A DNA stretch of 64,000 nt, taken from the IMG/VR virus record IMGVR_UViG_3300037234_000719, positions 1 to 64,000 of that record; one strand, written 5' to 3'. The notes below the pieces were generated by a model, which searched no databases, was not told the DNA's origin, and was given only the letters and a program-made list of their open reading frames with translations. A program made the position numbers and the translations under genes. Shown piece by piece: positions 1 to 64,000 of this stretch; the stretch's first letter is position 1, and each line of letters starts with the position of its first letter. Origin of the DNA: a virus.

Positions 1-188
1 ATGGATATTTAACAATACCACATGAATTTATTAAAGGAAATTATAGATATTTTGTCGATAACTATACAAGATATTTAGATGAATTGGATCTTGATGAAAT
101 ACATCAAAGAATGACAATAAACGAGAGTAATTGTACCTGGAGTAGAGATGAATATCCAATTCAAATTCATGGAGGAATTAATGGATAA
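1..188 (+). CDS. C-terminal fragment of an unknown tail/baseplate-cluster protein (partial at left edge)
   Basis: The frame is open from position 3 to a TAA at 186-188, giving about 61 residues of the C-terminal end; the start lies outside the window. No motif is recognised. Its stop overlaps the next start (TAATG), so it belongs to the same transcript as the baseplate genes that follow. A structural role is inferred from this position only. Confidence 0.6.
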   Translation, partial: GYLTIPHEFIKGNYRYFVDNYTRYLDELDLDEIHQRMTINESNCTWSRDEYPIQIHGGING

Positions 189-589
189 TGCCATTCACTA
201 TTGATAAAGAAGCTAGAACTAGAGCGAGAACAGCTATTGACTTTGAAAAGTTGAGTGATCGTCTTAAAACAAATAATAATTATTTTACGTTTCCTGATCC
301 TAATTTAGAAACTCTTGAAAAAAATATTTATTATCTTTTAAAAAATTCACAGGAAGTTGTTTTTGATAATTCGAGATATAAATATAGACCCGACTATGTA
401 AGTTTTGATTATTATGGAACTCCTGCTTTAGATAAGTTATTAATGTTTGTGAATGGAATAACAACAGTTGAAGATTTTGTTAACTTAACAGTTATTGTTA
501 TTCCTAGTTTAACTTCTATTACTTTTATGTTAAAAGATAATTTTGATCCAGGTAAAGATATTGAAGACCTGGAATCAGTGGGGTGGTAA
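188..589 (+). CDS. Baseplate wedge-like protein (gp53-type candidate)
   Basis: A 133-residue protein. Its middle (about residues 65-95) has the pattern 'YRPDYVSFDYYGTP' followed by a hydrophobic stretch ending in a conserved-looking NGI. T4 gp53-type baseplate wedge subunits and their LysM-like relatives carry a similar 'YG-x-P-x-L-x-x-LL-x-x-N' pattern. It overlaps the preceding stop by one base and abuts the next gene, in a cluster that also encodes the spike, PAAR tip and lysins. The assignment rests on a short resemblance plus context, so a generic tail protein remains possible. Confidence 0.5.
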   Translation: MPFTIDKEARTRARTAIDFEKLSDRLKTNNNYFTFPDPNLETLEKNIYYLLKNSQEVVFDNSRYKYRPDYVSFDYYGTPALDKLLMFVNGITTVEDFVNLTVIVIPSLTSITFMLKDNFDPGKDIEDLESVGW

Positions 590-1486
590 ATGATAGTAAT
601 TAAAGATAACTTTAGATTAGTTAGTAATGTTCCCAATGTAATAAAATTATCTCCCGCTATGATTAAAAATTATACGTATGAGGAAAATAGTCCGCGTCAT
701 ATTTTTGCATTTTTGGAGTTGAAGAGAAAGAGTATTCCTCATTTTACAAATAATACAATATTTAAATTAATTTCAAATAAAAAATTACGTGAAACGGTAC
801 AGGTTGTAGATCTAGAACAATATCCTCTTCACGTTTCATATAATATTCCAACTAAAGGAATGATTACAAATTTAAATCCATTTGGTGTAAAAGAGATTTC
901 AAGTTTAAGTGCTAATGATTTATACGCTTGTTTGGTATATTCATATGCATTTTCAAAGTTGGTTACAAAAAAATTTAAAATATCTGAATCCTATTCTAAA
1001 CATATCATTGACTTTTTACTATCTATGTATGTTCAATTATTTGGAAGAAAGTATGGATTATTAGCAACATATTCATCTGGTATTTCAAAGTTAAAGTTTT
1101 TACTTGCTTGCTATATATATGCTGCTTTCTTTGGATATAAAAATGGAATACAATTATTTAAAACTGCATCCAAAGCAGCTCCATATTTATATAATAATGA
1201 AATAGATTTATTATTAAAATATGACTTTAGTAAAATTGAAGATTTTGTTAAAGCTTTATCTGAAACAAAAGTTATGCCCGGTATTAATTTAATAAGATTT
1301 ACAGCAACAATTCACGCTTTTATGAAGATTGAAATGTTAGCAGCATTGGAAGATGTTTCAAGATTTTTTTCTGTTTTATTGACTTCTAATATTCCAGGAG
1401 CAAGAGTGGTTCCAACATTTATTTCAAAATACAATGAAAGAGCTTATTTTAATATTATAGATATTATGCGAGGGATCTTTAAATGA
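590..1486 (+). CDS. Unknown structural protein of the baseplate cluster
   Basis: A 298-residue protein that I do not recognise. It is mostly soluble with alternating hydrophobic helices, has no signal peptide, and shows no cysteine clusters or nucleotide-binding motifs. It starts directly after the gp53-like gene and its stop overlaps the FN3/M48 gene by four bases (ATGA), so the three are probably translationally coupled. A baseplate or tail role is inferred from position only. Confidence 0.6.
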   Translation: MIVIKDNFRLVSNVPNVIKLSPAMIKNYTYEENSPRHIFAFLELKRKSIPHFTNNTIFKLISNKKLRETVQVVDLEQYPLHVSYNIPTKGMITNLNPFGVKEISSLSANDLYACLVYSYAFSKLVTKKFKISESYSKHIIDFLLSMYVQLFGRKYGLLATYSSGISKLKFLLACYIYAAFFGYKNGIQLFKTASKAAPYLYNNEIDLLLKYDFSKIEDFVKALSETKVMPGINLIRFTATIHAFMKIEMLAALEDVSRFFSVLLTSNIPGARVVPTFISKYNERAYFNIIDIMRGIFK

Positions 1487-2556
1487 AAAGTAAAGAATAT
1501 TTAAAACAGATACAAGAGATTAAATCTGTTAAGGTCGCTTGGGATCCAAACACTGAATCTAATCTTGCTGGATATAGAATTCATTATGGAACATCTCCAG
1601 GAAAATATAGTCAAACCATTGATGTTGGAAATCCAATTAATAAAGAAAACACATTATGCGAGACAACAATTGATTTAGTTCCAGGAACTAAATATTTTAT
1701 ATCAATTTCAGCTTATGATACAAACAATAAAGAATCTGCATATTCAAAAGAAATAGTTAAAGAAATTGCTGTTGATACAGCAATCCTATATGGAGCGGTT
1801 GTTGCTACAGTTCTAATTGTAAAAGAGTTAATATTATTTTTTATATTTATAGCTCAAATAGCAGCTCAAACTAAAGTAGATAAAAGAAGATCAAAACAAA
1901 TAAATGATATAATTAAAAAAATGGGTGTTAAGAGAATAATTTCAGTTCATATAGTTCCTCATAAAGAACCAAATGCATTTACTCCTGGAGGAAAGTATAT
2001 CTATATTACGTCTGGTCTTTTAAAAATGTTAACTGAAAGAGAGTCTATGGCAGTTCTTTTACATGAAGTTTATCATACTATTGATCATCATATTATTAAA
2101 AGAATGGCAACTGAATTTCCCTTATATTATATAGCAGCTCCGATAGCTATTACAGCAGCTCTATCAGTTGGATCATCAATAATATTTATATCAATAACAT
2201 CTATGATTGTTTTTATTATAACTATGTCATTTTTAAAGATTCCCTTAACACTTTTACTTTATAGAAAGCATGAGTATGATGCTGATAATTATGCTATAAA
2301 AGCTGGATACGGAAAAGAAATTGCATCCTCATTATCTAAATTAGAAAAAGCATATATTAAAGCAACACAAGGTCATAAGTGTGGAGTAATTTGTAAAGTT
2401 ATTAGACGTATTGAAGAAGCAATGGATGAGCATCCGCCAATACGTAAAAGGATTGAACAAGCATTAAAAAATGTAGAGCTTATGAAAGCTATAGCAAAAG
2501 CAAAGATATCATCTATCACTATTATAGTAAAAAACTTTTTTGGTAAAGGAAAATAA
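1483..2556 (+). CDS. Membrane zinc protease: fibronectin III domain fused to an M48 (HtpX-like) peptidase
   Basis: A 357-residue protein. Residues about 15-95 form a fibronectin type III domain ('VKVAWDPNTESNLAGYRIHY', then 'LVPGTKYFISISAYD'). A hydrophobic segment follows at about 98-125. The catalytic zinc motif is HEVYH at 194-198, with the third ligand in 'EYDADNYA' (Glu264), the layout of M48/HtpX peptidases. Two or three further hydrophobic segments lie between these motifs, as in HtpX. Known M48 enzymes are membrane-integrated zinc endopeptidases. Its place in the baseplate cluster, just before the spike gene, suggests a virion-associated or late membrane role rather than host quality control. 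The FN3 fusion is unusual. The protease call is strong; the role is not. Confidence 0.85.
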   Translation: MKSKEYLKQIQEIKSVKVAWDPNTESNLAGYRIHYGTSPGKYSQTIDVGNPINKENTLCETTIDLVPGTKYFISISAYDTNNKESAYSKEIVKEIAVDTAILYGAVVATVLIVKELILFFIFIAQIAAQTKVDKRRSKQINDIIKKMGVKRIISVHIVPHKEPNAFTPGGKYIYITSGLLKMLTERESMAVLLHEVYHTIDHHIIKRMATEFPLYYIAAPIAITAALSVGSSIIFISITSMIVFIITMSFLKIPLTLLLYRKHEYDADNYAIKAGYGKEIASSLSKLEKAYIKATQGHKCGVICKVIRRIEEAMDEHPPIRKRIEQALKNVELMKAIAKAKISSITIIVKNFFGKGK

Positions 2557-3519
2557 ATGGACGATGGTGTTGTTAATAGACTGTATGGAAATTATCGTGC
2601 TGAAGTTATTGATAATAAAGATACAGAAAAATTTGGGAGAGTTAAAATATGGATTCCCGATTTGATGCCTGAAATAGAAAAACAAAAAGGACTGTGGGCG
2701 AGACCTGCAAATAATCCAATTGGAGGTCGAAATACAGAAGGTGATACTGAAAGTCATTATATGGGAACTTCATATATTCCAAAGAAAGGTTCATGGGTTT
2801 GGATTTTTTTCGAGACAGGTAATATAAATAGACCTTATTATTTTGGAGCTCTTGATTTACAAAATACTAAAGTGTTACCCGAGAATCAAGTGGGAACTAA
2901 CTATGAAGATAAGTGGACAATATTTAAAAGTCATAAGGGACGAACTATCATTATCTCTGATGATCCTTATGATCGAAGAGTTGAAATAACAGGTCGTAAA
3001 ATAAAATTAACTGGTAATGCTCCCACTGGTGGAATAGATTCTGTATATGAAATTGACGCAAATCAAAATACTATTCTATTAGATGAACGAAAAGATAAAG
3101 AAAAGATTTTAATTAGGACGTATAAGGGTGACTTTATTCATATAGATATTGATGAACAAAAACTTCAAATGTATTTTAAAAACGATATTATCATAAAGAC
3201 AGATGGTTCATTATATCTTGAAGCAAAAGAAGATATGCATATCAGAGCAACAACTGGTGATATAAAAGTAGAAGCTAGTTCAAAGGATGTTAATATTAAA
3301 GCTGCTGGAGATCTCAAATCATCTGCTGGAAATAGCATACAAGAGTTATCTGGTAGAGATCATAACGTTCAAGCTTTATATAATATAAATAGACAAGCTG
3401 GTACTAATATTAATCATGATGCTGGAACTCTTGTTAATGAACAAGCAGGTGCTTCACCACCAGCAGAGCAAGGAGTATCACCGGAACCAGCAGATCCGAA
3501 AGGAGAAAGGGATACATAA
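2557..3519 (+). CDS. Tail spike / baseplate central spike protein, gp5/VgrG-like OB domain plus beta-helix
   Basis: A 320-residue protein. Residues about 1-105 match the OB-fold domain of gp5/VgrG-type spikes: 'YRAEVIDNKDTEKFGRVKIW' followed by 'PKKGSWVWIFFETGNINRPY'. From about residue 185 onward there are short repeats with alternating hydrophobic residues and glycines ('IKVEASSKDVNIKAAGDL'), typical of a triple-stranded beta-helix needle. The C-terminal 25 residues are rich in Pro, Ala and Glu. No lysozyme domain is present, unlike T4 gp5; lytic functions sit in two nearby genes. It probably forms the trimeric membrane-piercing needle tipped by the PAAR protein at 5317-6363. Confidence 0.8.
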   Translation: MDDGVVNRLYGNYRAEVIDNKDTEKFGRVKIWIPDLMPEIEKQKGLWARPANNPIGGRNTEGDTESHYMGTSYIPKKGSWVWIFFETGNINRPYYFGALDLQNTKVLPENQVGTNYEDKWTIFKSHKGRTIIISDDPYDRRVEITGRKIKLTGNAPTGGIDSVYEIDANQNTILLDERKDKEKILIRTYKGDFIHIDIDEQKLQMYFKNDIIIKTDGSLYLEAKEDMHIRATTGDIKVEASSKDVNIKAAGDLKSSAGNSIQELSGRDHNVQALYNINRQAGTNINHDAGTLVNEQAGASPPAEQGVSPEPADPKGERDT

Positions 3520-4262
3520 TGGCAATATTACCTGTTGAAAGATCAATGTGTAATAAAATGGTGTTTGATTTTACCGGATTAATTTCACCATCACAATCAA
3601 TAGAAAGTATAATAAGAGGTAAATCAAATCAGATCCAAGCTCTTTTAAATGGTTTGATTTCATCCCCACAGTCAGCAATTGATGCTGCCATATCTAATTT
3701 AACAGGCATGGTAGATAATGTAATACCAACTGCTACATTAAGTGATATGAGAGCATTAAAAAGATTTATTGAAGAATGTGAGTATCTAAGTGGACTTTCA
3801 GCAATTGCAGCAATGTTAGGAGCATTAAACTCAATATATGATAAGATAAATGGATTCTTTGATAATATTGGTGCCACTCTTCCAGAGTTTGATATTAGTA
3901 AAATTGCCAGTATAATAAATGATTTATTAGGCGGAAGAGGAATGAATATCTCAAATCTATTAAAAGATTTAGATAAATTACTCAACTGTATTGCATTATA
4001 TTGTGGTGGAGAATATCCAAATCAATTAACAAATATGACTACTGCACTAAATCAAACTTATTCTAATTTGAATATAACAAGTAATCCAGGAAGTTCAAGT
4101 TATGGAGATTTTGATTTTAAAACATTATATGATGACGCAGGATTATCATTAACACAGATGGGTCAAATTGATCAAGTTACAGCAGCAGCTGATGGAGAAA
4201 AAGATAGAGCTGAATCAACAATCAAAGATGCGATTGATATTTATAAGGAGAATTTATTATAA
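3519..4262 (+). CDS. Unknown tail/baseplate protein
   Basis: A 247-residue, mostly helical protein without recognised motifs. It is Ser/Asn/Ile-rich and has cysteines at intervals ('CEYLSG', 'CIALYCGG') that do not form an obvious metal site. It overlaps the preceding stop and the following start by one base each (TAATG), so it is coupled to the spike gene. A structural role is inferred from context. Confidence 0.55.
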   Translation: MAILPVERSMCNKMVFDFTGLISPSQSIESIIRGKSNQIQALLNGLISSPQSAIDAAISNLTGMVDNVIPTATLSDMRALKRFIEECEYLSGLSAIAAMLGALNSIYDKINGFFDNIGATLPEFDISKIASIINDLLGGRGMNISNLLKDLDKLLNCIALYCGGEYPNQLTNMTTALNQTYSNLNITSNPGSSSYGDFDFKTLYDDAGLSLTQMGQIDQVTAAADGEKDRAESTIKDAIDIYKENLL

Positions 4263-4825
4263 TGAGTGATGCTAGTGATAAACTAAGAGAAATGATTGGT
4301 GATGCTGAAACTGAATCAGAGAATTTACAAAGTAGCATATCACAAATTGATGATATTAAAGAGGATGTAACAGAACAAATTTCAGCAATTGAAGATGGTA
4401 TGTGTACAGTTGCTGCAGATGATTTAACTACATATTTAACAGATGTTAAACTTCCAGAATTTCAGGTAATTCAACCTACTGCTATTTTAAGTTTTGGTGG
4501 AGATTATGGAAGTATTGATTATGATGATGGAAATATAACAGATTGGGAAATATATTATATGACTATTGTTATACCACCAGCAGTTTCAGTAAAAGTTGTA
4601 TTATATGAATATGAAGGAACTGGTTGGGATAATGATGAAGAAATTATTAAATGGGTTGAAGATTATGATTTTGGAAATGATTATTTAACAAGACCTTTAG
4701 ACTCTGGTGCAACATATGGTTTGATTCCATATAAAGAAAATTTAGATTCAGCTCTTGATATTTTAAATAATAATAAAGATAAGGTTGATGATTCAGTAGC
4801 AGCTTTAGGAGATTATGCAACATAA
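4262..4825 (+). CDS. Unknown acidic protein of the tail/baseplate cluster
   Basis: A 187-residue, strongly acidic protein. Its first 45 residues are a likely coiled coil ('LREMIGDAETESENLQSSIS'), followed by a beta-rich middle with many Asp, Tyr and Gly residues and a short helical C-terminus. No family is recognised. It is coupled to the preceding gene by a one-base overlap. A structural role is inferred from position only. Confidence 0.55.
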   Translation: MSDASDKLREMIGDAETESENLQSSISQIDDIKEDVTEQISAIEDGMCTVAADDLTTYLTDVKLPEFQVIQPTAILSFGGDYGSIDYDDGNITDWEIYYMTIVIPPAVSVKVVLYEYEGTGWDNDEEIIKWVEDYDFGNDYLTRPLDSGATYGLIPYKENLDSALDILNNNKDKVDDSVAALGDYAT

Positions 4826-4843
4826 ATATTGGAGTTAAAATAA

Positions 4844-5299
4844 ATGAAAAAATATATTTTTTTAATTTTATTACTAATTATAAGTTGGAGTTGTTGGGCA
4901 TGGGCAGAAAGTAAATTATATGTATTTGGAGATGCAGCAGTTCTATCTGGATTTTATGTAATCAATAAAGCAACTGGAGAAAGAATAGGTTATATTGCTG
5001 TAGGAACGAGTGGTGAATTTGAGATGACAATTGAACTAGAATTAGTTCCAGTTTATATTGCAGATGGTGATAAACCTCCGCCTGATCCTACATGGATTCC
5101 TAATAAGGAAAATGCTTTTCAAACTAGTTGCAATACTTGTCATAGTCAGGAAACAGAAGATAAATTTGAGTTTGAAAAATGGAAAACAAAACTTGTAGAT
5201 TGGACTAATGATCTTAATGCACCAAATGATGATGGTCATAAAAAGCATATGAAGATAGAGAAACCAGTTGTTTGCACTGCATGCCATAGAAGAATTTAA
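4844..5299 (+). CDS. Secreted di-heme c-type cytochrome-like protein
   Basis: A 151-residue protein. Residues 1-22 are a clear signal peptide (MKK, a hydrophobic run, then 'SWSCWAWA'), probably cut after AWA. The mature part begins with a small beta-rich domain (about 25-85). The C-terminal half holds two perfect heme-attachment motifs, CNTCH and CTACH, plus extra histidines in 'DGHKKHMK' that could be axial ligands. CXXCH proteins are matured in the periplasm by the host cytochrome c machinery. The gene has its own ribosome binding site and sits between tail genes and the PAAR/M15 gene. A cytochrome encoded inside a phage tail operon is very unusual; its function is unknown. Confidence 0.8.
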   Translation: MKKYIFLILLLIISWSCWAWAESKLYVFGDAAVLSGFYVINKATGERIGYIAVGTSGEFEMTIELELVPVYIADGDKPPPDPTWIPNKENAFQTSCNTCHSQETEDKFEFEKWKTKLVDWTNDLNAPNDDGHKKHMKIEKPVVCTACHRRI

Positions 5300-5316
5300 A
5301 TAATTAAAGGAGAATT

Positions 5317-6363
5317 ATGCCATACAGTTCTAGATTGACAGATATATGGACAGGTATTTGCTGTTGTCATAAAAATCCTAAATGTATATCAATGAGTGGA
5401 CCTGTAATAACTGGAGCACCCAAGAATAAATCTGGTAGTTTAATACAAGCATTTTTAACTTCAATGACACAAGGAACTTGTGGTCATACAGGAAAAATTA
5501 TAACAGCGAGTGCTACAGTTAAAACAGCATCTCTTGGTAAAGCTAGAGTTGGAGATATTGTAACCGGTTGTAATATGGGTAAAATGATTACAGGATTACC
5601 AAAGCATAATGTTGAATCAGGCACTTCAAATGTAATCTCAACCAAGATAACATTTCAAGATCAAATTATTGAGTTTACAGAAGTTGATTATGGAAATGTT
5701 GATGATGATGCAGATACAGATGATGGACTAAATATATTTCCTCCAGTTACAACTAGAGCACCAACACAAGAGGAACAAGATAGATCGGATGCATTAGATG
5801 TATCTCCAATAACAGAAGTAGCAGAAGATGTAACAGCAACTAATACATCCACTCCACCAATACTATGTGATGAAGTTGGCGATGTTGCTGATCCTGATTT
5901 TCAACTATCAGCTAATTATCAATTGAAAGAGTTATCAACAAAAGCTATTATCTCCCATGATTATGTAAGAGCACAACATAGTTTGAGTGTTGCTGATATT
6001 GTTTGTAATCTTCAAGCAGTAGCACAATTTGTACTTGAACCATTGGTAACAGCATATGGAAAAGAGAACTTTATTATAACATCAGGATTTAGATCTGGAA
6101 GTTCAATATCACAACACGAAAGAGGACAAGCTGTTGATATTCAATTTCCATTATATACAAATGAGCAAGTCTATGATGTTGCAAATATAATGAAAAATAC
6201 ATATGACTTTGATCAATTCATTTTGGAGTATGGAGGAAATAGACCCTGGATTCACTGCTCATTCAATCGAGCTGGTAATCGAACAAATATAGCATCTAAT
6301 AAATTTGGAACTAGAATATCACCAGGTAATTATATCTGGAGATCAATTAAATATATGACTTAA
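5317..6363 (+). CDS. Spike-tip protein: PAAR-like domain fused to an M15 peptidoglycan peptidase
   Basis: A 348-residue protein. Residues about 1-105 look like a PAAR-like domain, rich in Gly, Thr, Cys and His, with repeats such as 'SMSGPVITGAPKNKSG' and 'SATVKTASLGKARVGDIVTG'. An acidic, Thr/Pro-rich linker runs to about 195. The C-terminal domain is an M15 (VanY/endolysin-type) peptidase: 'ITSGFRSGS', then SQHERGQAVDI giving zinc ligands His267 and Asp274, and WIHCSF giving His313. PAAR proteins cap gp5/VgrG needles, so this fusion would carry a peptide-cleaving enzyme on the needle tip. It follows the cytochrome gene and precedes an amidase. Confidence 0.8.
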   Translation: MPYSSRLTDIWTGICCCHKNPKCISMSGPVITGAPKNKSGSLIQAFLTSMTQGTCGHTGKIITASATVKTASLGKARVGDIVTGCNMGKMITGLPKHNVESGTSNVISTKITFQDQIIEFTEVDYGNVDDDADTDDGLNIFPPVTTRAPTQEEQDRSDALDVSPITEVAEDVTATNTSTPPILCDEVGDVADPDFQLSANYQLKELSTKAIISHDYVRAQHSLSVADIVCNLQAVAQFVLEPLVTAYGKENFIITSGFRSGSSISQHERGQAVDIQFPLYTNEQVYDVANIMKNTYDFDQFILEYGGNRPWIHCSFNRAGNRTNIASNKFGTRISPGNYIWRSIKYMT

Positions 6364-6376
6364 GAGGTAATTAATT

Positions 6377-6895
6377 ATGAGACTGCCATTTAAAGCAGCA
6401 TTATTAAATATCAGACGTGGACCAGTAAAGTGGATTATTATTCATCATACAGCAGAATTATATGAAGCTCCTGAGACACGAATTGACAATGCTAAATTTC
6501 AATTACCCGGTATCACAAATGGTGTCTTAGAAAAATCAGCTCCAGATATAAATTACAACTATATTATTGAAAAAATCAAAGAAGATTATATTCCAATCGT
6601 GTGTCGTCCTGTTTCAAGTCTATGTGAATGGGACGACATATCTGATGCTATAAATAAACGAGCTGTTCATATTGCATTAATGGGCAGTTATGACTTCAAA
6701 GTTCCTGAGCGAAGACTATATGAAGTTCTCTCCTATCGCTTAATAAGTCCAATGATAAAAATTTATGGACTCTCTCCATCCCGCGTCAAGTTTCATAGAG
6801 ACGTATCTAATAATAAACAATTATCTTGTCCTGGAGATTTCGCTGATCGAGGCAAATTAGAATCGACAATTAAACGTTTTATGATAACAAGATAA
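6377..6895 (+). CDS. N-acetylmuramoyl-L-alanine amidase (Amidase_2/PGRP type)
   Basis: A 172-residue protein. 'WIIIHHTAE' (His23-His24) supplies the first zinc ligand, and 'VKFHRDVSNNKQLSCPGD' supplies the distal His and Cys, the layout of the Amidase_2/PGRP fold. It is near the usual size of a single-domain enzyme. No signal peptide or cell-wall-binding domain is visible. It cuts the bond between MurNAc and L-alanine in peptidoglycan. As the last gene of the tail cluster, right after the M15 fusion, it may be virion-associated or the endolysin; no holin was recognised nearby. Confidence 0.8.
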   Translation: MRLPFKAALLNIRRGPVKWIIIHHTAELYEAPETRIDNAKFQLPGITNGVLEKSAPDINYNYIIEKIKEDYIPIVCRPVSSLCEWDDISDAINKRAVHIALMGSYDFKVPERRLYEVLSYRLISPMIKIYGLSPSRVKFHRDVSNNKQLSCPGDFADRGKLESTIKRFMITR

Positions 6896-6912
6896 TTCAT
6901 TTTTAAAATCAC

Positions 6913-6939
6913 CTCTATATATATTAATAACTAATAGAG
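6913..6939 (+). promoter_or_regulatory. Candidate phage promoter, TATATATATTAATAA motif, copy 1
   Basis: The stretch CTCTATATATATTAATAACT lies 17 bases after the amidase stop. The same core occurs at 8177-8201 and 18314-18340. Upstream of it, TAATTCATTTT is also shared with the 18296-18340 copy. All three copies lie in long intergenic gaps ahead of a transcription unit or RNA region, which fits a promoter for a phage polymerase. Confidence 0.6.
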
Positions 6940-7167
6940 TGAAACTTCCCTAAAGTAATGAGCGATAGAATAAATAATGATATCTTGACTGGATGTTATT
7001 TTAACTTCTGTCCCTCAAATTCACTCTGTCTTGTGCAGATCAAGTCCTGCTCGGAAAGGCCTCCGGGATCGGAAAGAGGACGTATATGGTGAAAGCAGTA
7101 GTTACTCATTTCTGTCTCCGCATAGGTGAGAGAACATCCTGCTTAATCGTCCCACTTGTTCTGCACA
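6936..7167 (+). ncRNA. Structured non-coding RNA candidate
   Basis: This gap of more than 300 bases contains no convincing ORF and is visibly more GC-rich than neighbouring genes. Two long-range helices are exact: AGAGTGAA (6936-6943) pairs with TTCACTCT (7020-7027), and TGTGCAGA (7032-7039) pairs with TCTGCACA (7160-7167). The second continues after one T-T mismatch with CAAGT/ACTTG (7041-7045 region and 7154-7158). Shorter inner helices include GTCCT/AGGAC, CTGCT/AGCAG and CTCAT/GTGAG. A promoter-like motif begins 23 bases before it. I compared it with RNase P RNA, tmRNA, SRP and 6S signatures and found no match, so its class is unknown. The 87 bases from 7168 to 7254 show nothing clear beyond a ribosome binding site. 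Confidence 0.6.
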
Positions 7168-7254
7168 TTTCTTAATGGAAGTAATTTAAGATAAAAGGAA
7201 CAAATACATAATGAGGTATATTAATTTTTTTCTAAACTTTGAAAGGATATGAAA

Positions 7255-8175
7255 ATGGAATTTAATTTAAAGGGTAAAAATATTCTTGTAGTTGGGGATA
7301 TAATGTTAGATCATTATGTGATGGGCGAAGTTGAAAGAATAAGCGCAGAGGCGCCAGTTCCAATAGTTCATGTAGAAAAAGAATACTCAACTCTTGGAGG
7401 TTGTGGACACGTAGCATCTAGTATAAAAGAATTGGGTGCCAATGTTTTTTGTCTAGCTTCTATTGGTCATGATCAATATGGAAAACGAATAGTAGATTTA
7501 TTGGATGAAATTCAAGCGTTTCCAATGTTAGTTATGGCATCAAAGAATACAATTGTTAAAGAAAGAGTTATTGCAAATCAAAGAAAAATACAAATGATTC
7601 GTATTGATAGAGAAACTATTCAACCAGTTGATTCTTCATTTCCTATTGGTTTTTTAAAAGAATATGATGAAATAACATACGATATTATTGTAGTTTCTGA
7701 TTATGGAAAAGGAATGATTACAAAGGATCTTATGAATTTTCTACACAAATTAGAAATACGAATAATTGTAGATCCTAAACCAAAAAATTTTAAACTATAT
7801 AGTGATGTTTTTATGATAACTCCCAATGAAAAAGAATGGGAAGAGATTATTAAAATAACACTTCCAAGATCTCCCAACTCAATGAATTATATATTATTAA
7901 CAGAAGGAAAGAACGGAATGACATTGGTAGATAATCAAGATGAATCTAAAATTAAAATACATTCTGATCCAGTCGAAGTGTATAATGTTTCAGGTGCAGG
8001 AGATACAGTAGTTTCAATTATGGCAGTCTGTTTATCTATGGGATGGAATGTGATTGATTCTGCTCATATTGCTAATAAATGTGCTGCATATGTTGTTACT
8101 CAAGTTGGAACATCTATAGTTCCAAAAGATTTATTTTTTGAAATTGTTAAAAATTATAAAAAAGGAATAATTTAA
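7255..8175 (+). CDS. PfkB-family sugar kinase resembling the HldE/RfaE heptose-phosphate kinase domain
   Basis: About 306 residues. The N-terminus 'LVVGDIMLDHYVMGEVERIS' followed by 'AEAPVPIVHVEKE' closely follows the HldE kinase signature, then 'LGGCGHVASSIKELGA' matches the PfkB N-terminal motif. The C-terminal 'VSGAGDTVVSIMA' is the PfkB ATP/anion-hole motif with the catalytic Asp. HldE phosphorylates D-glycero-D-manno-heptose 7-phosphate on the way to ADP-heptose. The cytidylyltransferase-like second domain of HldE is absent. I prefer the ATG at 7255 over 7249 because AAAGG at 7242-7246 is too close to the latter. The gene stands alone between two promoter-like motifs. The exact sugar substrate is inferred. 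Confidence 0.8.
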   Translation: MEFNLKGKNILVVGDIMLDHYVMGEVERISAEAPVPIVHVEKEYSTLGGCGHVASSIKELGANVFCLASIGHDQYGKRIVDLLDEIQAFPMLVMASKNTIVKERVIANQRKIQMIRIDRETIQPVDSSFPIGFLKEYDEITYDIIVVSDYGKGMITKDLMNFLHKLEIRIIVDPKPKNFKLYSDVFMITPNEKEWEEIIKITLPRSPNSMNYILLTEGKNGMTLVDNQDESKIKIHSDPVEVYNVSGAGDTVVSIMAVCLSMGWNVIDSAHIANKCAAYVVTQVGTSIVPKDLFFEIVKNYKKGII

Positions 8176-8176
8176 T

Positions 8177-8201
8177 ACTATATATATTAATAATTGAATA
8201 G
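8177..8201 (+). promoter_or_regulatory. Candidate phage promoter, TATATATATTAATAA motif, copy 2
   Basis: ACTATATATATTAATAAT begins one base after the sugar kinase stop and ends about 40 bases before the TTG-started gene at 8240. It matches copies 1 and 3 over CTATATATATTAATAA, but the upstream TAATTCATTTT block is not conserved here. Confidence 0.55.
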
Positions 8202-8239
8202 TGATATTTTAACTTTAATCTTGAAAGGAGGAATTTTTA

Positions 8240-9679
8240 TTGCTTAACTTTGAGAAAGTAGCACCTAAACAATGGACATTATCATATGAAGATGAGATAA
8301 TTCCATTAAAACTTGTAGCATCTACAGTGACAAACAAATATGAGATTGTCACAAATTTTATTTCAAGAGTTGATCAGTTTCATGGGGAAGAGTTTAGTAA
8401 TTGGTTTATTACCTTGATAAAGGATTGTCAGGATGTTGACAAGAGAGCTGAAATATTTGTGAATAATATTCATAAGCTCAAAGTATATGTGGATGAATAT
8501 ATGGAATCAACCAATGTAGACTACACTAAATTTGTAGATCTAACAAAAGTAAAGAAAAACTCTATATTATTCAGTCCAGATGAGATTAAAAATATATTAA
8601 GATTATCTTGTTACTTAAAACTTTATTCTGTTATTTCAAATAATGAAGAGATGGCATTTGGCAAAACCCTCCATAAACAAATCTATAATAAACTTGCTGA
8701 TAATGTTATCGAGACAGATATAGCATCAAAATTATTTGATGTTATAAAAACAAAAACATTTAGATATAATTTATCAGATAAGTATATGTGGGATTATATT
8801 AAGAAAATTCAATGTAAAGATATTGGTTCCCATATAATCGAGATCTTCAATTTCATAATGAATTATATTATGGTTTTATGTGAAGACGATAAAAATCCAA
8901 TTACTTATTTTGTTGGAGTAATAGATCAAAGTGTAAAATGGATTCTTCGATCTGTCTATAAAGGAACTATTGTTTATGATGATAGTATATCAACTGAAGA
9001 TATCCATGGTATCAATATAAATAACTTATTAACTTATTCTTTCAACGATACTCTTGGTAGAATAAAGGCAATAGCATATGAAAAAATACATAATCAGTTA
9101 GAAAAATCTTCTTCCCTTACAATGGATGAGGAGGTATCAGACAAGGATTTAGTTGATTTTAATAATCGTATTGAACAAATTGAATATATTTCTCCTCTTT
9201 GTACATCAATGGTGTTTCCTTTATTATCAAGGATGACTAATATTTCATACGTTCATTTTAAAACTATTTCACCAGATCATGCAAGCATCTTATCATATTA
9301 CTTACATAGTCTTTTACAAAAAGCATTTAAAGGAGAATATAGAAATGTATTTCTATTATTACAATATTATCCTTTAAGTCAACCCTCAATTAATACCACG
9401 TATAAGATAAAATCAATTCATGAATATATTAATGTTCAAGATTCTGTTCAAAACTTCTTTGGTTTTAATACCAAAATATTACCCCATAAAATTCTTTGTC
9501 ATTTTATTGGCAGAGTATCTAGAATAAATTTTTGTCATATTCTTACAGGACAGAAATTGTCTGGTATCCCTCTTAGTAAAGTTGAATCAGATATGATTAA
9601 GTTTTATACTAATCTATTTTCTGGTCAACTAGATGGAAGGATACAACAATTGGTCCGTTTGATGAATCAAGACCTTTAA
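8240..9679 (+). CDS. Unknown 479-residue protein upstream of RNA polymerase 1
   Basis: A TTG start is chosen because an excellent ribosome binding site (GAAAGGAGG) precedes it at normal spacing. The protein is largely helical, with no recognised catalytic motif, zinc site or membrane segment. It lies directly after a promoter-like motif and before the polymerase 1 genes, though a terminator separates it from them. Its size is in the range of the extra specificity subunits of jumbo-phage non-virion polymerases, but I see no sequence support for that role, so it is only a hypothesis. Confidence 0.6.
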   Translation: MLNFEKVAPKQWTLSYEDEIIPLKLVASTVTNKYEIVTNFISRVDQFHGEEFSNWFITLIKDCQDVDKRAEIFVNNIHKLKVYVDEYMESTNVDYTKFVDLTKVKKNSILFSPDEIKNILRLSCYLKLYSVISNNEEMAFGKTLHKQIYNKLADNVIETDIASKLFDVIKTKTFRYNLSDKYMWDYIKKIQCKDIGSHIIEIFNFIMNYIMVLCEDDKNPITYFVGVIDQSVKWILRSVYKGTIVYDDSISTEDIHGININNLLTYSFNDTLGRIKAIAYEKIHNQLEKSSSLTMDEEVSDKDLVDFNNRIEQIEYISPLCTSMVFPLLSRMTNISYVHFKTISPDHASILSYYLHSLLQKAFKGEYRNVFLLLQYYPLSQPSINTTYKIKSIHEYINVQDSVQNFFGFNTKILPHKILCHFIGRVSRINFCHILTGQKLSGIPLSKVESDMIKFYTNLFSGQLDGRIQQLVRLMNQDL

Positions 9680-9733
9680 ATTAAAAAATAAATTTATTCA
9701 TTTAAATATTATAGATAAATACAAGGAGTCATT

Positions 9734-9784
9734 ATGACTACCACACAATTACTTAAAAAGTCATCGAGAGTGGGGAATTTTTAA
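9734..9784 (+). CDS. 16-residue leader peptide overlapping a terminator
   Basis: AAGGAG at 9724-9728 is followed by ATG at 9734 and a 16-codon frame, MTTTQLLKKSSRVGNF, ending at TAA 9782-9784. The last codons and the stop lie inside the hairpin at 9768-9794, so a translating ribosome would cover its 5' arm. This is the arrangement of transcription attenuators. The peptide is not rich in one amino acid, so any signal would differ from classical amino-acid attenuation. Expression is not proven. Confidence 0.45.
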   Translation: MTTTQLLKKSSRVGNF

Positions 9785-9806
9785 ATCCCCACTCCAACTT
9801 TTTTTT
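9768..9806 (+). terminator. Rho-independent terminator or attenuator
   Basis: A perfect 9-bp GC-rich stem (GAGTGGGGA 9768-9776 with TCCCCACTC 9786-9794) is followed by a run of eight T from 9799. It lies between the 8240 gene and the polymerase 1 operon. Confidence 0.85.
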
Positions 9807-9866
9807 CATCAGTTTTTTAGAACAAATGACAAATAAGGTGATATCCGATTATCTGGAGGAAATAAA

Positions 9867-10316
9867 ATGTCAACAAAAACAATTCAAGAACGATTTCAAA
9901 CATTAAATGAATTAATAAGAACAGTAGCAACAAATCTCGAACCACATGATACAATCAAAGCTCTTCAACAAAAACAATTGAGAGATAGATTAAGAGGAAA
10001 ATATCCAAAGTGTTTTCTTTCTATTAAAGCAATGGGTGGACAAGATCCGGATTTTTTTCCAGTCTGTAATACAGCAGGAATGATAGATGTTAGAGCAATA
10101 GAGATATCTCTAAAAGCAGTTTCAAGATTGATGAACGATACCAGTGGAGCATATGATACTAATGATCTATCCATGATGTTAGCAAAACTTCAAAGGATGA
10201 AAGATGTCTATTCTAAGACTATTCCAAAACCACCCAATCAAGCAGGAAGAAAAGCAGTAGTCACCAGAATGATGAATAATGTTAAAGATCATTTAAAAGT
10301 AACTAGGACTGACTAA
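9867..10316 (+). CDS. Unknown small protein preceding RNA polymerase 1 beta'
   Basis: A 149-residue basic, helical protein without recognised motifs. It has a good ribosome binding site (CTGGAGG). Its stop overlaps the beta'-like start (TAATG), so it is co-translated with the polymerase. An accessory role in polymerase assembly, or an unrelated structural role, is possible. Confidence 0.6.
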   Translation: MSTKTIQERFQTLNELIRTVATNLEPHDTIKALQQKQLRDRLRGKYPKCFLSIKAMGGQDPDFFPVCNTAGMIDVRAIEISLKAVSRLMNDTSGAYDTNDLSMMLAKLQRMKDVYSKTIPKPPNQAGRKAVVTRMMNNVKDHLKVTRTD

Positions 10317-13300
10317 TGAAAATAAAATTTCTTGATGTTGATAGATTTGTGAGAGGATTAGATCCTGTTACAACTGCTGAATTTAGAACTAGATCTGGAG
10401 AGTTTCATCCAGATGGTTTATTTAGTGAAAAAATATTTGGTGTTGAAAATTCTAGGGATCGAACCCAGACCTACTCATATATAAATCTTAGTACTACAGT
10501 TATACATCCTGCTGCATTTATTATCTTTAAAAGAATTGATAAAAAACTAATTAATTTTTTTTCAACTGAAAAACTTTTTACAATTCAAGATAATGGATTA
10601 TATTTTGAAACTGAAAAAGGGGTAACAGGAATCAAGGAATTTATTAAAGCATTTCCAAAGTTAGAATTTAAAGCTGGAACACCTGCAAGAGAAGGATTAA
10701 TTGAAGTTTTGAAAGAGAATTATAAGAATGGTACATTATTCATTGATAAAATTCCGGTTATACCTCCTGAACTTAGACCAGCATATATGGATGAAAAGGG
10801 TCAATGGATTATTGATGAGCTCAATCCCGTTTATATTGGTCTTTTAAGAAGAGCAACTCAAATAAAAGGTATTGGTAAATCAGGTGCATTGTTTGATCTG
10901 TTAAATTATAACTTACAATTAGCTGTTAATTCACATGATAAATATATTCGAACAAAGATCTCTAAAAAACATGGACTCATTAGAGATAAAATGATGGGAA
11001 AAAGAGTTGATTTTTCAGCAAGAGCTGTTATTATTCCTGGACCAAAACTAAAAATTAATGATGTGGGATTACCTTTAAGAATAGGAATTCTTTTATTTCA
11101 ACCTTTTATTATACACCATATGCTTTATTCTCAAAGATATCCAAGATATGCTGAATTAGAAAGTGAAATTAAAAATTATACTGATTCTGAATTATCAGTC
11201 GATACAATAAAAAGAGTAATGAAAGGAATCAAGGATGATGATAAAATTCCTGTGTCCTTATATGAGCTATTTTTTGAAGTATGTGAAATCGTGATGAAAG
11301 ATAGGGTTGTTATATTAAAACGCGACCCTGCACTACATGACGGTTCATATAGAGCATTTAACCCTATATTAACAAGAGGTAGTGAAATAGAATTATCAAC
11401 AATGCAAGTTGCTTCTTTTAATGCAGATTTTGATGGAGATCAAATGGCAGTTTATCATCCTCTTTCAGATCAAGCTCAACAAGAAGCTAAAGAAAAAATG
11501 ATGAGAGGAGTTGGAAGTAAAAGTTCAAATTCTATTATGTATGAGATTTCAAAAGAAATGAGTTTGGGTATTTACTTAATGACCAAAGCAACTAAATTAA
11601 AAAGTTCTCCAATAGCAGTAACAATGGATGATTTGAAAAAAGCAAATAATCCATACATCCCTGTTAGATTTAGAGGTCATAATACAACAATGGGAAGAGC
11701 TATTTTAAATTCTTCATTTCCTTCTGACTTTAAATGGATTGATGGACAAGTTACAAAAAGTGATGTTAATAAATTAATTCCTGAAGTTATTGATAAATAT
11801 GGGGATGAAGCTTCAGCTAATATTTTTACAAGTGTTAAGGATGCAGCATTTAAATTTGCAACGATTGGAGCATCTTCATTAACTTTAGATATATTAGATA
11901 TACCTGATAATATATTAAGATTGAAAGAAAAACTTGTAGGGTCATCTCCAGAAGAAGCTGATAAATTATTGAAAGAGATGGAAGTATTATTAAAGAAACA
12001 TTTAAAAGATACTGGTCTATACGATTTGATTGAATCTGGTTCTGCAAAAGGTTGGAGTCAACCAATGCAGATTCTTGTTGCTAAAGGTATTATTGCTGAT
12101 ACAAGTGGTAAATTGCTCGAACCTATTAAAGGATCATTTTCAGAAGGGTTAACAAATATAGAATATTTTAATGCAGCAGGTGGTGCTAGAAAAGGAATGG
12201 CAGATCGAGCTTTGAATACTGCTACAACTGGATATTTTACAAGACAACTTGTCTATGTATTATCTCCAGTAGAAGCACATCCTACACTAAAAGATTGTAA
12301 AACAAAACGAACTATTCAAATAAGATTAAATAATGATCTTATTAAAAGGATGTCAGGTCGATATATTATTAAAAGTGGTAAAATAGTTTTATTTAAAAAA
12401 TCAGATTATAAACCAGGGGATGTTGTTAACTTAAGAACATCTATTTATTGTGAGTCTTATAAATTATGTCATACCTGTTATGGGGATTTATTGAAACGTC
12501 ATAAATCTCCTTATGTTGGAGTTCTAGCAGGAGCATCAATTGGAGAACGTGGAACTCAATTAATTATGAGAACATTTCATACTGGTGGTGCTGCTAGTAT
12601 AGTTATTCGTGATGTTTTAGCAGATATTATTGATAATGATCCAATGATTGAAGTAGGTAAAACAAAGTTAGGCGAATATTTACAACAGGAAGATGATAAA
12701 TTAATAGCTAAAAAAGAATGTAATATAAAAATTGATCTGTCAACATATGAAGTAGAAAAATCTTATTTAATTGAAGAAGATAATGTTTGGTTTAATCACC
12801 TTGTTTCGCAAGTAGAATTTAATGATATAATTTTTAATATGGCACTTGATTATCCAGTTCATTTATTAAAACAGAATTTTAAAAAGGTAGGAAAAGAATC
12901 ACTAATATTTAAGTATTCAATTGGAGATACGATATTAGAAATTCCTTTACAAACAACAGAGATTAAAGAGCAGGTGAATTATGTTAATAGATTAATTGGA
13001 GGTCGAGTAGTTTATAAGGATCCTTCTCATTTGTTAACAAAAGTTATGAAAGTGTATGGCGGAAGTATATCTGATTTAGACTTATGCTATTTTGAAGTCC
13101 TATGTTCACAAGTTTTAAGAGATAGAAAGAATCAAGTATTACCTGCAAGACTTGGAAAGACTTGGGATCCTGTAATGATGAACATTAAAAGCACAGTTTT
13201 TAGTACAAGTTTTATTCAGAGTTTAGCATTTGAAAACATCAATAAAGCTATTGAAACTGGATTGATTTCTAAACAAGATGTGCCTGCAACAATATTAGAG

Positions 13301-13333
13301 AAATTAGTGACAGGAGAGGATTTAAGGAAATAA
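10316..13333 (+). CDS. Multisubunit RNA polymerase beta'-like subunit, polymerase 1
   Basis: A 1005-residue protein in one uninterrupted gene. It has the double-psi-barrel segment 'GKRVDFSARAVIIPGP' and the catalytic NADFDGD at 369-375, whose three Asp residues bind the catalytic magnesium. Further on come a 'CESYKLCHTCYGD' cysteine cluster and the conserved 'GASIGERGTQLIMRTFHTGG' near the trigger-loop region. The N-terminal zinc-binding domain of bacterial beta' is missing: the protein starts close to the 'HPDGLFSEKIFG' segment and then lacks the Cys ligands that polymerase 2 retains. It precedes its beta partner, the reverse of bacterial rpoB-rpoC order. It is not split, unlike the known phiKZ- and PBS1-type enzymes. 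Confidence 0.93.
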   Translation: MKIKFLDVDRFVRGLDPVTTAEFRTRSGEFHPDGLFSEKIFGVENSRDRTQTYSYINLSTTVIHPAAFIIFKRIDKKLINFFSTEKLFTIQDNGLYFETEKGVTGIKEFIKAFPKLEFKAGTPAREGLIEVLKENYKNGTLFIDKIPVIPPELRPAYMDEKGQWIIDELNPVYIGLLRRATQIKGIGKSGALFDLLNYNLQLAVNSHDKYIRTKISKKHGLIRDKMMGKRVDFSARAVIIPGPKLKINDVGLPLRIGILLFQPFIIHHMLYSQRYPRYAELESEIKNYTDSELSVDTIKRVMKGIKDDDKIPVSLYELFFEVCEIVMKDRVVILKRDPALHDGSYRAFNPILTRGSEIELSTMQVASFNADFDGDQMAVYHPLSDQAQQEAKEKMMRGVGSKSSNSIMYEISKEMSLGIYLMTKATKLKSSPIAVTMDDLKKANNPYIPVRFRGHNTTMGRAILNSSFPSDFKWIDGQVTKSDVNKLIPEVIDKYGDEASANIFTSVKDAAFKFATIGASSLTLDILDIPDNILRLKEKLVGSSPEEADKLLKEMEVLLKKHLKDTGLYDLIESGSAKGWSQPMQILVAKGIIADTSGKLLEPIKGSFSEGLTNIEYFNAAGGARKGMADRALNTATTGYFTRQLVYVLSPVEAHPTLKDCKTKRTIQIRLNNDLIKRMSGRYIIKSGKIVLFKKSDYKPGDVVNLRTSIYCESYKLCHTCYGDLLKRHKSPYVGVLAGASIGERGTQLIMRTFHTGGAASIVIRDVLADIIDNDPMIEVGKTKLGEYLQQEDDKLIAKKECNIKIDLSTYEVEKSYLIEEDNVWFNHLVSQVEFNDIIFNMALDYPVHLLKQNFKKVGKESLIFKYSIGDTILEIPLQTTEIKEQVNYVNRLIGGRVVYKDPSHLLTKVMKVYGGSISDLDLCYFEVLCSQVLRDRKNQVLPARLGKTWDPVMMNIKSTVFSTSFIQSLAFENINKAIETGLISKQDVPATILEKLVTGEDLRK

Positions 13334-13365
13334 CAGTCTGTGGAAGTATTTGGAGATAAACTCAT

Positions 13366-16300
13366 ATGATTAAATTTCAATCTTTAGTTCAATATTCAAG
13401 AGTAGTTGATGGAGTTCGTTTCTTTTCAGATAAGGATAGACCGTTCGTATTATTTTATTTCTCCGAGAATTCAACTCTATATGAAGATTATCCTAAAATG
13501 AATTTAAGAAGAATAGATGCAAGATATATAGTTGTTCCAATAACCCAGATACCTGTCTCTAGATTAACGGGCGATCAAAGAAAAGTTTATAAATCTTTTG
13601 GTTTACTTCCATTTCAATCAAATCAAGTATATCCCTTAAATGCAAATATTATATTCGATACCAGTAAATATGTTTCCTTGATAGATAAGATGTATAAACC
13701 AACAACATATAGACAAAGAGCAGGTTTTCTTCTAAATAATTTTCTTTATAAATCATTTAATTCGTTTCCTGATAACTATGAAAAAGTTCTAATTTATACT
13801 GTTGATGTTAATAAACCAATCAATTCGTTTATAAATCGAAAGATTTTTCCTATATTAAGAACTATGAAAGGAGATGAAATTTCATTTGATCATATGCTTA
13901 TGGCATTGATTGGAGAGTCGTCAACTAGATATAGACTATTAGTTAAAGACAGAAACTATAAATTTGCAAGAGTTTCTCAATATATAAGAAAAGTTAAAAT
14001 GATTAGTTCAGATGATGAGAAAGAACAAGAAGTTAAAACAGCAACGAACTCATTTGATGAGAAAGATTCTAAAGTTAAAACAGCAATTCAAAACTATTTA
14101 AATAAAAATGCTAAAGATCTTGAGAAAGTTTCTAATAATGAACTTGATAAAACAGAAAGAGATAGATTAACAATAGCTTCTATCTTATATAAATTAACAG
14201 GAGATTTTCAAAAGTCTCAAAGACTTGCAAAAGCTATTCCTAAAAAAAGTATTAAAACTGCAACTGAAAAGATAAGTCGTTTATATAAAGATGACTTATT
14301 AACAGGTGAAAAAGCTGTTAGTCTTAGTGAATCATATATTGTTCAGGGAATAAATGTTTCCAGGGTAGTTCAAAATAAAACACCAGAGCATATATTTGAC
14401 AAAAGAAGAATTGACTTTCAAACAAATTTAAAAAAGGATATGTCAAATGCTTTTAAAGTTTTAGAAAAAGGAAACGTTCCTATTAAATTTAATTCATTTA
14501 AAATTACTCATAAAAAAGGAAGAGCTGGAGAACTTAAAAAATCAGATGTTTCAATTATAACTGTAAGTATAACAGATGCAGCAGGAAAGAATCAAACATT
14601 TGAGTTTGAAATTCCACAGATTGATCCTGACTCTGGAACATTTAGAGTTAATGGTCAGCGCAAATGTTTAATTAATCAAATAGTGTTGACTCCAATAAGT
14701 TTTCCTAAACCTTATGATTCCAAATTTGAGAGTTCATATGCAAGATTCCATATCTATAGTAAGAAGACAAAGAGATTGTCGTATCTAGAAGCATACATGG
14801 GTTCCTTCCGCCTACCCTTGATGATACTGTTATCATATTGTTTTGGATTTGAAAAAACAGTTAAAAAATTAGGATTACAATATGAAATTGTAAAAGATAA
14901 ACCTAATAAGGATGTAGTCTTTACAGAAGTTCCTTCTTCATATATGGTATTTAAAAATTTAGATACTGATTTAAAAAAGGAAATGGTAACATCATTCACG
15001 CACGCTAAAATTAATCAATACAACATTAAAAAAGATTTTTTATCAAAAGATTATTTTGTAGAGTTGATTATACAAATGACTGGACGTGTCGATTCAACAT
15101 ATCTGATAAATAATAATATTGATTATATCGTTGATCCAGTTGCAAAACAAATTTTAGTTAATCAATTATTACCATATAAATTAGAAGATATTATGCATTA
15201 TATGGCAACTAAATCTGTTGATGGTTATGTTCAAGAAAGAAATGATATTAAATATCAAAGAATTAGAAATTCAGAAATTTTAGTTCATTTAGCACAAAAA
15301 CAATTTCTTAGTTCTTATACTGAATATAAAGAACAGTTTTTATCAGGAAATAAAGATGCTAAATTTAATTTTCCTCCAGGAGTTATATTAAGTCAATTTA
15401 CTAACTTAGAGATAGTTCAAAATATGGAGTATGCAAATCCAGTTGAAGAGATGGCAACAATTACAAAGATTTCTCCAGTTGGAAAAACAGTTGGAGGTAT
15501 TCCAGATAAGGAAGGATTAAATCTTCAAGCTCGAAATGTTCATAGATCATATTTTGGAAATATTGATCCGGTGGATACAGCAGAAGGTGGTAACATTGGG
15601 GTAACCCAACAGTTGACAGTGGACGCATATTTAACATCCTCCCGTGGATTGTTTGGAATTAAAGATTTAAAAAATGATGAAGGAGCTGGAATATTATCTA
15701 CAACACTTTCAATGGTTCCATTTATTGAAAACAATGAAGGTGCAAGAATGATAATGGCAGGTAATCAAGGAAAACAAATGTTACCTTTAAAAAATCCAGA
15801 ACCTCCTATAGTTCAAACAGGATATGAGTCATTACTTTCAAATGTTTTGTCTAATAATTTTATCAAGAGATCACCTTGTGCTGGAAAAGTGACAAAAATT
15901 ACTGGAGATTTTATTGAAATAGCTTGTAATAAAGGTTCTAAAAAGAAAGTTGTTATCACACCAGTTCAATTAAAATCAGGAGCTGGAAAAAATACATTGA
16001 GCACATTTAAACCATCTGTTGAGGTTGGACAATCAGTTAAAAATAAGCAAGTAATTGCAGAGGGAAGTTGTATTTCTGGCGGAACTATTTCATTAGGAAG
16101 AAATCTTGCTACTTGTTATATGCCTTATCAAGGATATAATTTTGAAGATGGTCTTGTAATAAATGAACGATTAGTATCTGATGATAAATTAACTTCTTTA
16201 CATGGAATTGATGTTGAGGCAACAGTTGATCGTAAAGATAGAATTTTACATATTATTGATATTGGAGCTAAAACTAAAAAGGGTGACCCTCTAATAAGAA

Positions 16301-17430
16301 AGACAGCAGGTGAAATTGAAGAACTATTAGGATTTCAAGAAGAAGAGGAAGAAGGAGTTGATGTATATGAGGGTCAAATAATTACAAAAAGTCCAGGTGG
16401 TCATGTTGTTGATATTGACGTATTTTCTAATATTGATATAGATTCTTTTCCTTCCATTAAAAAGTTAGTTGAAAGAACTAATAAAAAATATAAAAAACCT
16501 ACTAAAGAAAAATTTACAACTAGAGGGGTTTCAATTAAAGGGATATTAATTATATTTAGAATTGAACAAGAGTTAAAAATTGGAGTGGGAGATAAACTCT
16601 GTAACCGATATGGAAATAAAGGTATTATATCTTTAGTTCAAAAAGATGAATTAATGCCAAGAACACCTTGGGGTGAAACAGTTGATATTATTATGAATCC
16701 TCTTGGAGTTACTGGTCGAATGAATATAGGTCAAATATATGAATTGTATTGTGGTCTTATCTCTAAAGAAGTAGCAAATAGAATGGTTAAATTGAGCAAA
16801 GCTCAAGGCATTGCATTGATGAAAGCTGTAATAACAAGACTTGATAATACAAAAAATAAAAAAATTAGTACATCATTGATTGCTACAATGACTGCAATGA
16901 GCGATGTAAAATATAAAAAGATGTTAGAGCAAATTCAAAAAGATAAGTTTATACCAATAGTTATTCCTCCATTTCAATCTCCTAAACATAAAAGTATTTT
17001 AGAAGTATTAAAATTATTAAAATTAAAAACAGGATATAAATTAAAACTTCCAGAGTATAATACAAAAACTCAAAATGCGGTTCCATTTGGATATGAATAT
17101 GTTTCTAAATTAGAACATATTTCAGATGCTAAATTACATGCTAGATCAACTGGTCCAACAACTGGAAAAGTTGGTCAACCAACTGCTGGTAAAAGAAAAG
17201 AGGGTGGGCAAAGAATAGGAGAAGGAGATACATGGGCATTAACAAGTTATAATTGTCCTACAATATTATCTGAACTCTTTGGACCTATGTCTGATGACTT
17301 TGTATCTAAAAATGAAATGATGTCAGAAATTATACAAAATGGAAGAACAGATTTTAAAGAAACAAAAATGTCTCCAACTAGAGATTTATTAAAAGCATAT
17401 TTTATTTCTTTAATGCTAGGAGGTCAATAA
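13366..17430 (+). CDS. Multisubunit RNA polymerase beta-like subunit, polymerase 1
   Basis: A 1354-residue, unsplit beta homologue. Landmarks in order: 'GNIDPVDTAEGGNIGVTQQL' (bacterial 'PVDTPEG' region), 'YMPYQGYNFEDGLVINERL', 'GDKLCNRYGNKGIISLV' near residue 1075, 'NPLGVTGRMNIGQIYE', and the C-terminal 'HARSTGPTTGKVGQPTAGK' followed by 'GGQRIGEGDTWAL'. Together with the beta'-like protein it would form the active-site cleft. The N-terminal half holds a charged insertion (about residues 215-290) rich in Lys, Glu and Asp that I cannot assign. No alpha, omega or sigma homologue was recognised in the window. Confidence 0.93.
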   Translation: MIKFQSLVQYSRVVDGVRFFSDKDRPFVLFYFSENSTLYEDYPKMNLRRIDARYIVVPITQIPVSRLTGDQRKVYKSFGLLPFQSNQVYPLNANIIFDTSKYVSLIDKMYKPTTYRQRAGFLLNNFLYKSFNSFPDNYEKVLIYTVDVNKPINSFINRKIFPILRTMKGDEISFDHMLMALIGESSTRYRLLVKDRNYKFARVSQYIRKVKMISSDDEKEQEVKTATNSFDEKDSKVKTAIQNYLNKNAKDLEKVSNNELDKTERDRLTIASILYKLTGDFQKSQRLAKAIPKKSIKTATEKISRLYKDDLLTGEKAVSLSESYIVQGINVSRVVQNKTPEHIFDKRRIDFQTNLKKDMSNAFKVLEKGNVPIKFNSFKITHKKGRAGELKKSDVSIITVSITDAAGKNQTFEFEIPQIDPDSGTFRVNGQRKCLINQIVLTPISFPKPYDSKFESSYARFHIYSKKTKRLSYLEAYMGSFRLPLMILLSYCFGFEKTVKKLGLQYEIVKDKPNKDVVFTEVPSSYMVFKNLDTDLKKEMVTSFTHAKINQYNIKKDFLSKDYFVELIIQMTGRVDSTYLINNNIDYIVDPVAKQILVNQLLPYKLEDIMHYMATKSVDGYVQERNDIKYQRIRNSEILVHLAQKQFLSSYTEYKEQFLSGNKDAKFNFPPGVILSQFTNLEIVQNMEYANPVEEMATITKISPVGKTVGGIPDKEGLNLQARNVHRSYFGNIDPVDTAEGGNIGVTQQLTVDAYLTSSRGLFGIKDLKNDEGAGILSTTLSMVPFIENNEGARMIMAGNQGKQMLPLKNPEPPIVQTGYESLLSNVLSNNFIKRSPCAGKVTKITGDFIEIACNKGSKKKVVITPVQLKSGAGKNTLSTFKPSVEVGQSVKNKQVIAEGSCISGGTISLGRNLATCYMPYQGYNFEDGLVINERLVSDDKLTSLHGIDVEATVDRKDRILHIIDIGAKTKKGDPLIRKTAGEIEELLGFQEEEEEGVDVYEGQIITKSPGGHVVDIDVFSNIDIDSFPSIKKLVERTNKKYKKPTKEKFTTRGVSIKGILIIFRIEQELKIGVGDKLCNRYGNKGIISLVQKDELMPRTPWGETVDIIMNPLGVTGRMNIGQIYELYCGLISKEVANRMVKLSKAQGIALMKAVITRLDNTKNKKISTSLIATMTAMSDVKYKKMLEQIQKDKFIPIVIPPFQSPKHKSILEVLKLLKLKTGYKLKLPEYNTKTQNAVPFGYEYVSKLEHISDAKLHARSTGPTTGKVGQPTAGKRKEGGQRIGEGDTWALTSYNCPTILSELFGPMSDDFVSKNEMMSEIIQNGRTDFKETKMSPTRDLLKAYFISLMLGGQ

Positions 17431-18026
17431 TGAGTGGGTTAGAAGCTTTATGCGGTGATTTAATCATTCCACCTGAAATGGATAACTATGAAGAAGATGT
17501 TGATAAATATCATGATCTCGCCAGTTTCAGGTATGCTGCTCTTGATATAATAAATGTAGTTGGAAAAATTGACTTTAAAGAACTATATATTGTTCAAATG
17601 GATACTATTAAAAAACAAACAATGTATGTACAGAGAGTATTTCTTATTGAAATGCTACAAAAGATAAGTGAAATTTATGATTGGGAATTTCCTGATGAAT
17701 GGAGTTTAGTTGATACTTCATATCAACAAGAACAATTATATAAGTTTATAGAATTTATTGAATTTGATAATTATAGATTTTTATCCTACGTTTGGAGATT
17801 TTTATTAGATGATACTACTAAACTTATAAGATTCGATATTGATAATTTTTGTAAAAAAAATGTTATGAAGATAATTAAAGAGACAGAAGAACAGTTAGAA
17901 ACTCATTTTCAAAGCAAGATGATTACTATTTTTCTTAGAACATATTACAAAGAGAAGTTCATTGAATGGTTTAGTTTAATGAGTAGGAGATATAAAGTAG
18001 AAATAATTTCTGAACTTTATGAATAA
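17430..18026 (+). CDS. Unknown protein coupled to RNA polymerase 1 beta
   Basis: A 198-residue, acidic, aromatic-rich helical protein starting at the beta stop (TAATG overlap). No family is recognised. Tight coupling to the polymerase genes makes a small accessory subunit conceivable, but nothing in the sequence shows this. Confidence 0.55.
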   Translation: MSGLEALCGDLIIPPEMDNYEEDVDKYHDLASFRYAALDIINVVGKIDFKELYIVQMDTIKKQTMYVQRVFLIEMLQKISEIYDWEFPDEWSLVDTSYQQEQLYKFIEFIEFDNYRFLSYVWRFLLDDTTKLIRFDIDNFCKKNVMKIIKETEEQLETHFQSKMITIFLRTYYKEKFIEWFSLMSRRYKVEIISELYE

Positions 18027-18038
18027 AAGGAGAAAAGA

Positions 18039-18296
18039 ATGGGAGAAGCAACAATTACAATTAAAAAGGGAGTGGTTGTCTTAAAAGCTCCAAAATCTGA
18101 ATTAATCGAAGTATCTGAAACTCATGACGGTATAGCTTTTAACTTCAAACGTGGACTACAATTGTATCAAGTTGAACAATATATGCCATCACATATTAAA
18201 CAACTTATTAAGAATACAACTGATTCATTTGAAGGAAATAATATCATTATAGATTTAGATGATGCAAAGAAACCAATTATGGTTGACGCTACTTAA
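18039..18296 (+). CDS. Unknown small protein at the end of the polymerase 1 operon
   Basis: An 85-residue protein with a strong ribosome binding site (AAAAGGAGAAAAGA). The beta-rich N-terminus 'ATITIKKGVVVLKAPK' and acidic C-terminus show no known motif. It is the last gene before the promoter-like motif and structured RNA array. Confidence 0.55.
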   Translation: MGEATITIKKGVVVLKAPKSELIEVSETHDGIAFNFKRGLQLYQVEQYMPSHIKQLIKNTTDSFEGNNIIIDLDDAKKPIMVDAT

Positions 18297-18340
18297 TTCA
18301 TTTTAAAAAATACATCTATATATATTAATAACTGATAAAG
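18296..18340 (+). promoter_or_regulatory. Candidate phage promoter, TATATATATTAATAA motif, copy 3, ahead of the RNA array
   Basis: ATCTATATATATTAATAACT (18314-18333) is preceded by TAATTCATTTT, both shared with copy 1 at 6913-6939; across about 50 bases the two copies differ at only a handful of positions. The first structured RNA begins 23 bases after the motif, a plausible promoter-to-transcript distance. Confidence 0.65.
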
Positions 18341-18362
18341 AGAAAATTGTTTAGTTTTTAAG

Positions 18363-18469
18363 TTCTAAGAAGACTTTATGTGATTCCAGAGCTGTGTTGG
18401 TACAGCATCATACTATAAATGTGAAGTCAGGGTTCGAGTCCCTCATATTACATTTCTTACTTCTTAGAA
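18363..18469 (+). ncRNA. Y-RNA-like element A with tRNA-mimic arms
   Basis: The outer stem TTCTAAGAAG (18363-18372) pairs with CTTCTTAGAA (18460-18469). Inside lie the shared core strands ACTTTATGTGATTCCAGA and ATTACAT, forming a second stem. The apical part mimics a tRNA: D-like arm GCTG/CAGC with loop TGTTGGTA, a 5-bp anticodon-like stem TCATA/TGTGA with 7-base loop CTATAAA, a 4-base variable loop, and a T-like arm AGGG-TTCGAGT-CCCT. There is no CCA end and the acceptor-like stem is offset, so I read it as a tRNA mimic as in bacterial YrlA, not a tRNA. Confidence 0.7.
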
Positions 18470-18482
18470 TTTTTATTTTTTA

Positions 18483-18588
18483 TCTGGAAAGACTTTATGT
18501 GATTTCCGAGCTGTGTTGGTACAGCATCTTACTATTAATAAGAAGCAAGGGTTCAACTCCCTGTAACTTACATCTGCTACTTTCCAGA
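18483..18588 (+). ncRNA. Y-RNA-like element B with tRNA-mimic arms
   Basis: The outer stem TCTGGAAAG (18483-18491) pairs with CTTTCCAGA (18580-18588); it differs from element A in sequence yet keeps pairing. The core GACTTTATGTGATTTCCGA and TTACAT is retained. The tRNA-like part has the identical D-like arm, a perfect anticodon-like stem TCTTA/TAAGA with loop CTATTAA, and T-like arm AGGG-TTCAACT-CCCT. Covariation between A and B in the anticodon-like stem supports a conserved fold. Confidence 0.7.
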
Positions 18589-18600
18589 CCTATCAAAATT

Positions 18601-18664
18601 TTCTAAGAAGACTTTGTGTAATTCCAGATCGATGCATCCAAATTACACCTATTACTTCTTAGAA
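18601..18664 (+). ncRNA. Y-RNA-like element C, minimal
   Basis: The outer stem TTCTAAGAAG (18601-18610) pairs with CTTCTTAGAA (18655-18664), and an inner 8-bp stem GTGTAATT (18616-18623) pairs with AATTACAC (18641-18648). The core CCAGA is kept. The apical loop is short and holds the palindrome GATGCATC in place of tRNA-like arms. Confidence 0.65.
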
Positions 18665-18675
18665 ACACAACTTTC

Positions 18676-18775
18676 AGATGAGAAGACTATATGTGGTTTC
18701 AGAATACAGAAGCAAGTGTTTAATACACACTTAGTCCTTGTAATACCTTTGTCCTACATAAACTACTTCTCATCT
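18676..18775 (+). ncRNA. Y-RNA-like element D
   Basis: The outer stem AGATGAGAAG (18676-18685) pairs with CTTCTCATCT (18766-18775). The inner stem ATGTGG pairs with CCTACAT using one G-U pair, and the core TTTCAGA is conserved. The apical region carries its own hairpin, AAGTGT/ACACTT, and lacks a T-loop sequence. Both outer stem strands differ from A-C but remain complementary. Confidence 0.65.
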
Positions 18776-18783
18776 CATTTTTC

Positions 18784-18846
18784 CTGAAAGACTTTTTGTA
18801 ATTTCAGATTTATTGGAAAATCATCAATTACAATTACTACTTTCAG
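18784..18846 (+). ncRNA. Y-RNA-like element E, minimal
   Basis: The outer stem CTGAAAG (18784-18790) pairs with CTTTCAG (18840-18846). The inner stem TGTAATT pairs with AATTACA, followed by the core TTTCAGA. A small apical hairpin GATTT/AAATC is possible. Confidence 0.65.
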
Positions 18847-18855
18847 GTTTTACTT

Positions 18856-18922
18856 TGTGGGGTCACTCAGTATAGAAAAAAACCTATTCGGGGTTCTAAA
18901 CCTATACTAATAGTACCCCACA
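18856..18922 (+). ncRNA. Long hairpin between array elements E and F
   Basis: TGTGGGGT (18856-18863) pairs with ACCCCACA (18915-18922), and inside AGTATAG (18869-18875) pairs with CTATACT (18902-18908). It lacks the core shared by elements A-F and has no T-run. Its 67-base length and 8-bp closing stem recall a tRNA, but no T-arm could be drawn. It may be another processed RNA or a spacer structure. Confidence 0.45.
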
Positions 18923-18930
18923 TCTTTTCT

Positions 18931-18989
18931 AAATGGACTTAATGTGATTTCAGACCTGCATAGTGTTAAGATTACATTTACTTCCATTT
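18931..18989 (+). ncRNA. Y-RNA-like element F, minimal
   Basis: The outer stem AAATGGA (18931-18937) pairs with TCCATTT (18983-18989). The inner stem ATGTGAT pairs with ATTACAT, with the core TTTCAGA between. It is the last copy; TTTTTTT follows directly, which could end the array transcript. Confidence 0.6.
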
Positions 18990-19086
18990 TTTTGAAAGGA
19001 AATTGATGAAAGATTCTTTTATTCTAAAACATTGGTTATAATTGCTTTACGTCGTCAGAAACATTTAAAGGGAAAGGAGATCTAAA

Positions 19087-20598
19087 GTGCCAGGAGAGTT
19101 AGGATTAATTGATTCAGGTATATTGCAGTTTGCTCCAAAGGGAGCTTATTATGAAGGAAAAGATGAGCAATATAATGCCATCAATAGCATGTGGGAAAGT
19201 CTATTTAAATATGATAGAACTTTATTTTCTTTGCTAATGTTGTTAAATGGAACAGGTTTTGCAAAGGGATCAATGTCTCACATCTTATTATCGAATCCAT
19301 TAGAGGAATCCAAACTTCCAGTATTAGATAACCTACCTTCCCATTTTGAGAAGGATATTATAAACTATGCTCTTTATAAGGAGAGAACTCCAAGAGCATT
19401 GAAAAATTTATTAATGTTAACAGGAGCAGAAGGGCACAGTAAAGTTAATAATTCTAGAACAAGAAAAATGATTTTAGAATTTATATTCAATCGAGATAAT
19501 AATAATCTTGATAATCTTGCTGTGAATTATAAAGGCAAACTTCAAACGCTGATTACACATGCTCTTGGAAAACAAGATCTAGCAAAAATTCTTGGTGGTG
19601 ACAAAAAATCATTTGAAAAATTCATTGGAAAATATAATAGACATTCTTTTCCTGTAGTTCTTCATATATTCAATATGGATATTCCAACTGTGGGAGCTTA
19701 CTTTCCAATGATTGAAAAATATTATAAACTTCGAAACGCAGCACAAGAGAAAAATATTACAGAATTTAAAAAATTAATGAAGGGCATGCCAGAAAGAACA
19801 GTCATGGGTATGAGGAATTTATATAAAGTTAACATTCCTATATCTGAATTAAAAGATGAAACTACCAAATCACAAAAGGATAGAATTCAAGGACAGGCAG
19901 CAGCTAAAAGAGCTGGAACAAAGATAGATATTGATTATAAAAAACAAGATATCTATGACTTATTTAAATTTCTATATTTTAAAATCAAAAACAATGATGG
20001 TGAGGATTTTAATAAAATATTATATGCCATTGATCACGTTGCAGGCAAACTTCCTAAAATAGATATTGGAGAATGTGTAGTAGTTATGGATGCTTCACAT
20101 TCAATGATGGGAAGTGATGAAAGACCAATGCATCCATTTCTAACTGGACTATCTATTACTGCAACTCTCAAAAATATAAGAGAGTATATATATGTTGGAG
20201 GAGAAACAGCTAAAATGGAAGGTAATGATTTTCCAGAAATTGTAGTTCCTTGCAATAGTACAGATTTATGGAGAGGATTGATCAAAGCTGTTAAAACAGG
20301 TGTTGAAAATATAGTTATCATTTCAGATGGTTATGAAAACACCATCAAAGGAATGTTCAAACACGTATATGATCACTTAAAAAAGAATGGATATAAGTTC
20401 AAAGTAACTCATATCAATCCTGTATTTTCAGCTTCATCTGTTAATGGTTCAACAAGAAAATTAGCAGATGATATTAAATCTATGCCAGTAGGAAACTATA
20501 AGTATTTAGAAACAGAAGTTATTTTTTCTAGACTTGTAGAGGATAAGGAAATGGTTAAAAAAATATTAATCTCAAAATATAGAAATTTACTTCAATAA
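19087..20598 (+). CDS. Ro60/TROVE-like RNA-binding protein (helical repeats plus vWA domain)
   Basis: A 503-residue protein with a GTG start supported by AAAGGAG just upstream. Residues about 60-290 are helical repeat-like, with 'NNSRTRKMILEFIFNR' resembling TROVE/HEAT repeats. The C-terminal third is a von Willebrand A domain: 'VVVMDASHSMMGS' gives the MIDAS Asp335-x-Ser337-x-Ser339, followed by 'IVIISDGYEN'. Ro60/Rsr proteins have this architecture and bind Y RNAs at the ring of helical repeats. The gene lies immediately downstream of six Y-RNA-like elements, which strongly supports the reading. Some hallmark TROVE segments are not obvious, so a different HEAT-vWA family cannot be excluded. 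Confidence 0.65.
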   Translation: MPGELGLIDSGILQFAPKGAYYEGKDEQYNAINSMWESLFKYDRTLFSLLMLLNGTGFAKGSMSHILLSNPLEESKLPVLDNLPSHFEKDIINYALYKERTPRALKNLLMLTGAEGHSKVNNSRTRKMILEFIFNRDNNNLDNLAVNYKGKLQTLITHALGKQDLAKILGGDKKSFEKFIGKYNRHSFPVVLHIFNMDIPTVGAYFPMIEKYYKLRNAAQEKNITEFKKLMKGMPERTVMGMRNLYKVNIPISELKDETTKSQKDRIQGQAAAKRAGTKIDIDYKKQDIYDLFKFLYFKIKNNDGEDFNKILYAIDHVAGKLPKIDIGECVVVMDASHSMMGSDERPMHPFLTGLSITATLKNIREYIYVGGETAKMEGNDFPEIVVPCNSTDLWRGLIKAVKTGVENIVIISDGYENTIKGMFKHVYDHLKKNGYKFKVTHINPVFSASSVNGSTRKLADDIKSMPVGNYKYLETEVIFSRLVEDKEMVKKILISKYRNLLQ

Positions 20599-20615
20599 AG
20601 GGAGGATCCAAAAAT

Positions 20616-21587
20616 ATGTCAATATTGAAAACATTAGGATTTACAAATCTTAATGCTGGAACCGTTCAAGTTGTGGATGAAATGACAGTAGTGCCCTTAA
20701 TTAGTGAAGATTTAGGACAAGTTGCTGAACCATTTTCATTGAAATTCAGACGAACAAACACTTATGGTTCCATGATTTATGAGAATTTAGATAAGGAATC
20801 TCCTGCGATCATTCCCAATAATATTATGGTGAGAGGATTGAGTGCACAGGATCACGCAATGGCAGGATCAGGAGTGGTTAAAGCTGAAAAATCAAAAACA
20901 TTCAATAATGCTTGCTGTATTGAATCAAGTCAAGGTGGATATCTAGGTGAAGAAAATAATGAATATGATATCTTGCCTGTTCAGCTTCGTAAGAAACTTA
21001 TTCCATTAGATATAAGAAATAAAAAAAGTTATGATAAATTATGGCCAGAAATTACAGCATGGTTGAAAGGTACTATTGATGTATCTCCTCGTTTCTCAAG
21101 TGCCCATCTAAGATATTTCTATGATGATCCTGAAATAAAGAAATCTCTTGAAACATTCTCCGCTGAATTTGAACCTGTATTAAATCAAATCGGTGCTATT
21201 ATATTATTTACAGATAACATTGTTGGTATAGAAGTTATGCCAACTCTTTCACATTGGTATTATTACTGGAAATTATTAATTCGTGGATGTTATGGAGCTG
21301 AATTATTAAGACGTAAAAAATTAAATATAATTAAACCAGCTAAATTGAAACTTCCAAAACTTCCAAAAGATATTGATCAGATATCTTTAGTTGGCGATAC
21401 TTATACAGATGGTATTCGTCAAAACATTATTAAAAAATTAGACACTATTAATTTGAAAACAACTTCAACTATTATAGAAAAAGTTGAAGATATTAATATT
21501 ATATTATTAAACAGTGAATCAGGTGGTAGCGGTGGAGATTTGATTACTCAAAAAGATAAACCAATATATCTTTCTATAGTGATGTAA
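20616..21587 (+). CDS. Unknown protein coupled to the Ro60-like gene
   Basis: A 323-residue protein following the Ro60-like gene by 17 bases with a strong GGGAGG site. The N-terminal half ('MTVVPLIS', 'GLSAQDHAMAGSG', 'NNACCIESSQGGYL') looks like a conserved enzymatic or binding core and faintly recalls the ARPP-1 family, from memory only. The C-terminus contains a Ser/Gly-rich loop ('ESGGSGGD'). Co-transcription with the Ro60-like gene suggests a linked role, for example in RNA handling, but no catalytic residue can be named. Confidence 0.6.
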   Translation: MSILKTLGFTNLNAGTVQVVDEMTVVPLISEDLGQVAEPFSLKFRRTNTYGSMIYENLDKESPAIIPNNIMVRGLSAQDHAMAGSGVVKAEKSKTFNNACCIESSQGGYLGEENNEYDILPVQLRKKLIPLDIRNKKSYDKLWPEITAWLKGTIDVSPRFSSAHLRYFYDDPEIKKSLETFSAEFEPVLNQIGAIILFTDNIVGIEVMPTLSHWYYYWKLLIRGCYGAELLRRKKLNIIKPAKLKLPKLPKDIDQISLVGDTYTDGIRQNIIKKLDTINLKTTSTIIEKVEDINIILLNSESGGSGGDLITQKDKPIYLSIVM

Positions 21588-21754
21588 TGGATAATCAAGA
21601 ACTTGAGAGACTAATCAAAAAAATAAGGAGAAGATTAGTGGCATTTATACAAAGTCCATCTACTGCTCCTAAAATCATCGTCGCTATCGCTCAAGCGTGT
21701 GGAATAAAAATCCCACTCGAAGTTGAGAAGAAATACGATTCTAAAGAATCCTAA
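21587..21754 (+). CDS. Small basic protein, 55 residues
   Basis: The ATG overlaps the preceding stop (TAATG). The protein starts 'MDNQELERLIKKIRRRLVAF', a basic amphipathic helix, and has one Cys. Its stop codon falls inside the first hairpin of the repeat region that follows, so translation may affect folding of that RNA. No family is recognised. Confidence 0.5.
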   Translation: MDNQELERLIKKIRRRLVAFIQSPSTAPKIIVAIAQACGIKIPLEVEKKYDSKES

Positions 21755-21871
21755 AAGAACCACCCTGATTGTTTCGATGATCTGTGGTATTCGCTTTTAG
21801 TCTTTATGGTTCATATGAACCCTAAAAGACGCACCCCTGTCATTTCGGTGACCTGTGGTATTTGCTTTTAG
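21750..21871 (+). repeat. Two direct repeats of a CTAAAAG-bounded hairpin with a palindrome between them
   Basis: Two related 51-base units, 21750-21800 and 21821-21871, each start with CCTAAAAG, end with CTTTTAG and contain CTGTGGTATT near the 3' end. Each can fold as a hairpin. Between them GGTTCATATGAACC (21808-21821) is a perfect 14-base palindrome flanked by CTTTTAG and CTAAAAG, allowing an alternative hairpin. Confidence 0.65.
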
Positions 21872-21949
21872 TTATTAATTTTAGTTATTAATTTAACTAT
21901 TATTAAGACTATTAGCAAATACCACAGGTCATTGGAATGGCAGGGGTGC
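21831..21949 (+). repeat. 36-bp inverted repeat forming a long RNA hairpin
   Basis: Positions 21831-21866 and 21914-21949 are inverted copies. They differ at four of 36 positions, and in RNA all four differences become G-U pairs, so the whole arm can pair. The loop is about 47 bases and AT-rich. This fold competes with the local hairpin of the second direct repeat. Nothing else is seen in 21950-22002 apart from a T-rich stretch and a ribosome binding site. Confidence 0.65.
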
Positions 21950-22002
21950 TATTTAATCTTCTGTTTTGTTGTTCTAAATTTTTTTACATTGGGAGCTAAT
22001 TA

Positions 22003-22602
22003 ATGAGTTTATTAAATGATAGATACATGCGAAGAGTTTCAACTGAAAGATATATTGAACAATTAGGAGCAGAGGTTTATCCTGTTGCACTTATTAAATT
22101 TTTATTAAATAAAAGAAGAATTATGAGTTATTTTTTGGAAGCAATAGATCAAAATTTCAATCCAAAGTTTAAATTCGATTTAGATACCGAGAATTGCGAA
22201 GGATGTAAAATGAGAAAAGATGAAGGACTACTTTGTCGCCAACATACATCAATTCGTAGAGTGTTGAATGCTAATTCAGTTGCATTTGATTTGGATACAT
22301 ATACTTATCTTTATCAAAATGAAATCTATCGAATGATTGAAAATAAATTAGTAATTATTTACTGTCCACATCCTAAATTAATATCAGGAGACATAACAGA
22401 TTCAAAAGTAAGAAGGATAAATCCTATAACAGTTGAGGATCCAAAATTACAAAATCTTCCAATATATAATAAAGTTTGTAATTTTATATCATCAGAATTA
22501 TTAGATGTACATATGAGTTGTTGGTTTAATAATGAATTTACAATAGTGACAATACCCGCAGATAGACATGGGCAAAACTGGTGCCTGTTTCCAAACAGGT
22601 AA
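22003..22602 (+). CDS. Unknown protein with a Cys/His cluster
   Basis: A 199-residue protein. 'CEGCKMRKDEGLLCRQH' (about residues 66-82) has two Cys, then Cys and His, which could bind zinc or an iron-sulfur cluster. The rest is beta-rich with no known motif. It follows the hairpin region and has a GGGAG site. Function unknown. Confidence 0.55.
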   Translation: MSLLNDRYMRRVSTERYIEQLGAEVYPVALIKFLLNKRRIMSYFLEAIDQNFNPKFKFDLDTENCEGCKMRKDEGLLCRQHTSIRRVLNANSVAFDLDTYTYLYQNEIYRMIENKLVIIYCPHPKLISGDITDSKVRRINPITVEDPKLQNLPIYNKVCNFISSELLDVHMSCWFNNEFTIVTIPADRHGQNWCLFPNR

Positions 22603-22626
22603 AACTTAATAGGAGGAAAGAGAACT

Positions 22627-23583
22627 ATGACTGGATTTGAAGAGTATGGAGAATTACAAGGAGTTGGATTTCAAGGACAAACAGAATCAATACCACCAGA
22701 AGAAGAATTTTTCAAGAGTATTTACATTGCTGGTATTACAAGAAAGAATCATATTAATATAGAAGAAATAGCAGGTAAAATACAAATTAGAGGATTGGAA
22801 TATAATCTAACTGAAGTTAATATGATTATTACTCATACAAAACCAATACTTGTTAGAGAACCAGAGAAAGGAACTAGAGATATGTTCTCTTGCTTCTCAT
22901 ATAAGAATGGTCCTGCACCATGGTTTGGAACAACTCAACTTGAAGATGGAAGACCAAGACCTTGTCCTGCAACAGCTTCCGAAAGAGCTCTCGTTGATTT
23001 CTGTGCTCCTTGTAGAGGACAAATTCTTGTTGCAGGAGTTTATTGTAATCCTGATGGAACACCAGCTACAGATTCAGAAGGAAAACCCACATTTATATTT
23101 CTAAGGGGTAAAGGGGTAAAGTATGGAAATATATCAGGTTATCTTGATGAAATGTATAAATTAGAATTATCTCCTATTTTTGAACCTGTTACAGATCAGA
23201 GTCAAGAATTTGAAAGAGTAGTTGTGAATAATAAACGTCACGTCACTCGAATTACAATGGGACAAACCACTACAAGATATGGTGATAAAAATGTTTTTGT
23301 ATTAGAAAAAGGTCCTAAATTAGATAATCAATCTGTAATGAATGTATTAGACGTTACTAAAAAGACTATGGAAAAGTTTAATGAAAAATTTGACTGGAGT
23401 AAAAAACGAAAACCAGCAAGACCTGATGGTGTTCTAGCAATGGATGCTCCAGAAACGGATCATACAGCTCCTGATGAATCAAATACTGCTGATCCAAAAT
23501 CTACAGAACAACCTGCTGAAACATCTGCTGAAACACCTCCACCTTCAGAAAAAACATTTAGCTTTGATAAAATTGAGTTTTAA
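22627..23583 (+). CDS. Unknown protein with acidic tail, possible single-stranded DNA-binding protein
   Basis: A 318-residue protein. The N-terminal two thirds are beta-rich with cysteines in 'CPATASERALVDFCAPC' that could form a zinc site, as in T4 gp32. From about residue 260 it becomes a low-complexity tail of Pro, Glu, Thr and Asp ending in 'FSFDKIEF', reminiscent of the acidic, aromatic-ended tails of SSB proteins. A dense GGAGG site suggests good expression. The SSB idea is inference from this layout; no OB-fold signature could be confirmed by eye. Confidence 0.5.
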   Translation: MTGFEEYGELQGVGFQGQTESIPPEEEFFKSIYIAGITRKNHINIEEIAGKIQIRGLEYNLTEVNMIITHTKPILVREPEKGTRDMFSCFSYKNGPAPWFGTTQLEDGRPRPCPATASERALVDFCAPCRGQILVAGVYCNPDGTPATDSEGKPTFIFLRGKGVKYGNISGYLDEMYKLELSPIFEPVTDQSQEFERVVVNNKRHVTRITMGQTTTRYGDKNVFVLEKGPKLDNQSVMNVLDVTKKTMEKFNEKFDWSKKRKPARPDGVLAMDAPETDHTAPDESNTADPKSTEQPAETSAETPPPSEKTFSFDKIEF

Positions 23584-23603
23584 AATAGAGAGGAATCATT
23601 CTA

Positions 23604-23969
23604 ATGAAAACGTTTGAATTAAAATGTGAATGTGGAATGATAATAAAAGAATTAAGTGTTTCAATTATAAAAAAATATAGATCAGATTTTATTATACAAG
23701 ATGGAATTGGTGATAGAAATGCAGATCGTCTTGTCTCTTTATTTGGAAAAAATTCTTTTTTAGATACTTTCCTCTATGAAGAAGGTAGAGAATATTTTAG
23801 TGGAGGAGTAAATAAAATAATGTATAACTGTAAGATCTGTGGCGAAGTTACAATAAATGAACATGATACTCCAAACATAAATGATTTTATTAGAGATTCT
23901 GAATTTATATTTTTTGGGGATGATATTAAAGAATTTTCATATGGAAAATTAAAAATAAATAAACTTTAA
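23604..23969 (+). CDS. Unknown small zinc-binding protein
   Basis: A 121-residue protein with an N-terminal 'CECG' and a later 'CKICGE', a pair of cysteine knuckles that could bind one zinc ion. It lies between the acidic-tailed protein and the MoxR ATPase. No family is recognised. Confidence 0.55.
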   Translation: MKTFELKCECGMIIKELSVSIIKKYRSDFIIQDGIGDRNADRLVSLFGKNSFLDTFLYEEGREYFSGGVNKIMYNCKICGEVTINEHDTPNINDFIRDSEFIFFGDDIKEFSYGKLKINKL

Positions 23970-23996
23970 TTAAACTTTGTATCAAGGAGAGTTTGA

Positions 23997-25217
23997 ATGC
24001 CAAGTCAAAATACCCCAGTACAAGAACAAAAATATTATGAAAAACTAAATATTTCGGTCCTCTCTATTAGTCGAATTAAAGAATTACTTAAAGATGATAT
24101 TAAATCAACTCTGATTTGTTGGCAACAAGGAAGAGATGTTGATAGACAATGCTATCGAATTATTGGACCAGCAGGTGTTGGAAAGACTCAAATATGCTAT
24201 CAAATAGTTGAAGAACTATCAGAAGAAGTGGGTATTCCATTTCAACTTATTATGATAAAAGCTCCCGTTCTATCAAGGGATGATTTTATAATTCCATTTC
24301 CTGTTATTAATAATGGAAATGAAAAATTCAAAATGTTGTATTCAGACTTCGTTCCAGAAGGTGATGATACATATGGTTTGTTTGTCATAGATGAGTGTGG
24401 TCGTGGCGATCATGCATTACAACAATTATTATGGCAAGTTCAAAATGAATATTCAATTCATAGATATGACTTTCCAAAACATTGGTTTGTTATATCAATT
24501 GATAATCCAGATGACTCTGAATATTCAATGGATATTATTGAGGATGCTGCAGGTCTTCGTCGAAATCTTCACGTTTATACAGAAGTAAGTGCTAAAGATT
24601 TTCTTGACTATGCTATTAAAAAAGATTTTCATCCATTTGTCATTGAGTATATTCAGACACATCCAGAAAGAGTTTATGATTGGCAATCCCAAAAGGTTGG
24701 TGCAGTTTATGCTAATCCTGCAAGTTGGGAAAAGATTTCAGATCATCTCTGGAAAATGGAAATAGCACATGGAAAAATAGATTTTGATAAGTTTGAACCT
24801 AAAGCTTCTGGTTTAATTAACACTAATCAAACTCGATTATTTTTAGAATTTGCAAGAGATAAACGAGATATTAATCCAAAAGATATTTTCTATAATTTTA
24901 ATAAAGTAGAAAAACAGATAAAGAATCTTATTAAAAATAACGATAATTCTAAACTTGGTGAACTAATGACAAGTTTTGGAACCTTTATGGTTACCACAAT
25001 GCCTTCCTATCAAAGTGATAATCTAAAAAATGTTATTGAATTTCTATTATTAATGCCTGTTGATACAGCAGCATTGTTTATGTCTCAAATAGATCAATAT
25101 GAAAGATCATCAAAATCATTTCAATACATGACAAAACTCCACGTAATATTGACTCAAAAATCACATAAATACAAAAGAGAATTCTATGATCCACTGGTTG
25201 GACTTGGACTAGAATAA
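23997..25217 (+). CDS. MoxR-type AAA+ ATPase
   Basis: A 406-residue protein. Walker A is 'GPAGVGKTQICYQIV' (about residues 58-72), Walker B is 'LFVIDECGRGDHALQQLL', and 'FVISIDNPDD' corresponds to sensor 1. The layout matches MoxR-family AAA+ proteins, which remodel protein complexes together with a vWA partner. The next gene, 21 bases downstream, encodes exactly such a vWA protein. Typical bacterial pairs include RavA-ViaA. The substrate in this phage is unknown. Confidence 0.8.
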   Translation: MPSQNTPVQEQKYYEKLNISVLSISRIKELLKDDIKSTLICWQQGRDVDRQCYRIIGPAGVGKTQICYQIVEELSEEVGIPFQLIMIKAPVLSRDDFIIPFPVINNGNEKFKMLYSDFVPEGDDTYGLFVIDECGRGDHALQQLLWQVQNEYSIHRYDFPKHWFVISIDNPDDSEYSMDIIEDAAGLRRNLHVYTEVSAKDFLDYAIKKDFHPFVIEYIQTHPERVYDWQSQKVGAVYANPASWEKISDHLWKMEIAHGKIDFDKFEPKASGLINTNQTRLFLEFARDKRDINPKDIFYNFNKVEKQIKNLIKNNDNSKLGELMTSFGTFMVTTMPSYQSDNLKNVIEFLLLMPVDTAALFMSQIDQYERSSKSFQYMTKLHVILTQKSHKYKREFYDPLVGLGLE

Positions 25218-25238
25218 AACTAATATAAAGGAGTCAGT

Positions 25239-26519
25239 ATGCCAGGTGAACAAACACACCAACGATTTAAAGAGTTATTTGCAAAATTTGTTCTCAAGTA
25301 TAATTACTGGGGGTATTTGTTTTCCAGAATAAGAAGAAAACCATCTGAAAATATTCCATCCATTATGGGAGTAGCTCCTGAAATGGATGGAACTATAACT
25401 TTATGGTATCATCCTAAGTTAGTTGATGGAACAGATGAAAAGAATCTCACAAAAATTCTTGAGCACGAAGGTATGCATTTATTAAATAAACATATAGCAA
25501 GATTAATAAGAATTATTGCAGATGAAACAGATATAACTAAATTACATATTAAAATAGATTTATGGAATCTAGCAGCTGATGCTGCCTCTAATCACCAAGC
25601 ACAATTTGAAGATGATCTTATTGTAGATGGAGAACCTTGGCCACTTATATTTCCAGCAAGTATAGGACTTCCAGAAAATAAAACTGCTGAATTTTACTAT
25701 TATGAGTTATTAAAAAAGAATAAAGACGACATGGAAAAATTTGCAAAGGAAATGAAAAAGATATTTAAAATATTAGATAGTCATTCAGAATGGTCAAAAG
25801 GTTTATCAAAAGCTGGTGATCCAAGCACTTTATCAAGAAAGATAGATAGTTTTATTACAGATATTATAAGAGAATCTGTTAAAAGTTTTTCAAGAGATAA
25901 AGGAAATTTGCCAGCACATATACGTGAGTTAGTTGAGCAAGCATTAGGACCTCCAAAGGTTCCATATTATGCTCTTATTAAAAAACTTATTAAAGGAAGC
26001 AGATTATCTAAATTCAAAAGGTCACATACAAAAGTTAATCGAAAGAGAGGTTATGTATTTGTAATTGGAACAAAGGATGGTATACCAGAAATCTCACCTT
26101 TTCCAGGAAGAACTAGAGACTTTACATTCAAAATAGGTATCGTGATTGATACATCAGGAAGTATGACAATAGAATGGATTGCAGAAGGTCTCTCTGGAGT
26201 CAAAAATATATTAGAAAAAGATAGACACTGTCATGTTACAGTGATGCAAGTTGATACAGTAGTTGAAAGTGAGTATCAACCCAAGAAAATTAGAGATATT
26301 AGATTTGAAGCAAAAGGAAGAGGTGGAACAGAATTATATCCTGGTTTGAAAAGATGTAGAGAATTAGAAGTTGATGTCTGCCTAGTATTTACAGATGGAC
26401 ATTGTGAAAATATAAATACAATACCTCGAAAGTTATTACCAAAAAAAATCATTTGGGTTATAACTCCAAGTGGAAGTCCAGATAAAATTAATAAAACTGG
26501 ATATGTAATAAGAATTTAA
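25239..26519 (+). CDS. vWA protein with an N-terminal metallopeptidase-like domain (DUF2201 type)
   Basis: A 426-residue protein. The N-terminal half holds HEGMH (His76-His80) in 'EHEGMHLLNKH', the zinc-peptidase HExxH motif. The C-terminal half is a vWA domain with 'GIVIDTSGSMTIEW', giving the metal-binding DxSGS at Asp304. This combination is typical of DUF2201-like proteins encoded beside MoxR ATPases. Whether the protease site is active cannot be told from sequence. It is probably the partner of the AAA+ protein encoded just upstream. Confidence 0.8.
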   Translation: MPGEQTHQRFKELFAKFVLKYNYWGYLFSRIRRKPSENIPSIMGVAPEMDGTITLWYHPKLVDGTDEKNLTKILEHEGMHLLNKHIARLIRIIADETDITKLHIKIDLWNLAADAASNHQAQFEDDLIVDGEPWPLIFPASIGLPENKTAEFYYYELLKKNKDDMEKFAKEMKKIFKILDSHSEWSKGLSKAGDPSTLSRKIDSFITDIIRESVKSFSRDKGNLPAHIRELVEQALGPPKVPYYALIKKLIKGSRLSKFKRSHTKVNRKRGYVFVIGTKDGIPEISPFPGRTRDFTFKIGIVIDTSGSMTIEWIAEGLSGVKNILEKDRHCHVTVMQVDTVVESEYQPKKIRDIRFEAKGRGGTELYPGLKRCRELEVDVCLVFTDGHCENINTIPRKLLPKKIIWVITPSGSPDKINKTGYVIRI

Positions 26520-26548
26520 TAATTATTTAACGGGAGGATTTGGATAGA

Positions 26549-28333
26549 ATGTCAAAATCTTACGATTCTAAAGACATTAGAGTTTTAGAAGAGCTTGAGC
26601 ATATTAGGTTGAATCCAAGTATGTATATTGGGTCAACCACGGATCCAACTCACCTCGTTGAAGAAGCAATTGACAATGCTCTCGACGAAGCATTGGCAGG
26701 TTATGCAACAATTATAGCTGTAAATATTAATACTAAAAAACATATTTGCAGTATATTAGATAATGGAAGGGGCATCCCAATAACAGAGGATGTCCCTATT
26801 ATTATTTCATCTAAACTATTCTCGGGAGCGAAGTTTCAAGATAAGAAAACTGCATATGAAATAAGTTCAGGTCTTCATGGTGTTGGTTTAGTAGCTGTTA
26901 ATGCTTTGAGCAGTCAGTATAAAATTGAAATATATAGAGATGGTAAGCATGCTATATTCAATTTTAAAAAAGCAAAGTTAAAAAGTAAAGTAATTGAACC
27001 AAATGGAGACTCACCATTTTCAACAAAAATTGAATTTATGCCAGATAAAAAATTCTTTGAAACTTTAATTCCGAATATAGATAGAATAAGAAAAAGATTA
27101 ATCACAGCATCTGCTGAATTGGATAAAAAGATAACATTCATACTACAAGTAGATGATGAGAAAGAAATTATTAAATTAAGTTTAGAACAGCATTTCCTGG
27201 AAAATTGTTTATCAACAGGTGTGGCGCAAACAATATTACTTTTAAATTCTGAACACAAACCAGAAAGATTCAGAATAATGATGGCATATGAAAATGGAGG
27301 TTCAATATCTCCCAAAGTATTATCATCAGTTAACTTGTTACCAGTAGAAGGAGGAGGGAGTCATGTAAATTGTTTCTATGATTTACTTAGAGATTTCTTT
27401 ACAGCTAAAGCAAAAAAGCTAGATTATAAATTTCAACCCAACGATGTATTATATGGATTGAGAGCATATCTAATGTTGAGTTTAGTTGAACCAAAATTCT
27501 CTGGACAAACAAAAGATAAATTAACAAATAGAAGAGTTTATTTTGATAGGTTTATGAGAGATTGTAAATATCAATTAGAAGTATTTGCAAATAATAACTC
27601 ATCAAAGATTAATGAATTTTTAGAGAGATTTCAATCTTATAGAAAAAAACTTGATGCTAAAAAACTATCAATGAATGGAACAGGTGGAAGAAGAGCATCA
27701 ACAAAATTTACAAAGCTCAGGGATTGTACAAGTAGAAATGGTGAGTTATTTGTTGTTGAAGGTGATTCAGCAGGAGGTTCAATCATTCAAAGTCGAAATC
27801 CAAATCTACATGCTGTATTACCATTGAGAGGAAAATCAATTCCAAACGTTACAGTTAAAAAGAATATCCTCAAGAATAAAGAAGTCGGGGAATTAGTCAT
27901 GGCAATTGGAGCAGGAATTGGTCCTCACTTTGACATATCTAAAATGAGATATAGTAAAATTATATGTGCTACAGATGCAGATCATGATGGAGCACATATT
28001 GCTTGTCTATTAACAATGGTTATGGGAATATTATTACCTGATGTTATTAAAGAGGGAAGATACTATATAGCACAAACTCCACTATTTGCAATCAATGAGA
28101 AGAAAGCATTTATTCCATTATGGTCAGAAGAAGAATTAGAAAAAGCAAGAACAGCGGGAAGAACTATTCAAAGATATAAAGGATTAGGTGAGATGAATCC
28201 TGCAGAATTAAAGATAAGTTTATTAGATGAAGCTACAAGAAATCTAACTCGAGTTGAATACAGTCATGATATTGAATCTTTAATTAAACTATTTTCGAGC
28301 GCTGAAGAAAAAAGAAAGTTGGTAACTAGATAA
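26549..28333 (+). CDS. Type II DNA topoisomerase ATPase subunit (GyrB/ParE, T4 gp39-like)
   Basis: About 594 residues. The GHKL ATPase motifs are 'EEAIDNALDEALAG', 'ILDNGRGIPI' and 'SSGLHGVGLVAVNALS'. The TOPRIM domain shows 'FVVEGDSAGGSI' with the catalytic Glu and 'ICATDADHDGAHIACLLT' with the DxD metal site. It ends with the usual 'QRYKGLGEMNPAEL'. I place the start at ATG 26549 because GGGAGG at 26532-26537 is too close to the upstream TTG at 26540. The DNA-cleaving partner is at 31077-32393, with a nuclease-methylase pair inserted between them. Confidence 0.93.
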   Translation: MSKSYDSKDIRVLEELEHIRLNPSMYIGSTTDPTHLVEEAIDNALDEALAGYATIIAVNINTKKHICSILDNGRGIPITEDVPIIISSKLFSGAKFQDKKTAYEISSGLHGVGLVAVNALSSQYKIEIYRDGKHAIFNFKKAKLKSKVIEPNGDSPFSTKIEFMPDKKFFETLIPNIDRIRKRLITASAELDKKITFILQVDDEKEIIKLSLEQHFLENCLSTGVAQTILLLNSEHKPERFRIMMAYENGGSISPKVLSSVNLLPVEGGGSHVNCFYDLLRDFFTAKAKKLDYKFQPNDVLYGLRAYLMLSLVEPKFSGQTKDKLTNRRVYFDRFMRDCKYQLEVFANNNSSKINEFLERFQSYRKKLDAKKLSMNGTGGRRASTKFTKLRDCTSRNGELFVVEGDSAGGSIIQSRNPNLHAVLPLRGKSIPNVTVKKNILKNKEVGELVMAIGAGIGPHFDISKMRYSKIICATDADHDGAHIACLLTMVMGILLPDVIKEGRYYIAQTPLFAINEKKAFIPLWSEEELEKARTAGRTIQRYKGLGEMNPAELKISLLDEATRNLTRVEYSHDIESLIKLFSSAEEKRKLVTR

Positions 28334-28354
28334 AACAACAAAGGAGAATAAAAA

Positions 28355-28738
28355 ATGGGTCTTGATATTGAAAAAATTAAAGAGTCTTCAACATGGATTC
28401 CTGATAAAAGAGCAATACAATGGACCGAACAATGGATAGGAAATCAATTAAAAAAATCTGAATGCTTTATATGGGTATCATCTTTTTTCTCAATTAAATT
28501 TTCTACAGACTTAAATTATGCTACTATAACTGATGTAAACTTTCCTATTTATGAACCCTCTGAAAAAACTTTTGAAAATTTAGCAAGAACAATAAAAATA
28601 TTAGAAAAATTAAACTATAACGTTGATTCTAATGAAAAAATAGTTGCAAATTTAGGTATAGAAACAAGAGTTATTGATGATCGAACTATTGATAAATATA
28701 TATATATACCCAAGTCAAAATATTCTGATAAAAATTAG
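28355..28738 (+). CDS. Unknown small protein
   Basis: A 127-residue protein with a mixed alpha/beta composition and no recognised motif. It lies between the topoisomerase ATPase subunit and the adenine methylase, with a good AAAGGAG site. Confidence 0.55.
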   Translation: MGLDIEKIKESSTWIPDKRAIQWTEQWIGNQLKKSECFIWVSSFFSIKFSTDLNYATITDVNFPIYEPSEKTFENLARTIKILEKLNYNVDSNEKIVANLGIETRVIDDRTIDKYIYIPKSKYSDKN

Positions 28739-28751
28739 TAAGAGGTAAAAT

Positions 28752-29573
28752 ATGATTTATAGTGTTATATCTAGACAAGGTGGAAAAAGTAGATTAGTAA
28801 GATATATTAGACATATCTTTCCTCGTCAACATAAATTTTATGGAGAAGTTTTTGGTGGTGCTGCTTGGATTCTATTAAATAAAGAACCATCTCTAATAGA
28901 AATATTCAATGATATTGATGGAAATGTTATAAATTTATTTAGAATCATTAGAGATTTTCCTGGAGAATTTGTAAATAGATTTAGATATGATATTATAGCA
29001 AGAGAAACATTTGATGAATATAAAGATATAGATTTACATCTTCTTGATCCATTTGATCGTGCAGTAAAATATTATTATGTTTATTGTAATTCGTTTGCCG
29101 CAGATATGAATACATTTATTAAGAGAGATAAGAGTACAAATCCAAATAGATTTCATGCAAGATTACCTGATATTGTTGAAAAATTTACAAACAGGATGCA
29201 GAATGTTGTTATAGAAAATTTGGATTTTAGAGAATTTTTTAATAAATACAATGGCAAGGAATGGTTATTTTATTTAGATCCACCCTATTATGGAGTTGAA
29301 GGATATGAAGAACCATTTAATGAACAAGAGCATAAAGATTTAGCATATATTCTCTCTAATAAATTTGAAGGAAAATTTATACTTTCTTATAATGATACTC
29401 CAGAAATTAGAAATTTGTACTCACAATTTAAAATTAGAAATTTAGATATAATATATCAAGCAGCAAATCGACCTCAAGTTAATAAAGATTTATCTGGACA
29501 GAAATCAGAACTTATCATTGCTAATTTTAAAGCTAATTTTGAATTTATTCGCGAAAAACATTTAGATTTTTGA
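28752..29573 (+). CDS. D12-class DNA adenine N6-methyltransferase
   Basis: A 273-residue protein of typical Dam/D12 length. Its SAM-binding motifs are 'SRQGGKSRLVRYI' and 'YGEVFGGAAWILLNK' with 'FNDIDGNVINLF', and the catalytic motif is DPPYY at 176-180. D12 enzymes methylate adenine N6 within a short target. The following gene is a Bpu10I-like nuclease, so the two may form a restriction-modification pair, or the methylase may protect phage DNA against the phage's own nuclease. The recognised sequence cannot be read from the protein. Confidence 0.88.
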   Translation: MIYSVISRQGGKSRLVRYIRHIFPRQHKFYGEVFGGAAWILLNKEPSLIEIFNDIDGNVINLFRIIRDFPGEFVNRFRYDIIARETFDEYKDIDLHLLDPFDRAVKYYYVYCNSFAADMNTFIKRDKSTNPNRFHARLPDIVEKFTNRMQNVVIENLDFREFFNKYNGKEWLFYLDPPYYGVEGYEEPFNEQEHKDLAYILSNKFEGKFILSYNDTPEIRNLYSQFKIRNLDIIYQAANRPQVNKDLSGQKSELIIANFKANFEFIREKHLDF

Positions 29574-29585
29574 AAGGAAAAAATA

Positions 29586-30521
29586 ATGAAGGGAAAAGTA
29601 ATTCAAATTATACGAACATTTCCACATGGTAATAAATTGTATAGACGTTCAGAAGGTCATCCAGAAGAAAAACCATTATTACAACAACTAAAATCAGCTT
29701 ATATAATTTGGAAAAATAGTTGTCTCAAAGTTACTATCACTAATGAAAATGACTTAAAACAAATTATTCAATATACAAATAATTATATAGATTTCTGGCA
29801 TCAAGAAATATTTGATAAGATAAGAAACAATGGACAAAGTCAATTATATCCTTCAGTTCTTGAGGAAACAATGTACTATCTTTTTAATACTATTGTTAAA
29901 CCACCTTTAGTCTGTGGAACTCGTACAATTTGTATTAGTTCATATATAAAACCATATAATGAACTTAATTTTAATGCCTTTTATGAAGACAATTTGTGTT
30001 TTGAAACAATGGATGCAGATTTTGTTATTGGTATGTTAATAGATTCTATGATTACTAAAAAGAAAGAAATTATTCCATTTGTAATTATAGAAAATAAAAA
30101 ATATGCTGATAAAACTATGCGAGGGAGAGGGGAAGATATAAAATTAAAACTAAAAAGATTTTCTACAGACTGTTTATATGCATTTGTAGTAGATATATTA
30201 AGAGGTGGTTCAATTTCAAAAGACTTCAATCCAAACCTATGCACAATAGATCAAATTTATGGTGTAAGAGAATGGAACGATGATAGCAAAAATGAACTAA
30301 AAGAAAATGTAGTTTTTACATTATTTTCAGATGTAGTATATCACTTACATAAAATTAAAAAAGAGAGTATATCTATGGAAGAAAGATTTAATAGGGGATT
30401 TATGATGGATCGATATACACCACCCCTACCTGAAGTGTTTCAGATTGTAGAAGAGTTTCAAAAAATTAAACCTATCACCGAACAACCAATAATAATGTTT
30501 AATAAGGAAAATATCACATGA
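29586..30521 (+). CDS. Restriction endonuclease-like protein (Bpu10I-type PD-(D/E)XK)
   Basis: A 311-residue protein. 'MDADFVIGM' (Asp143/Asp145) and 'PFVIIENKKYADKTMRG' (Glu169-x-Lys171) form a PD-(D/E)XK nuclease site. The 'ENK-x-Y-x-DKTM' string resembles the Bpu10I-like family, from memory. It follows the adenine methylase by 12 bases and overlaps the next small gene by ATGA. It may cleave host or competing phage DNA. The nuclease fold is well supported; the family name less so. Confidence 0.7.
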   Translation: MKGKVIQIIRTFPHGNKLYRRSEGHPEEKPLLQQLKSAYIIWKNSCLKVTITNENDLKQIIQYTNNYIDFWHQEIFDKIRNNGQSQLYPSVLEETMYYLFNTIVKPPLVCGTRTICISSYIKPYNELNFNAFYEDNLCFETMDADFVIGMLIDSMITKKKEIIPFVIIENKKYADKTMRGRGEDIKLKLKRFSTDCLYAFVVDILRGGSISKDFNPNLCTIDQIYGVREWNDDSKNELKENVVFTLFSDVVYHLHKIKKESISMEERFNRGFMMDRYTPPLPEVFQIVEEFQKIKPITEQPIIMFNKENIT

Positions 30522-30682
30522 GGCAAAAAACCTTAACAAAACAGTGTGACAACTGTAGCTTCTGTATAATGAATGATAAAAACCAATTATGTTGTGGTTG
30601 GGGTAATAGTAAAAGTATTAAAATATTGAATACTCCAAAAAGAAAAAAAGGTTATCCAGAATGTAATCTTATCAAGAGTTAA
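30518..30682 (+). CDS. Small cysteine-rich protein, 54 residues
   Basis: The start overlaps the preceding stop (ATGA). It encodes 'CDNCSFC' and 'CCGWG' plus a late Cys, seven in all counting both strings, in a lysine-rich context. This suggests a small zinc or iron-sulfur binding protein. No family is recognised. Confidence 0.5.
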   Translation: MRQKTLTKQCDNCSFCIMNDKNQLCCGWGNSKSIKILNTPKRKKGYPECNLIKS

Positions 30683-30703
30683 CATTTAAATAGGAGTTTA
30701 ATA

Positions 30704-31153
30704 ATGGGAACAAGAGCAGATTTCTATATTGATAATAAGGGAGATATGACGTGGATGGGTAGTATATATAATGATGGTGAACCCTGGCATATGCCAATCA
30801 CGTTGTTAGCACAAATTAACCCTGTAATGTTTGCAGAACAATTGAGTGAATTTCTTGAAAAGATTAGACATACAGATCAAATGTGGCCATGGACATGGGA
30901 AGATAGTCGTTCAACAGATTACTCATATATTCTTGATTGTGAAAGGGGCAGAGTAGTTGGATTTTCTTCATCAGATAAAATGATCTTTGATCCATTGAGA
31001 GTAACAGTTGGAGAGGATTTAAACTCATCAAAGATTGCAAATGCTATACCAAATTTTCCAAAACTAGGAGATGGAAATGGATCGAAATCTTCCAAACCTT
31101 TACAGAGAATACGGGACATATTCAAATTACAGAAATTTCCCTTTAGATCTTGA
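30704..31153 (+). CDS. Unknown conserved-looking phage protein
   Basis: A 149-residue protein beginning 'MGTRADFYIDNKGDMTWMGS', a start seen in hypothetical proteins of several phages, from memory. It is Trp-rich in the middle. Its last 77 bases overlap the topoisomerase subunit in another frame, so its C-terminus encodes two proteins. Function unknown. Confidence 0.6.
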   Translation: MGTRADFYIDNKGDMTWMGSIYNDGEPWHMPITLLAQINPVMFAEQLSEFLEKIRHTDQMWPWTWEDSRSTDYSYILDCERGRVVGFSSSDKMIFDPLRVTVGEDLNSSKIANAIPNFPKLGDGNGSKSSKPLQRIRDIFKLQKFPFRS

Positions 31154-32393
31154 TGGATTAAAACCCGTTGAGAGAAGAGTTTTATTATCAGCATTTAAAA
31201 TTGCAAGAACTAAATTTGCTAAATGCAGACAAGTTGACACTTATACTTGTGGTCATTATCATCCACACGGAGAATGCTATGGAACAATAGTTCAATTAGT
31301 TAAACAAGGATTCTTAACAGGTCAAGGAAATTTTGGTACAAACGTTGGAATTGAAACTGTTGGACCAGCAGCTCCAAGATATACAGAATGTAAAATAAAT
31401 GACTATACATTAAACCTGGCATTTAAGCTGGTCAAATATGTTCCATGGATTCAAACGGAACTTGATGATAAAGAACCAGCTTATCTTCCAACAATGTTTC
31501 CAGTATGTTTGATGGGAAAAGAATACACTCAAGGTATTGGATTTGGATATAAAACATTTATTCCTTGTTATGAAGTTAAAGATTTATATAAAAGATTATT
31601 ATGGTTACTAAATAAACGAAAAACAAAACCCACAATTAAACCAATTACCGACTGTGTAATATTATCAGGTAATGATACATTAGAACAATTGTTGACAACT
31701 GGAAAAGCAAAAATTGATGTGAGGGGAATAATTCAAGAAGAACCCACAAGAAATAAAGCTATATTAAAATCGTGGCCACCTGGAAAGAGATTTGAAACAA
31801 TTTTAAATAGACTTTCAAAACATTTTGAAAACGCTGATATTGGATTTACAGATTTATCAGTAACAGATACACAAATTGTATTTCAAGTTTTGAAAAATAG
31901 AAATAGAGATATAATGTATCGAAGATTTGTAAAAGATTTAAAAGAATCAGTTAATGGTTCAATTTCATTTGAAACTATAACAGTTAATACAAATGAAAAT
32001 CAAAGAGTAGTACATAAATCAATAGATCAATTATTATTAGATACATATTCTGCTTATTGTAAAACAACAGAAATAATGATCAGGCAAGAAATTGAAAGAC
32101 ATGCTCAACTTATTAAAGAATATGAAGCATTGAGAAAAATTAGACCAGTTATCGCAAGTGGAGTTTCGAATAAATTATCACAAGAAAATATATTAGATGA
32201 AATTAAAAGATTAACAGATGTATCTAAAAAAATTGCTAAAGAATTAATGAATAAATATAAAATAAGTAAGTTATTAACATTAGATATAGATACAAATGAA
32301 ATAAACAATCAAATGAATCAACTAAATCGACTAATCAAACAAATAGTTCCATACGTATTAAAGGGATATGATGATTTCCTTAAGTTAAAATAA
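31077..32393 (+). CDS. Type II DNA topoisomerase cleavage subunit (GyrA/ParC, T4 gp52-like)
   Basis: About 438 residues, close to T4 gp52. 'LKPVERRVLLSAFK' and 'GHYHPHGECYGTIVQL' are the conserved GyrA N-terminal motifs, and 'AAPRYTECKI' contains the DNA-attacking tyrosine. The C-terminal beta-propeller of bacterial GyrA is absent, as in phage enzymes. I choose ATG 31077 because AGGAG (31066-31070) abuts the ATG at 31071 and is correctly spaced for 31077. It works with the ATPase subunit at 26549-28333. Confidence 0.92.
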   Translation: MDRNLPNLYREYGTYSNYRNFPLDLDGLKPVERRVLLSAFKIARTKFAKCRQVDTYTCGHYHPHGECYGTIVQLVKQGFLTGQGNFGTNVGIETVGPAAPRYTECKINDYTLNLAFKLVKYVPWIQTELDDKEPAYLPTMFPVCLMGKEYTQGIGFGYKTFIPCYEVKDLYKRLLWLLNKRKTKPTIKPITDCVILSGNDTLEQLLTTGKAKIDVRGIIQEEPTRNKAILKSWPPGKRFETILNRLSKHFENADIGFTDLSVTDTQIVFQVLKNRNRDIMYRRFVKDLKESVNGSISFETITVNTNENQRVVHKSIDQLLLDTYSAYCKTTEIMIRQEIERHAQLIKEYEALRKIRPVIASGVSNKLSQENILDEIKRLTDVSKKIAKELMNKYKISKLLTLDIDTNEINNQMNQLNRLIKQIVPYVLKGYDDFLKLK

Positions 32394-32407
32394 TGGAGGA
32401 TATTAAT

Positions 32408-32842
32408 ATGTTTCGTATTGAAAAAAGATTTACAATACCCATTGGACATAGATTGAGCAAACATAAAGGAAGATGTTCATCAATTCATGGTCATAATTTT
32501 ACAATCCTTGTTGGAATAGCAAATTTTGAGTTAGATGAGAATGATATGCTCATTGATTTTTCAGAATTAAAATCATTGGTAAATAATATAATTGATTCCT
32601 ATGATCATGCATTATTAGTCAATAAAACTGATTTAGAATGGTTAGGACCATTAACAGAAAAATTAAATCTTCGAGCACATAAGTTTGATAATAAAAATTA
32701 TGATCCAACAGCTGAAAGACTATCAGAACAATTATTTTTAAAATTAAAAGCTATTTTTACACCATATAGTTTTAGACTTGATTATGTAACAGTTTATGAA
32801 AATGAAAATTCTAAAGCAACTTACTCTGAGGAATGGTCATGA
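32408..32842 (+). CDS. queD: 6-carboxy-5,6,7,8-tetrahydropterin synthase-like protein
   Basis: About 144 residues. 'GHRLSKHKGRCSSIHGHNF' holds the catalytic Cys and the zinc-binding His-x-His of the QueD/PTPS family; a later 'YDHALLV' and 'TVYENENSKATY' match the other conserved positions. QueD converts dihydroneopterin triphosphate to carboxytetrahydropterin, the second step to preQ0. The enzyme for the first step, FolE2, is at 54876-55760. The ATG at 32408 is preferred because GGAGG lies just upstream; the longer frame opens at 32393. Confidence 0.88.
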   Translation: MFRIEKRFTIPIGHRLSKHKGRCSSIHGHNFTILVGIANFELDENDMLIDFSELKSLVNNIIDSYDHALLVNKTDLEWLGPLTEKLNLRAHKFDNKNYDPTAERLSEQLFLKLKAIFTPYSFRLDYVTVYENENSKATYSEEWS

Positions 32843-33321
32843 ATACTTCTCAATATGGATTGTTTAGAATATTAAAAAAAATGGATGACATTAGAGAAAG
32901 AAAAAAAATTATTTCCTATGATAAACTAGTAAAATTTTGTGAGCAGTATCTTCTAACTATAGAAAATTCAATTATATTTACTGGTATGTATGATGGTTGT
33001 TGGAATTTCAAAACTAATACTAGTTATAAAAATTATAGATATAATTTTTATTCATTATCAAGATACATTGATGATGAAATTATGAAAAAGAAAGATGTAG
33101 AATCAATATTTAATCTCTATGATAAAAAAATGGAGTATATTTTAAATCTTACTATTATAGAAAATAAAATTTTATATGATAAATTTAATGAATTAAGAGA
33201 AAAATATCTTAAAGAAGATGATATTTTTAATTTCGATTCATTACAAAAACCAGATTCAGGAATAAAAGTAAAACAAATAGTTAAATATAAATTTGATCCA
33301 ACAAATTTATTGACAGCATGA
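32839..33321 (+). CDS. Unknown protein
   Basis: A 160-residue, Lys/Tyr-rich, helical protein coupled to queD by an ATGA overlap. TGAGGA lies at good distance from the ATG at 32839. No motif is recognised. Confidence 0.55.
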   Translation: MNTSQYGLFRILKKMDDIRERKKIISYDKLVKFCEQYLLTIENSIIFTGMYDGCWNFKTNTSYKNYRYNFYSLSRYIDDEIMKKKDVESIFNLYDKKMEYILNLTIIENKILYDKFNELREKYLKEDDIFNFDSLQKPDSGIKVKQIVKYKFDPTNLLTA

Positions 33322-33331
33322 GGAGAAAGGT

Positions 33332-34735
33332 ATGAATATTATTAAAAGATCTGGTTTACTCATTCCAAAAAAATATAAACAACATCAATTTTATCGAATG
33401 ATTGTAAACCATCTTATAAGAAGAATAAAGAATTTTCAAAATTCTACCTATGATACAAATATTTTTTATTTAGAATCAGATGACTATTTAATGATACCAA
33501 GATGTTTTCCTATCAAAGATTATATATCTAATATTCAAATAGAGGATATAAGACATGAGGGAGCAGATATTAAAATTGAACATAACATTGTTCCAAGAAG
33601 TGAAGCACAAAAAAGAGCAATGGCACAAATGCTAAATTCTGAAAATTGTATTCTTCAATTATCTCCTGGTGTTGGTAAAACTGTTGTTTCAATCCATACT
33701 ATTGCAGTCAGAAAAAAGAAAAGTTTTATTTTAGTTCATAGAGATGCATTAGCAGAACAATGGCAAAAAAGAATAAAATCATTTACTAATCTTGAAGATG
33801 AAGAAGTTGCAAGACTAACATCAGCAACCTTTGAAAAAGATTTAGATAAATCAATAATTGTTGCTACAACACAAACATTTATATCTCTTTTAAAAAGAAA
33901 TAGAACTAAATTTTTAACAGCACTGAATGAAGCAAATATTGGAATCTTTATTGCTGATGAGGTTCATACATCAGTTGGAGCTCCAACATTTTCAGAATGT
34001 TCTATCCATATGCCATCAAAATATGCATATGGATTAAGTGCTACTCCATATAGATATGATGGTAATGGAGATATAATTGAATATCACTTGGGAGAAATCT
34101 TTTCTGATGATGATATAGAAGGGACTATGGGCGCAAAAGTAACTGCTATACTACTTGATTATCAAATTGATACTCCCAAAAGATATACTTATATTAGATG
34201 GGGTGGTGATTTTCAAAGAGCAAGATATTTTAATTTAATGAAAAAATCTGAAACATTTATGAGAGTTATAAAAGGATTATTAATAAAATTAAAAGAAAAT
34301 AGAGATTTAATATGTATCTCGGAACGAATTAAATTGATTGAAGAACTTTATAACTGGTTACCATCAGAAAGTAAATCAAAATTTTGTGGATCAGCTAAAT
34401 TAGATCAGTTAGAATATAAAATGACATTTGCAACACCAGGTAAGTGTAGAGATGGCATTGATGTTCCACAAAAAGATTGTGTTATTATGACTTCACCAAT
34501 TACAAATATTGAGCAATTGACTGGCAGAGTTACCAGAAATCATCCAAATAAAAAGACTCCAATAATAATTGATATGATAGATTATGGTTGTAGAGAAATG
34601 TCAAGGACAATGCACAATCGAATTAAATTTTATGATAAAAAGGGGTGGCCAGTTCAATTTCTTCTAGCAACAAAGGATAAAATAATTCAACTAGATCAAG
34701 AACGTGCATATGAAATTATCAATGGAAAAGTATAA
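33332..34735 (+). CDS. Superfamily 2 DNA helicase (UvsW-like)
   Basis: A 467-residue protein. Motif I is 'LSPGVGKTVVSIHTIAV', motif Ia/Ib lie in 'SFILVHRDALAEQWQKRI', motif II is 'IADEVH', motif III 'GLSATPYRYDG', and motif VI is near 'QLTGRVTRN'. The size and motifs resemble T4 UvsW, which unwinds branched DNA and R-loops and helps the switch to recombination-dependent replication. It sits near Mre11/Rad50-like genes, as expected for such a set. Confidence 0.85.
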   Translation: MNIIKRSGLLIPKKYKQHQFYRMIVNHLIRRIKNFQNSTYDTNIFYLESDDYLMIPRCFPIKDYISNIQIEDIRHEGADIKIEHNIVPRSEAQKRAMAQMLNSENCILQLSPGVGKTVVSIHTIAVRKKKSFILVHRDALAEQWQKRIKSFTNLEDEEVARLTSATFEKDLDKSIIVATTQTFISLLKRNRTKFLTALNEANIGIFIADEVHTSVGAPTFSECSIHMPSKYAYGLSATPYRYDGNGDIIEYHLGEIFSDDDIEGTMGAKVTAILLDYQIDTPKRYTYIRWGGDFQRARYFNLMKKSETFMRVIKGLLIKLKENRDLICISERIKLIEELYNWLPSESKSKFCGSAKLDQLEYKMTFATPGKCRDGIDVPQKDCVIMTSPITNIEQLTGRVTRNHPNKKTPIIIDMIDYGCREMSRTMHNRIKFYDKKGWPVQFLLATKDKIIQLDQERAYEIINGKV

Positions 34736-35034
34736 TGAGAATCAAAATAGATTTTACAACCAATAGTTCATCAGCTTCTTTTATGATACCAAAGTCATGT
34801 TTAACTGAACAACAGATGATGATGATAAGAGATCATATTGAAACAGCTCTTTATCTGATGAAAAAGGATGACTCATATAAGTTTAGTTATGTTAATGAAC
34901 GTACAGGATGGACAATATTTGAATCAAAGCATTCAATTCAGGGTTCAACGTCAATGGATAATTTTGATATGTTTGAATTTTTAATTGCTATAGGAGTGGA
35001 GGGTCCAGAGATTCATTATGAAAAATGCGGTTGA
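34735..35034 (+). CDS. Unknown small protein with the 'TNSSS' N-terminal motif
   Basis: A 99-residue protein starting 'MRIKIDFTTNSSSASFM'. A 'DF-x-TNSSS-x-SF' start is common among uncharacterised phage and bacterial proteins. It overlaps the helicase stop by one base and the next start by 17 bases. Function unknown. Confidence 0.6.
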   Translation: MRIKIDFTTNSSSASFMIPKSCLTEQQMMMIRDHIETALYLMKKDDSYKFSYVNERTGWTIFESKHSIQGSTSMDNFDMFEFLIAIGVEGPEIHYEKCG

Positions 35035-35209
35035 TATAGAGAAAGGACCAATACAATACATTTATTATATGACTCAATTAGAAGATAGTCCTTGTCAAAT
35101 ATGTTTAGTTCAAGCATTATGTTCTAAATCATTTCTTGACAATAGCGCATGTGATTTATTTACTGAATTTATTGAAAAGAAAGAAAAAGACGTAATGGAG
35201 AAAGAATGA
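35018..35209 (+). CDS. Small paralogous protein 1 of a tandem pair
   Basis: A 63-residue protein containing 'DSPCQICLVQALCSKS' and 'ACDLFTEFIEKKEK'. Its cysteines (CxxC and two single ones) could bind a metal. The next gene is a clear paralogue, so the pair arose by tandem duplication. Confidence 0.6.
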   Translation: MKNAVDIEKGPIQYIYYMTQLEDSPCQICLVQALCSKSFLDNSACDLFTEFIEKKEKDVMEKE

Positions 35210-35430
35210 AATTAACCGATGAAGGACCAATACAATTTATCCGTGAAAAACAATCAATGTATTTTTACTATTATATGACAAAGCTAACCGATAGTCCTTG
35301 TCAGATATGTATTGTTCAACTAATGTGTTCTAAATCAGTTTTTAAAGATACCGCATGTAATTTATTTGTAGAATTTATCAACAAGAAAGAAAAGGAAGTA
35401 GAAAAAGAGGGTATATGGATTTATACATGA
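35206..35430 (+). CDS. Small paralogous protein 2 of a tandem pair
   Basis: A 74-residue protein with 'DSPCQICIVQLMCSKS' and 'ACNLFVEFINKKEK', aligning along its length with the preceding protein. The starts overlap (ATGA). It carries a short N-terminal insertion and a C-terminal extension. Function unknown. Confidence 0.6.
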   Translation: MKLTDEGPIQFIREKQSMYFYYYMTKLTDSPCQICIVQLMCSKSVFKDTACNLFVEFINKKEKEVEKEGIWIYT

Positions 35431-35451
35431 GAAAGAAAAAATGGAGGAAAA

Positions 35452-35793
35452 ATGAGTAGTCATGCAATAACATATACAGTTTGTATTCCTCATAATTTTC
35501 ATCCTAGTCGTGGAGAAGCAATACAAATAAATAATGATACATCGTTTCATGATATAGGAATTTCAAATAAAGAACTCTTTCCAAAGATGCTTGAATATAT
35601 AAAAATTCTGAAGGAGGGAGGTCATATTTGGTATTATGGAGAACATGGTATCAATCCACAATTATTTCATATTATAGTTAAGATATGTTATCGCTATAAA
35701 TATATTTTATCAGAGATAGACAATGGAGGAACTGATATTATACAAGGAGTATTACCCAAAGTTTTAAAGAGAATATTAGAAGAGGAGATATAA
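35452..35793 (+). CDS. Unknown protein upstream of sbcD
   Basis: A 113-residue protein with no recognised motif, preceded by ATGGAGG. It ends immediately before the SbcD-like gene. Mixed alpha/beta composition with several His residues, not arranged as a known site. Confidence 0.55.
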   Translation: MSSHAITYTVCIPHNFHPSRGEAIQINNDTSFHDIGISNKELFPKMLEYIKILKEGGHIWYYGEHGINPQLFHIIVKICYRYKYILSEIDNGGTDIIQGVLPKVLKRILEEEI

Positions 35794-36813
35794 ATGAAAT
35801 TTGCAATTACAGCAGATATACATCTATCAAGATATGGGCAAGATCCAATTAATCACGAATCAGGTCTACCAGAAAGACTACACGGAATAGTTCATGCTTT
35901 AGATTCAATGGTTACGCATTGTTTAGAAAATGATATTTCTACTTTAGTAATTGGTGGTGATATACTTCACGGTAAGTCAATCATTTATGCATTAGCTCAA
36001 AATATAATGCTTGAGTTTTTTAATGAATATAAAAATATGAATTTTTGGGTTATTGATGGAAACCATGATTTATCTGGAAAGGGCGATGACGCTGTTTCTG
36101 CATTAAGATCATTGAAAAGTGTTCCAAATGTTGAATGGGTAACTAAAGAACCAAAGAGACAAGACAATATATTATTTATTCCTTATTCTACAAAGGTTGC
36201 TGATCAAGTTAAACATCGTTCAGCAGATATTTTAATATCTCATTTTGGACTTAGTGAAGGCATATTAAATTCAGGAATAAGTATTGTTTCAAAGATTAAT
36301 ATGACTGATTTAAGATCGAGATACAAACTTGCTCTATTGGGTCATTATCATAAACCACAAGAAATAATTGAAAAAGATGTTTCAATGTATTATGTAGGAT
36401 CACCAACTCAATTAGATTGGGGAGAGAAAGGAGATAAAAAAAGATTTTTAATCGTTGATACAGATACATTAAAAGTAGAATCAGTTTTAACAAAAGGTTA
36501 TAAAAAATTTATTGAAGTCGAATTGACATCTAAAAATAAAGAAGAAGCTATGAAGATGGCAAAGGATGCATATGATAGAGGAGATTATATTAAAGTTTTA
36601 CAAACAGAAAAGGTTGATATTTCAGGATTTGAAGATTATAATGTTATTGATAAAACTGAAACTGATGTGACTGATAGGGGCATTACAAGTACAATGTCTC
36701 AAAAAGAAAAATTAGAAAGATATCTTGAAATAAAAGAAATTCCAGAAAATCAAATACAAGAATATTTAGAAATAGGACTTCAAATAATTGATGCTTGTGA
36801 GGTGAATCAATGA
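35794..36813 (+). CDS. sbcD: Mre11/SbcD-like nuclease (T4 gp47-like)
   Basis: A 339-residue calcineurin-like phosphoesterase. Its metal-binding motifs are 'ITADIHLS', 'VIGGDILHG', 'VIDGNHDLSG' and 'LLGHYHKPQ'. With the Rad50-like partner it processes DNA ends for recombination-dependent replication. Its stop overlaps the partner start by ATGA. Confidence 0.92.
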   Translation: MKFAITADIHLSRYGQDPINHESGLPERLHGIVHALDSMVTHCLENDISTLVIGGDILHGKSIIYALAQNIMLEFFNEYKNMNFWVIDGNHDLSGKGDDAVSALRSLKSVPNVEWVTKEPKRQDNILFIPYSTKVADQVKHRSADILISHFGLSEGILNSGISIVSKINMTDLRSRYKLALLGHYHKPQEIIEKDVSMYYVGSPTQLDWGEKGDKKRFLIVDTDTLKVESVLTKGYKKFIEVELTSKNKEEAMKMAKDAYDRGDYIKVLQTEKVDISGFEDYNVIDKTETDVTDRGITSTMSQKEKLERYLEIKEIPENQIQEYLEIGLQIIDACEVNQ

Positions 36814-39005
36814 GAGAAATAGACCTTTATGAAGTTGGAATGGAGAATTATGGACCATATATTGATCCAATGATTCTACCATTTAAAAATGATAACATTA
36901 CATTATTAACAGGACCCAATGGTGTTGGTAAAACAATGGCACTAGATGCAATACCTTTTACATTATTTGGAATAACTAGCAAGGGATTAAAAGGAGATGA
37001 CGTTATTAATAACGTTGTTGAAAAAAATTGTTATACTTGGGTTAAGTTTATTCTTAATAGTGATAAATACTTTGTTAAAAGATACCAAGGATATTCAAAA
37101 TTTGGAGGTAATAATGTTGTATTGAATAAAAATGGTATTGATATTAAATCAGGTTCTAAAGAAGTTATTCCAGAAATTGAAAGACTGTGGTGCTCTCAAA
37201 GAAGTTTTATGAATACTTTGATGTTTGGACAGAAAGTAAAAGACTTCTTTACAGATTTAACTGACTCAAAACAAAAAGAGATATTTAGAAAGCTACTGGG
37301 TCTTGATAATTATGTTGACTATTATAAACAAGCAGACTCTGTGATGAAGATAATATTTAAAGCTCTTCAAGACTGGATCCAAGAGATTGCAATTAATCAA
37401 GGATTAATTGGAGAAACAAATGATAGAATAGAAGAATTGAAAAAAGTAAAAATTCAATATGAAGTTGATAAATTAAATAGAATGAAAGAGCTTGATAGAT
37501 CGCTTGCACAGTGTAATCGTATTATTAGAGTCTGGAAAGATAATATATCCAAACTAAAATTAAAGGAATTTGATTCATCTACAATTCAAATAAAAATAGC
37601 TAGTTTACAAAAATCTTTTGATAACACTCAAAAAGAAAAAGAACGTGAAGAAGGTGAATTAAAAACTAAAAAAGAACTTAAAAAATATGAGTTATCGAGT
37701 CAAGCATCTAAAAAAAATAAAGAATTTATTGATGAATATAATAAATTGAAAGACGAAAAAGCAGTTAAGTGGAGAAAAGATGAAACAAAAATAGATAAAT
37801 ATATTAAATTATTAATAGAAGATAAACATAGACTTCAATTAAATACCCAAGTAGTTGAAGGAAGTAAAAATCAAGTTTTAACATTTATTGATAAAATTAA
37901 TAAAAGTGTATTTGAAGCAGAAATATCATCTTGTCCAGTTTGTCTTCAAGAAATCACAGAGGATGTTAAAACGCATCTTGAAGGTGAAATTAAAAAATGT
38001 AAAACTGATATAGCAGACCGTAATGAAAGTATAAAGATATTAAATAATGATGTTTTATTATTAGATTTAAAAATAACTGATGAACGAAAAAAGAAAAATA
38101 CTATTAATATTACTTATGATGTTGAATTTAAAGCATTGAAGAAAACGTATGAAGAATACATTGAAAATATAAAGAACAGACTTGAAGATGTTCTTAAAAA
38201 AGTTGAAAATGCTGCAACTGAACAATTAAAAATTCTTCAAACTAAAACAGCTGAACATATTGAACAGTTGACTAAAACTATAAAGGAATGTCAAGAGAAA
38301 AAATTAGAGATTGATGAAGTTAAAGAAGAAATTGATTCAGCTGAAGAATCATTAAAAGGAGCAGAAAATGGAGAGGTATTTGTTTTAAGAGAAATAAAAC
38401 AATTAGAAGAGGATGAATATGATGAAACGCAATTAAATGGTTATAAGGGTAGAGTAATTGAATTTCAAAAAGAAATTGATTCAATTATTAAGATATCTTC
38501 AGAAGCAAAAAGAAGATATGATATTAATGAATTTTGGAAAGCAGCTTATTCACCAACTGGTATTCCATCAACATTGATTGATGAAGCTATACCATTTATG
38601 AATAAAAGAGTGGGTGAGTATTTAGATCAAATGTCAAATGGTCGATACATTGTTTCATTTGATACACAGGATACAATTAAGTCAGGAGAAATGAGAGATA
38701 AAATTTCAGTCAGAGTTTTAGATACTCACACAAGAGCAAATAAAAGAAAACAATTATCAGGTGGTCAAACAAGATTGGTTGATATTGCAACAGTATTAAC
38801 TCTTGGTGATTTACAATCAAAGAATTTAGGAATGAAAGTAAATCTATTAATATTTGATGAAATCTTTGATAGTTTGGATATTCAGAATATTGATTATGTT
38901 TCTAAAGTATTGACAAGATTGAAAAAAGGAAAATCAATATATTTAATTTCTCATACCCATCAAGATCAATTAGAAGCAGATGAAGTGCTTGAGTTTAAAG
39001 CATAA
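36810..39005 (+). CDS. sbcC: Rad50/SbcC-like ATPase (T4 gp46-like)
   Basis: A 731-residue protein. The N-terminal Walker A is 'LLTGPNGVGKTMALDA'. Two long coiled-coil arms flank a zinc hook, CPVC at 375-378. The C-terminal ABC signature is 'QLSGGQTRLVDIATVL' and Walker B is 'LLIFDEIFDSLD', ending with 'YLISHTH'. It forms the tethering and gating complex with the SbcD-like nuclease encoded just upstream. Confidence 0.92.
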   Translation: MREIDLYEVGMENYGPYIDPMILPFKNDNITLLTGPNGVGKTMALDAIPFTLFGITSKGLKGDDVINNVVEKNCYTWVKFILNSDKYFVKRYQGYSKFGGNNVVLNKNGIDIKSGSKEVIPEIERLWCSQRSFMNTLMFGQKVKDFFTDLTDSKQKEIFRKLLGLDNYVDYYKQADSVMKIIFKALQDWIQEIAINQGLIGETNDRIEELKKVKIQYEVDKLNRMKELDRSLAQCNRIIRVWKDNISKLKLKEFDSSTIQIKIASLQKSFDNTQKEKEREEGELKTKKELKKYELSSQASKKNKEFIDEYNKLKDEKAVKWRKDETKIDKYIKLLIEDKHRLQLNTQVVEGSKNQVLTFIDKINKSVFEAEISSCPVCLQEITEDVKTHLEGEIKKCKTDIADRNESIKILNNDVLLLDLKITDERKKKNTINITYDVEFKALKKTYEEYIENIKNRLEDVLKKVENAATEQLKILQTKTAEHIEQLTKTIKECQEKKLEIDEVKEEIDSAEESLKGAENGEVFVLREIKQLEEDEYDETQLNGYKGRVIEFQKEIDSIIKISSEAKRRYDINEFWKAAYSPTGIPSTLIDEAIPFMNKRVGEYLDQMSNGRYIVSFDTQDTIKSGEMRDKISVRVLDTHTRANKRKQLSGGQTRLVDIATVLTLGDLQSKNLGMKVNLLIFDEIFDSLDIQNIDYVSKVLTRLKKGKSIYLISHTHQDQLEADEVLEFKA

Positions 39006-39014
39006 GGAGGTTAA

Positions 39015-40037
39015 ATGATAAGACTAGTAAATTGGCTGCTCACTCGTAGATGTAATCTCAAATGTGAGTATTGCTCAATTACAAAAAATTATTCTGACAT
39101 ACCAAAAGAATATCCCAATATGGATCATTATATAAAAAATGAAATGACCACAGAGTATGTTTTAAAAGGATTGGAAAGACTTAATAAACATAATCCAGAT
39201 TGTTTTCATATCTTTTATGGAGGTGAACCACTTTTAAGAAAAGATTTATCACAAATTATTAATTACTGTAATGAAAATGATATTCACTACACAATAATAT
39301 CAAACAATACAGATCAGATTCGTCCACTAATTGATAAATTATTTGAAGAAGTTGATTATATTCAAGGATTTACTGCATCTGTTGATCCATCCTTTAATGA
39401 GAAAAATACAGATGATAGAATAGTTAAAAGTGCAGCAGGATTTGTAAATCTATTAAGATTAAAAGATCGTGTTAAAGATCTTGTTGCTGAAATAACTGTT
39501 ATGAAACATAATGTAAAATATTTATATGAACTTGTTGGGGCATTAACAGTAAGTGGTATAAGTAGTGATATAACATTTATTGATATAGCAAAAAGTCCAT
39601 ATTATGATTTCTCGAATATGAGTGATAAAAATTTATTAGTTGAACAGAGTGATGAAGTATCTAAAATATTTCAACGATTGATTAATAGTGATTTTGATAT
39701 TCATATGAAAAATGTTCTACTTCCAATGATTTATAAAATACTTCCATCGAATTTAGATTGTGAATTAGAAAAAGGAGTTCATAATATTACCGTTGATGCA
39801 GATGGAACTATTAGATTATGTTTGAGAATAAGAGGTACTCATGCTCCAAAGTTAGTTAAGATACCAAATTTGATTAATGATAATGATAAGGTATCATTTA
39901 TTGCTGAAAAGGCAATTGCAAAAGATAAAGAGATTTATTGTTTGGGATGTAATCATACATGCTTATTAATGAGTATGTATATTGATAAAACAGATCGAGG
40001 AAGTGAGGATTTAATTCACGTCAATAGGAGGGAATAA
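39015..40037 (+). CDS. Radical SAM enzyme with a C-terminal cysteine-rich (SPASM-like) region
   Basis: A 340-residue protein. 'LLTRRCNLKCEYCSITKN' holds the CxxxCxxC that binds the SAM-cleaving 4Fe-4S cluster, and 'IFYGGEPLLRKD' is the GGE motif. The C-terminus has additional cysteines ('CELEKG', 'RLCLRIRG', 'YCLGCNHTC') that could hold auxiliary clusters, as in SPASM peptide-modifying enzymes. It is too long and differently built for a standard QueE. It lies between SbcC and the ubiquitin-like operon. The substrate is unknown. Confidence 0.8.
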   Translation: MIRLVNWLLTRRCNLKCEYCSITKNYSDIPKEYPNMDHYIKNEMTTEYVLKGLERLNKHNPDCFHIFYGGEPLLRKDLSQIINYCNENDIHYTIISNNTDQIRPLIDKLFEEVDYIQGFTASVDPSFNEKNTDDRIVKSAAGFVNLLRLKDRVKDLVAEITVMKHNVKYLYELVGALTVSGISSDITFIDIAKSPYYDFSNMSDKNLLVEQSDEVSKIFQRLINSDFDIHMKNVLLPMIYKILPSNLDCELEKGVHNITVDADGTIRLCLRIRGTHAPKLVKIPNLINDNDKVSFIAEKAIAKDKEIYCLGCNHTCLLMSMYIDKTDRGSEDLIHVNRRE

Positions 40038-40039
40038 AA

Positions 40040-40363
40040 ATGGCAGTAGAAGAACTTATTAGAAATGCTGTAAAATTTTGGGAGACTTTATATGATGCTG
40101 GAGAAGCTACAGTTAGATTTACTAAAAAAAGTGGTGAAGCAAGAAATATGAAATGCACTTTAGATTTTAATAAAATTCCACAGAGACATCATCCTAAGAC
40201 TGTTAATCTGCCAAAAATATTAAAACTGATGCAGAAGAGCGGAATAATCCATGTTTATGATTTAGATAAAGAAGATTGGAGATCAGTTCCTTTTGAAAGA
40301 GTTGATTGGATAGAGACACCAGATCAAAGATTTAAAGTCGTACCATTCAAAAATAGGAGTTAG
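40040..40363 (+). CDS. Small SH3-barrel-like protein (WYL_2/DUF2693-type candidate)
   Basis: A 107-residue protein. 'TVRFTKKSGEARNMKCTLDF' and 'VYDLDKEDWRSVPFERVDWI' resemble the small Sm/SH3-like barrel proteins (WYL_2, DUF2693) common in large phages, from memory. Function of that family is unclear. It starts two bases after the radical SAM stop. Confidence 0.55.
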   Translation: MAVEELIRNAVKFWETLYDAGEATVRFTKKSGEARNMKCTLDFNKIPQRHHPKTVNLPKILKLMQKSGIIHVYDLDKEDWRSVPFERVDWIETPDQRFKVVPFKNRS

Positions 40364-40365
40364 AT

Positions 40366-40746
40366 ATGGGAGAAATTATAGAAGAACTTTTAAAAAAAAT
40401 TCCATCAAATGAAATTCTTGTACAGATTAGAGAAATCTGTAAAGAAATTTGGGAAGAAGAAAAAGAAGCAATTGAATATCATCAGGCATTACCAAAAGGA
40501 GCTAATATATTTCTTGCGATAAGAGTACCTTCTAAACATATAGGAGATATATCATTTCTAACAATTGAAAGAGATCCAATGGAAGAATATGTCTCAAGTT
40601 ATTACTCAATCAAAATAAAGTATATTGAAAATATAGATCATCCTCAAATGCCAAGAAAATATCAATCTCATAAACTTGAAGGAAGATCCGCAATAAAAAT
40701 CTTAAGTGAATTTGCGAAACTTGTAAAATTTTATAGAGGGGAATAA
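40366..40746 (+). CDS. Unknown protein upstream of the ubiquitin-like operon
   Basis: A 126-residue, charged protein with helical ends and a beta-rich middle. It has no recognised motif. It lies two bases after the previous gene and two before the 884-residue protein, so it is probably part of the same operon. Confidence 0.55.
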   Translation: MGEIIEELLKKIPSNEILVQIREICKEIWEEEKEAIEYHQALPKGANIFLAIRVPSKHIGDISFLTIERDPMEEYVSSYYSIKIKYIENIDHPQMPRKYQSHKLEGRSAIKILSEFAKLVKFYRGE

Positions 40747-40748
40747 TT

Positions 40749-43403
40749 ATGCAGCGTGTTAAAGATGATTTTGAAGATTATGATATTCGTATAAATAGTA
40801 GTTTTGCTTCTTTATTACTTTCAAATTTACAAGAAATAGACTCAACAAAAGATCATAAAAAAGCAACACCAGTAAGACGACTAAAAGTATTACCAACAGA
40901 AGAATATCTTAAAAAATATTCAAAGCTAACATCATATGCTTCAACGATTCTCCCTCCTGGATGTAGATATGTTGAACCTCTTCCAAATGGTGGTAAAATA
41001 TTTATTATTGAAGAACAACCACAATTTAGAACAATTGCAATGAATATAAAATTTGATATTATGTATGAAGAGATCAAAGCACAGAATTTATTATCAAAAT
41101 ATGAAATTGAAGGATGGTTGGAGAGTACTTCTGAAGGACGTTTGGGAGAGCGTTATCATAAATTAAACCTTGCATTTCCATATGTTATATTTATTGTTTA
41201 TATTAGTCCTTCAACAAAAGTTGAAAAAGGATATTGTTTCCTTAGAACCAAGCAAATGTTAGGATTATCTGATTATCTTTTTAAAATTCCTTTATCAAAT
41301 ATTGCAGAAAATCAGGTAATATGTTTTGGTGGTCGTCTGAATAAAAATCTCTATAATACAGATGCAGAAGCTGTTAGAGATACTATTGATATATTTTGGA
41401 CAAGTGTGTTTAATCAAGATTATACATATAATCTTAAAGCATACAATGATGTTTCAGGAATTTCAAATTTCTTGGAATGGCAATATCTGTCAAGGGAAGA
41501 TCCAATGTTTATATATCGAGCTGATTGGATTAAATACAAAGGAACTATTTATGATCTTATTAATAGTTTAAAAGAAAGACTTACTTCAGCAGCTGGTCGA
41601 TTAGATAATCCTGGATTATCTACATATAGAAGATTTATTGATATATTTACAAAACCTGCAAAAATTGGAGAAATTCGAACTGGAAAAATTCGAACTAGAA
41701 TTGAACCAGTTTATTATGATGTCACTAATAGTTATTTCTTAAACAATGAACTTAGAATAGAAATTGGAGATTCATTTAAAAATCGAACAGGTTCTAAAAA
41801 ATATCATATAATTTCATTTATTGGTCTTAAAGGAAAAGAACCAAAAACTATTAGACTTTCAAAGAATAAAAAACTCTTCAACTTTAAACTAAATGAATCT
41901 TCAAAAAATTATATATTAAAACAACTTAAAGAAGAACGATATATTAAGAGTATTGAAATTGATGGAATGGAAATTAAAGCTGATGATATTATAAACTACA
42001 AAGATAATGTGGGAAATATAGTACATAAAAGAGTTCTTTATATTAGAAAAACTGTAGATGGTCGTTCAGAAATAAAACTTGGTACCAAATATTTCTTAGC
42101 TCAAAATCTTCCATCACCATTAAAAAAGACTAATATAGGTAAACCAGAAATTTATGGTATTAACTTGGAGAAAGGAATAGAGTATTCATATTTTCATGCT
42201 TCTGCATCTAAAACTATTATTAATAAAGTAGAAAGATGTACATTCGATGCTATTGATGTTGGATTAAATAATGAATTAATATATAGATTTAAATCTTTAG
42301 AATCTGGAAGAGATTCAAGTTCTATAATTGTTCGTATGAGTCACGAGGATACAAGTTATAGACAAAGGATATATCTAAAATTGAGTGATACATTATTGTG
42401 TCAAAATTCTCTTATCATTTCAGTTGGTCGATTATTAAGAAAATTTATAGATTATGATAATGAAGGAAATGAAATACCAGCTAAAGTTTATAAATCTCCT
42501 ACTCATTATAATATGGATATCAATGCAACTCACGAAATTGCAGATCCAAGACAAGTACATAATCTTATTAAAAATGAAGGTAAAACATTTGAGATTGATA
42601 CACATTTTGGTATTCTTAAATTTGAAATTGGTGATTTAGTCGTAATTGCAAATTGGAAAAATCCTTTAAGTATTTTGGATATAAGAAGGATTGAGGGATT
42701 CAATTTAGAAGATAAGACTGGATCAACTGAACTCTCATTTATATTAGCAGATAAAACGGGTAATTTAACTAAAGAGTTATATGTATTTAAAGATAATATT
42801 AGAATTGGATATATTAGAAAAATTATAACTAGATTTGAAGGTCTATCTTCTGGTATGAAGATAATAGCAAATGTGGGTAGGATATCAAATTTTCCAAAGA
42901 AAGATACTAATATTATTGTTGGTATTATTACTGATGGTCCTCATCCAATGGTATTATGTTCAAACGGATGCAGTCTATGGTATCAAGATGTTATAGATAA
43001 TTTTAAACAAATCCCAATAGGTTCATCTGAATGGGCAGCAAGTGAGCATGCTACATTAGATCCAAAAAAAATTAAACTTCAAACAGGTGATATTGTTATA
43101 CCATATTATAAAAATTCATTAAACGATTGTGGATATTTAATGGTTCAAATAAGACATGCAAATACTCTTAGATATCATCCACTAAGTTCATATCGTACAT
43201 CATATGATAACTATAGTTCTGAAGGTGACAATAAAGCTTTTCAACAAGAATCCATACTTGATTGTATTCCAAATCCAAGAGTTTCAAAACCAAAACAAGC
43301 TGCGGAAGGATATGTCGCTGGAGTACCTAACTTTCATGGGGGAATTGTTTTGAGTGATAAATCTAAATTTCTCTACATAAATGATCCAAGGAGCTTTATC
43401 TAA
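40749..43403 (+). CDS. Large unknown protein with a possible E2-like/PRTRC-B N-terminal domain
   Basis: An 884-residue protein. Residues about 130-240 ('FPYVIFIVYISPSTKVEKGY', 'RTKQMLGLSDYLFKIPLSNI', 'VICFGG', 'FWTSVFNQDY') recall the prokaryotic E2-like or PRTRC protein B fold, with Cys in 'VICFGG' as a possible active residue. The long remainder is beta-rich and unassigned. The stop overlaps the JAMM peptidase start, and E1-like and ubiquitin-like genes follow, which supports a conjugation role. By sequence alone the E2 reading is weak; a structural protein is the main alternative. Confidence 0.5.
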   Translation: MQRVKDDFEDYDIRINSSFASLLLSNLQEIDSTKDHKKATPVRRLKVLPTEEYLKKYSKLTSYASTILPPGCRYVEPLPNGGKIFIIEEQPQFRTIAMNIKFDIMYEEIKAQNLLSKYEIEGWLESTSEGRLGERYHKLNLAFPYVIFIVYISPSTKVEKGYCFLRTKQMLGLSDYLFKIPLSNIAENQVICFGGRLNKNLYNTDAEAVRDTIDIFWTSVFNQDYTYNLKAYNDVSGISNFLEWQYLSREDPMFIYRADWIKYKGTIYDLINSLKERLTSAAGRLDNPGLSTYRRFIDIFTKPAKIGEIRTGKIRTRIEPVYYDVTNSYFLNNELRIEIGDSFKNRTGSKKYHIISFIGLKGKEPKTIRLSKNKKLFNFKLNESSKNYILKQLKEERYIKSIEIDGMEIKADDIINYKDNVGNIVHKRVLYIRKTVDGRSEIKLGTKYFLAQNLPSPLKKTNIGKPEIYGINLEKGIEYSYFHASASKTIINKVERCTFDAIDVGLNNELIYRFKSLESGRDSSSIIVRMSHEDTSYRQRIYLKLSDTLLCQNSLIISVGRLLRKFIDYDNEGNEIPAKVYKSPTHYNMDINATHEIADPRQVHNLIKNEGKTFEIDTHFGILKFEIGDLVVIANWKNPLSILDIRRIEGFNLEDKTGSTELSFILADKTGNLTKELYVFKDNIRIGYIRKIITRFEGLSSGMKIIANVGRISNFPKKDTNIIVGIITDGPHPMVLCSNGCSLWYQDVIDNFKQIPIGSSEWAASEHATLDPKKIKLQTGDIVIPYYKNSLNDCGYLMVQIRHANTLRYHPLSSYRTSYDNYSSEGDNKAFQQESILDCIPNPRVSKPKQAAEGYVAGVPNFHGGIVLSDKSKFLYINDPRSFI

Positions 43404-45181
43404 TGTTTAAAGTAATAGTAGCAGATGGGAAACAAGAATTACCAGATGATGATATTTATTATATAGTTGCAAAAGAAGGTATTTTTATTAAAAAGAAATT
43501 GGGTATTATGGATAGTGTATCACCAGTAAAAAATATATCAATATTAGAAAGCGTTAAAGCAACAGCTAAAATGAATATTGAAAAAATACCTTCATTAGCA
43601 GTAGCTAAAATTGCAAATTTCTTTCGTCATGTTTATAAAGAACATAAATCAGAAGCAATTGTATTATTATTTTATAATGAAGAATCTAAAAAATATAAAC
43701 TAGTTCCTCCATCACAAAAGGTCAGTCCAGCTTCAATTGAATATAATAGATCAGTTATTATTGATGGATTTACTATGATTGGAGACATTCATAGTCATAG
43801 TTCAATGTCTGCATTTCATTCAGGTACAGATCAAGGCGATGAAGAATCCTTTGATGGATTACACATTACATTTGGAAATCTAGGTGATGAAATGATAAGT
43901 ATTTCAGCATCAATCGTTTCAAATGGCAATAGAGTAATGGTTGAACCAGAACAATATATGAAAGGGGTATCATTAGAAAGTAAAATTGATGAGGTTGAAA
44001 AAATTCCTACTACTCGAATTTATAGATGGGTAAATGGAGCTATGGTTGAACAAACTCCAAAGTATTCAACTAAATCTTATAAAACCATTCATAAGTTTGA
44101 TAAGCGATATAAAATAATCAGTCAAACTGCTATCAAAGCTATAGTTCCTCCCAAATGGATAAAGGCAGTTGAACATGGTTTCTCTCCATATGGACAATAT
44201 GGTCAGGCATGGAGAAATGTTTGGGAAGGAAATTATCAAAATGGTCGATGGAATCGTGGTAAATGGATTCCCCCTCAATATAGTAGAGGATGGAATGAAA
44301 ACTTTGATCCAGATGTTTGGGCATTGAATAAAAAAGATGAAAAAATACCACCTCAAAATGTTGGAGTTAAAGTTGACCCTATTAAATTTCCACCACATAA
44401 TCAAGGTCCAGTCATTACTGATATAACTCCAGAGAAACGCAATGCTTGTGAAACTTGTCCCTTTAAAGATAGAGCATTTGAATATGTTGCTTCACGTTTA
44501 GTAAAAGAAAATAAAGGTACAATAGTAGAAGAAGAAGAAAAAGGTATTTGGGATGAAAAAGAAGTATATGAATGTATGAAGTGTAATGTAGTTGTATCAT
44601 TTGATTTTGATGATAATGGCGATGTTATAGGAGATATAATATGTCCTGAATGTAAATCAAATGATCATTTGATTGAACTTGATATGGAAGAAGATTCATT
44701 TGATGATGAAATGAAATTTGATCTTGATCCATATGCACCAGATTCAAAACCTGGTAGTAGTCTTCATTGTGAATCTTGCAATAGTGATTTTGATGCATCA
44801 ATGCTTCGAAGTGATGTTGAAAAAGGAGCAAAATGTCCATTTTGTGAAACATCATTATTTAATGCAGAAGATCTAAATTATGTGAAGGAAAATGATGAAT
44901 ATGTTTGCAAAGGTTGTTCAACTATGTTTACTTATGATCTAATAAAGAATGATTGTTGTCCTTTTTGTAAAGAACCTCTTATATTAAAAGGACATGTACC
45001 AGGAGAATTATTAAATCCAGATTCAGAAAAAATAGAGCAGGTATCTAAAGAAGAAATACATAACTATCAAGCAGCAAAAGAAAATCCGCATCCAGCTGAT
45101 ATTATACCTGATCCTTCTGAAAAGAGACAAAGAATAAATCCAATAGAATGGTTAAATGAAAAGTTAGGGAGAAATAAATGA
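43403..45181 (+). CDS. JAMM/MPN+ metallopeptidase with C-terminal zinc ribbons
   Basis: A 592-residue protein. The JAMM signature is exact: His130-x-His132, seven residues, Ser140-x-x-Asp143 in 'GDIHSHSSMSAFHSGTDQGD'. JAMM enzymes remove or process ubiquitin-like tags. A Trp/Gly/Asn-rich linker follows (about 250-315). The C-terminal 240 residues contain at least three zinc ribbons, seen as the CxxC pairs 'CMKC'/'CPEC', 'CESC'/'CPFC' and 'CKGC'/'CPFC', plus 'CETC'. The E1-like start overlaps its stop (ATGA). It probably matures the ubiquitin-like protein encoded at 45899 or reverses its attachment. Confidence 0.85.
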   Translation: MFKVIVADGKQELPDDDIYYIVAKEGIFIKKKLGIMDSVSPVKNISILESVKATAKMNIEKIPSLAVAKIANFFRHVYKEHKSEAIVLLFYNEESKKYKLVPPSQKVSPASIEYNRSVIIDGFTMIGDIHSHSSMSAFHSGTDQGDEESFDGLHITFGNLGDEMISISASIVSNGNRVMVEPEQYMKGVSLESKIDEVEKIPTTRIYRWVNGAMVEQTPKYSTKSYKTIHKFDKRYKIISQTAIKAIVPPKWIKAVEHGFSPYGQYGQAWRNVWEGNYQNGRWNRGKWIPPQYSRGWNENFDPDVWALNKKDEKIPPQNVGVKVDPIKFPPHNQGPVITDITPEKRNACETCPFKDRAFEYVASRLVKENKGTIVEEEEKGIWDEKEVYECMKCNVVVSFDFDDNGDVIGDIICPECKSNDHLIELDMEEDSFDDEMKFDLDPYAPDSKPGSSLHCESCNSDFDASMLRSDVEKGAKCPFCETSLFNAEDLNYVKENDEYVCKGCSTMFTYDLIKNDCCPFCKEPLILKGHVPGELLNPDSEKIEQVSKEEIHNYQAAKENPHPADIIPDPSEKRQRINPIEWLNEKLGRNK

Positions 45182-45861
45182 ATTATTTATCTATCAAAAT
45201 ACTTGGATTGGGCGGTGTAGGTTCAGTATTATGTGAAAAAATATCAAGATTCTTAAACTACTCCAGAGATATTAGAGCAAATATTACGCTCATAGATGGA
45301 GATTCGTATGAAGCAAAAAATTATCAACGTCAAGAGTTTACAATATTAGGAAATAAATCTGAAATTAAAGGGGGTGATTTAGAAGAGAAATTTCCAGAAT
45401 TAGAATTAGACTTTTATCCTGAGTATATAAATCAGCACAATATTAATCAAGTTATTAAAACAGATGATATTGTATTTCTATGTGTAGATAATCATAAAAC
45501 CAGAATGATTACTTCTAATTACTGTAATAATTTAAATAACATTACTTTAATTTCTGGGGGAAATGAATTTACAGATGGTAATGTACAAATTTATGTCAGA
45601 AAAGGAGGTAAAGATTTAACCCCTGACTTATGTGCTTATCATCCAGAAATTGCAAATCCTGTAGATAAATTACCAGAGGAAATGAGTTGTGAAGAACTCG
45701 CCAATTCGGATCCTCAGCTATACTTCACTAATGTGTGGGTAGCTACGATAATGTGTTCCGCATTTTATAATGTGGTTATTAAGAATCAGATAGGGACATC
45801 AGAAATTTATTTCGATATGAAACAGATGTCCATGATTGCGCAGTCAAGAGCTCTGAAATAA
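45178..45861 (+). CDS. E1/ThiF-like adenylating enzyme 1
   Basis: A 227-residue Rossmann-fold protein. 'ILGLGGVGSVL' is the GxGxxG nucleotide loop; 'LIDGDSYEAKNYQRQ' gives the E1 signature Asp40-x-Asp42...Asn48..Arg51-Gln52, with Lys60 in place and 'VDNHKTR' following. Cysteines at 'DLCAYHP' and 'EMSCEELA' could serve as the thioester or a structural site. E1/ThiF enzymes adenylate the C-terminus of ubiquitin-like proteins. It overlaps the JAMM stop and precedes the ubiquitin-like gene. Confidence 0.85.
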   Translation: MNYLSIKILGLGGVGSVLCEKISRFLNYSRDIRANITLIDGDSYEAKNYQRQEFTILGNKSEIKGGDLEEKFPELELDFYPEYINQHNINQVIKTDDIVFLCVDNHKTRMITSNYCNNLNNITLISGGNEFTDGNVQIYVRKGGKDLTPDLCAYHPEIANPVDKLPEEMSCEELANSDPQLYFTNVWVATIMCSAFYNVVIKNQIGTSEIYFDMKQMSMIAQSRALK

Positions 45862-45898
45862 TAACCTTAGATAAAAAAAGAATAGGAGAATTAACATC

Positions 45899-46405
45899 AT
45901 GTCGAATGAATATTCACGATCGAATTTAGAAGAGATGACAGTAAAAGAACTTCGTCGTCTTTGTGTAGACAACCTGGCAATTCCAGGTATGACAAAAAAG
46001 CGTAAAGATATTGTTATCGACGCTATCTTGAAAAATGCAAATGCAGGTCCTATCAAATCAGCTAAAACAGCTCCTGCCGAAACTTCCATTAAACCAACGC
46101 CTGGACCAATTAAAGAGATGGACTTTACTGGCCACTCAATAATGAATAAACCCTATGAGTCATTTGGTAAGAAAACCACAACTACAATCCAGGTAACTTG
46201 TGGTGCCAGCACAGGAGCTTTTCCTGTTGAAGGAAAAAGTGTTGCAGAAGTTGGTGAGTTCCTGCGTGAAGTTCTTAACGTAGATAAATTATCCACTGGA
46301 TTGGTCAATGGTAAAGAGGTTCGTGGTGATCACGTATTAAAGAATGGAGATAGTTTGGAATTTATGAAACCTTCCGGACGTAAGGGTGATCGTAAGGGTT
46401 GCTAA
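45899..46405 (+). CDS. SAP domain fused to a ubiquitin-like beta-grasp domain
   Basis: A 168-residue protein. Residues 11-44 ('MTVKELRRLCVDN', 'GMTKKRKDIVIDAIL') are a SAP DNA-binding domain. A Pro/Ala/Lys linker follows to about 90. Residues 94-157 form a ThiS/MoaD/ubiquitin-like beta-grasp: 'TTIQVTCGAS', 'GKSVAEVGEFLREVL', 'NGKEVRGDHVLKNGDSLEFM'. The tail is SGRKGDRKGC, with no GG end, so processing would be needed to expose a glycine. The gene uses CGT for most arginines, unlike the AGA-rich neighbours, which suggests high expression. A stem-loop follows the stop. It is the likely modifier of the JAMM/E1 operon. Confidence 0.75.
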   Translation: MSNEYSRSNLEEMTVKELRRLCVDNLAIPGMTKKRKDIVIDAILKNANAGPIKSAKTAPAETSIKPTPGPIKEMDFTGHSIMNKPYESFGKKTTTTIQVTCGASTGAFPVEGKSVAEVGEFLREVLNVDKLSTGLVNGKEVRGDHVLKNGDSLEFMKPSGRKGDRKGC

Positions 46406-46420
46406 AATATTATCCCTGCA

Positions 46421-46449
46421 AGATGGGGATTCTATTTAGGTCCCCATCT
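46421..46449 (+). terminator. Stem-loop after the ubiquitin-like gene
   Basis: AGATGGGGA (46421-46429) pairs exactly with TCCCCATCT (46441-46449) around an 11-base loop. No T-run follows, so it may be an mRNA-stabilising or weak termination element. It resembles the terminator stem at 9768-9794. Confidence 0.55.
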
Positions 46450-46476
46450 ATCTCTTCTGAAAGGAAACCTTAAACT

Positions 46477-47379
46477 TTGAACTTCTTTAATACTATAACA
46501 ATAATTGGAACAGGAACATTAGGAGGACATCTTTGTAAACATCTTGCTGAAAGTTCAAAAGTATGTAAACTAATTTTAATTGATAAAGATATTGTTGACA
46601 CTAAAGATACAGAAGTTGGTATCTTTCAACCAGTGGATATTCATGAACCAAAAGTTCATGCACTATACCATAAATTTAAAAATTATAATACAGAAATTGA
46701 ACCAATGGTAGAATTTTATATAGATGGTATTACAAATTTACCAATATCAGATCTTACAATTGATTGTAGAAATATATTTGGAAAAAGAGATTTAAATATT
46801 GATATGAAAATGTTTATATCAGAAAGATTTCTAATATTAGATTTTGGAAAAAAGTATGAAAATGAAAATCAACGTAAAGGCGAATATTCTATTCAACTAT
46901 CAGAACATGAAATAAGTAGAGCTGCATACTATGCTACAACTTTAATATGTAGTGATATATTGAAAGAACTATTAAAAAGTCAATCAATAAAATATATTGA
47001 TATTGATATTATACAAACAATAATGTTAAAAAGTATTAAAGAATCAAAACAAAAATCCAACATTATTTATGATTTAGATAAGGATACTAAAAGGTTGAGA
47101 AGAATTGATGAAGTTATACAACCTATATTAAAAAAGAATAAAACAACTTCTCTTAAAATAGCAGTCAAAGAAAGAAATTCAATTGTTAGAGAAGTTTTTA
47201 ATATGCCAAAGTTTGCAGAAACGACATATAAAATAATTCCACAAGATAGTTTAAAACAACCAGAAGATGTAATTGATATTTTAAAAAAAGCAATTGAAGG
47301 TAAAAGTGAAACTTTAAAATTTCTACCAGTTCTTATAGATGATAAAATTCATATTTTAGAAGATACAGGAGGAGCATAA
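46477..47379 (+). CDS. E1/ThiF-like protein 2
   Basis: A 300-residue protein with a TTG start and AAGGAAA upstream. 'ITIIGTGTLGGHL' is a GxGxxG loop (Gly11, 13, 16), followed by 'LILIDKDIVD' and 'HEPKVHALYHKF', matching the first half of an E1/ThiF fold. The Asn/Arg-Gln signature of enzyme 1 is not evident, so adenylation may be impaired and the protein may be a regulatory or pseudo-E1 partner. The next gene overlaps its stop by one base. Confidence 0.7.
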   Translation: MNFFNTITIIGTGTLGGHLCKHLAESSKVCKLILIDKDIVDTKDTEVGIFQPVDIHEPKVHALYHKFKNYNTEIEPMVEFYIDGITNLPISDLTIDCRNIFGKRDLNIDMKMFISERFLILDFGKKYENENQRKGEYSIQLSEHEISRAAYYATTLICSDILKELLKSQSIKYIDIDIIQTIMLKSIKESKQKSNIIYDLDKDTKRLRRIDEVIQPILKKNKTTSLKIAVKERNSIVREVFNMPKFAETTYKIIPQDSLKQPEDVIDILKKAIEGKSETLKFLPVLIDDKIHILEDTGGA

Positions 47380-47849
47380 TGGAACATCATTTACAAATAT
47401 TTGGTTCTAAAATTAGTCCAAGTGTTGATTATAATTTTTACTTTGAAAAAATAATTCCAAAATTTATTATTAAAGATGGAGTTCCAGAAGTTATAACTGA
47501 TCTTCATGAAAAATATCATCTAGAAGGATTTATGATTAAGACTATTGGTAAAAAATTATTATCTGTTATGATATATGGAAGGCATCCAAATGTAGATATT
47601 AATACAGATGAACTTTGTTTAAAGGTTGAAGAAAAACGTACAGTTGTTACAGATATACAAGCTTTAAAAGATATATTAATCAATAGACTCCAAGTTTGGT
47701 ATTTCAATGACTGTCATTTTAGACCAGATGAATTTTTCTATAAAACAAAACCGGTTGATGGATTTATGAAAATAGATGTTAATTTTAAAAAGGGAGAAAT
47801 ATACGATGGAGAAGCACCCTTTAGACGAATATATCCAACTGAAGATTGA
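47379..47849 (+). CDS. Unknown protein at the end of the ubiquitin-like operon
   Basis: A 156-residue alpha/beta protein with two cysteines ('ELCLKVE', 'NDCHFRPDEFF') and no recognised motif. It is coupled to the second E1-like gene (TAATG). Its context makes a conjugation factor possible, but nothing in the sequence shows it. Confidence 0.55.
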   Translation: MEHHLQIFGSKISPSVDYNFYFEKIIPKFIIKDGVPEVITDLHEKYHLEGFMIKTIGKKLLSVMIYGRHPNVDINTDELCLKVEEKRTVVTDIQALKDILINRLQVWYFNDCHFRPDEFFYKTKPVDGFMKIDVNFKKGEIYDGEAPFRRIYPTED

Positions 47850-48030
47850 AGAATTTATAAATCAACATGAATCACAAATTACAAAAAAAGATGCACAAAT
47901 TATCATTAAATCTTTAATGCCATTTATTGATGAAATGGTATCAGAAAAAGTAAAATATCATTTTAAATTATTAGCAAATCATTTACTAGATACATTAAAA
48001 TCTACAGAGGAGAAATTAAAAGATGCCTAG
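47806..48030 (+). CDS. Small helical protein preceding RNA polymerase 2
   Basis: About 74 residues starting at ATG 47806 behind AAAGGGAG; the longer frame from 47776 lacks a site. It is helical and charged ('LKIEEFINQHESQITKKDA'). It overlaps the preceding gene by 44 bases and the polymerase 2 beta' start by 8. No family is recognised. Confidence 0.6.
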   Translation: MEKHPLDEYIQLKIEEFINQHESQITKKDAQIIIKSLMPFIDEMVSEKVKYHFKLLANHLLDTLKSTEEKLKDA

Positions 48031-50707
48031 AATTCTTAACTATAATGAATTTTGTGAACAATTACAGGATGTTCCGTCATTAAAAGTAATAGCAAAAAAA
48101 AAGTTTCATCCTGAAGGTCTATTTTCTGAACAAATTTTTGGACCAGTAAAAAATTATACTTGTCAGTGTGGTATCTATTACGGACCATCCAATGTAAAAA
48201 CAGGAAGTAAATGTGATCTATGTAAAGTAGATATTGTTAATAGTGATGTAAGACGAACAAGATTTGCGAAAATAGTTTTACCATTTCCAATAGTCAATCC
48301 TTTATTTTATGATTTATTAGTTGAAATAGGTGGAAAGAATTTAAAATCAGCATTAGATGAGTTGATGAAAAATGAAAAAAGTTTTATGTATAGTGATGGT
48401 GTTGAGCATGTGGTTACATCGGATGAATCAAAAAGACCAAGAGAAGGAACTATCTATGAAAGAACAGATGCAATTTATAAATTAGTTAAAGATATTGCCA
48501 CAGGATTAGCAAATGAAGGAATTGAAGAGTGGAAAATTGTTCTTGACAATATTGATAATCTATTAACTGACAAAGTAATTGTATTACCTCCAGATCTAAG
48601 ACCAGCATCAAGAGGTGGAGGAGGTAAGCATTTAATGGATAAAATCAATAGATATTATGTTCAAATTTTAACTAATAAAAGTCTGATGCAAGGAACAATT
48701 TTAAATATCCAAAGAGATAAGAATCTATATTATACATACTTTAAATTGATACAAAAAAATGTAAACGAATTATATAACAGAATTCTCGAAAAGATGGCAA
48801 AAAAGGAAGGTTTAATTCGTGGAAATATTTTAGGAAAGAGAATAGATTTTTCAGGTCGAGCAGTAATTACACCTGATCCTTCTCTAACATTAACCGAATG
48901 TAAACTCCCTTACTTTATGGCATTGGAGATATATAAACTTCCAATTGCCAAACGAATAATAGAGTTAGAAAAATTTAAAGTATTAAATGATGCTCTTGAC
49001 TTTATTGATAATTGCATTGAATTTAAAAAATTTGATCTCTTTGAAATATGTAAAGATACAGTTGAAGGACAAATATGTATATTAAATAGACAACCATCGC
49101 TACATAGACTTGGAATGCTAGGTTTTGAAGTTCTAATTACATCAGATCAAGTTATTAAAATTCATCCATTAGTATGTCCTCCGTTTAATGCAGATTTTGA
49201 TGGAGATCAAATGGCAGTCTATGTTCCTATTACAGAAGGAGCTAAAGATGAAATATCTGAAAAAATGCTTGCAATTAATAATTTAAGCAGTCCATCAAAT
49301 GAAAATTTAACAACCACTCCTAGTCAAGATATTATTTTAGGAATTTATTTCTTGACTAAAGGTATCTTTGATGGACAATTAGATGATGAGACAGGTCTAT
49401 CTATTTTTAATAGCACGCTTCCAGAGAATTATCCAATCATTGATGAAACTGTTAATGAGAAGAAATTATTAGATATTTTAAATGATATAAAAGATAATTA
49501 TTCAAATGATGAAATTATTAGAGTTTTAGATACTATTAAAACAGTTGGATTTACATATGCAACATTGTTTGGTTGTACTATGTCATTAGAAAATTTTCAA
49601 TCTAAAAAATTAACAGATTTAAGAGATAAAATATTTACAAAAAATACAATTAGAGATCAATTAATCGCATTATCAAATAAAGGAATTACAAAAGCATTAA
49701 GAGATAATTTTGAATATTCATATATGATTGAATCTGGTGCCAGAGGTAGTTGGGATCAAGTTAAACAAATTATTATGACCCGAGGATTTGTATCGAATTT
49801 CGATGGAGAGATTCTTCCAACTCCTATTAAACATAACCTAGTTGAAGGTTTAACTGAAAAAGAATTTTTCTTTTCAACATATGGATGTCGAAAGGGACTC
49901 CTTGATATTGCATTAAATACAGGGACATCAGGATATCTTTCAAGAAAATTAATTTTCACTTGTGCTAATTTACAAATTGATACAAATTTAGATGACTGTG
50001 GAACAACTGATCTTCTTGAAGTTTATGTTAAAACCGAAAGAAAAGCAAGAATGTTAATCAATAAATATCAATCAACTGAAACAGGTTTGGAAGTAATTAC
50101 TAAACAAAATTATAAAAATATAATTGGAAAAACAATTTGGATACGAAGTCCAATATTATGTAAGTCGCCTAAACTATGTTGCAAATGCTATGGAGATTTA
50201 TATAAAAAACTCAATAGTCGATTTGTTGGAATCATAGCTGCACAGACTCTTGGTGAACGAGGGACTCAATTGGTTCTTAGAACTTTTCATACATCAGGAT
50301 CAGCTGTTATAAAAGGTGAATCTCAAGAAGATGGTTCATTAAAGCAAAAAGATATTATTGGGGATTTAGCAACTGTATCACAAATTCTACATAAATTCAA
50401 AAATAAAATATATACTGATATAGTTCAAGAATTATTTGAAGTATATAATAAAGACATTTATCATGTCCATTATGAATGTGTTGTTGCTCAATTAATGTGG
50501 AAAGATTATAAGAAATGGAGACTTATAAAAGATAGACATTTATATGCTTCAGATTATTATTCAATACAGTCAGTTCCAAATCAAGAAAGTTGGATATTAG
50601 CAATGGCATTCTCAAATCCTAAAAAGAGTATCTTACATGGAATTTTAAATGAGGGAAAATACTCAGGTATAATGGATAAAATTCTAAAAGGGGAAAAAAT
50701 AGTATGA
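48023..50707 (+). CDS. Multisubunit RNA polymerase beta'-like subunit, polymerase 2
   Basis: An 894-residue, unsplit beta' homologue, clearly different from polymerase 1. It keeps an N-terminal zinc site (Cys47-x-Cys49 and Cys64-x-x-Cys67, in 'YTCQCG' and 'KCDLCK'). 'GKRIDFSGRAVITPDPSL' and catalytic NADFDGD (389-395) follow, then 'CKSPKLCCKCYGD' and 'AAQTLGERGTQLVLRTFHTS'. As in polymerase 1, beta' precedes beta. It is about 110 residues shorter than the polymerase 1 subunit. Three small genes lie between it and its beta partner. Confidence 0.93.
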   Translation: MPRILNYNEFCEQLQDVPSLKVIAKKKFHPEGLFSEQIFGPVKNYTCQCGIYYGPSNVKTGSKCDLCKVDIVNSDVRRTRFAKIVLPFPIVNPLFYDLLVEIGGKNLKSALDELMKNEKSFMYSDGVEHVVTSDESKRPREGTIYERTDAIYKLVKDIATGLANEGIEEWKIVLDNIDNLLTDKVIVLPPDLRPASRGGGGKHLMDKINRYYVQILTNKSLMQGTILNIQRDKNLYYTYFKLIQKNVNELYNRILEKMAKKEGLIRGNILGKRIDFSGRAVITPDPSLTLTECKLPYFMALEIYKLPIAKRIIELEKFKVLNDALDFIDNCIEFKKFDLFEICKDTVEGQICILNRQPSLHRLGMLGFEVLITSDQVIKIHPLVCPPFNADFDGDQMAVYVPITEGAKDEISEKMLAINNLSSPSNENLTTTPSQDIILGIYFLTKGIFDGQLDDETGLSIFNSTLPENYPIIDETVNEKKLLDILNDIKDNYSNDEIIRVLDTIKTVGFTYATLFGCTMSLENFQSKKLTDLRDKIFTKNTIRDQLIALSNKGITKALRDNFEYSYMIESGARGSWDQVKQIIMTRGFVSNFDGEILPTPIKHNLVEGLTEKEFFFSTYGCRKGLLDIALNTGTSGYLSRKLIFTCANLQIDTNLDDCGTTDLLEVYVKTERKARMLINKYQSTETGLEVITKQNYKNIIGKTIWIRSPILCKSPKLCCKCYGDLYKKLNSRFVGIIAAQTLGERGTQLVLRTFHTSGSAVIKGESQEDGSLKQKDIIGDLATVSQILHKFKNKIYTDIVQELFEVYNKDIYHVHYECVVAQLMWKDYKKWRLIKDRHLYASDYYSIQSVPNQESWILAMAFSNPKKSILHGILNEGKYSGIMDKILKGEKIV

Positions 50708-50925
50708 AAGAACTAGAGCAAGAATTGCTTGACCGTTATGCAGACTACAGAGATCCAGATTCTAACTGGATAAAAACAAATCTACCAGATGAGTTAAATG
50801 ATACTGGAGCAAAAGATTTTATAATAAAACCTCATGATGCAAAATCAGTTAGTCAGGTTAATTCATTTACAATATATTATGAGGTTAAAGGAAAAAGAAT
50901 TGTTAAATTTGTAAGGAGAATATAA
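50704..50925 (+). CDS. Small protein 1 of a paralogous pair between polymerase 2 subunits
   Basis: A 73-residue protein overlapping the beta' stop (ATGA). 'IKPHDAKSVSQVNSFTIYYE' aligns with 'IEPDDAKSIDEIKQFKIIE' of the next protein. The pair arose by duplication. No known family. Confidence 0.6.
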   Translation: MKELEQELLDRYADYRDPDSNWIKTNLPDELNDTGAKDFIIKPHDAKSVSQVNSFTIYYEVKGKRIVKFVRRI

Positions 50926-51152
50926 TGAAAGAATTAAATAATCAAGAATTAAGAGATGAAATAATTGAACTTTTCCTTAGTGATTCAATAGATAATTGGA
51001 CCAAAAGTCCATCAGTTTATGATCTATCTAATTGTGGTCAATTAGATATTGAAATAGAACCAGACGATGCAAAAAGTATTGATGAAATAAAACAGTTTAA
51101 AATAATAGAAACTGTAATGGGATCAGAAACACTAGAATTTACAAGGAAATAA
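50925..51152 (+). CDS. Small protein 2 of a paralogous pair between polymerase 2 subunits
   Basis: A 75-residue acidic protein paralogous to the preceding one and overlapping it by one base. No motif is recognised. Its location inside the polymerase 2 operon is the only hint of function. Confidence 0.6.
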   Translation: MKELNNQELRDEIIELFLSDSIDNWTKSPSVYDLSNCGQLDIEIEPDDAKSIDEIKQFKIIETVMGSETLEFTRK

Positions 51153-51154
51153 TA

Positions 51155-51334
51155 ATGAGAGATCCGAATAGAATACATGAGATGTTAAGAGTAATATCGA
51201 AGGTCTGGTATAAACATCCAGACCTTCGATTAGGTCAATTAATATTAAATGCAGTTACAATTAATCCAAATCTGTATTATATGGAAGATGAACAGCTATT
51301 AGAATATTTAAAAAAGACTTATAAGGAGGAGTAG
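51155..51334 (+). CDS. Small DUF1040-like protein, 59 residues
   Basis: It starts 'MRDPNRIHEMLRVISKVW' and continues 'HPDLRLGQLILNAV' and 'YYMEDEQLLEYLKK'. This pattern is that of a widespread small helical family (DUF1040-like, from memory) found in bacteria and phages, of unknown function. It begins two bases after the preceding stop, and its 3' end contains the AAGGAGGAG that serves the polymerase 2 beta gene. Confidence 0.7.
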   Translation: MRDPNRIHEMLRVISKVWYKHPDLRLGQLILNAVTINPNLYYMEDEQLLEYLKKTYKEE

Positions 51335-51337
51335 AAT

Positions 51338-54300
51338 TTGAAACTAAAAAATCCAGTTTTTAAAATTCAAAGTGAAGATAATAATATCTTCACAATTCGT
51401 AAAAAGGACCAAGAGCTTATACTACCAGTGACAAAAGTTATACTCCAACCTGCAATTGATTTAGGATTTACACTAAATGAACTTACATTAAAAGAGTCTA
51501 GATTTTCATCAGGAGAGTTATCAAAAACAGTCAAACAAAATCTCACAATCAAGTTACAAAAAGGAACTTCTAATATTGATTTAAGTTTACACATTCCTAA
51601 ATTGATAGATGATAATTATATTATAATTAATGGTCGTAGAAAAATTCCTCTATTTCAGTTATTTGATATTCCAATTGTTACGAGAGGAGAAAATATAAAA
51701 CTACGAACCAATGTGGCAACATTAACAATTTTAAAAGATAGAGAACAACCATTTGTTAAAGTTAGTTTTTTAGGAAAAAAAGTTCCTCTATCAATATTAA
51801 TGTTTGCGTATTATGGAATTGAAGGAATGATAAACAATAAGGAATTAGATCTTCCAAATGTTAAAATTCAAGATTTAGATGATAATATTTTAATGGATCT
51901 ATTAATAAAGGAGTGTAAACTTATCTATGATGAATTACAAAGCAACACCACACAAGATGATTTTATTTTAGAAATAGGAAGAGCATATTCAAAATATAAT
52001 TCTAAATCTAAAGGTCATGATATTATTTATGCTCTCGATCTAATTCCACAGGTTGATATATTTACAAAAACTTTTTTGACAACAGGATCATTATTAGGCG
52101 AATTAATTTATACAATTAAGACAGGCGATGTGAGCGATATATTATTTACAAATAAAAGAGTTAGATGTTTTGAGTATATGATTTTTTCAAGGATATCAAA
52201 AATTATATTTGATTTATGCTTTTCAAATAGAACAGCTAAACAACCAAAATTCAACACAAATACAACTCAAATATTAAGTGAATGTAACGTTTCAGATATT
52301 GTTCAATTTGATTTTTCAATAAATCCTATTGAGGAATTAACAAAATTATCAAGGATAAGTCTTCTCGGTCCAGGAGGATTTAAAAGAGAAAATATTCCAA
52401 AACATTTAAGAGATATATGCCCCACAATGTTTGGTCGTATTTGTCCCGTAGACACCCCAGACCGCGATAATTGCGGAGTTCTACAGAACTTAATACCTAA
52501 TGTCAAGTTAGACCAACATCTCCGATTTACGAATGAAATATGCGAGAAACAACCCATATCAATACCTGTATCTCTCACTCCATTTTGTGAGCATGACGAT
52601 CAAACAAGATTGCAAATGGCATCATCACAAATGAGACAATCTATTATGTTAAAAGAATTTGATCAACCAATGATTAAATCAGGTTGTGAAGGATTATATA
52701 CAGATTATACACAGTTCATTAAACGTGCTAAAAAGAATGGGGAAGTCACTCATCTAGATGAGAAGTATTTGATGGTTGTATATGATGATAAAACAATTGA
52801 TATCTTTGATGTTGAATATAGAAATATCTATGTTGAACATATGGATATTATGAAACTCTATGTTAACGTAGGTGATAAATTTAAAGCTGGGGATATATTA
52901 GCAGAAAGTAATTTTGTTCAAGATGGCGAAATTAATTTTGGTAGAAATCTATTAACAGGAGTGATGATTTATTATGGATGGAACTATGAAGATGGAATTA
53001 TCATATCTGATAAATTAATACAAAATGATGCTTTTACATCAGTCCATTTTAAAGATTTATCATTTGTAATCCCTCCAAGTAAAGTTTTGCTATCTCTATC
53101 AGAAAATGAATACAGACCATTACCAAAAGCTCTTGAAAAAATTGGTCAAGGAGATACTTATGCAATTTTAAAAACTCTTTCACTTGATGATTTTTATTCT
53201 GTTTTTACAGAAAGCTCTAAATTAGTAGCAGAAAAATCATATATAATACCCAAGATAAAAATATTTGCAAATGAATGGAATACAGATATTCCTGAATATA
53301 AAGAGTGGGTAGAAAAGACTATTGAAACACAACAGAAAAAAGAGTCAATCTTTAGAACAATAATTAAAGAAAAGTTACCAAGAGAACAAGCAATAAAATT
53401 TATAAGAGAAAGAGATTTAGAACTTTTCTCATTCGTTGGTAAATATAAAATTAAGAAAGAAAAAATAAATGGAATATATGTAGAGATATCTGGAATTCAT
53501 TTTAGATCAATCAAGGTTGGAGATAAGATCGCAAATAGACATGGGAATAAAGGAGTTATATCTAAAATATTACCTCAAGAGATGATGCCACAATTAGAGG
53601 ATGGTAGACATTTAGATGTTTGTATTAATCCATTAGGTATTATATCTAGAATGAATATTGGTCAACTATTTGAACTACATCTAACAATGTCATTATATGA
53701 TCTACAACAAAATGCATTACAAATGTTAAAGAAAGAAAAACCACAAGATCAGATCAAAAATTATTTAACTGGATATATTCAAATTGTTGATAAAACAAAA
53801 GATAGTTGGTATACAAAACAATTTGTAGAACAGCTTCCAGATATTATAGATATTCCCTTTATTAAGGCATTTTCATTAATACAACCTCCATTTGAATCTT
53901 GTCATTCAGAGGATTTAGAAAAAGCATTAAAATATACAAATACAGGATTTACATATAAACTATATGATCCAATTGTAAGAAAGAATTTTTTAAATCAAAT
54001 TTCAGTTGGATATATATATTTTTTAAGAATGGTTCATATAGCAGAAGAAAAGTTGGCAGCAAGAGGAATTGGTTCGTATGCAAAACGAACATTACAACCA
54101 CTGGGTGGGAGAAAAAATAAAGGTGGTCAGAGATGTGGTGAAATGGAAACTGCTTGTATTATCGGACATGATGCTCCAAAGAATTTATTTGAATTCTTAA
54201 CAACAAAATCAGACTGTATAGATTTAAAAAATGATTACATTAGAAATTATATTAATACTGGACGAGTAGTAAAAACTGAAGATTTAGATCCAATGCCAGA

Positions 54301-54367
54301 ATCAGTTAAATTATTAAATTCATATTTAACAGTATTAGGGGTAGATTATCATGGCAGTTCAAAATGA
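51338..54367 (+). CDS. Multisubunit RNA polymerase beta-like subunit, polymerase 2
   Basis: A 1009-residue, unsplit beta homologue with a TTG start behind AAGGAGGAG. Landmarks: 'RICPVDTPDRDNCGVLQNL', 'YYGWNYEDGIIISDKL', 'GDKIANRHGNKGVISKIL' near residue 729, 'NPLGIISRMNIGQLFE', and the C-terminal 'LQPLGGRKNKGGQRCGEME'. It is some 345 residues shorter than polymerase 1 beta and lacks the charged N-terminal insertion. It pairs with the beta' at 48023-50707. Confidence 0.93.
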   Translation: MKLKNPVFKIQSEDNNIFTIRKKDQELILPVTKVILQPAIDLGFTLNELTLKESRFSSGELSKTVKQNLTIKLQKGTSNIDLSLHIPKLIDDNYIIINGRRKIPLFQLFDIPIVTRGENIKLRTNVATLTILKDREQPFVKVSFLGKKVPLSILMFAYYGIEGMINNKELDLPNVKIQDLDDNILMDLLIKECKLIYDELQSNTTQDDFILEIGRAYSKYNSKSKGHDIIYALDLIPQVDIFTKTFLTTGSLLGELIYTIKTGDVSDILFTNKRVRCFEYMIFSRISKIIFDLCFSNRTAKQPKFNTNTTQILSECNVSDIVQFDFSINPIEELTKLSRISLLGPGGFKRENIPKHLRDICPTMFGRICPVDTPDRDNCGVLQNLIPNVKLDQHLRFTNEICEKQPISIPVSLTPFCEHDDQTRLQMASSQMRQSIMLKEFDQPMIKSGCEGLYTDYTQFIKRAKKNGEVTHLDEKYLMVVYDDKTIDIFDVEYRNIYVEHMDIMKLYVNVGDKFKAGDILAESNFVQDGEINFGRNLLTGVMIYYGWNYEDGIIISDKLIQNDAFTSVHFKDLSFVIPPSKVLLSLSENEYRPLPKALEKIGQGDTYAILKTLSLDDFYSVFTESSKLVAEKSYIIPKIKIFANEWNTDIPEYKEWVEKTIETQQKKESIFRTIIKEKLPREQAIKFIRERDLELFSFVGKYKIKKEKINGIYVEISGIHFRSIKVGDKIANRHGNKGVISKILPQEMMPQLEDGRHLDVCINPLGIISRMNIGQLFELHLTMSLYDLQQNALQMLKKEKPQDQIKNYLTGYIQIVDKTKDSWYTKQFVEQLPDIIDIPFIKAFSLIQPPFESCHSEDLEKALKYTNTGFTYKLYDPIVRKNFLNQISVGYIYFLRMVHIAEEKLAARGIGSYAKRTLQPLGGRKNKGGQRCGEMETACIIGHDAPKNLFEFLTTKSDCIDLKNDYIRNYINTGRVVKTEDLDPMPESVKLLNSYLTVLGVDYHGSSK

Positions 54368-54728
54368 TCATACTTATCTTGAAGGAACTCGTTGGGAAGA
54401 GGTTTCTATAAGTTTTGCGGATACATCTTCAGCAACATCGACAGCAACATTTCCAAGTTTTGGTTATGGAAATGATTATACAAATTTTTATAATAAGGTA
54501 GAAATAAATAGCAAATCAATTTGTGAACAGATAGATCAAGATATATTAGATAGTATATATAGACAAGCTGGAGTTGAGGAATGTCTTAAAGTTGGTACAT
54601 TTAATCCTGAAAAATTATGGAGTGATTCAAAATGCTTGAAACAAAATATTGTCCAATCTGTAAGGGAGAAATTATACTTAGATATCATATTCCTGATAAA
54701 AACTTTAAAATCTCAAAAGGAAAAATGA
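54351..54728 (+). CDS. Unknown protein overlapping the polymerase 2 beta end
   Basis: A 125-residue protein starting inside the last codons of the beta gene (17-base overlap). The middle is Ser/Thr/Phe-rich. Its last 97 bases overlap the next ORF in another frame, so either the two genes truly overlap or one of them is over-extended. Function unknown. Confidence 0.5.
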   Translation: MAVQNDHTYLEGTRWEEVSISFADTSSATSTATFPSFGYGNDYTNFYNKVEINSKSICEQIDQDILDSIYRQAGVEECLKVGTFNPEKLWSDSKCLKQNIVQSVREKLYLDIIFLIKTLKSQKEK

Positions 54729-54886
54729 TTAGAGATGATGCTTGGAAAGGATCAGGTTTTGATGATTCAGAATTATTATTTGAATGTTCAAATGATAGAG
54801 AACATGAATTACATCGTTCTAAAAATGATGAATGGGAAAATACTATTAGAGAAGAGTTTTATAGAGGAGCATATTATGCCGACTAA
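54632..54886 (+). CDS. Small zinc-ribbon-like protein
   Basis: An 84-residue protein beginning 'MLETKYCPICKGEI', a CxxC knuckle, with a later 'CSNDREHELH' that could complete a zinc site. GGAGTGATTC lies at suitable distance. It overlaps both neighbours. Confidence 0.55.
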   Translation: MLETKYCPICKGEIILRYHIPDKNFKISKGKMIRDDAWKGSGFDDSELLFECSNDREHELHRSKNDEWENTIREEFYRGAYYAD

Positions 54887-55760
54887 AGAATGTTTACCAG
54901 ATATGCAATGTGAAGCACCCAACATATCAACTCCTATTAAACAAGTTGGTGTTGAAAATGTTGAAGTCCCTTTTCTGTTAGAATCTAAATATGGTGGTTA
55001 TCATAAGTTACCAGCAAATGTTACTATGATGACTAATCTGGATGAGTCAACAAAAGGTATTTCAATGTCTAGATTATTATTAACATTAAAACCATATTTA
55101 GAACTCCCATTAAAAAGTTTATTAATTAAAGAAATTATTAAAAAAATGTTAGAGAATATTGGTGGTTCATCTGCATTTATGAGATTTGAATTTAAGTTGC
55201 CAAGAAAAAGAAAATCAATTAAAACTGATAATGAATTTCCAATTTATTATAAATGTAAATTTGAAGGACAAATTTTTAAAAAGGATTTTAATTTAACAGC
55301 AGATACAAAAGCTCCTGCTGAAATATTTAGATTCTTTCAAGGAGTCAGGATTCAATATGCTTCTTATTGTCCTTGTTCAGCAGAATTGTGTAGTGTTTTA
55401 GATGTAGCTGGATTTCCTCATAATCAAAGATCATATGCACATATTTTAACAGAGATAGATATTAAGTCTCATTATGTTTGGTTAGAAGATATAATTGATG
55501 CAGTTGAATCAAATATTTACACTTTACCATATCCCATAATTAAAAGGGTTGATGAACAAGAAATAGCAAAAATTGCAGCTCAAAATCCAATGTTTGTAGA
55601 AGATGCTATTAGAATTATATCAAAGACAGTTGATAAATTACCAGGTATAAAGGATTGGATTATCAAATGTATTCATGAAGAATCCATTCACACTTCCGAA
55701 GCAATAGCAGTTAATTGGAAAGGTATTGCTCAAGGATTCGATGGAAGGCGGTATATATGA
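54876..55760 (+). CDS. folE2: GTP cyclohydrolase IB (FolE2)-like enzyme
   Basis: About 294 residues, near the usual FolE2 length. 'SYCPCSAELCSVLDVAGF' followed by 'PHNQRSYAH' corresponds to the FolE2 zinc-site region ('CPCSK...HNQRS'). The enzyme opens GTP to dihydroneopterin triphosphate, the substrate of the QueD encoded at 32408-32842, so both first steps toward preQ0 are present. Start 54876 is chosen because GAGGAG lies just upstream; the frame is open further back. Divergence from classical FolE2 leaves some doubt. Confidence 0.75.
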   Translation: MPTKECLPDMQCEAPNISTPIKQVGVENVEVPFLLESKYGGYHKLPANVTMMTNLDESTKGISMSRLLLTLKPYLELPLKSLLIKEIIKKMLENIGGSSAFMRFEFKLPRKRKSIKTDNEFPIYYKCKFEGQIFKKDFNLTADTKAPAEIFRFFQGVRIQYASYCPCSAELCSVLDVAGFPHNQRSYAHILTEIDIKSHYVWLEDIIDAVESNIYTLPYPIIKRVDEQEIAKIAAQNPMFVEDAIRIISKTVDKLPGIKDWIIKCIHEESIHTSEAIAVNWKGIAQGFDGRRYI

Positions 55761-56464
55761 TTCAGGTTTCAATTTCATATGGTTTTGGAAACGAAAATAG
55801 ATATAATCTTTCAAGGGTTCCAAAGAATATTCAATTAGCATTATATAAATATGAGTTATATTCAGAGTCTAAATTAAAGGAACTACAGAAGAATAATATA
55901 AATATAAATGTTATCCATCTCCCTCTGGATACGCTCAAACGAGATGCACGTGATATGGTACAATTTATGAATTACTTATATGATATTACAGGTATAAAAA
56001 AATTCGTAATTCATCCAAATAAATTGATTAAGTCTTTCGTTCAGTACTGGATGGATAAAGAAGGAGAATATCCAAGGTTTCAATTATGTATTGAGAATTT
56101 TCAGTGGAAAACAAGGAAAGAGTTAAGAACCCCATTAAGAATATTAGAGTATTGTGTTAAATATCCCAACCATATTAAGATGTGTTTCGATACATCTCAT
56201 GCAGAAGAACTTTGGTTCGATCATAGAATATTACATACTTTACTTCCTCATATTTCGGTAATTCATTTATCAAATAGAGCTAGAAGTAAAAGTCATATGC
56301 CATTTAACTCAGGAAAGGGCGAGCTAAATCTAATGGCATTTGTTAATCGTTTAAAGTTTATAAAATGGAATGGGGATATTGTATTAGAATATATGCCAGA
56401 TTACAGAGACAAGTTAATTAAAAACTATTATTTACTAAAGGAGATAATGGATGGAAAGAAGTGA
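55757..56464 (+). CDS. TIM-barrel enzyme of the xylose isomerase / AP endonuclease 2 superfamily
   Basis: About 235 residues. 'LCIENFQW', 'MCFDTSHAEELWF', 'VIHLSNRARSKSHMPFNSGK' and 'GDIVLEYMP' match metal-binding strands of XylA-like/endonuclease IV-like barrels. Members include sugar isomerases and AP endonucleases; the substrate cannot be told. Start 55757 is used because GGAAGGCGG lies upstream. It overlaps the folE2 stop by ATGA. Confidence 0.75.
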   Translation: MIQVSISYGFGNENRYNLSRVPKNIQLALYKYELYSESKLKELQKNNININVIHLPLDTLKRDARDMVQFMNYLYDITGIKKFVIHPNKLIKSFVQYWMDKEGEYPRFQLCIENFQWKTRKELRTPLRILEYCVKYPNHIKMCFDTSHAEELWFDHRILHTLLPHISVIHLSNRARSKSHMPFNSGKGELNLMAFVNRLKFIKWNGDIVLEYMPDYRDKLIKNYYLLKEIMDGKK

Positions 56465-56819
56465 AAAGATCAAACAAATTAGTCAACTCTATGCTAAAGA
56501 AAGAAACTATCAACTCTGTGCATTTGGAGAATATGAGAACATCCAATCTTTAAATTTAGCGAGTTTCTTATTATTAATAGAAAAATATTTAGAGAAAGCG
56601 AAAAAAAGTTATGTAGGACCATGGACAAAAGAATTACCAAACTGGTTAAATGACTGTCAAGAATCTTTTACTGAGGGTTCAGCACCAGTAGAAACTTATG
56701 AAGAACTTATTAAAGTATTTGCATTGGCAGGCGCAGCATTGGAAACATATGCTGATTTTAATCTAAGTGAATGGCGTCAAAACATAACCGAAGATTTAAA
56801 AAAATGGGAAAAGGAGTAA
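56451..56819 (+). CDS. Unknown small protein
   Basis: A 122-residue, helical, Trp-containing protein ('SYVGPWTKELPNWLND'). It overlaps the preceding gene by 14 bases. No confident family. Confidence 0.55.
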   Translation: MERSEKIKQISQLYAKERNYQLCAFGEYENIQSLNLASFLLLIEKYLEKAKKSYVGPWTKELPNWLNDCQESFTEGSAPVETYEELIKVFALAGAALETYADFNLSEWRQNITEDLKKWEKE

Positions 56820-56827
56820 AGTAAACA

Positions 56828-57673
56828 ATGAACGAAAATTTAAGCACATTGATCCAAGAAACACCATCTGAAGAAGCTATGAGATTTGATCCAAATAATC
56901 TTGAACTTTCAGGAGAAGAACCTGCTACAGATGAAACTATTACAGCGGAATCTCTTCCAGTAGATCCACCTGAAGAAAATACTGTAGAAGAAGTAGCTGA
57001 CACAACTGAAGTAGCACCTGGGAATGCTGAAGAAGCAACAGTAGAAACACCAACTAATGAAATTCCTATTATACCTTTTGGTGAATGGTTTGCAACATAT
57101 AGCACCAACTTTGCCAGCATCCATCAAAGTAGAATTTCAATTCCAGGTGTTGATCCAAATGAATATCTGATGGTTTCCATTGATGATCCTGATGGAATAG
57201 AAAGTCAACCTGGTGTTAGAAAAAGATCATTGAGATTATTTGATGATGCTTTAACTCAACCAGTTCTCAATCTGGCACCATCAGATCTACAAATCTATAA
57301 AAGTGGTTTCAAAACCGTATATCCTCTGAACGATGAAACATATATTAAAATGTATGGGGTTAAAACAGGACTGATCGCAATGTTCTGTCACTCATTAGAT
57401 AATAGTCTTATCCCATTTTCAAAAATTGTTGCGAAGAGAAAAGATCTATTTATCAATATTCAAACAAATAATATTGAAAGTTATAGAGAACAATTATTAC
57501 AACCTATTGATATGGAAGCTCTTCATCTTCTGTATAGACAAAGTATAAAAGCTGGTGTCTTTGCTACAAAAGGAGCAGCAATCCATTGGTTGTTAACTCG
57601 ACAGGATGCTATTACGGATATCAATCATCATCTTCTGATTGATAAAGTGGTAATGTCTTTATTGTCTAGTTAA
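56828..57673 (+). CDS. Unknown protein with an acidic N-terminus
   Basis: A 281-residue protein. Residues 1-75 are low-complexity and rich in Glu, Pro, Thr and Ala; the remainder looks folded. No known motif. Dense ribosome-binding sequence (AAGGAG) suggests good expression. A long stem-loop follows the stop. Confidence 0.55.
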   Translation: MNENLSTLIQETPSEEAMRFDPNNLELSGEEPATDETITAESLPVDPPEENTVEEVADTTEVAPGNAEEATVETPTNEIPIIPFGEWFATYSTNFASIHQSRISIPGVDPNEYLMVSIDDPDGIESQPGVRKRSLRLFDDALTQPVLNLAPSDLQIYKSGFKTVYPLNDETYIKMYGVKTGLIAMFCHSLDNSLIPFSKIVAKRKDLFINIQTNNIESYREQLLQPIDMEALHLLYRQSIKAGVFATKGAAIHWLLTRQDAITDINHHLLIDKVVMSLLSS

Positions 57674-57680
57674 CTCCTTG

Positions 57681-57731
57681 ACTCGGGTAGAAGTTTAATT
57701 CTCCCCCCTTGATGCGGACTTCTATCCGAGT
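57681..57731 (+). terminator. Long stem-loop between genes
   Basis: ACTCGGGTAGAAGT (57681-57694) pairs with ACTTCTATCCGAGT (57718-57731) over 14 positions, with one G-U. No T-run follows, so it may be a processing or stability element rather than an intrinsic terminator. Confidence 0.55.
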
Positions 57732-57745
57732 TCAAAGGAAGGAAT

Positions 57746-58474
57746 ATGAAAATAAATCCAAATTTAGAATTTATTATAAAAGAAGTTTATATCTATGATA
57801 TTGAGTCGTGTCATTATACTCTTATGAAAATGAATGGATATAGATTAGATAATATAGATCCACATGATAAATTATCTAGAAATATTGCAATCGGAAAAAT
57901 GATGCAAAAGAATCCAAGACTCACAGAATTTTTAAGAAGTACAACAATATCATTAATAGATGAATACATAACAGCAAATGAAATTGAGAAAGATGATATT
58001 GTTATTAGACAATATGATGGATTATTACTTACTAAATTTCTACATAAAAATAATATACAAGAAATCCCTTTAAATTTAAGAAGAACATTTGATGTATTTA
58101 TTTCATCAATAAAAAAAGATATGTATATCGCTATTGATACTATGCAACAACCTTCAATTAAAGGGATTCCATTTAGATATTCACATATGGATCAAATTTA
58201 TAAAAAAATATGTCAATTAAATTTTTTTAATAAACCTGAATTGTTTAAAGGTTTAGAAAGAATAAAAAATTTAGTTCTTAATTCTAATGATGTAAATTTA
58301 TTTGCTATTCCTACAAAAGATGGAAAATTAAGTATTTTTTTAAAGGGTTATGGTGAAATGGAAATAACATCAAGCACACTAAAATTGGTTGATACTAATG
58401 AGATTGATAAACGAAGATATTTTGATATTTATCTTTCGCCATTTACAAAAAGTATCGTTTCACAATATGCTTAG
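57746..58474 (+). CDS. Unknown protein
   Basis: A 242-residue, Lys/Ile-rich, helical protein preceded by AAGGAAGGA. 'EVYIYDIESCHYTLMKMNGY' near the start could be an exonuclease-like or polymerase-like acidic motif, but no further match was seen. Function unknown. Confidence 0.55.
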   Translation: MKINPNLEFIIKEVYIYDIESCHYTLMKMNGYRLDNIDPHDKLSRNIAIGKMMQKNPRLTEFLRSTTISLIDEYITANEIEKDDIVIRQYDGLLLTKFLHKNNIQEIPLNLRRTFDVFISSIKKDMYIAIDTMQQPSIKGIPFRYSHMDQIYKKICQLNFFNKPELFKGLERIKNLVLNSNDVNLFAIPTKDGKLSIFLKGYGEMEITSSTLKLVDTNEIDKRRYFDIYLSPFTKSIVSQYA

Positions 58475-58482
58475 GAGGTCAT

Positions 58483-59094
58483 ATGAAAGTATTGAATGTT
58501 GCAGCTGGAAAAATGTCATATTTAAAAGGTGTCGATCAACAAGAGGGATCTAGCACCTTTGTTATAAATATAGATTCGATGTATTATAATTATACGCCAA
58601 CTGATATTATTGAATCTAGATATTATGAATGGACTAAACCTGGAAAACGTGAAAGAAAAGATGAAACTCATTATTGTAAGGAAGATGTATTTCAATTTTT
58701 AGAAAGAACAACAATGGAATTTGATATGGTTACAATTTATAGATTTCTTGAACACGTTTCCTTTACACAAGTTCTATATTTTATATATCTCATTTCTACA
58801 GTTGTTCGCAAAGGGGGAATGGTCGATGTAATTGTTCCAAACTATGAAAAACTTGCTAATATGATTTTAGAAGAAGATATTAATGATATAAATTTTGAAC
58901 GTAAAAATATTCTCTTGACAACTGAATTATTAAATGAACCATCTTGTCCTCACGCTTCAATATGGACTCCACAAAGAGCTAAATATTTTTGGGAATTTGA
59001 GGATAGATTTACAATTTATGAAGAACTAATTTGGGAAACATTTAAATACGATCGTCGTGATATATATCTTCGATTCCATTTAAAGAGAAAATAA
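58483..59094 (+). CDS. Class I SAM-dependent methyltransferase-like protein
   Basis: A 203-residue protein. 'VLNVAAGKMSYLKG' and 'FVINIDSMYY' fit the SAM-binding loop and acidic strand; 'YRFLEHVSFTQVL' and 'VVRKGGMVDVIVPNYEKLA' fit type 11 methyltransferases ('LEHV', 'KPGG'). The substrate is unknown. It follows the previous gene by eight bases and overlaps the next start. Confidence 0.7.
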   Translation: MKVLNVAAGKMSYLKGVDQQEGSSTFVINIDSMYYNYTPTDIIESRYYEWTKPGKRERKDETHYCKEDVFQFLERTTMEFDMVTIYRFLEHVSFTQVLYFIYLISTVVRKGGMVDVIVPNYEKLANMILEEDINDINFERKNILLTTELLNEPSCPHASIWTPQRAKYFWEFEDRFTIYEELIWETFKYDRRDIYLRFHLKRK

Positions 59095-59402
59095 TGACAA
59101 CTTCAAGATATACAGTAAATAAAAAAACATCTCCTATTCGGATGATGCATAGTGCCGATATGGTCATTGCTATAACAAGAGAAATAGATGAACCAAAAAA
59201 AAGAATTGTTAAAATATTAAAAAATAGATATGGTCCGCATGGAAATGTAACTCTGCAAACAACAATTAATGTTTGCTGTCGTATGATTGCTATGTCTATT
59301 TTTGGAGGTAAATCATTAAAACTATTTCGAGTAGAACTAGAAGAATTAATAAAAGAAACAATAATGAAAAAGATAGGTGATATTCATGACCCCTTTCAAT
59401 GA
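59094..59402 (+). CDS. Unknown small protein
   Basis: A 102-residue basic protein overlapping the methyltransferase stop and, by 17 bases, the next gene. No motif recognised. Confidence 0.5.
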   Translation: MTTSRYTVNKKTSPIRMMHSADMVIAITREIDEPKKRIVKILKNRYGPHGNVTLQTTINVCCRMIAMSIFGGKSLKLFRVELEELIKETIMKKIGDIHDPFQ

Positions 59403-60318
59403 GAGAGCACAAGAGATGGGACTTAATATTTCAGGAGCCCATAAAGGTTTATACGCATATGAAGATAGATATTCTAAAGTTGCATATCGACAATTAGGAT
59501 CTGGAGCTGAACCAGAAGGCGATCCAATTACTCCACCACATCCAACAGATGGACAAGGAACTTCTATATTAGGAATATGGACCGCACCTCCCAATACTGA
59601 TGACTATACATACATTGGTTACGTTTCACAGATGTATAAATTTGTTGGCAATGAAGAAATAACTGGTAGAGTCATTGAATCATTAGAGGAAATTGGCAAT
59701 CCGATATTAAATACAACCTCTCTTATTCTCGATGATTTTAGTGGTATTAGAGAAGAAGTTGTATTACAAAGTAGTTTAAATTCACCACAAGCTGGAGATA
59801 TTCATCCTGCTATGATTATTGGTAATAGTTATAATGGTCAAAGAGCAGCAACTGTTGGTTTTGGAATTACCATTGATGATGTTCAGATAGATCGACCTAC
59901 AGTATTTGGTTTCTCTTTGGGTGAGATGAAGATGGTTCATATTGAAAGTTCCAATACTAGACTATCTTCAGGGATCAATCAATACCTTGAAGTATTCAAC
60001 AATGACATACTTGGTATGATTGAAACTAGTTTTTCATCTCCATTGACTCAAGATCAAATGTTCACAACTCTAGATGTCATTGAAAAGTATGGTAAAAAAA
60101 GAAGAGATAAAATTACTGATATATTAAAGACTTTACAACCACTACCAATAGATGGTCAACCTCCTGAATTACCAAGTGCCTGGCAAGTATTTTTATCTAT
60201 TACAAGATACTGCGCACTTGAACCAAATTTAAATATGAAAAGATTATTAGAAAATATTGCAGAAAGTGTATTAGTTGTTCCAACTCGAATGTATGAAGTG
60301 TTGGATCAATTACAATAA
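59386..60318 (+). CDS. Unknown structural protein upstream of the baseplate hub
   Basis: About 310 residues from the ATG at 59386. Composition and neighbours (terminator, baseplate hub, terminase) suggest a virion or tail protein, but no motif is diagnostic. Confidence 0.55.
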   Translation: MTPFNERAQEMGLNISGAHKGLYAYEDRYSKVAYRQLGSGAEPEGDPITPPHPTDGQGTSILGIWTAPPNTDDYTYIGYVSQMYKFVGNEEITGRVIESLEEIGNPILNTTSLILDDFSGIREEVVLQSSLNSPQAGDIHPAMIIGNSYNGQRAATVGFGITIDDVQIDRPTVFGFSLGEMKMVHIESSNTRLSSGINQYLEVFNNDILGMIETSFSSPLTQDQMFTTLDVIEKYGKKRRDKITDILKTLQPLPIDGQPPELPSAWQVFLSITRYCALEPNLNMKRLLENIAESVLVVPTRMYEVLDQLQ

Positions 60319-60322
60319 GATC

Positions 60323-60360
60323 AAAAAAGAGGTACTATATATTGAGTGCCTCTTTTTTTG
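60323..60360 (+). terminator. Rho-independent terminator
   Basis: AAAAAAGAGGTACT (60323-60336) pairs with AGTGCCTCTTTTTTT (60345-60359), with one G-U pair, and ends in a T-run. It lies five bases after the stop at 60318. Confidence 0.88.
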
Positions 60361-60407
60361 TCTAAATTTTTTTGGAACAAAATATAAAAGAATGGGAGTT
60401 TTTGTCT

Positions 60408-61643
60408 ATGACAACAAGATATTGGTCACCATCAAGAACATATGAATTTGAAGTAAAAGTAGCAGATAGAGACCTTACTCCCGATTTATATAAATTAACT
60501 ATTTTAACTTCAATAGACCTTCCTTATCAAACATTTGTATTAGAATTTTTTCTTGATCCTAATGACTTAATACTAGAAAAGATATATGGTCAACAAGAAA
60601 TTAAATTAACAGCAAAATTAATGGCAACAGCTCCTAGCATTGTCAATGATCAAATTGATTTTAGTTTAATGTATTTATCAGGAGATATTCCTTTAAGGGT
60701 TCAAAATACAATACAAAATCAAACAGATATTCAAAGATCACCAATCACGATAACTGCAGTTTCTCGTAAATCATTCATCACTATGTCAACTTATGTTAAT
60801 GATATTTTTACAAATACCACTATCGGTGATATAGTTTCAAATTTAGTAAGCAAAGCAAAGGGAGAATTAAAACAAGATATTGTAGGAAGAAATACTGAAA
60901 AATTAGATCAAGTTCTTATTCCTCCTACAACTCTCTATCAATCCTTAAAACATTTAAATAGAACTTTTGGTATATTTGATGGATGGTTAGCATTATGGTG
61001 TTCTCATGATAATAAAGTTTATTTAAAAAATTTAACATCTAAAATGAAATCATCTTATTTATTTTCAGTATATCAATTTGCATCTAATATTGATAACGAA
61101 AAAATTATAGAAACATTTGATGAAGAAGTTTATTATACTCGATATGATATTAAAACTTCATATACTGGAAATACTAAATTTGCTATTTTTGCTCCAACGA
61201 TGAAGCATATTGTTAAACCAAAAGATAAGTTGAGTAATACAATTGAAATTAAACTGGAAGAATTTTCTAAAACATATGGTTTAATATCTAAAAGGAATAA
61301 AATATTTTTTGATAATACAGCTATGACCACATCAAATAGACAAAGAATTTATAAAGACCATACAGGATATGAAGCAAATGAATCATTTATTAATTCAAAT
61401 ATGGCAGAAGAAATTGGAGATTTATCAGTAATTAAAGTTTCATTGGAACGTTATTTAAAAATGAAAAATCTTATGAATGTTGGTGAAGCAGTAACGTTCA
61501 TTTCAAAAGTTGATGACTATAAAGACTTAACAGGAGTATATATTCTTAGAAACTCTGAATTGAACTTTATCAAAGCAAAAGATTGGGAATCATCTGCAGA
61601 AATAACACTAATTAGAACAAATAGAATTATATCTAAAAGTTAA
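60408..61643 (+). CDS. Baseplate hub-like tail protein (gp27/gpD-type candidate)
   Basis: About 411 residues starting at ATG 60408 behind GGGAG; the longer frame opens with TTG at 60372. 'ITAVSRKSFITMST', an 'IGDIVSNLVSKA' helix, 'IPPTTLYQSLKHLNRTFGIF' and a late 'RYLKMKNLMNVGEAVTF' resemble the gp27/gpD-type hub layout. The spike gene at 2557-3519 would dock onto such a hub. The call is by overall pattern. Confidence 0.6.
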   Translation: MTTRYWSPSRTYEFEVKVADRDLTPDLYKLTILTSIDLPYQTFVLEFFLDPNDLILEKIYGQQEIKLTAKLMATAPSIVNDQIDFSLMYLSGDIPLRVQNTIQNQTDIQRSPITITAVSRKSFITMSTYVNDIFTNTTIGDIVSNLVSKAKGELKQDIVGRNTEKLDQVLIPPTTLYQSLKHLNRTFGIFDGWLALWCSHDNKVYLKNLTSKMKSSYLFSVYQFASNIDNEKIIETFDEEVYYTRYDIKTSYTGNTKFAIFAPTMKHIVKPKDKLSNTIEIKLEEFSKTYGLISKRNKIFFDNTAMTTSNRQRIYKDHTGYEANESFINSNMAEEIGDLSVIKVSLERYLKMKNLMNVGEAVTFISKVDDYKDLTGVYILRNSELNFIKAKDWESSAEITLIRTNRIISKS

Positions 61644-61671
61644 AATTTGGAACAAATATAAAAGGAGTTTT

Positions 61672-63327
61672 ATGGGTAATTCATCAAAGTTAAAAAGATT
61701 AGCTCAAAAATATGTAGAGGAATTCATTAAATGTAAAGCATCATTTGATTACTTCTGCAGAAACTATATTTTAATTGAGCTACCAGGAAGAGATGAAAAA
61801 TTAATTCCTTATAAAAAACAAACTGAACTAATTGATTTAATTGAAAGTCGACATTATGTCCTTGTTCTTAAAAGTAGACAGATTGGAATTTCAACAGTCA
61901 TTCAAGCATACTCTGTCTGGTTAACTATATTTTTCGATAACGTTGTAATAGGTATTATTTCAAAAGATGGAAAAGAAGCAACTGATTTTGCTAGAGCTAT
62001 TAGAGGGATGATAGAGAAACTTCCTGATTGGATGAAACCATTAAAGGGTATATTAGGTAGAGGATTTGCAAAAAGAACTGAACAATCATTTATTCTAACA
62101 AATGGTAGTAAAGTTTTTGCTTCACCAGTAAATCCAAATGCTCCAGAAAAGACTCTTCGAGGTAAAGCAATTACATTCCTAGTTATTGATGAAGCTGCAT
62201 TTGTTCACCATGTTGATACCGCTTGGACATCTATGGTTCCAGCACTTTCAACAAATCAAATGCAAGCTCGAAAAGCTAATATTCCATTTGGAACAATCGT
62301 TCTATCAACTCCGAATAAAACAATTGGTGTTGGTCAATGGTATTTTGAAAGATATTTAAAAGCAATATCTGGTGATGATATTTTTAATCCTTTTGTTATT
62401 CACTGGAAAATGATTCCAGAACTTGCTGAAGATCCTTTATGGTTTGATACCCAATGTAGATTATTTGACAATGATAAAAAGAAAATTGCCCAAGAGTTAG
62501 AACTAAAATTTCTACCAGCAGAAGGATCATTCTTTGAAGCTGATACAGTTGAAAGAATGCAAGAGAATACTATAAAACCATTAGAGAAAATTAAATTATA
62601 TAATGGAGAAATATGGTCATTTAGTCCAGCAATAGCAGGGACAACTTATATTATTGGAGTTGATACAGCACCAGAACATGGAACAGATAAATCAGCTATA
62701 ACAGTTTGGGATTATACAACTTTAGAACAGGTATGGGAATATCAAGGTAAATGTAAAGTTCTTGATTTTGTAAATGTTGTTAAAGTTGCAGCTACAACAT
62801 ATAAGAATTCTGTTATAGTTGTAGAATCAAACTCATATGGAAATCAGGTTGTAGAACACTTAAATGCAAGTGAGTATTCACCACAATTATATAAAGAAAG
62901 ACGTGGAAAAGATACATTAGTTCCAGGTCTATCCACTAACTCTAAAACTAGACCTTTAATGATTGATGCTTTATATTCATATATGACTGAATATCCTGAA
63001 TCTGTAAAATCAGAAAGATTAGCATTAGAACTAACAGGACTTGTATCTAAAGCTAGTGGAAAGGTTGAAGCTGATACTGGATGTACTGACGATATAGCAT
63101 TATCTTCAGCTCTATGTTTTTATGTTAGAAAATACGATCCACCTCTAGCATTGCAGATGAACATGATAGATGGTTCAATGATAACAAATGATCTAAAAGA
63201 TATTCTTAATTATAATATTGGTCACTCTGATGTTGAATTTACTGATCAAAGTATTATGAAATATATTAAAAATAAACCAGAAGAAAATGTAGGATATATA
63301 GATACAATAAGTTTCTTCAAGGGGTAA
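61672..63327 (+). CDS. terL: Terminase large subunit
   Basis: A 551-residue protein. The ATPase domain has 'VLKSRQIGISTVIQAY' (Walker A-like), 'TFLVIDEAAFVHH' (Walker B with catalytic Glu) and 'IVLSTPNKT' (coupling motif). The C-terminal nuclease domain has 'YIIGVDTAPEHGTDKSAITV' and 'VVESNSYGNQVVEHL', with a late Asp in 'GCTDDIALSSALCF'. It packages DNA into the prohead. The small terminase subunit was not recognised nearby. Confidence 0.92.
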   Translation: MGNSSKLKRLAQKYVEEFIKCKASFDYFCRNYILIELPGRDEKLIPYKKQTELIDLIESRHYVLVLKSRQIGISTVIQAYSVWLTIFFDNVVIGIISKDGKEATDFARAIRGMIEKLPDWMKPLKGILGRGFAKRTEQSFILTNGSKVFASPVNPNAPEKTLRGKAITFLVIDEAAFVHHVDTAWTSMVPALSTNQMQARKANIPFGTIVLSTPNKTIGVGQWYFERYLKAISGDDIFNPFVIHWKMIPELAEDPLWFDTQCRLFDNDKKKIAQELELKFLPAEGSFFEADTVERMQENTIKPLEKIKLYNGEIWSFSPAIAGTTYIIGVDTAPEHGTDKSAITVWDYTTLEQVWEYQGKCKVLDFVNVVKVAATTYKNSVIVVESNSYGNQVVEHLNASEYSPQLYKERRGKDTLVPGLSTNSKTRPLMIDALYSYMTEYPESVKSERLALELTGLVSKASGKVEADTGCTDDIALSSALCFYVRKYDPPLALQMNMIDGSMITNDLKDILNYNIGHSDVEFTDQSIMKYIKNKPEENVGYIDTISFFKG

Positions 63328-63330
63328 ACA

Positions 63331-64000
63331 ATGTCTCAAAAAATACAAGAATTTTTTGCACCTCCTGTTGGACTCAAATTAGTTGACACTGTTGATGGAA
63401 TGAAATTATATTCTTCATCAAAATTAATGAAGAATTTTTTATTAGCATTTAAAAAGTCTAGTAGAGGAAGTGATAAAGTTAAAATAATTGAAAAATTAAT
63501 GAAGAAAGGATTCATAGTTCCTTGTTTTAGATCTAAAGGTGTTTTTAATTTTCTAAAATATAAGATGTTTGGAGATAACGAATCAAAATCAATTTTAGGA
63601 ATGTATCATATTGAGAATAAAAGAGTTTATATTTTAATTGATAATAATTCTACTATTTTTGGAACTTCATCTAATGATGAAATGGTATCAACTACCTTGC
63701 ATGAAACAATGCATTTAGCAGCAGGTAAAAATATGAAAGGTTTCTTAAAAGTTATGATGCCAACATTAAGAAAATACTATGGAGAAGCTTTTACTTTAAT
63801 TTTTTCTTTAAAATCTATTCCTAATATTGATAAAGTGATATATCATTTAGCATCATATGAAGATTCAAAAAATAGACCAGTAAATAAACAACTATCTGAA
63901 TATTATCATTTACTCTATGATACTTTTAAAAGTTCAACAAAATTAGAGGAAAAAGATTTTAGATTAAAACTACAAAATTATATTGTAGCTATGAAAATAT
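63331..64000 (+). CDS. HExxH metallopeptidase-like protein, partial at right edge
   Basis: An ATG three bases after the terminase stop opens a frame that runs to the window end, about 223 residues. 'VSTTLHETMHLAAGKN' contains HETMH, a zinc-peptidase motif. The C-terminus is outside the window. It may be a virion or capsid-processing protease, but typical prohead proteases are serine enzymes, so the role is open. Confidence 0.65.
   Translation, partial: MSQKIQEFFAPPVGLKLVDTVDGMKLYSSSKLMKNFLLAFKKSSRGSDKVKIIEKLMKKGFIVPCFRSKGVFNFLKYKMFGDNESKSILGMYHIENKRVYILIDNNSTIFGTSSNDEMVSTTLHETMHLAAGKNMKGFLKVMMPTLRKYYGEAFTLIFSLKSIPNIDKVIYHLASYEDSKNRPVNKQLSEYYHLLYDTFKSSTKLEEKDFRLKLQNYIVAMKI

What the first reader, a model, noticed from the sequence alone, without database searches (positions are those of the whole stretch)
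18363..20598. Tandem Y-RNA-like array beside a Ro60/TROVE-like gene in a phage
Seen directly: six consecutive structured elements (A-F) between 18363 and 18989, each with a closing stem of different sequence but kept complementarity (for example CTAAGAAG/CTTCTTAG, CTGGAAAG/CTTTCCAG, ATGAGAAG/CTTCTCAT). All share the core strands GACTTTATGTGATTTCAGA and ATTACATTTACTACTT. Immediately downstream lies a helical-repeat plus vWA protein with a DxSxS MIDAS. Known: Ro60/Rsr proteins bind Y RNAs, and bacterial YrlA Y RNAs carry tRNA-like modules. Inference: the phage has its own multi-RNA Ro RNP. Six distinct Y-like RNAs behind one promoter-like motif would be unusual, and could serve to steer RNA decay, scavenge or repair damaged RNA, or act as decoys.
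Basis: partly seen in the sequence, partly recalled or inferred. Interest (0 to 1): 0.95.

Follow-up and report, generated by a model that had tools for sequence, protein, structure and literature searches.

The report
Phage Ro60-like protein with RNA array
A large phage carries a divergent look-alike of the RNA-binding protein Ro60 next to a row of six small folded RNAs, two of them partly tRNA-like; similar gene sets, nearly always with the same third gene, recur in other phages and in bacteria, which suggests an RNA-handling system wider than known so far.

Summary
Observation confirmed, interpretation partly supported. Six stem-loops lie at 18363-18989. Their closing stems vary but stay paired: in nine minimal elements 97.9% of cells pair and 13 of 18 pairs have changes on both sides. 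The 503-aa protein is not a TROVE member by Pfam (0 of 60 sequences), but its AlphaFold2 model (pLDDT 90) has Ro60/TROVE chains as its only PDB matches at E<=1e-3 (4) and as the ten best aligned entries, including D. radiodurans Rsr and a Thermus-phage Ro60. A and B carry tRNA-like arms. Relatives were found in 163 loci; an ARPP gene follows in 154, or 115 of 123 after removing near-duplicates. Arrays of 3-5 such RNAs recur in four other viral contigs and an Alkaliphilus plasmid; by two scans 57 of 118 loci have a related element upstream. Canonical phage Ro is known (340 of 50,697 phage records). What looks new is a sequence-divergent Ro-like family with ARPP, its own RNA core, and arrays with interchangeable tRNA-like modules. 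Expression and binding are untested.

The parts
18316..18331 (+). promoter-like motif CTATATATATTAATAA upstream of the array
   Evidence: 3 exact copies in the window; 0.09 matches expected with up to 1 mismatch; a longer form also precedes the array in L090 and occurs twice in L091
18363..18469 (+). element A: Y-RNA-like, 10-bp closing stem, tRNA-like module
   Evidence: core match; Rfam tRNA 29.0 bits over model positions 9-63, just at the gathering score and not listed; fold z -3.0, the minimum-energy fold keeping D- and T-arm hairpins but not the anticodon arm (folded to 18472)
18483..18588 (+). element B: Y-RNA-like with tRNA-like module; minimum-energy fold shows three arms on the upper stem
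   Evidence: Rfam tRNA 29.9 bits, above gathering; fold z -2.3
18601..18664 (+). element C: minimal Y-RNA-like stem with small apical loop
   Evidence: (z -5.1)
18676..18775 (+). element D: Y-RNA-like with a long non-tRNA apical hairpin
   Evidence: z -3.5
18783..18847 (+). element E: minimal Y-RNA-like stem
   Evidence: (z -4.9)
18854..18923 (+). extra hairpin without the core; by eye a hairpin sits at the same place in L090 and L091
   Evidence: fold z -5.5; reading
18931..18989 (+). element F: minimal Y-RNA-like stem followed by a T run
   Evidence: (z -3.6)
19087..20598 (+). Ro60-like protein, 503 aa: helical N-terminal part plus vWA domain with MIDAS
   Evidence: AF2 pLDDT 90.4, pTM 0.87; Foldseek and VIA-align to Ro60/Rsr; no Pfam TROVE
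20616..21587 (+). ARPP-1 domain protein, 323 aa, usual partner of the Ro-like gene
   Evidence: Pfam PF20208, 60.4 bits, cut-off 27, E 2.3e-16; downstream in 154 of 163 loci; AF2 pLDDT 93.1, no PDB match at E<=1e-3

Best explanation
This is a phage-encoded Ro-type ribonucleoprotein of a divergent lineage. The protein at 19087-20598 is a Ro60-like helical protein closed by a vWA domain. The six upstream RNAs are its cognate Y-like RNAs: closing stem, conserved internal loop and 7-8 bp upper stem form a common binding module for the protein, and the apical part is an exchangeable effector module (tRNA-like in A and B, hairpin in D, almost nothing in C, E, F). Most likely working: tRNA-like RNAs tether the ring to tRNA-handling enzymes or nucleases, or hold off tRNA-cleaving host toxins; minimal RNAs occupy and gate the ring; ARPP is a third component acting on the RNA or on nucleotides released from it. 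Shown here: array, covariation, predicted fold, conserved linkage with ARPP, tRNA-like modules. Inferred: RNA-protein binding (about 0.8), Ro-type RNA surveillance, decay or repair (about 0.5), a specific role in defending tRNAs during infection (about 0.3).
For: Fold: the four Foldseek PDB chains at E<=1e-3 are all Ro60/TROVE (E 3.1e-6 to 4.3e-5); the ten best VIA-align rows are all Ro60, Rsr or TROVE (Z 11.8-15.2, 400-411 residues, rmsd 5.5-5.9), the next row a vWA domain alone (Z 10.9). Viral model library: 7 hits at E<=1e-3, among them a TROVE protein and a 'Ro-like RNA binding protein'. RNA: covariation, swap test, recurrence in L089-L092 and plasmid L005, a related bacterial element. Linkage: of 118 non-redundant loci, 34 have a structure-scan element within 700 nt upstream (shuffled 4.7, antisense 7, stretch beyond ARPP 12) and 29 the second core class within 400 nt; 57 have one or the other. 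tRNA theme: tRNA-like modules inside elements; 9 of 64 genome loci and 7 of 57 viral loci hold five or more tRNA calls, and all 338 calls are on the strand of the Ro-like gene.
Against: No Pfam TROVE or vWA_Ro60 in any of 60 members; the profile match to canonical TROVE (P 4e-7) comes from the vWA part, the helical halves not matching. TM-scores 0.41-0.49 and rmsd above 5 A leave room for a similar but independent helix-plus-vWA architecture. Rfam gave only tRNA matches. By both scans 61 of 118 loci show no element, for instance huge phage LR756500/L093, where reading the upstream stretch also showed none. The scan finds elements beyond ARPP in 12 of 118 loci, so its specificity is limited. 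No transcript, binding or infection data; no sigma-70 promoter excess and no sense-strand terminator.
Confidence: 0.72

Rival explanations
1. Regulatory leader: the elements are 5'-UTR structures in the mRNA of the Ro-like gene that the protein binds to control its own synthesis, not separate RNAs.
For: In many bacterial relatives a single element lies about 40-130 nt before the ORF start as I set it; array and gene are co-oriented with no predicted sense-strand terminator between them.
Against: Six copies with different apical modules, two tRNA-like, exceed what a leader needs; the array starts about 720 nt upstream of the gene; L091 has an extra promoter-like motif between its first two elements.
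Confidence: 0.12
2. tRNA decoy array: the RNAs act mainly as tRNA mimics that absorb host anticodon nucleases or tRNA-targeting toxins, the protein only stabilising them.
For: tRNA-like modules in A and B; near-complete tRNA domains inside L092 and L090 elements; tRNA arrays around some relatives; a competitive-inhibitor role is raised for Salmonella YrlA in PMC7790460 (passages).
Against: Four of the six RNAs have no tRNA-like part by Rfam; A and B reach only 29-30 bits; no anticodon-nuclease system was looked for in any host.
Confidence: 0.2
3. Unrelated helical-repeat plus vWA protein (a chaperone- or MoxR-type co-factor) beside an unrelated phage RNA array.
For: No TROVE profile hit; only the vWA part matches TROVE profiles.
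Against: Full-length structural matches at the top of both PDB lists are Ro60 or TROVE, and related RNA elements precede this gene in phages, a plasmid and bacteria.
Confidence: 0.08

Closest known systems
Rsr/YrlA Ro RNP of bacteria (Deinococcus radiodurans, Salmonella)
   Same: Ring protein with vWA domain, adjacent small RNAs whose 5' and 3' ends pair, binding through the basal stem, tRNA-like apical domain (PMC8394870, PMC4726728, passages)
   Different: No TROVE profile match here; up to six RNAs; A and B keep an anticodon arm in the tRNA model alignment, whereas YrlA is described with D, T and acceptor arms; ARPP partner; no RNA ligase or cyclase seen among 31 window proteins scanned
Canonical 'Ro-like RNA binding protein' of actinobacteriophages (e.g. 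Gordonia phage Cashline, Mycobacterium phage ShiaLabeouf, Streptomyces phage Sham)
   Same: Phage-borne Ro; in Cashline two tRNA-like RNAs read by eye just upstream; in Sham the gene lies among annotated tRNA genes
   Different: Pfam TROVE and vWA_Ro60 in both proteins scanned (ShiaLabeouf, Sham); no ARPP among + strand ORFs of 90 aa or more within about 2.5 kb in the three loci; a different RNA core in Cashline
Listeria phage CKA15 Rsr-like protein with three abundant RNAs (PMC12282133) and Vibrio jumbo phage pir03 Ro60-related protein (PMC7765460)
   Same: Phage Ro-like protein recognised by remote or structural homology; in CKA15, three highly transcribed regions nearby that may be Y RNAs
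   Different: RNA structures and an ARPP partner are not mentioned in the passages seen
ARPP-1/ARPP-2 conflict-system proteins (PMC9503650)
   Same: Same domain family as 20616-21587 and its relatives
   Different: Neighbours named in the passages seen are ARG-centred systems, HIRAN, WYL and a deacetylase; Ro-like proteins and Y RNAs do not appear there

Membership tests
Ro60/Rsr (TROVE) protein | Pfam TROVE or vWA_Ro60 profile match | tested here: not met
   0 of 60 members at E<=0.1; TROVE absent from the own record at E<=1 and from 21 viral records (21 of 78 viral loci given)
Ro60/Rsr (TROVE) protein | Helical ring closed by a vWA domain | tested here: met
   AF2 model; full-length matches to Ro60, Rsr and TROVE head both PDB lists; predicted, not solved; ring closure itself was not inspected
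Ro60/Rsr (TROVE) protein | Sequence homology of the helical part to canonical TROVE | tested here: inconclusive
   hhalign probability 0.2 on helical halves, 86.6 on vWA halves; only five canonical sequences used
Ro60/Rsr (TROVE) protein | Binds Y RNA on the outer surface and RNA ends in the ring | not testable with these tools
   needs a binding assay
Bacterial Y RNA (YrlA type) | Gene beside a Ro60 gene | tested here: met
   array ends 97 nt before the Ro-like start codon; related elements upstream in relatives; met as far as the protein counts as Ro60
Bacterial Y RNA (YrlA type) | 5' and 3' ends pair; conserved helix with internal loop next to it | tested here: met
Bacterial Y RNA (YrlA type) | At least one RNA per species carries a tRNA-like domain (Chen et al. 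2014, recalled) | tested here: met
   A and B, Rfam tRNA 29.0 and 29.9 bits, gathering 29
Bacterial Y RNA (YrlA type) | Match to a curated Y-RNA covariance model | tested here: inconclusive
   only tRNA reached gathering in the window and 13 loci; whether bacterial Y RNAs are in Rfam 15 was not checked
ARPP | Pfam ARPP-1 (PF20208) above curated cut-off | tested here: met
   60.4 bits against cut-off 27

The most novel reading that the evidence does not exclude
A second, sequence-divergent Ro RNP system, made of a Ro-like ring, an ARPP enzyme without a recognised fold and families of Y-like RNAs carrying swappable, sometimes circularly permuted tRNA modules, spread across phages, plasmids and bacteria and tied to tRNA arrays. 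Phages would use it to watch over, repair or shield tRNAs against host tRNA-cleaving defences, with each RNA in the array loading the ring for a different client.
Probability: 0.3. Interest if true: 0.85.

Novelty: new variant of a known kind. Interest (0 to 1): 0.66.

Why it matters
If right, Ro RNPs are wider than the TROVE profile shows, and an unannotated protein family gets a likely identity and a usual partner. The six-RNA array with one shared binding module and different apical parts is a natural experiment on what Y RNAs do: what the ring needs (closing stem, internal loop, upper stem) can be separated from what the effector module does. The company of tRNA-like modules and tRNA arrays makes a tRNA-protection role directly testable, and ARPP, an enzyme-like family without a known activity, gains an RNA context.

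Tried and rejected
Single-sequence searches of the protein gave nothing useful: Pfam, PHROGs, NCBIfam, PDB sequences; a 60-sequence profile also found no PDB chain; PADLOC gave three families, each in a single member and weak. The first related-loci scan found only a contig with an identical protein. blastn of the array and of two RNA polymerase genes against phages found no match. The ARPP model found no PDB fold at E<=1e-3 and none above Z 4.9 in the second look, so it gave no mechanism. A looser structure scan (threshold 13) was not specific: 50 of 118 loci against 26.3 shuffled, 30 antisense and 25 beyond ARPP; only threshold 15 is used. In the swap test some element ends were imprecise (window A 3 nt too long, also L090-1 and L005-3), which lowers the cognate score. 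The first motif scan gave 122 raw hits on both strands against 19 in one-strand shuffles, with redundant and chance hits among them. A sigma-70 scan showed no excess (2 found, 4.2 expected). No covariance model was built. No RNA ligase or cyclase was seen among the 31 window proteins scanned (24 by Pfam; 7 more by PHROGs); the other ORFs were not scanned.

Considered and rejected: chance repeats; plain tRNA genes (ARAGORN finds none in the window); mere tandem DNA repeats (stems vary while pairing is kept).
Full report
Setting. The window is part of a 73,492-base IMG/VR virus record. It encodes multi-subunit RNA polymerase pieces within 10316-17427 and 48023-54364, topoisomerase/gyrase subunits and folE2, as large phages with their own multi-subunit polymerase do (recalled). 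No host was identified.

The RNA array. Six stem-loops A-F lie between 18363 and 18989 on the + strand. A pattern made from their 5' core occurs six times in 64 kb against 0.10 expected; the 3' core strand alone is much less specific, 24 of its 30 loose matches lying outside the array. All six fold better than the mean of shuffles, z -2.3 to -5.1. A and B match the Rfam tRNA model: 29.0 bits (positions 9-63) and 29.9 bits (1-71), gathering 29; in the whole-window run only B was listed. In B the minimum-energy fold shows three arms standing on the upper stem; in A it keeps D- and T-arm hairpins but not the anticodon arm. C, E and F have short apical loops; D has a long hairpin. A further hairpin, 18854-18923, lacks the core. 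A and C have the same closing stem.

Covariation. Nine minimal elements from the window, L089, L090 and L091 were aligned; with a hand-written structure 97.9% of cells pair, 13 of 18 pairs have a change on both sides (31 cells), 0 of 500 shuffles reach the paired fraction or the covariation score (11 of 500 reach the number of pair types), and slid versions fall to 40-47%. For 25 elements (window 6, L089 4, L090 4, L091 5, L092 3, plasmid L005 3), 135 of 149 inner closing-stem positions pair in the cognate combination; the best of 20,000 within-array swaps gave 124. Element ends were chosen with the stems in view, which favours cognate pairs; the covariation counts are the stronger test.

The protein. 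Pfam, PHROGs, NCBIfam and PDB-sequence searches miss it. tblastn found one huge-phage record (LR756500, 28%), an Alkaliphilus plasmid (31%, E 2e-55) and three Nostoc plasmids (21-22%). Alignment-based scans gave 94 genome loci (80 kept) and 78 viral loci. With other hits that makes 163 loci, among them a contig with an identical protein counted twice (L003, L088); 123 remain after removing near-duplicates at 90% identity. In 60 representatives the MIDAS residues D335, S337, S339 are invariant, no member matches TROVE or vWA_Ro60 at E<=0.1, and 10 match VWA_CoxE weakly. AlphaFold2 on this alignment gives pLDDT 90.4, pTM 0.87. Foldseek against the PDB has four chains at E<=1e-3, all Ro60/TROVE, TM 0.41-0.49; VIA-align places ten Ro60/Rsr/TROVE entries first (Z 11.8-15.2 over 400-411 residues, rmsd 5.5-5.9), then vWA domains. 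Against this, hhalign with five canonical TROVE proteins aligns mainly the vWA part (probability 92.7, P 4.3e-7; vWA halves 86.6, helical halves 0.2); unrelated ARPP gives 0.1. I therefore call it Ro60-like by predicted structure, not a TROVE member.

Comparators. Canonical Ro genes occur in 340 of 50,697 phage records, mostly Mycobacterium and Streptomyces phages. Three such loci were fetched; the two proteins scanned have TROVE and vWA_Ro60, and no ARPP was found among their + strand ORFs. In Gordonia phage Cashline (L175) the string GGGCCGGAGTTGATCGGTTACC occurs twice upstream of Ro (2180, 2328), at the start of two tandem tRNA-like RNAs read by eye, not the core found here. Canonical TROVE also occurs in 13 of 28 genomes that carry the new family (28 of 80 genome loci given), in Minicystis rosea within the same locus (L024), and in 0 of 21 viral records (21 of 78 given).

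The third gene. Window 20616-21587 is ARPP-1 (60.4 bits, cut-off 27). An ARPP homologue lies within about 1 kb downstream in 154 of 163 loci; of nine misses, six have at most 247 bases of sequence left and three have nearly 5 kb. Without near-duplicates it is 115 of 123. ARPP was described in ADP-ribose conflict systems with proposed action on ribose moieties (PMC9503650, passages). Its model (pLDDT 93.1) has no PDB match at E<=1e-3.

Spread of the RNA. Upstream of the relatives a strict scan found 47 elements in 32 of 156 loci (6 of the 47 from L088, the copy of the window's array), against 2.0 in shuffles, 2 antisense and 5 downstream. In 118 non-redundant loci (L003, the identical contig, among them) 34 have one within 700 nt, against 4.7 shuffled, 7 antisense and 12 beyond ARPP. 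A second core class, GGGACT...GACTTCCG, a pattern taken from these loci, lies within 400 nt upstream in 29 of 119 loci, with 35 matches anywhere in the loci on both strands, none of the 29 viral; 18 examples are aligned. Together 57 of 118 loci have one or the other and 61 have neither. L089-L091 share flanking genes with the window, and the promoter-like motif precedes the array in L090 and L091.

tRNA modules. In L092 elements 1 and 2 hold tRNA domains of 69.5 and 53.9 bits, in L090 element 4 one of 47.7 bits (13 loci given). L092 element 3 reads T arm, acceptor hairpin, D arm, anticodon arm, that is, a circularly permuted tRNA; the fold shows T-arm, acceptor and anticodon hairpins, the D arm poorly. 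Similar permuted orders are read by eye in L089 element 1 and L024. Nine of 64 genome loci and 7 of 57 viral loci have five or more tRNA calls; all 338 calls are on the strand of the Ro-like gene; some are modules inside elements. The two plasmid loci had none.

Mechanism. By analogy with Rsr/YrlA/PNPase, where the basal stem binds Rsr and the tRNA-like domain an effector (PMC8394870, PMC4726728, passages), the common core should bind the ring and the apical part choose the client. That step, ARPP's activity, and any role against tRNA-cleaving defences are inference.

Literature. Phage Ro is in print: PMC7824862 notes ROT/TROVE proteins in a small subset of jumbo phages (passages), PMC12282133 an Rsr-like protein with abundant RNAs in Listeria phage CKA15 (passages), PMC7765460 a Ro60-related protein in a Vibrio jumbo phage (passages), PMC11208441 a TROVE protein in Borgs (passages). 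Chen et al. 2014 on Y RNAs in bacteria and phages is recalled, not read (not held). In ten searches the listed papers, at most 20 each and often only the top of longer lists, showed none on this protein family, its ARPP linkage or six-RNA arrays; the library lacks most subscription journals, so this is weak evidence of absence.

Noticed in passing
window 6935-7185: Structured 250-nt stretch without an annotated-size ORF (fold z -4.6) just after another copy of the CTATATATATTAATAA motif (6915-6930); no Rfam match at E<=1. Possibly another phage non-coding RNA.
   Followed up: partly
window 6915, 8178, 18316: Three exact copies of CTATATATATTAATAA, all on the + strand between ORFs, perhaps a promoter for one of the phage's own RNA polymerases.
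   Followed up: partly
window 18854-18923; L091 about 4734-4812; L090 about 4795-4870: A hairpin without the Y-like core sits at a similar place, before the last element or the gene, in three related arrays (folded only for the window; others by eye).
   Followed up: partly
L092 4813-4960: Y-like element whose insert reads as a circularly permuted tRNA: T arm, acceptor hairpin, D arm, anticodon arm.
   Followed up: partly
L024 1622-4810 (Minicystis rosea): Dense tRNA array between a canonical TROVE gene and the new Ro-like/ARPP pair; two tRNA matches span 122 and 124 nt, so seem to carry large inserts.
   Followed up: no
L175 2180-2480 (Gordonia phage Cashline): Two tandem tRNA-like RNAs, by eye, before a canonical phage Ro gene, each starting with the same string, different from the window's core.
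   Followed up: partly
window 39015-40037, 54735-55760: Radical SAM and GTP cyclohydrolase FolE2 genes, as in 7-deazaguanine DNA modification pathways of phages (pathway recalled).
   Followed up: no
L005 3393-4160 (Alkaliphilus plasmid pB6464): TerD-family gene directly upstream of the three-element array on the plasmid.
   Followed up: no
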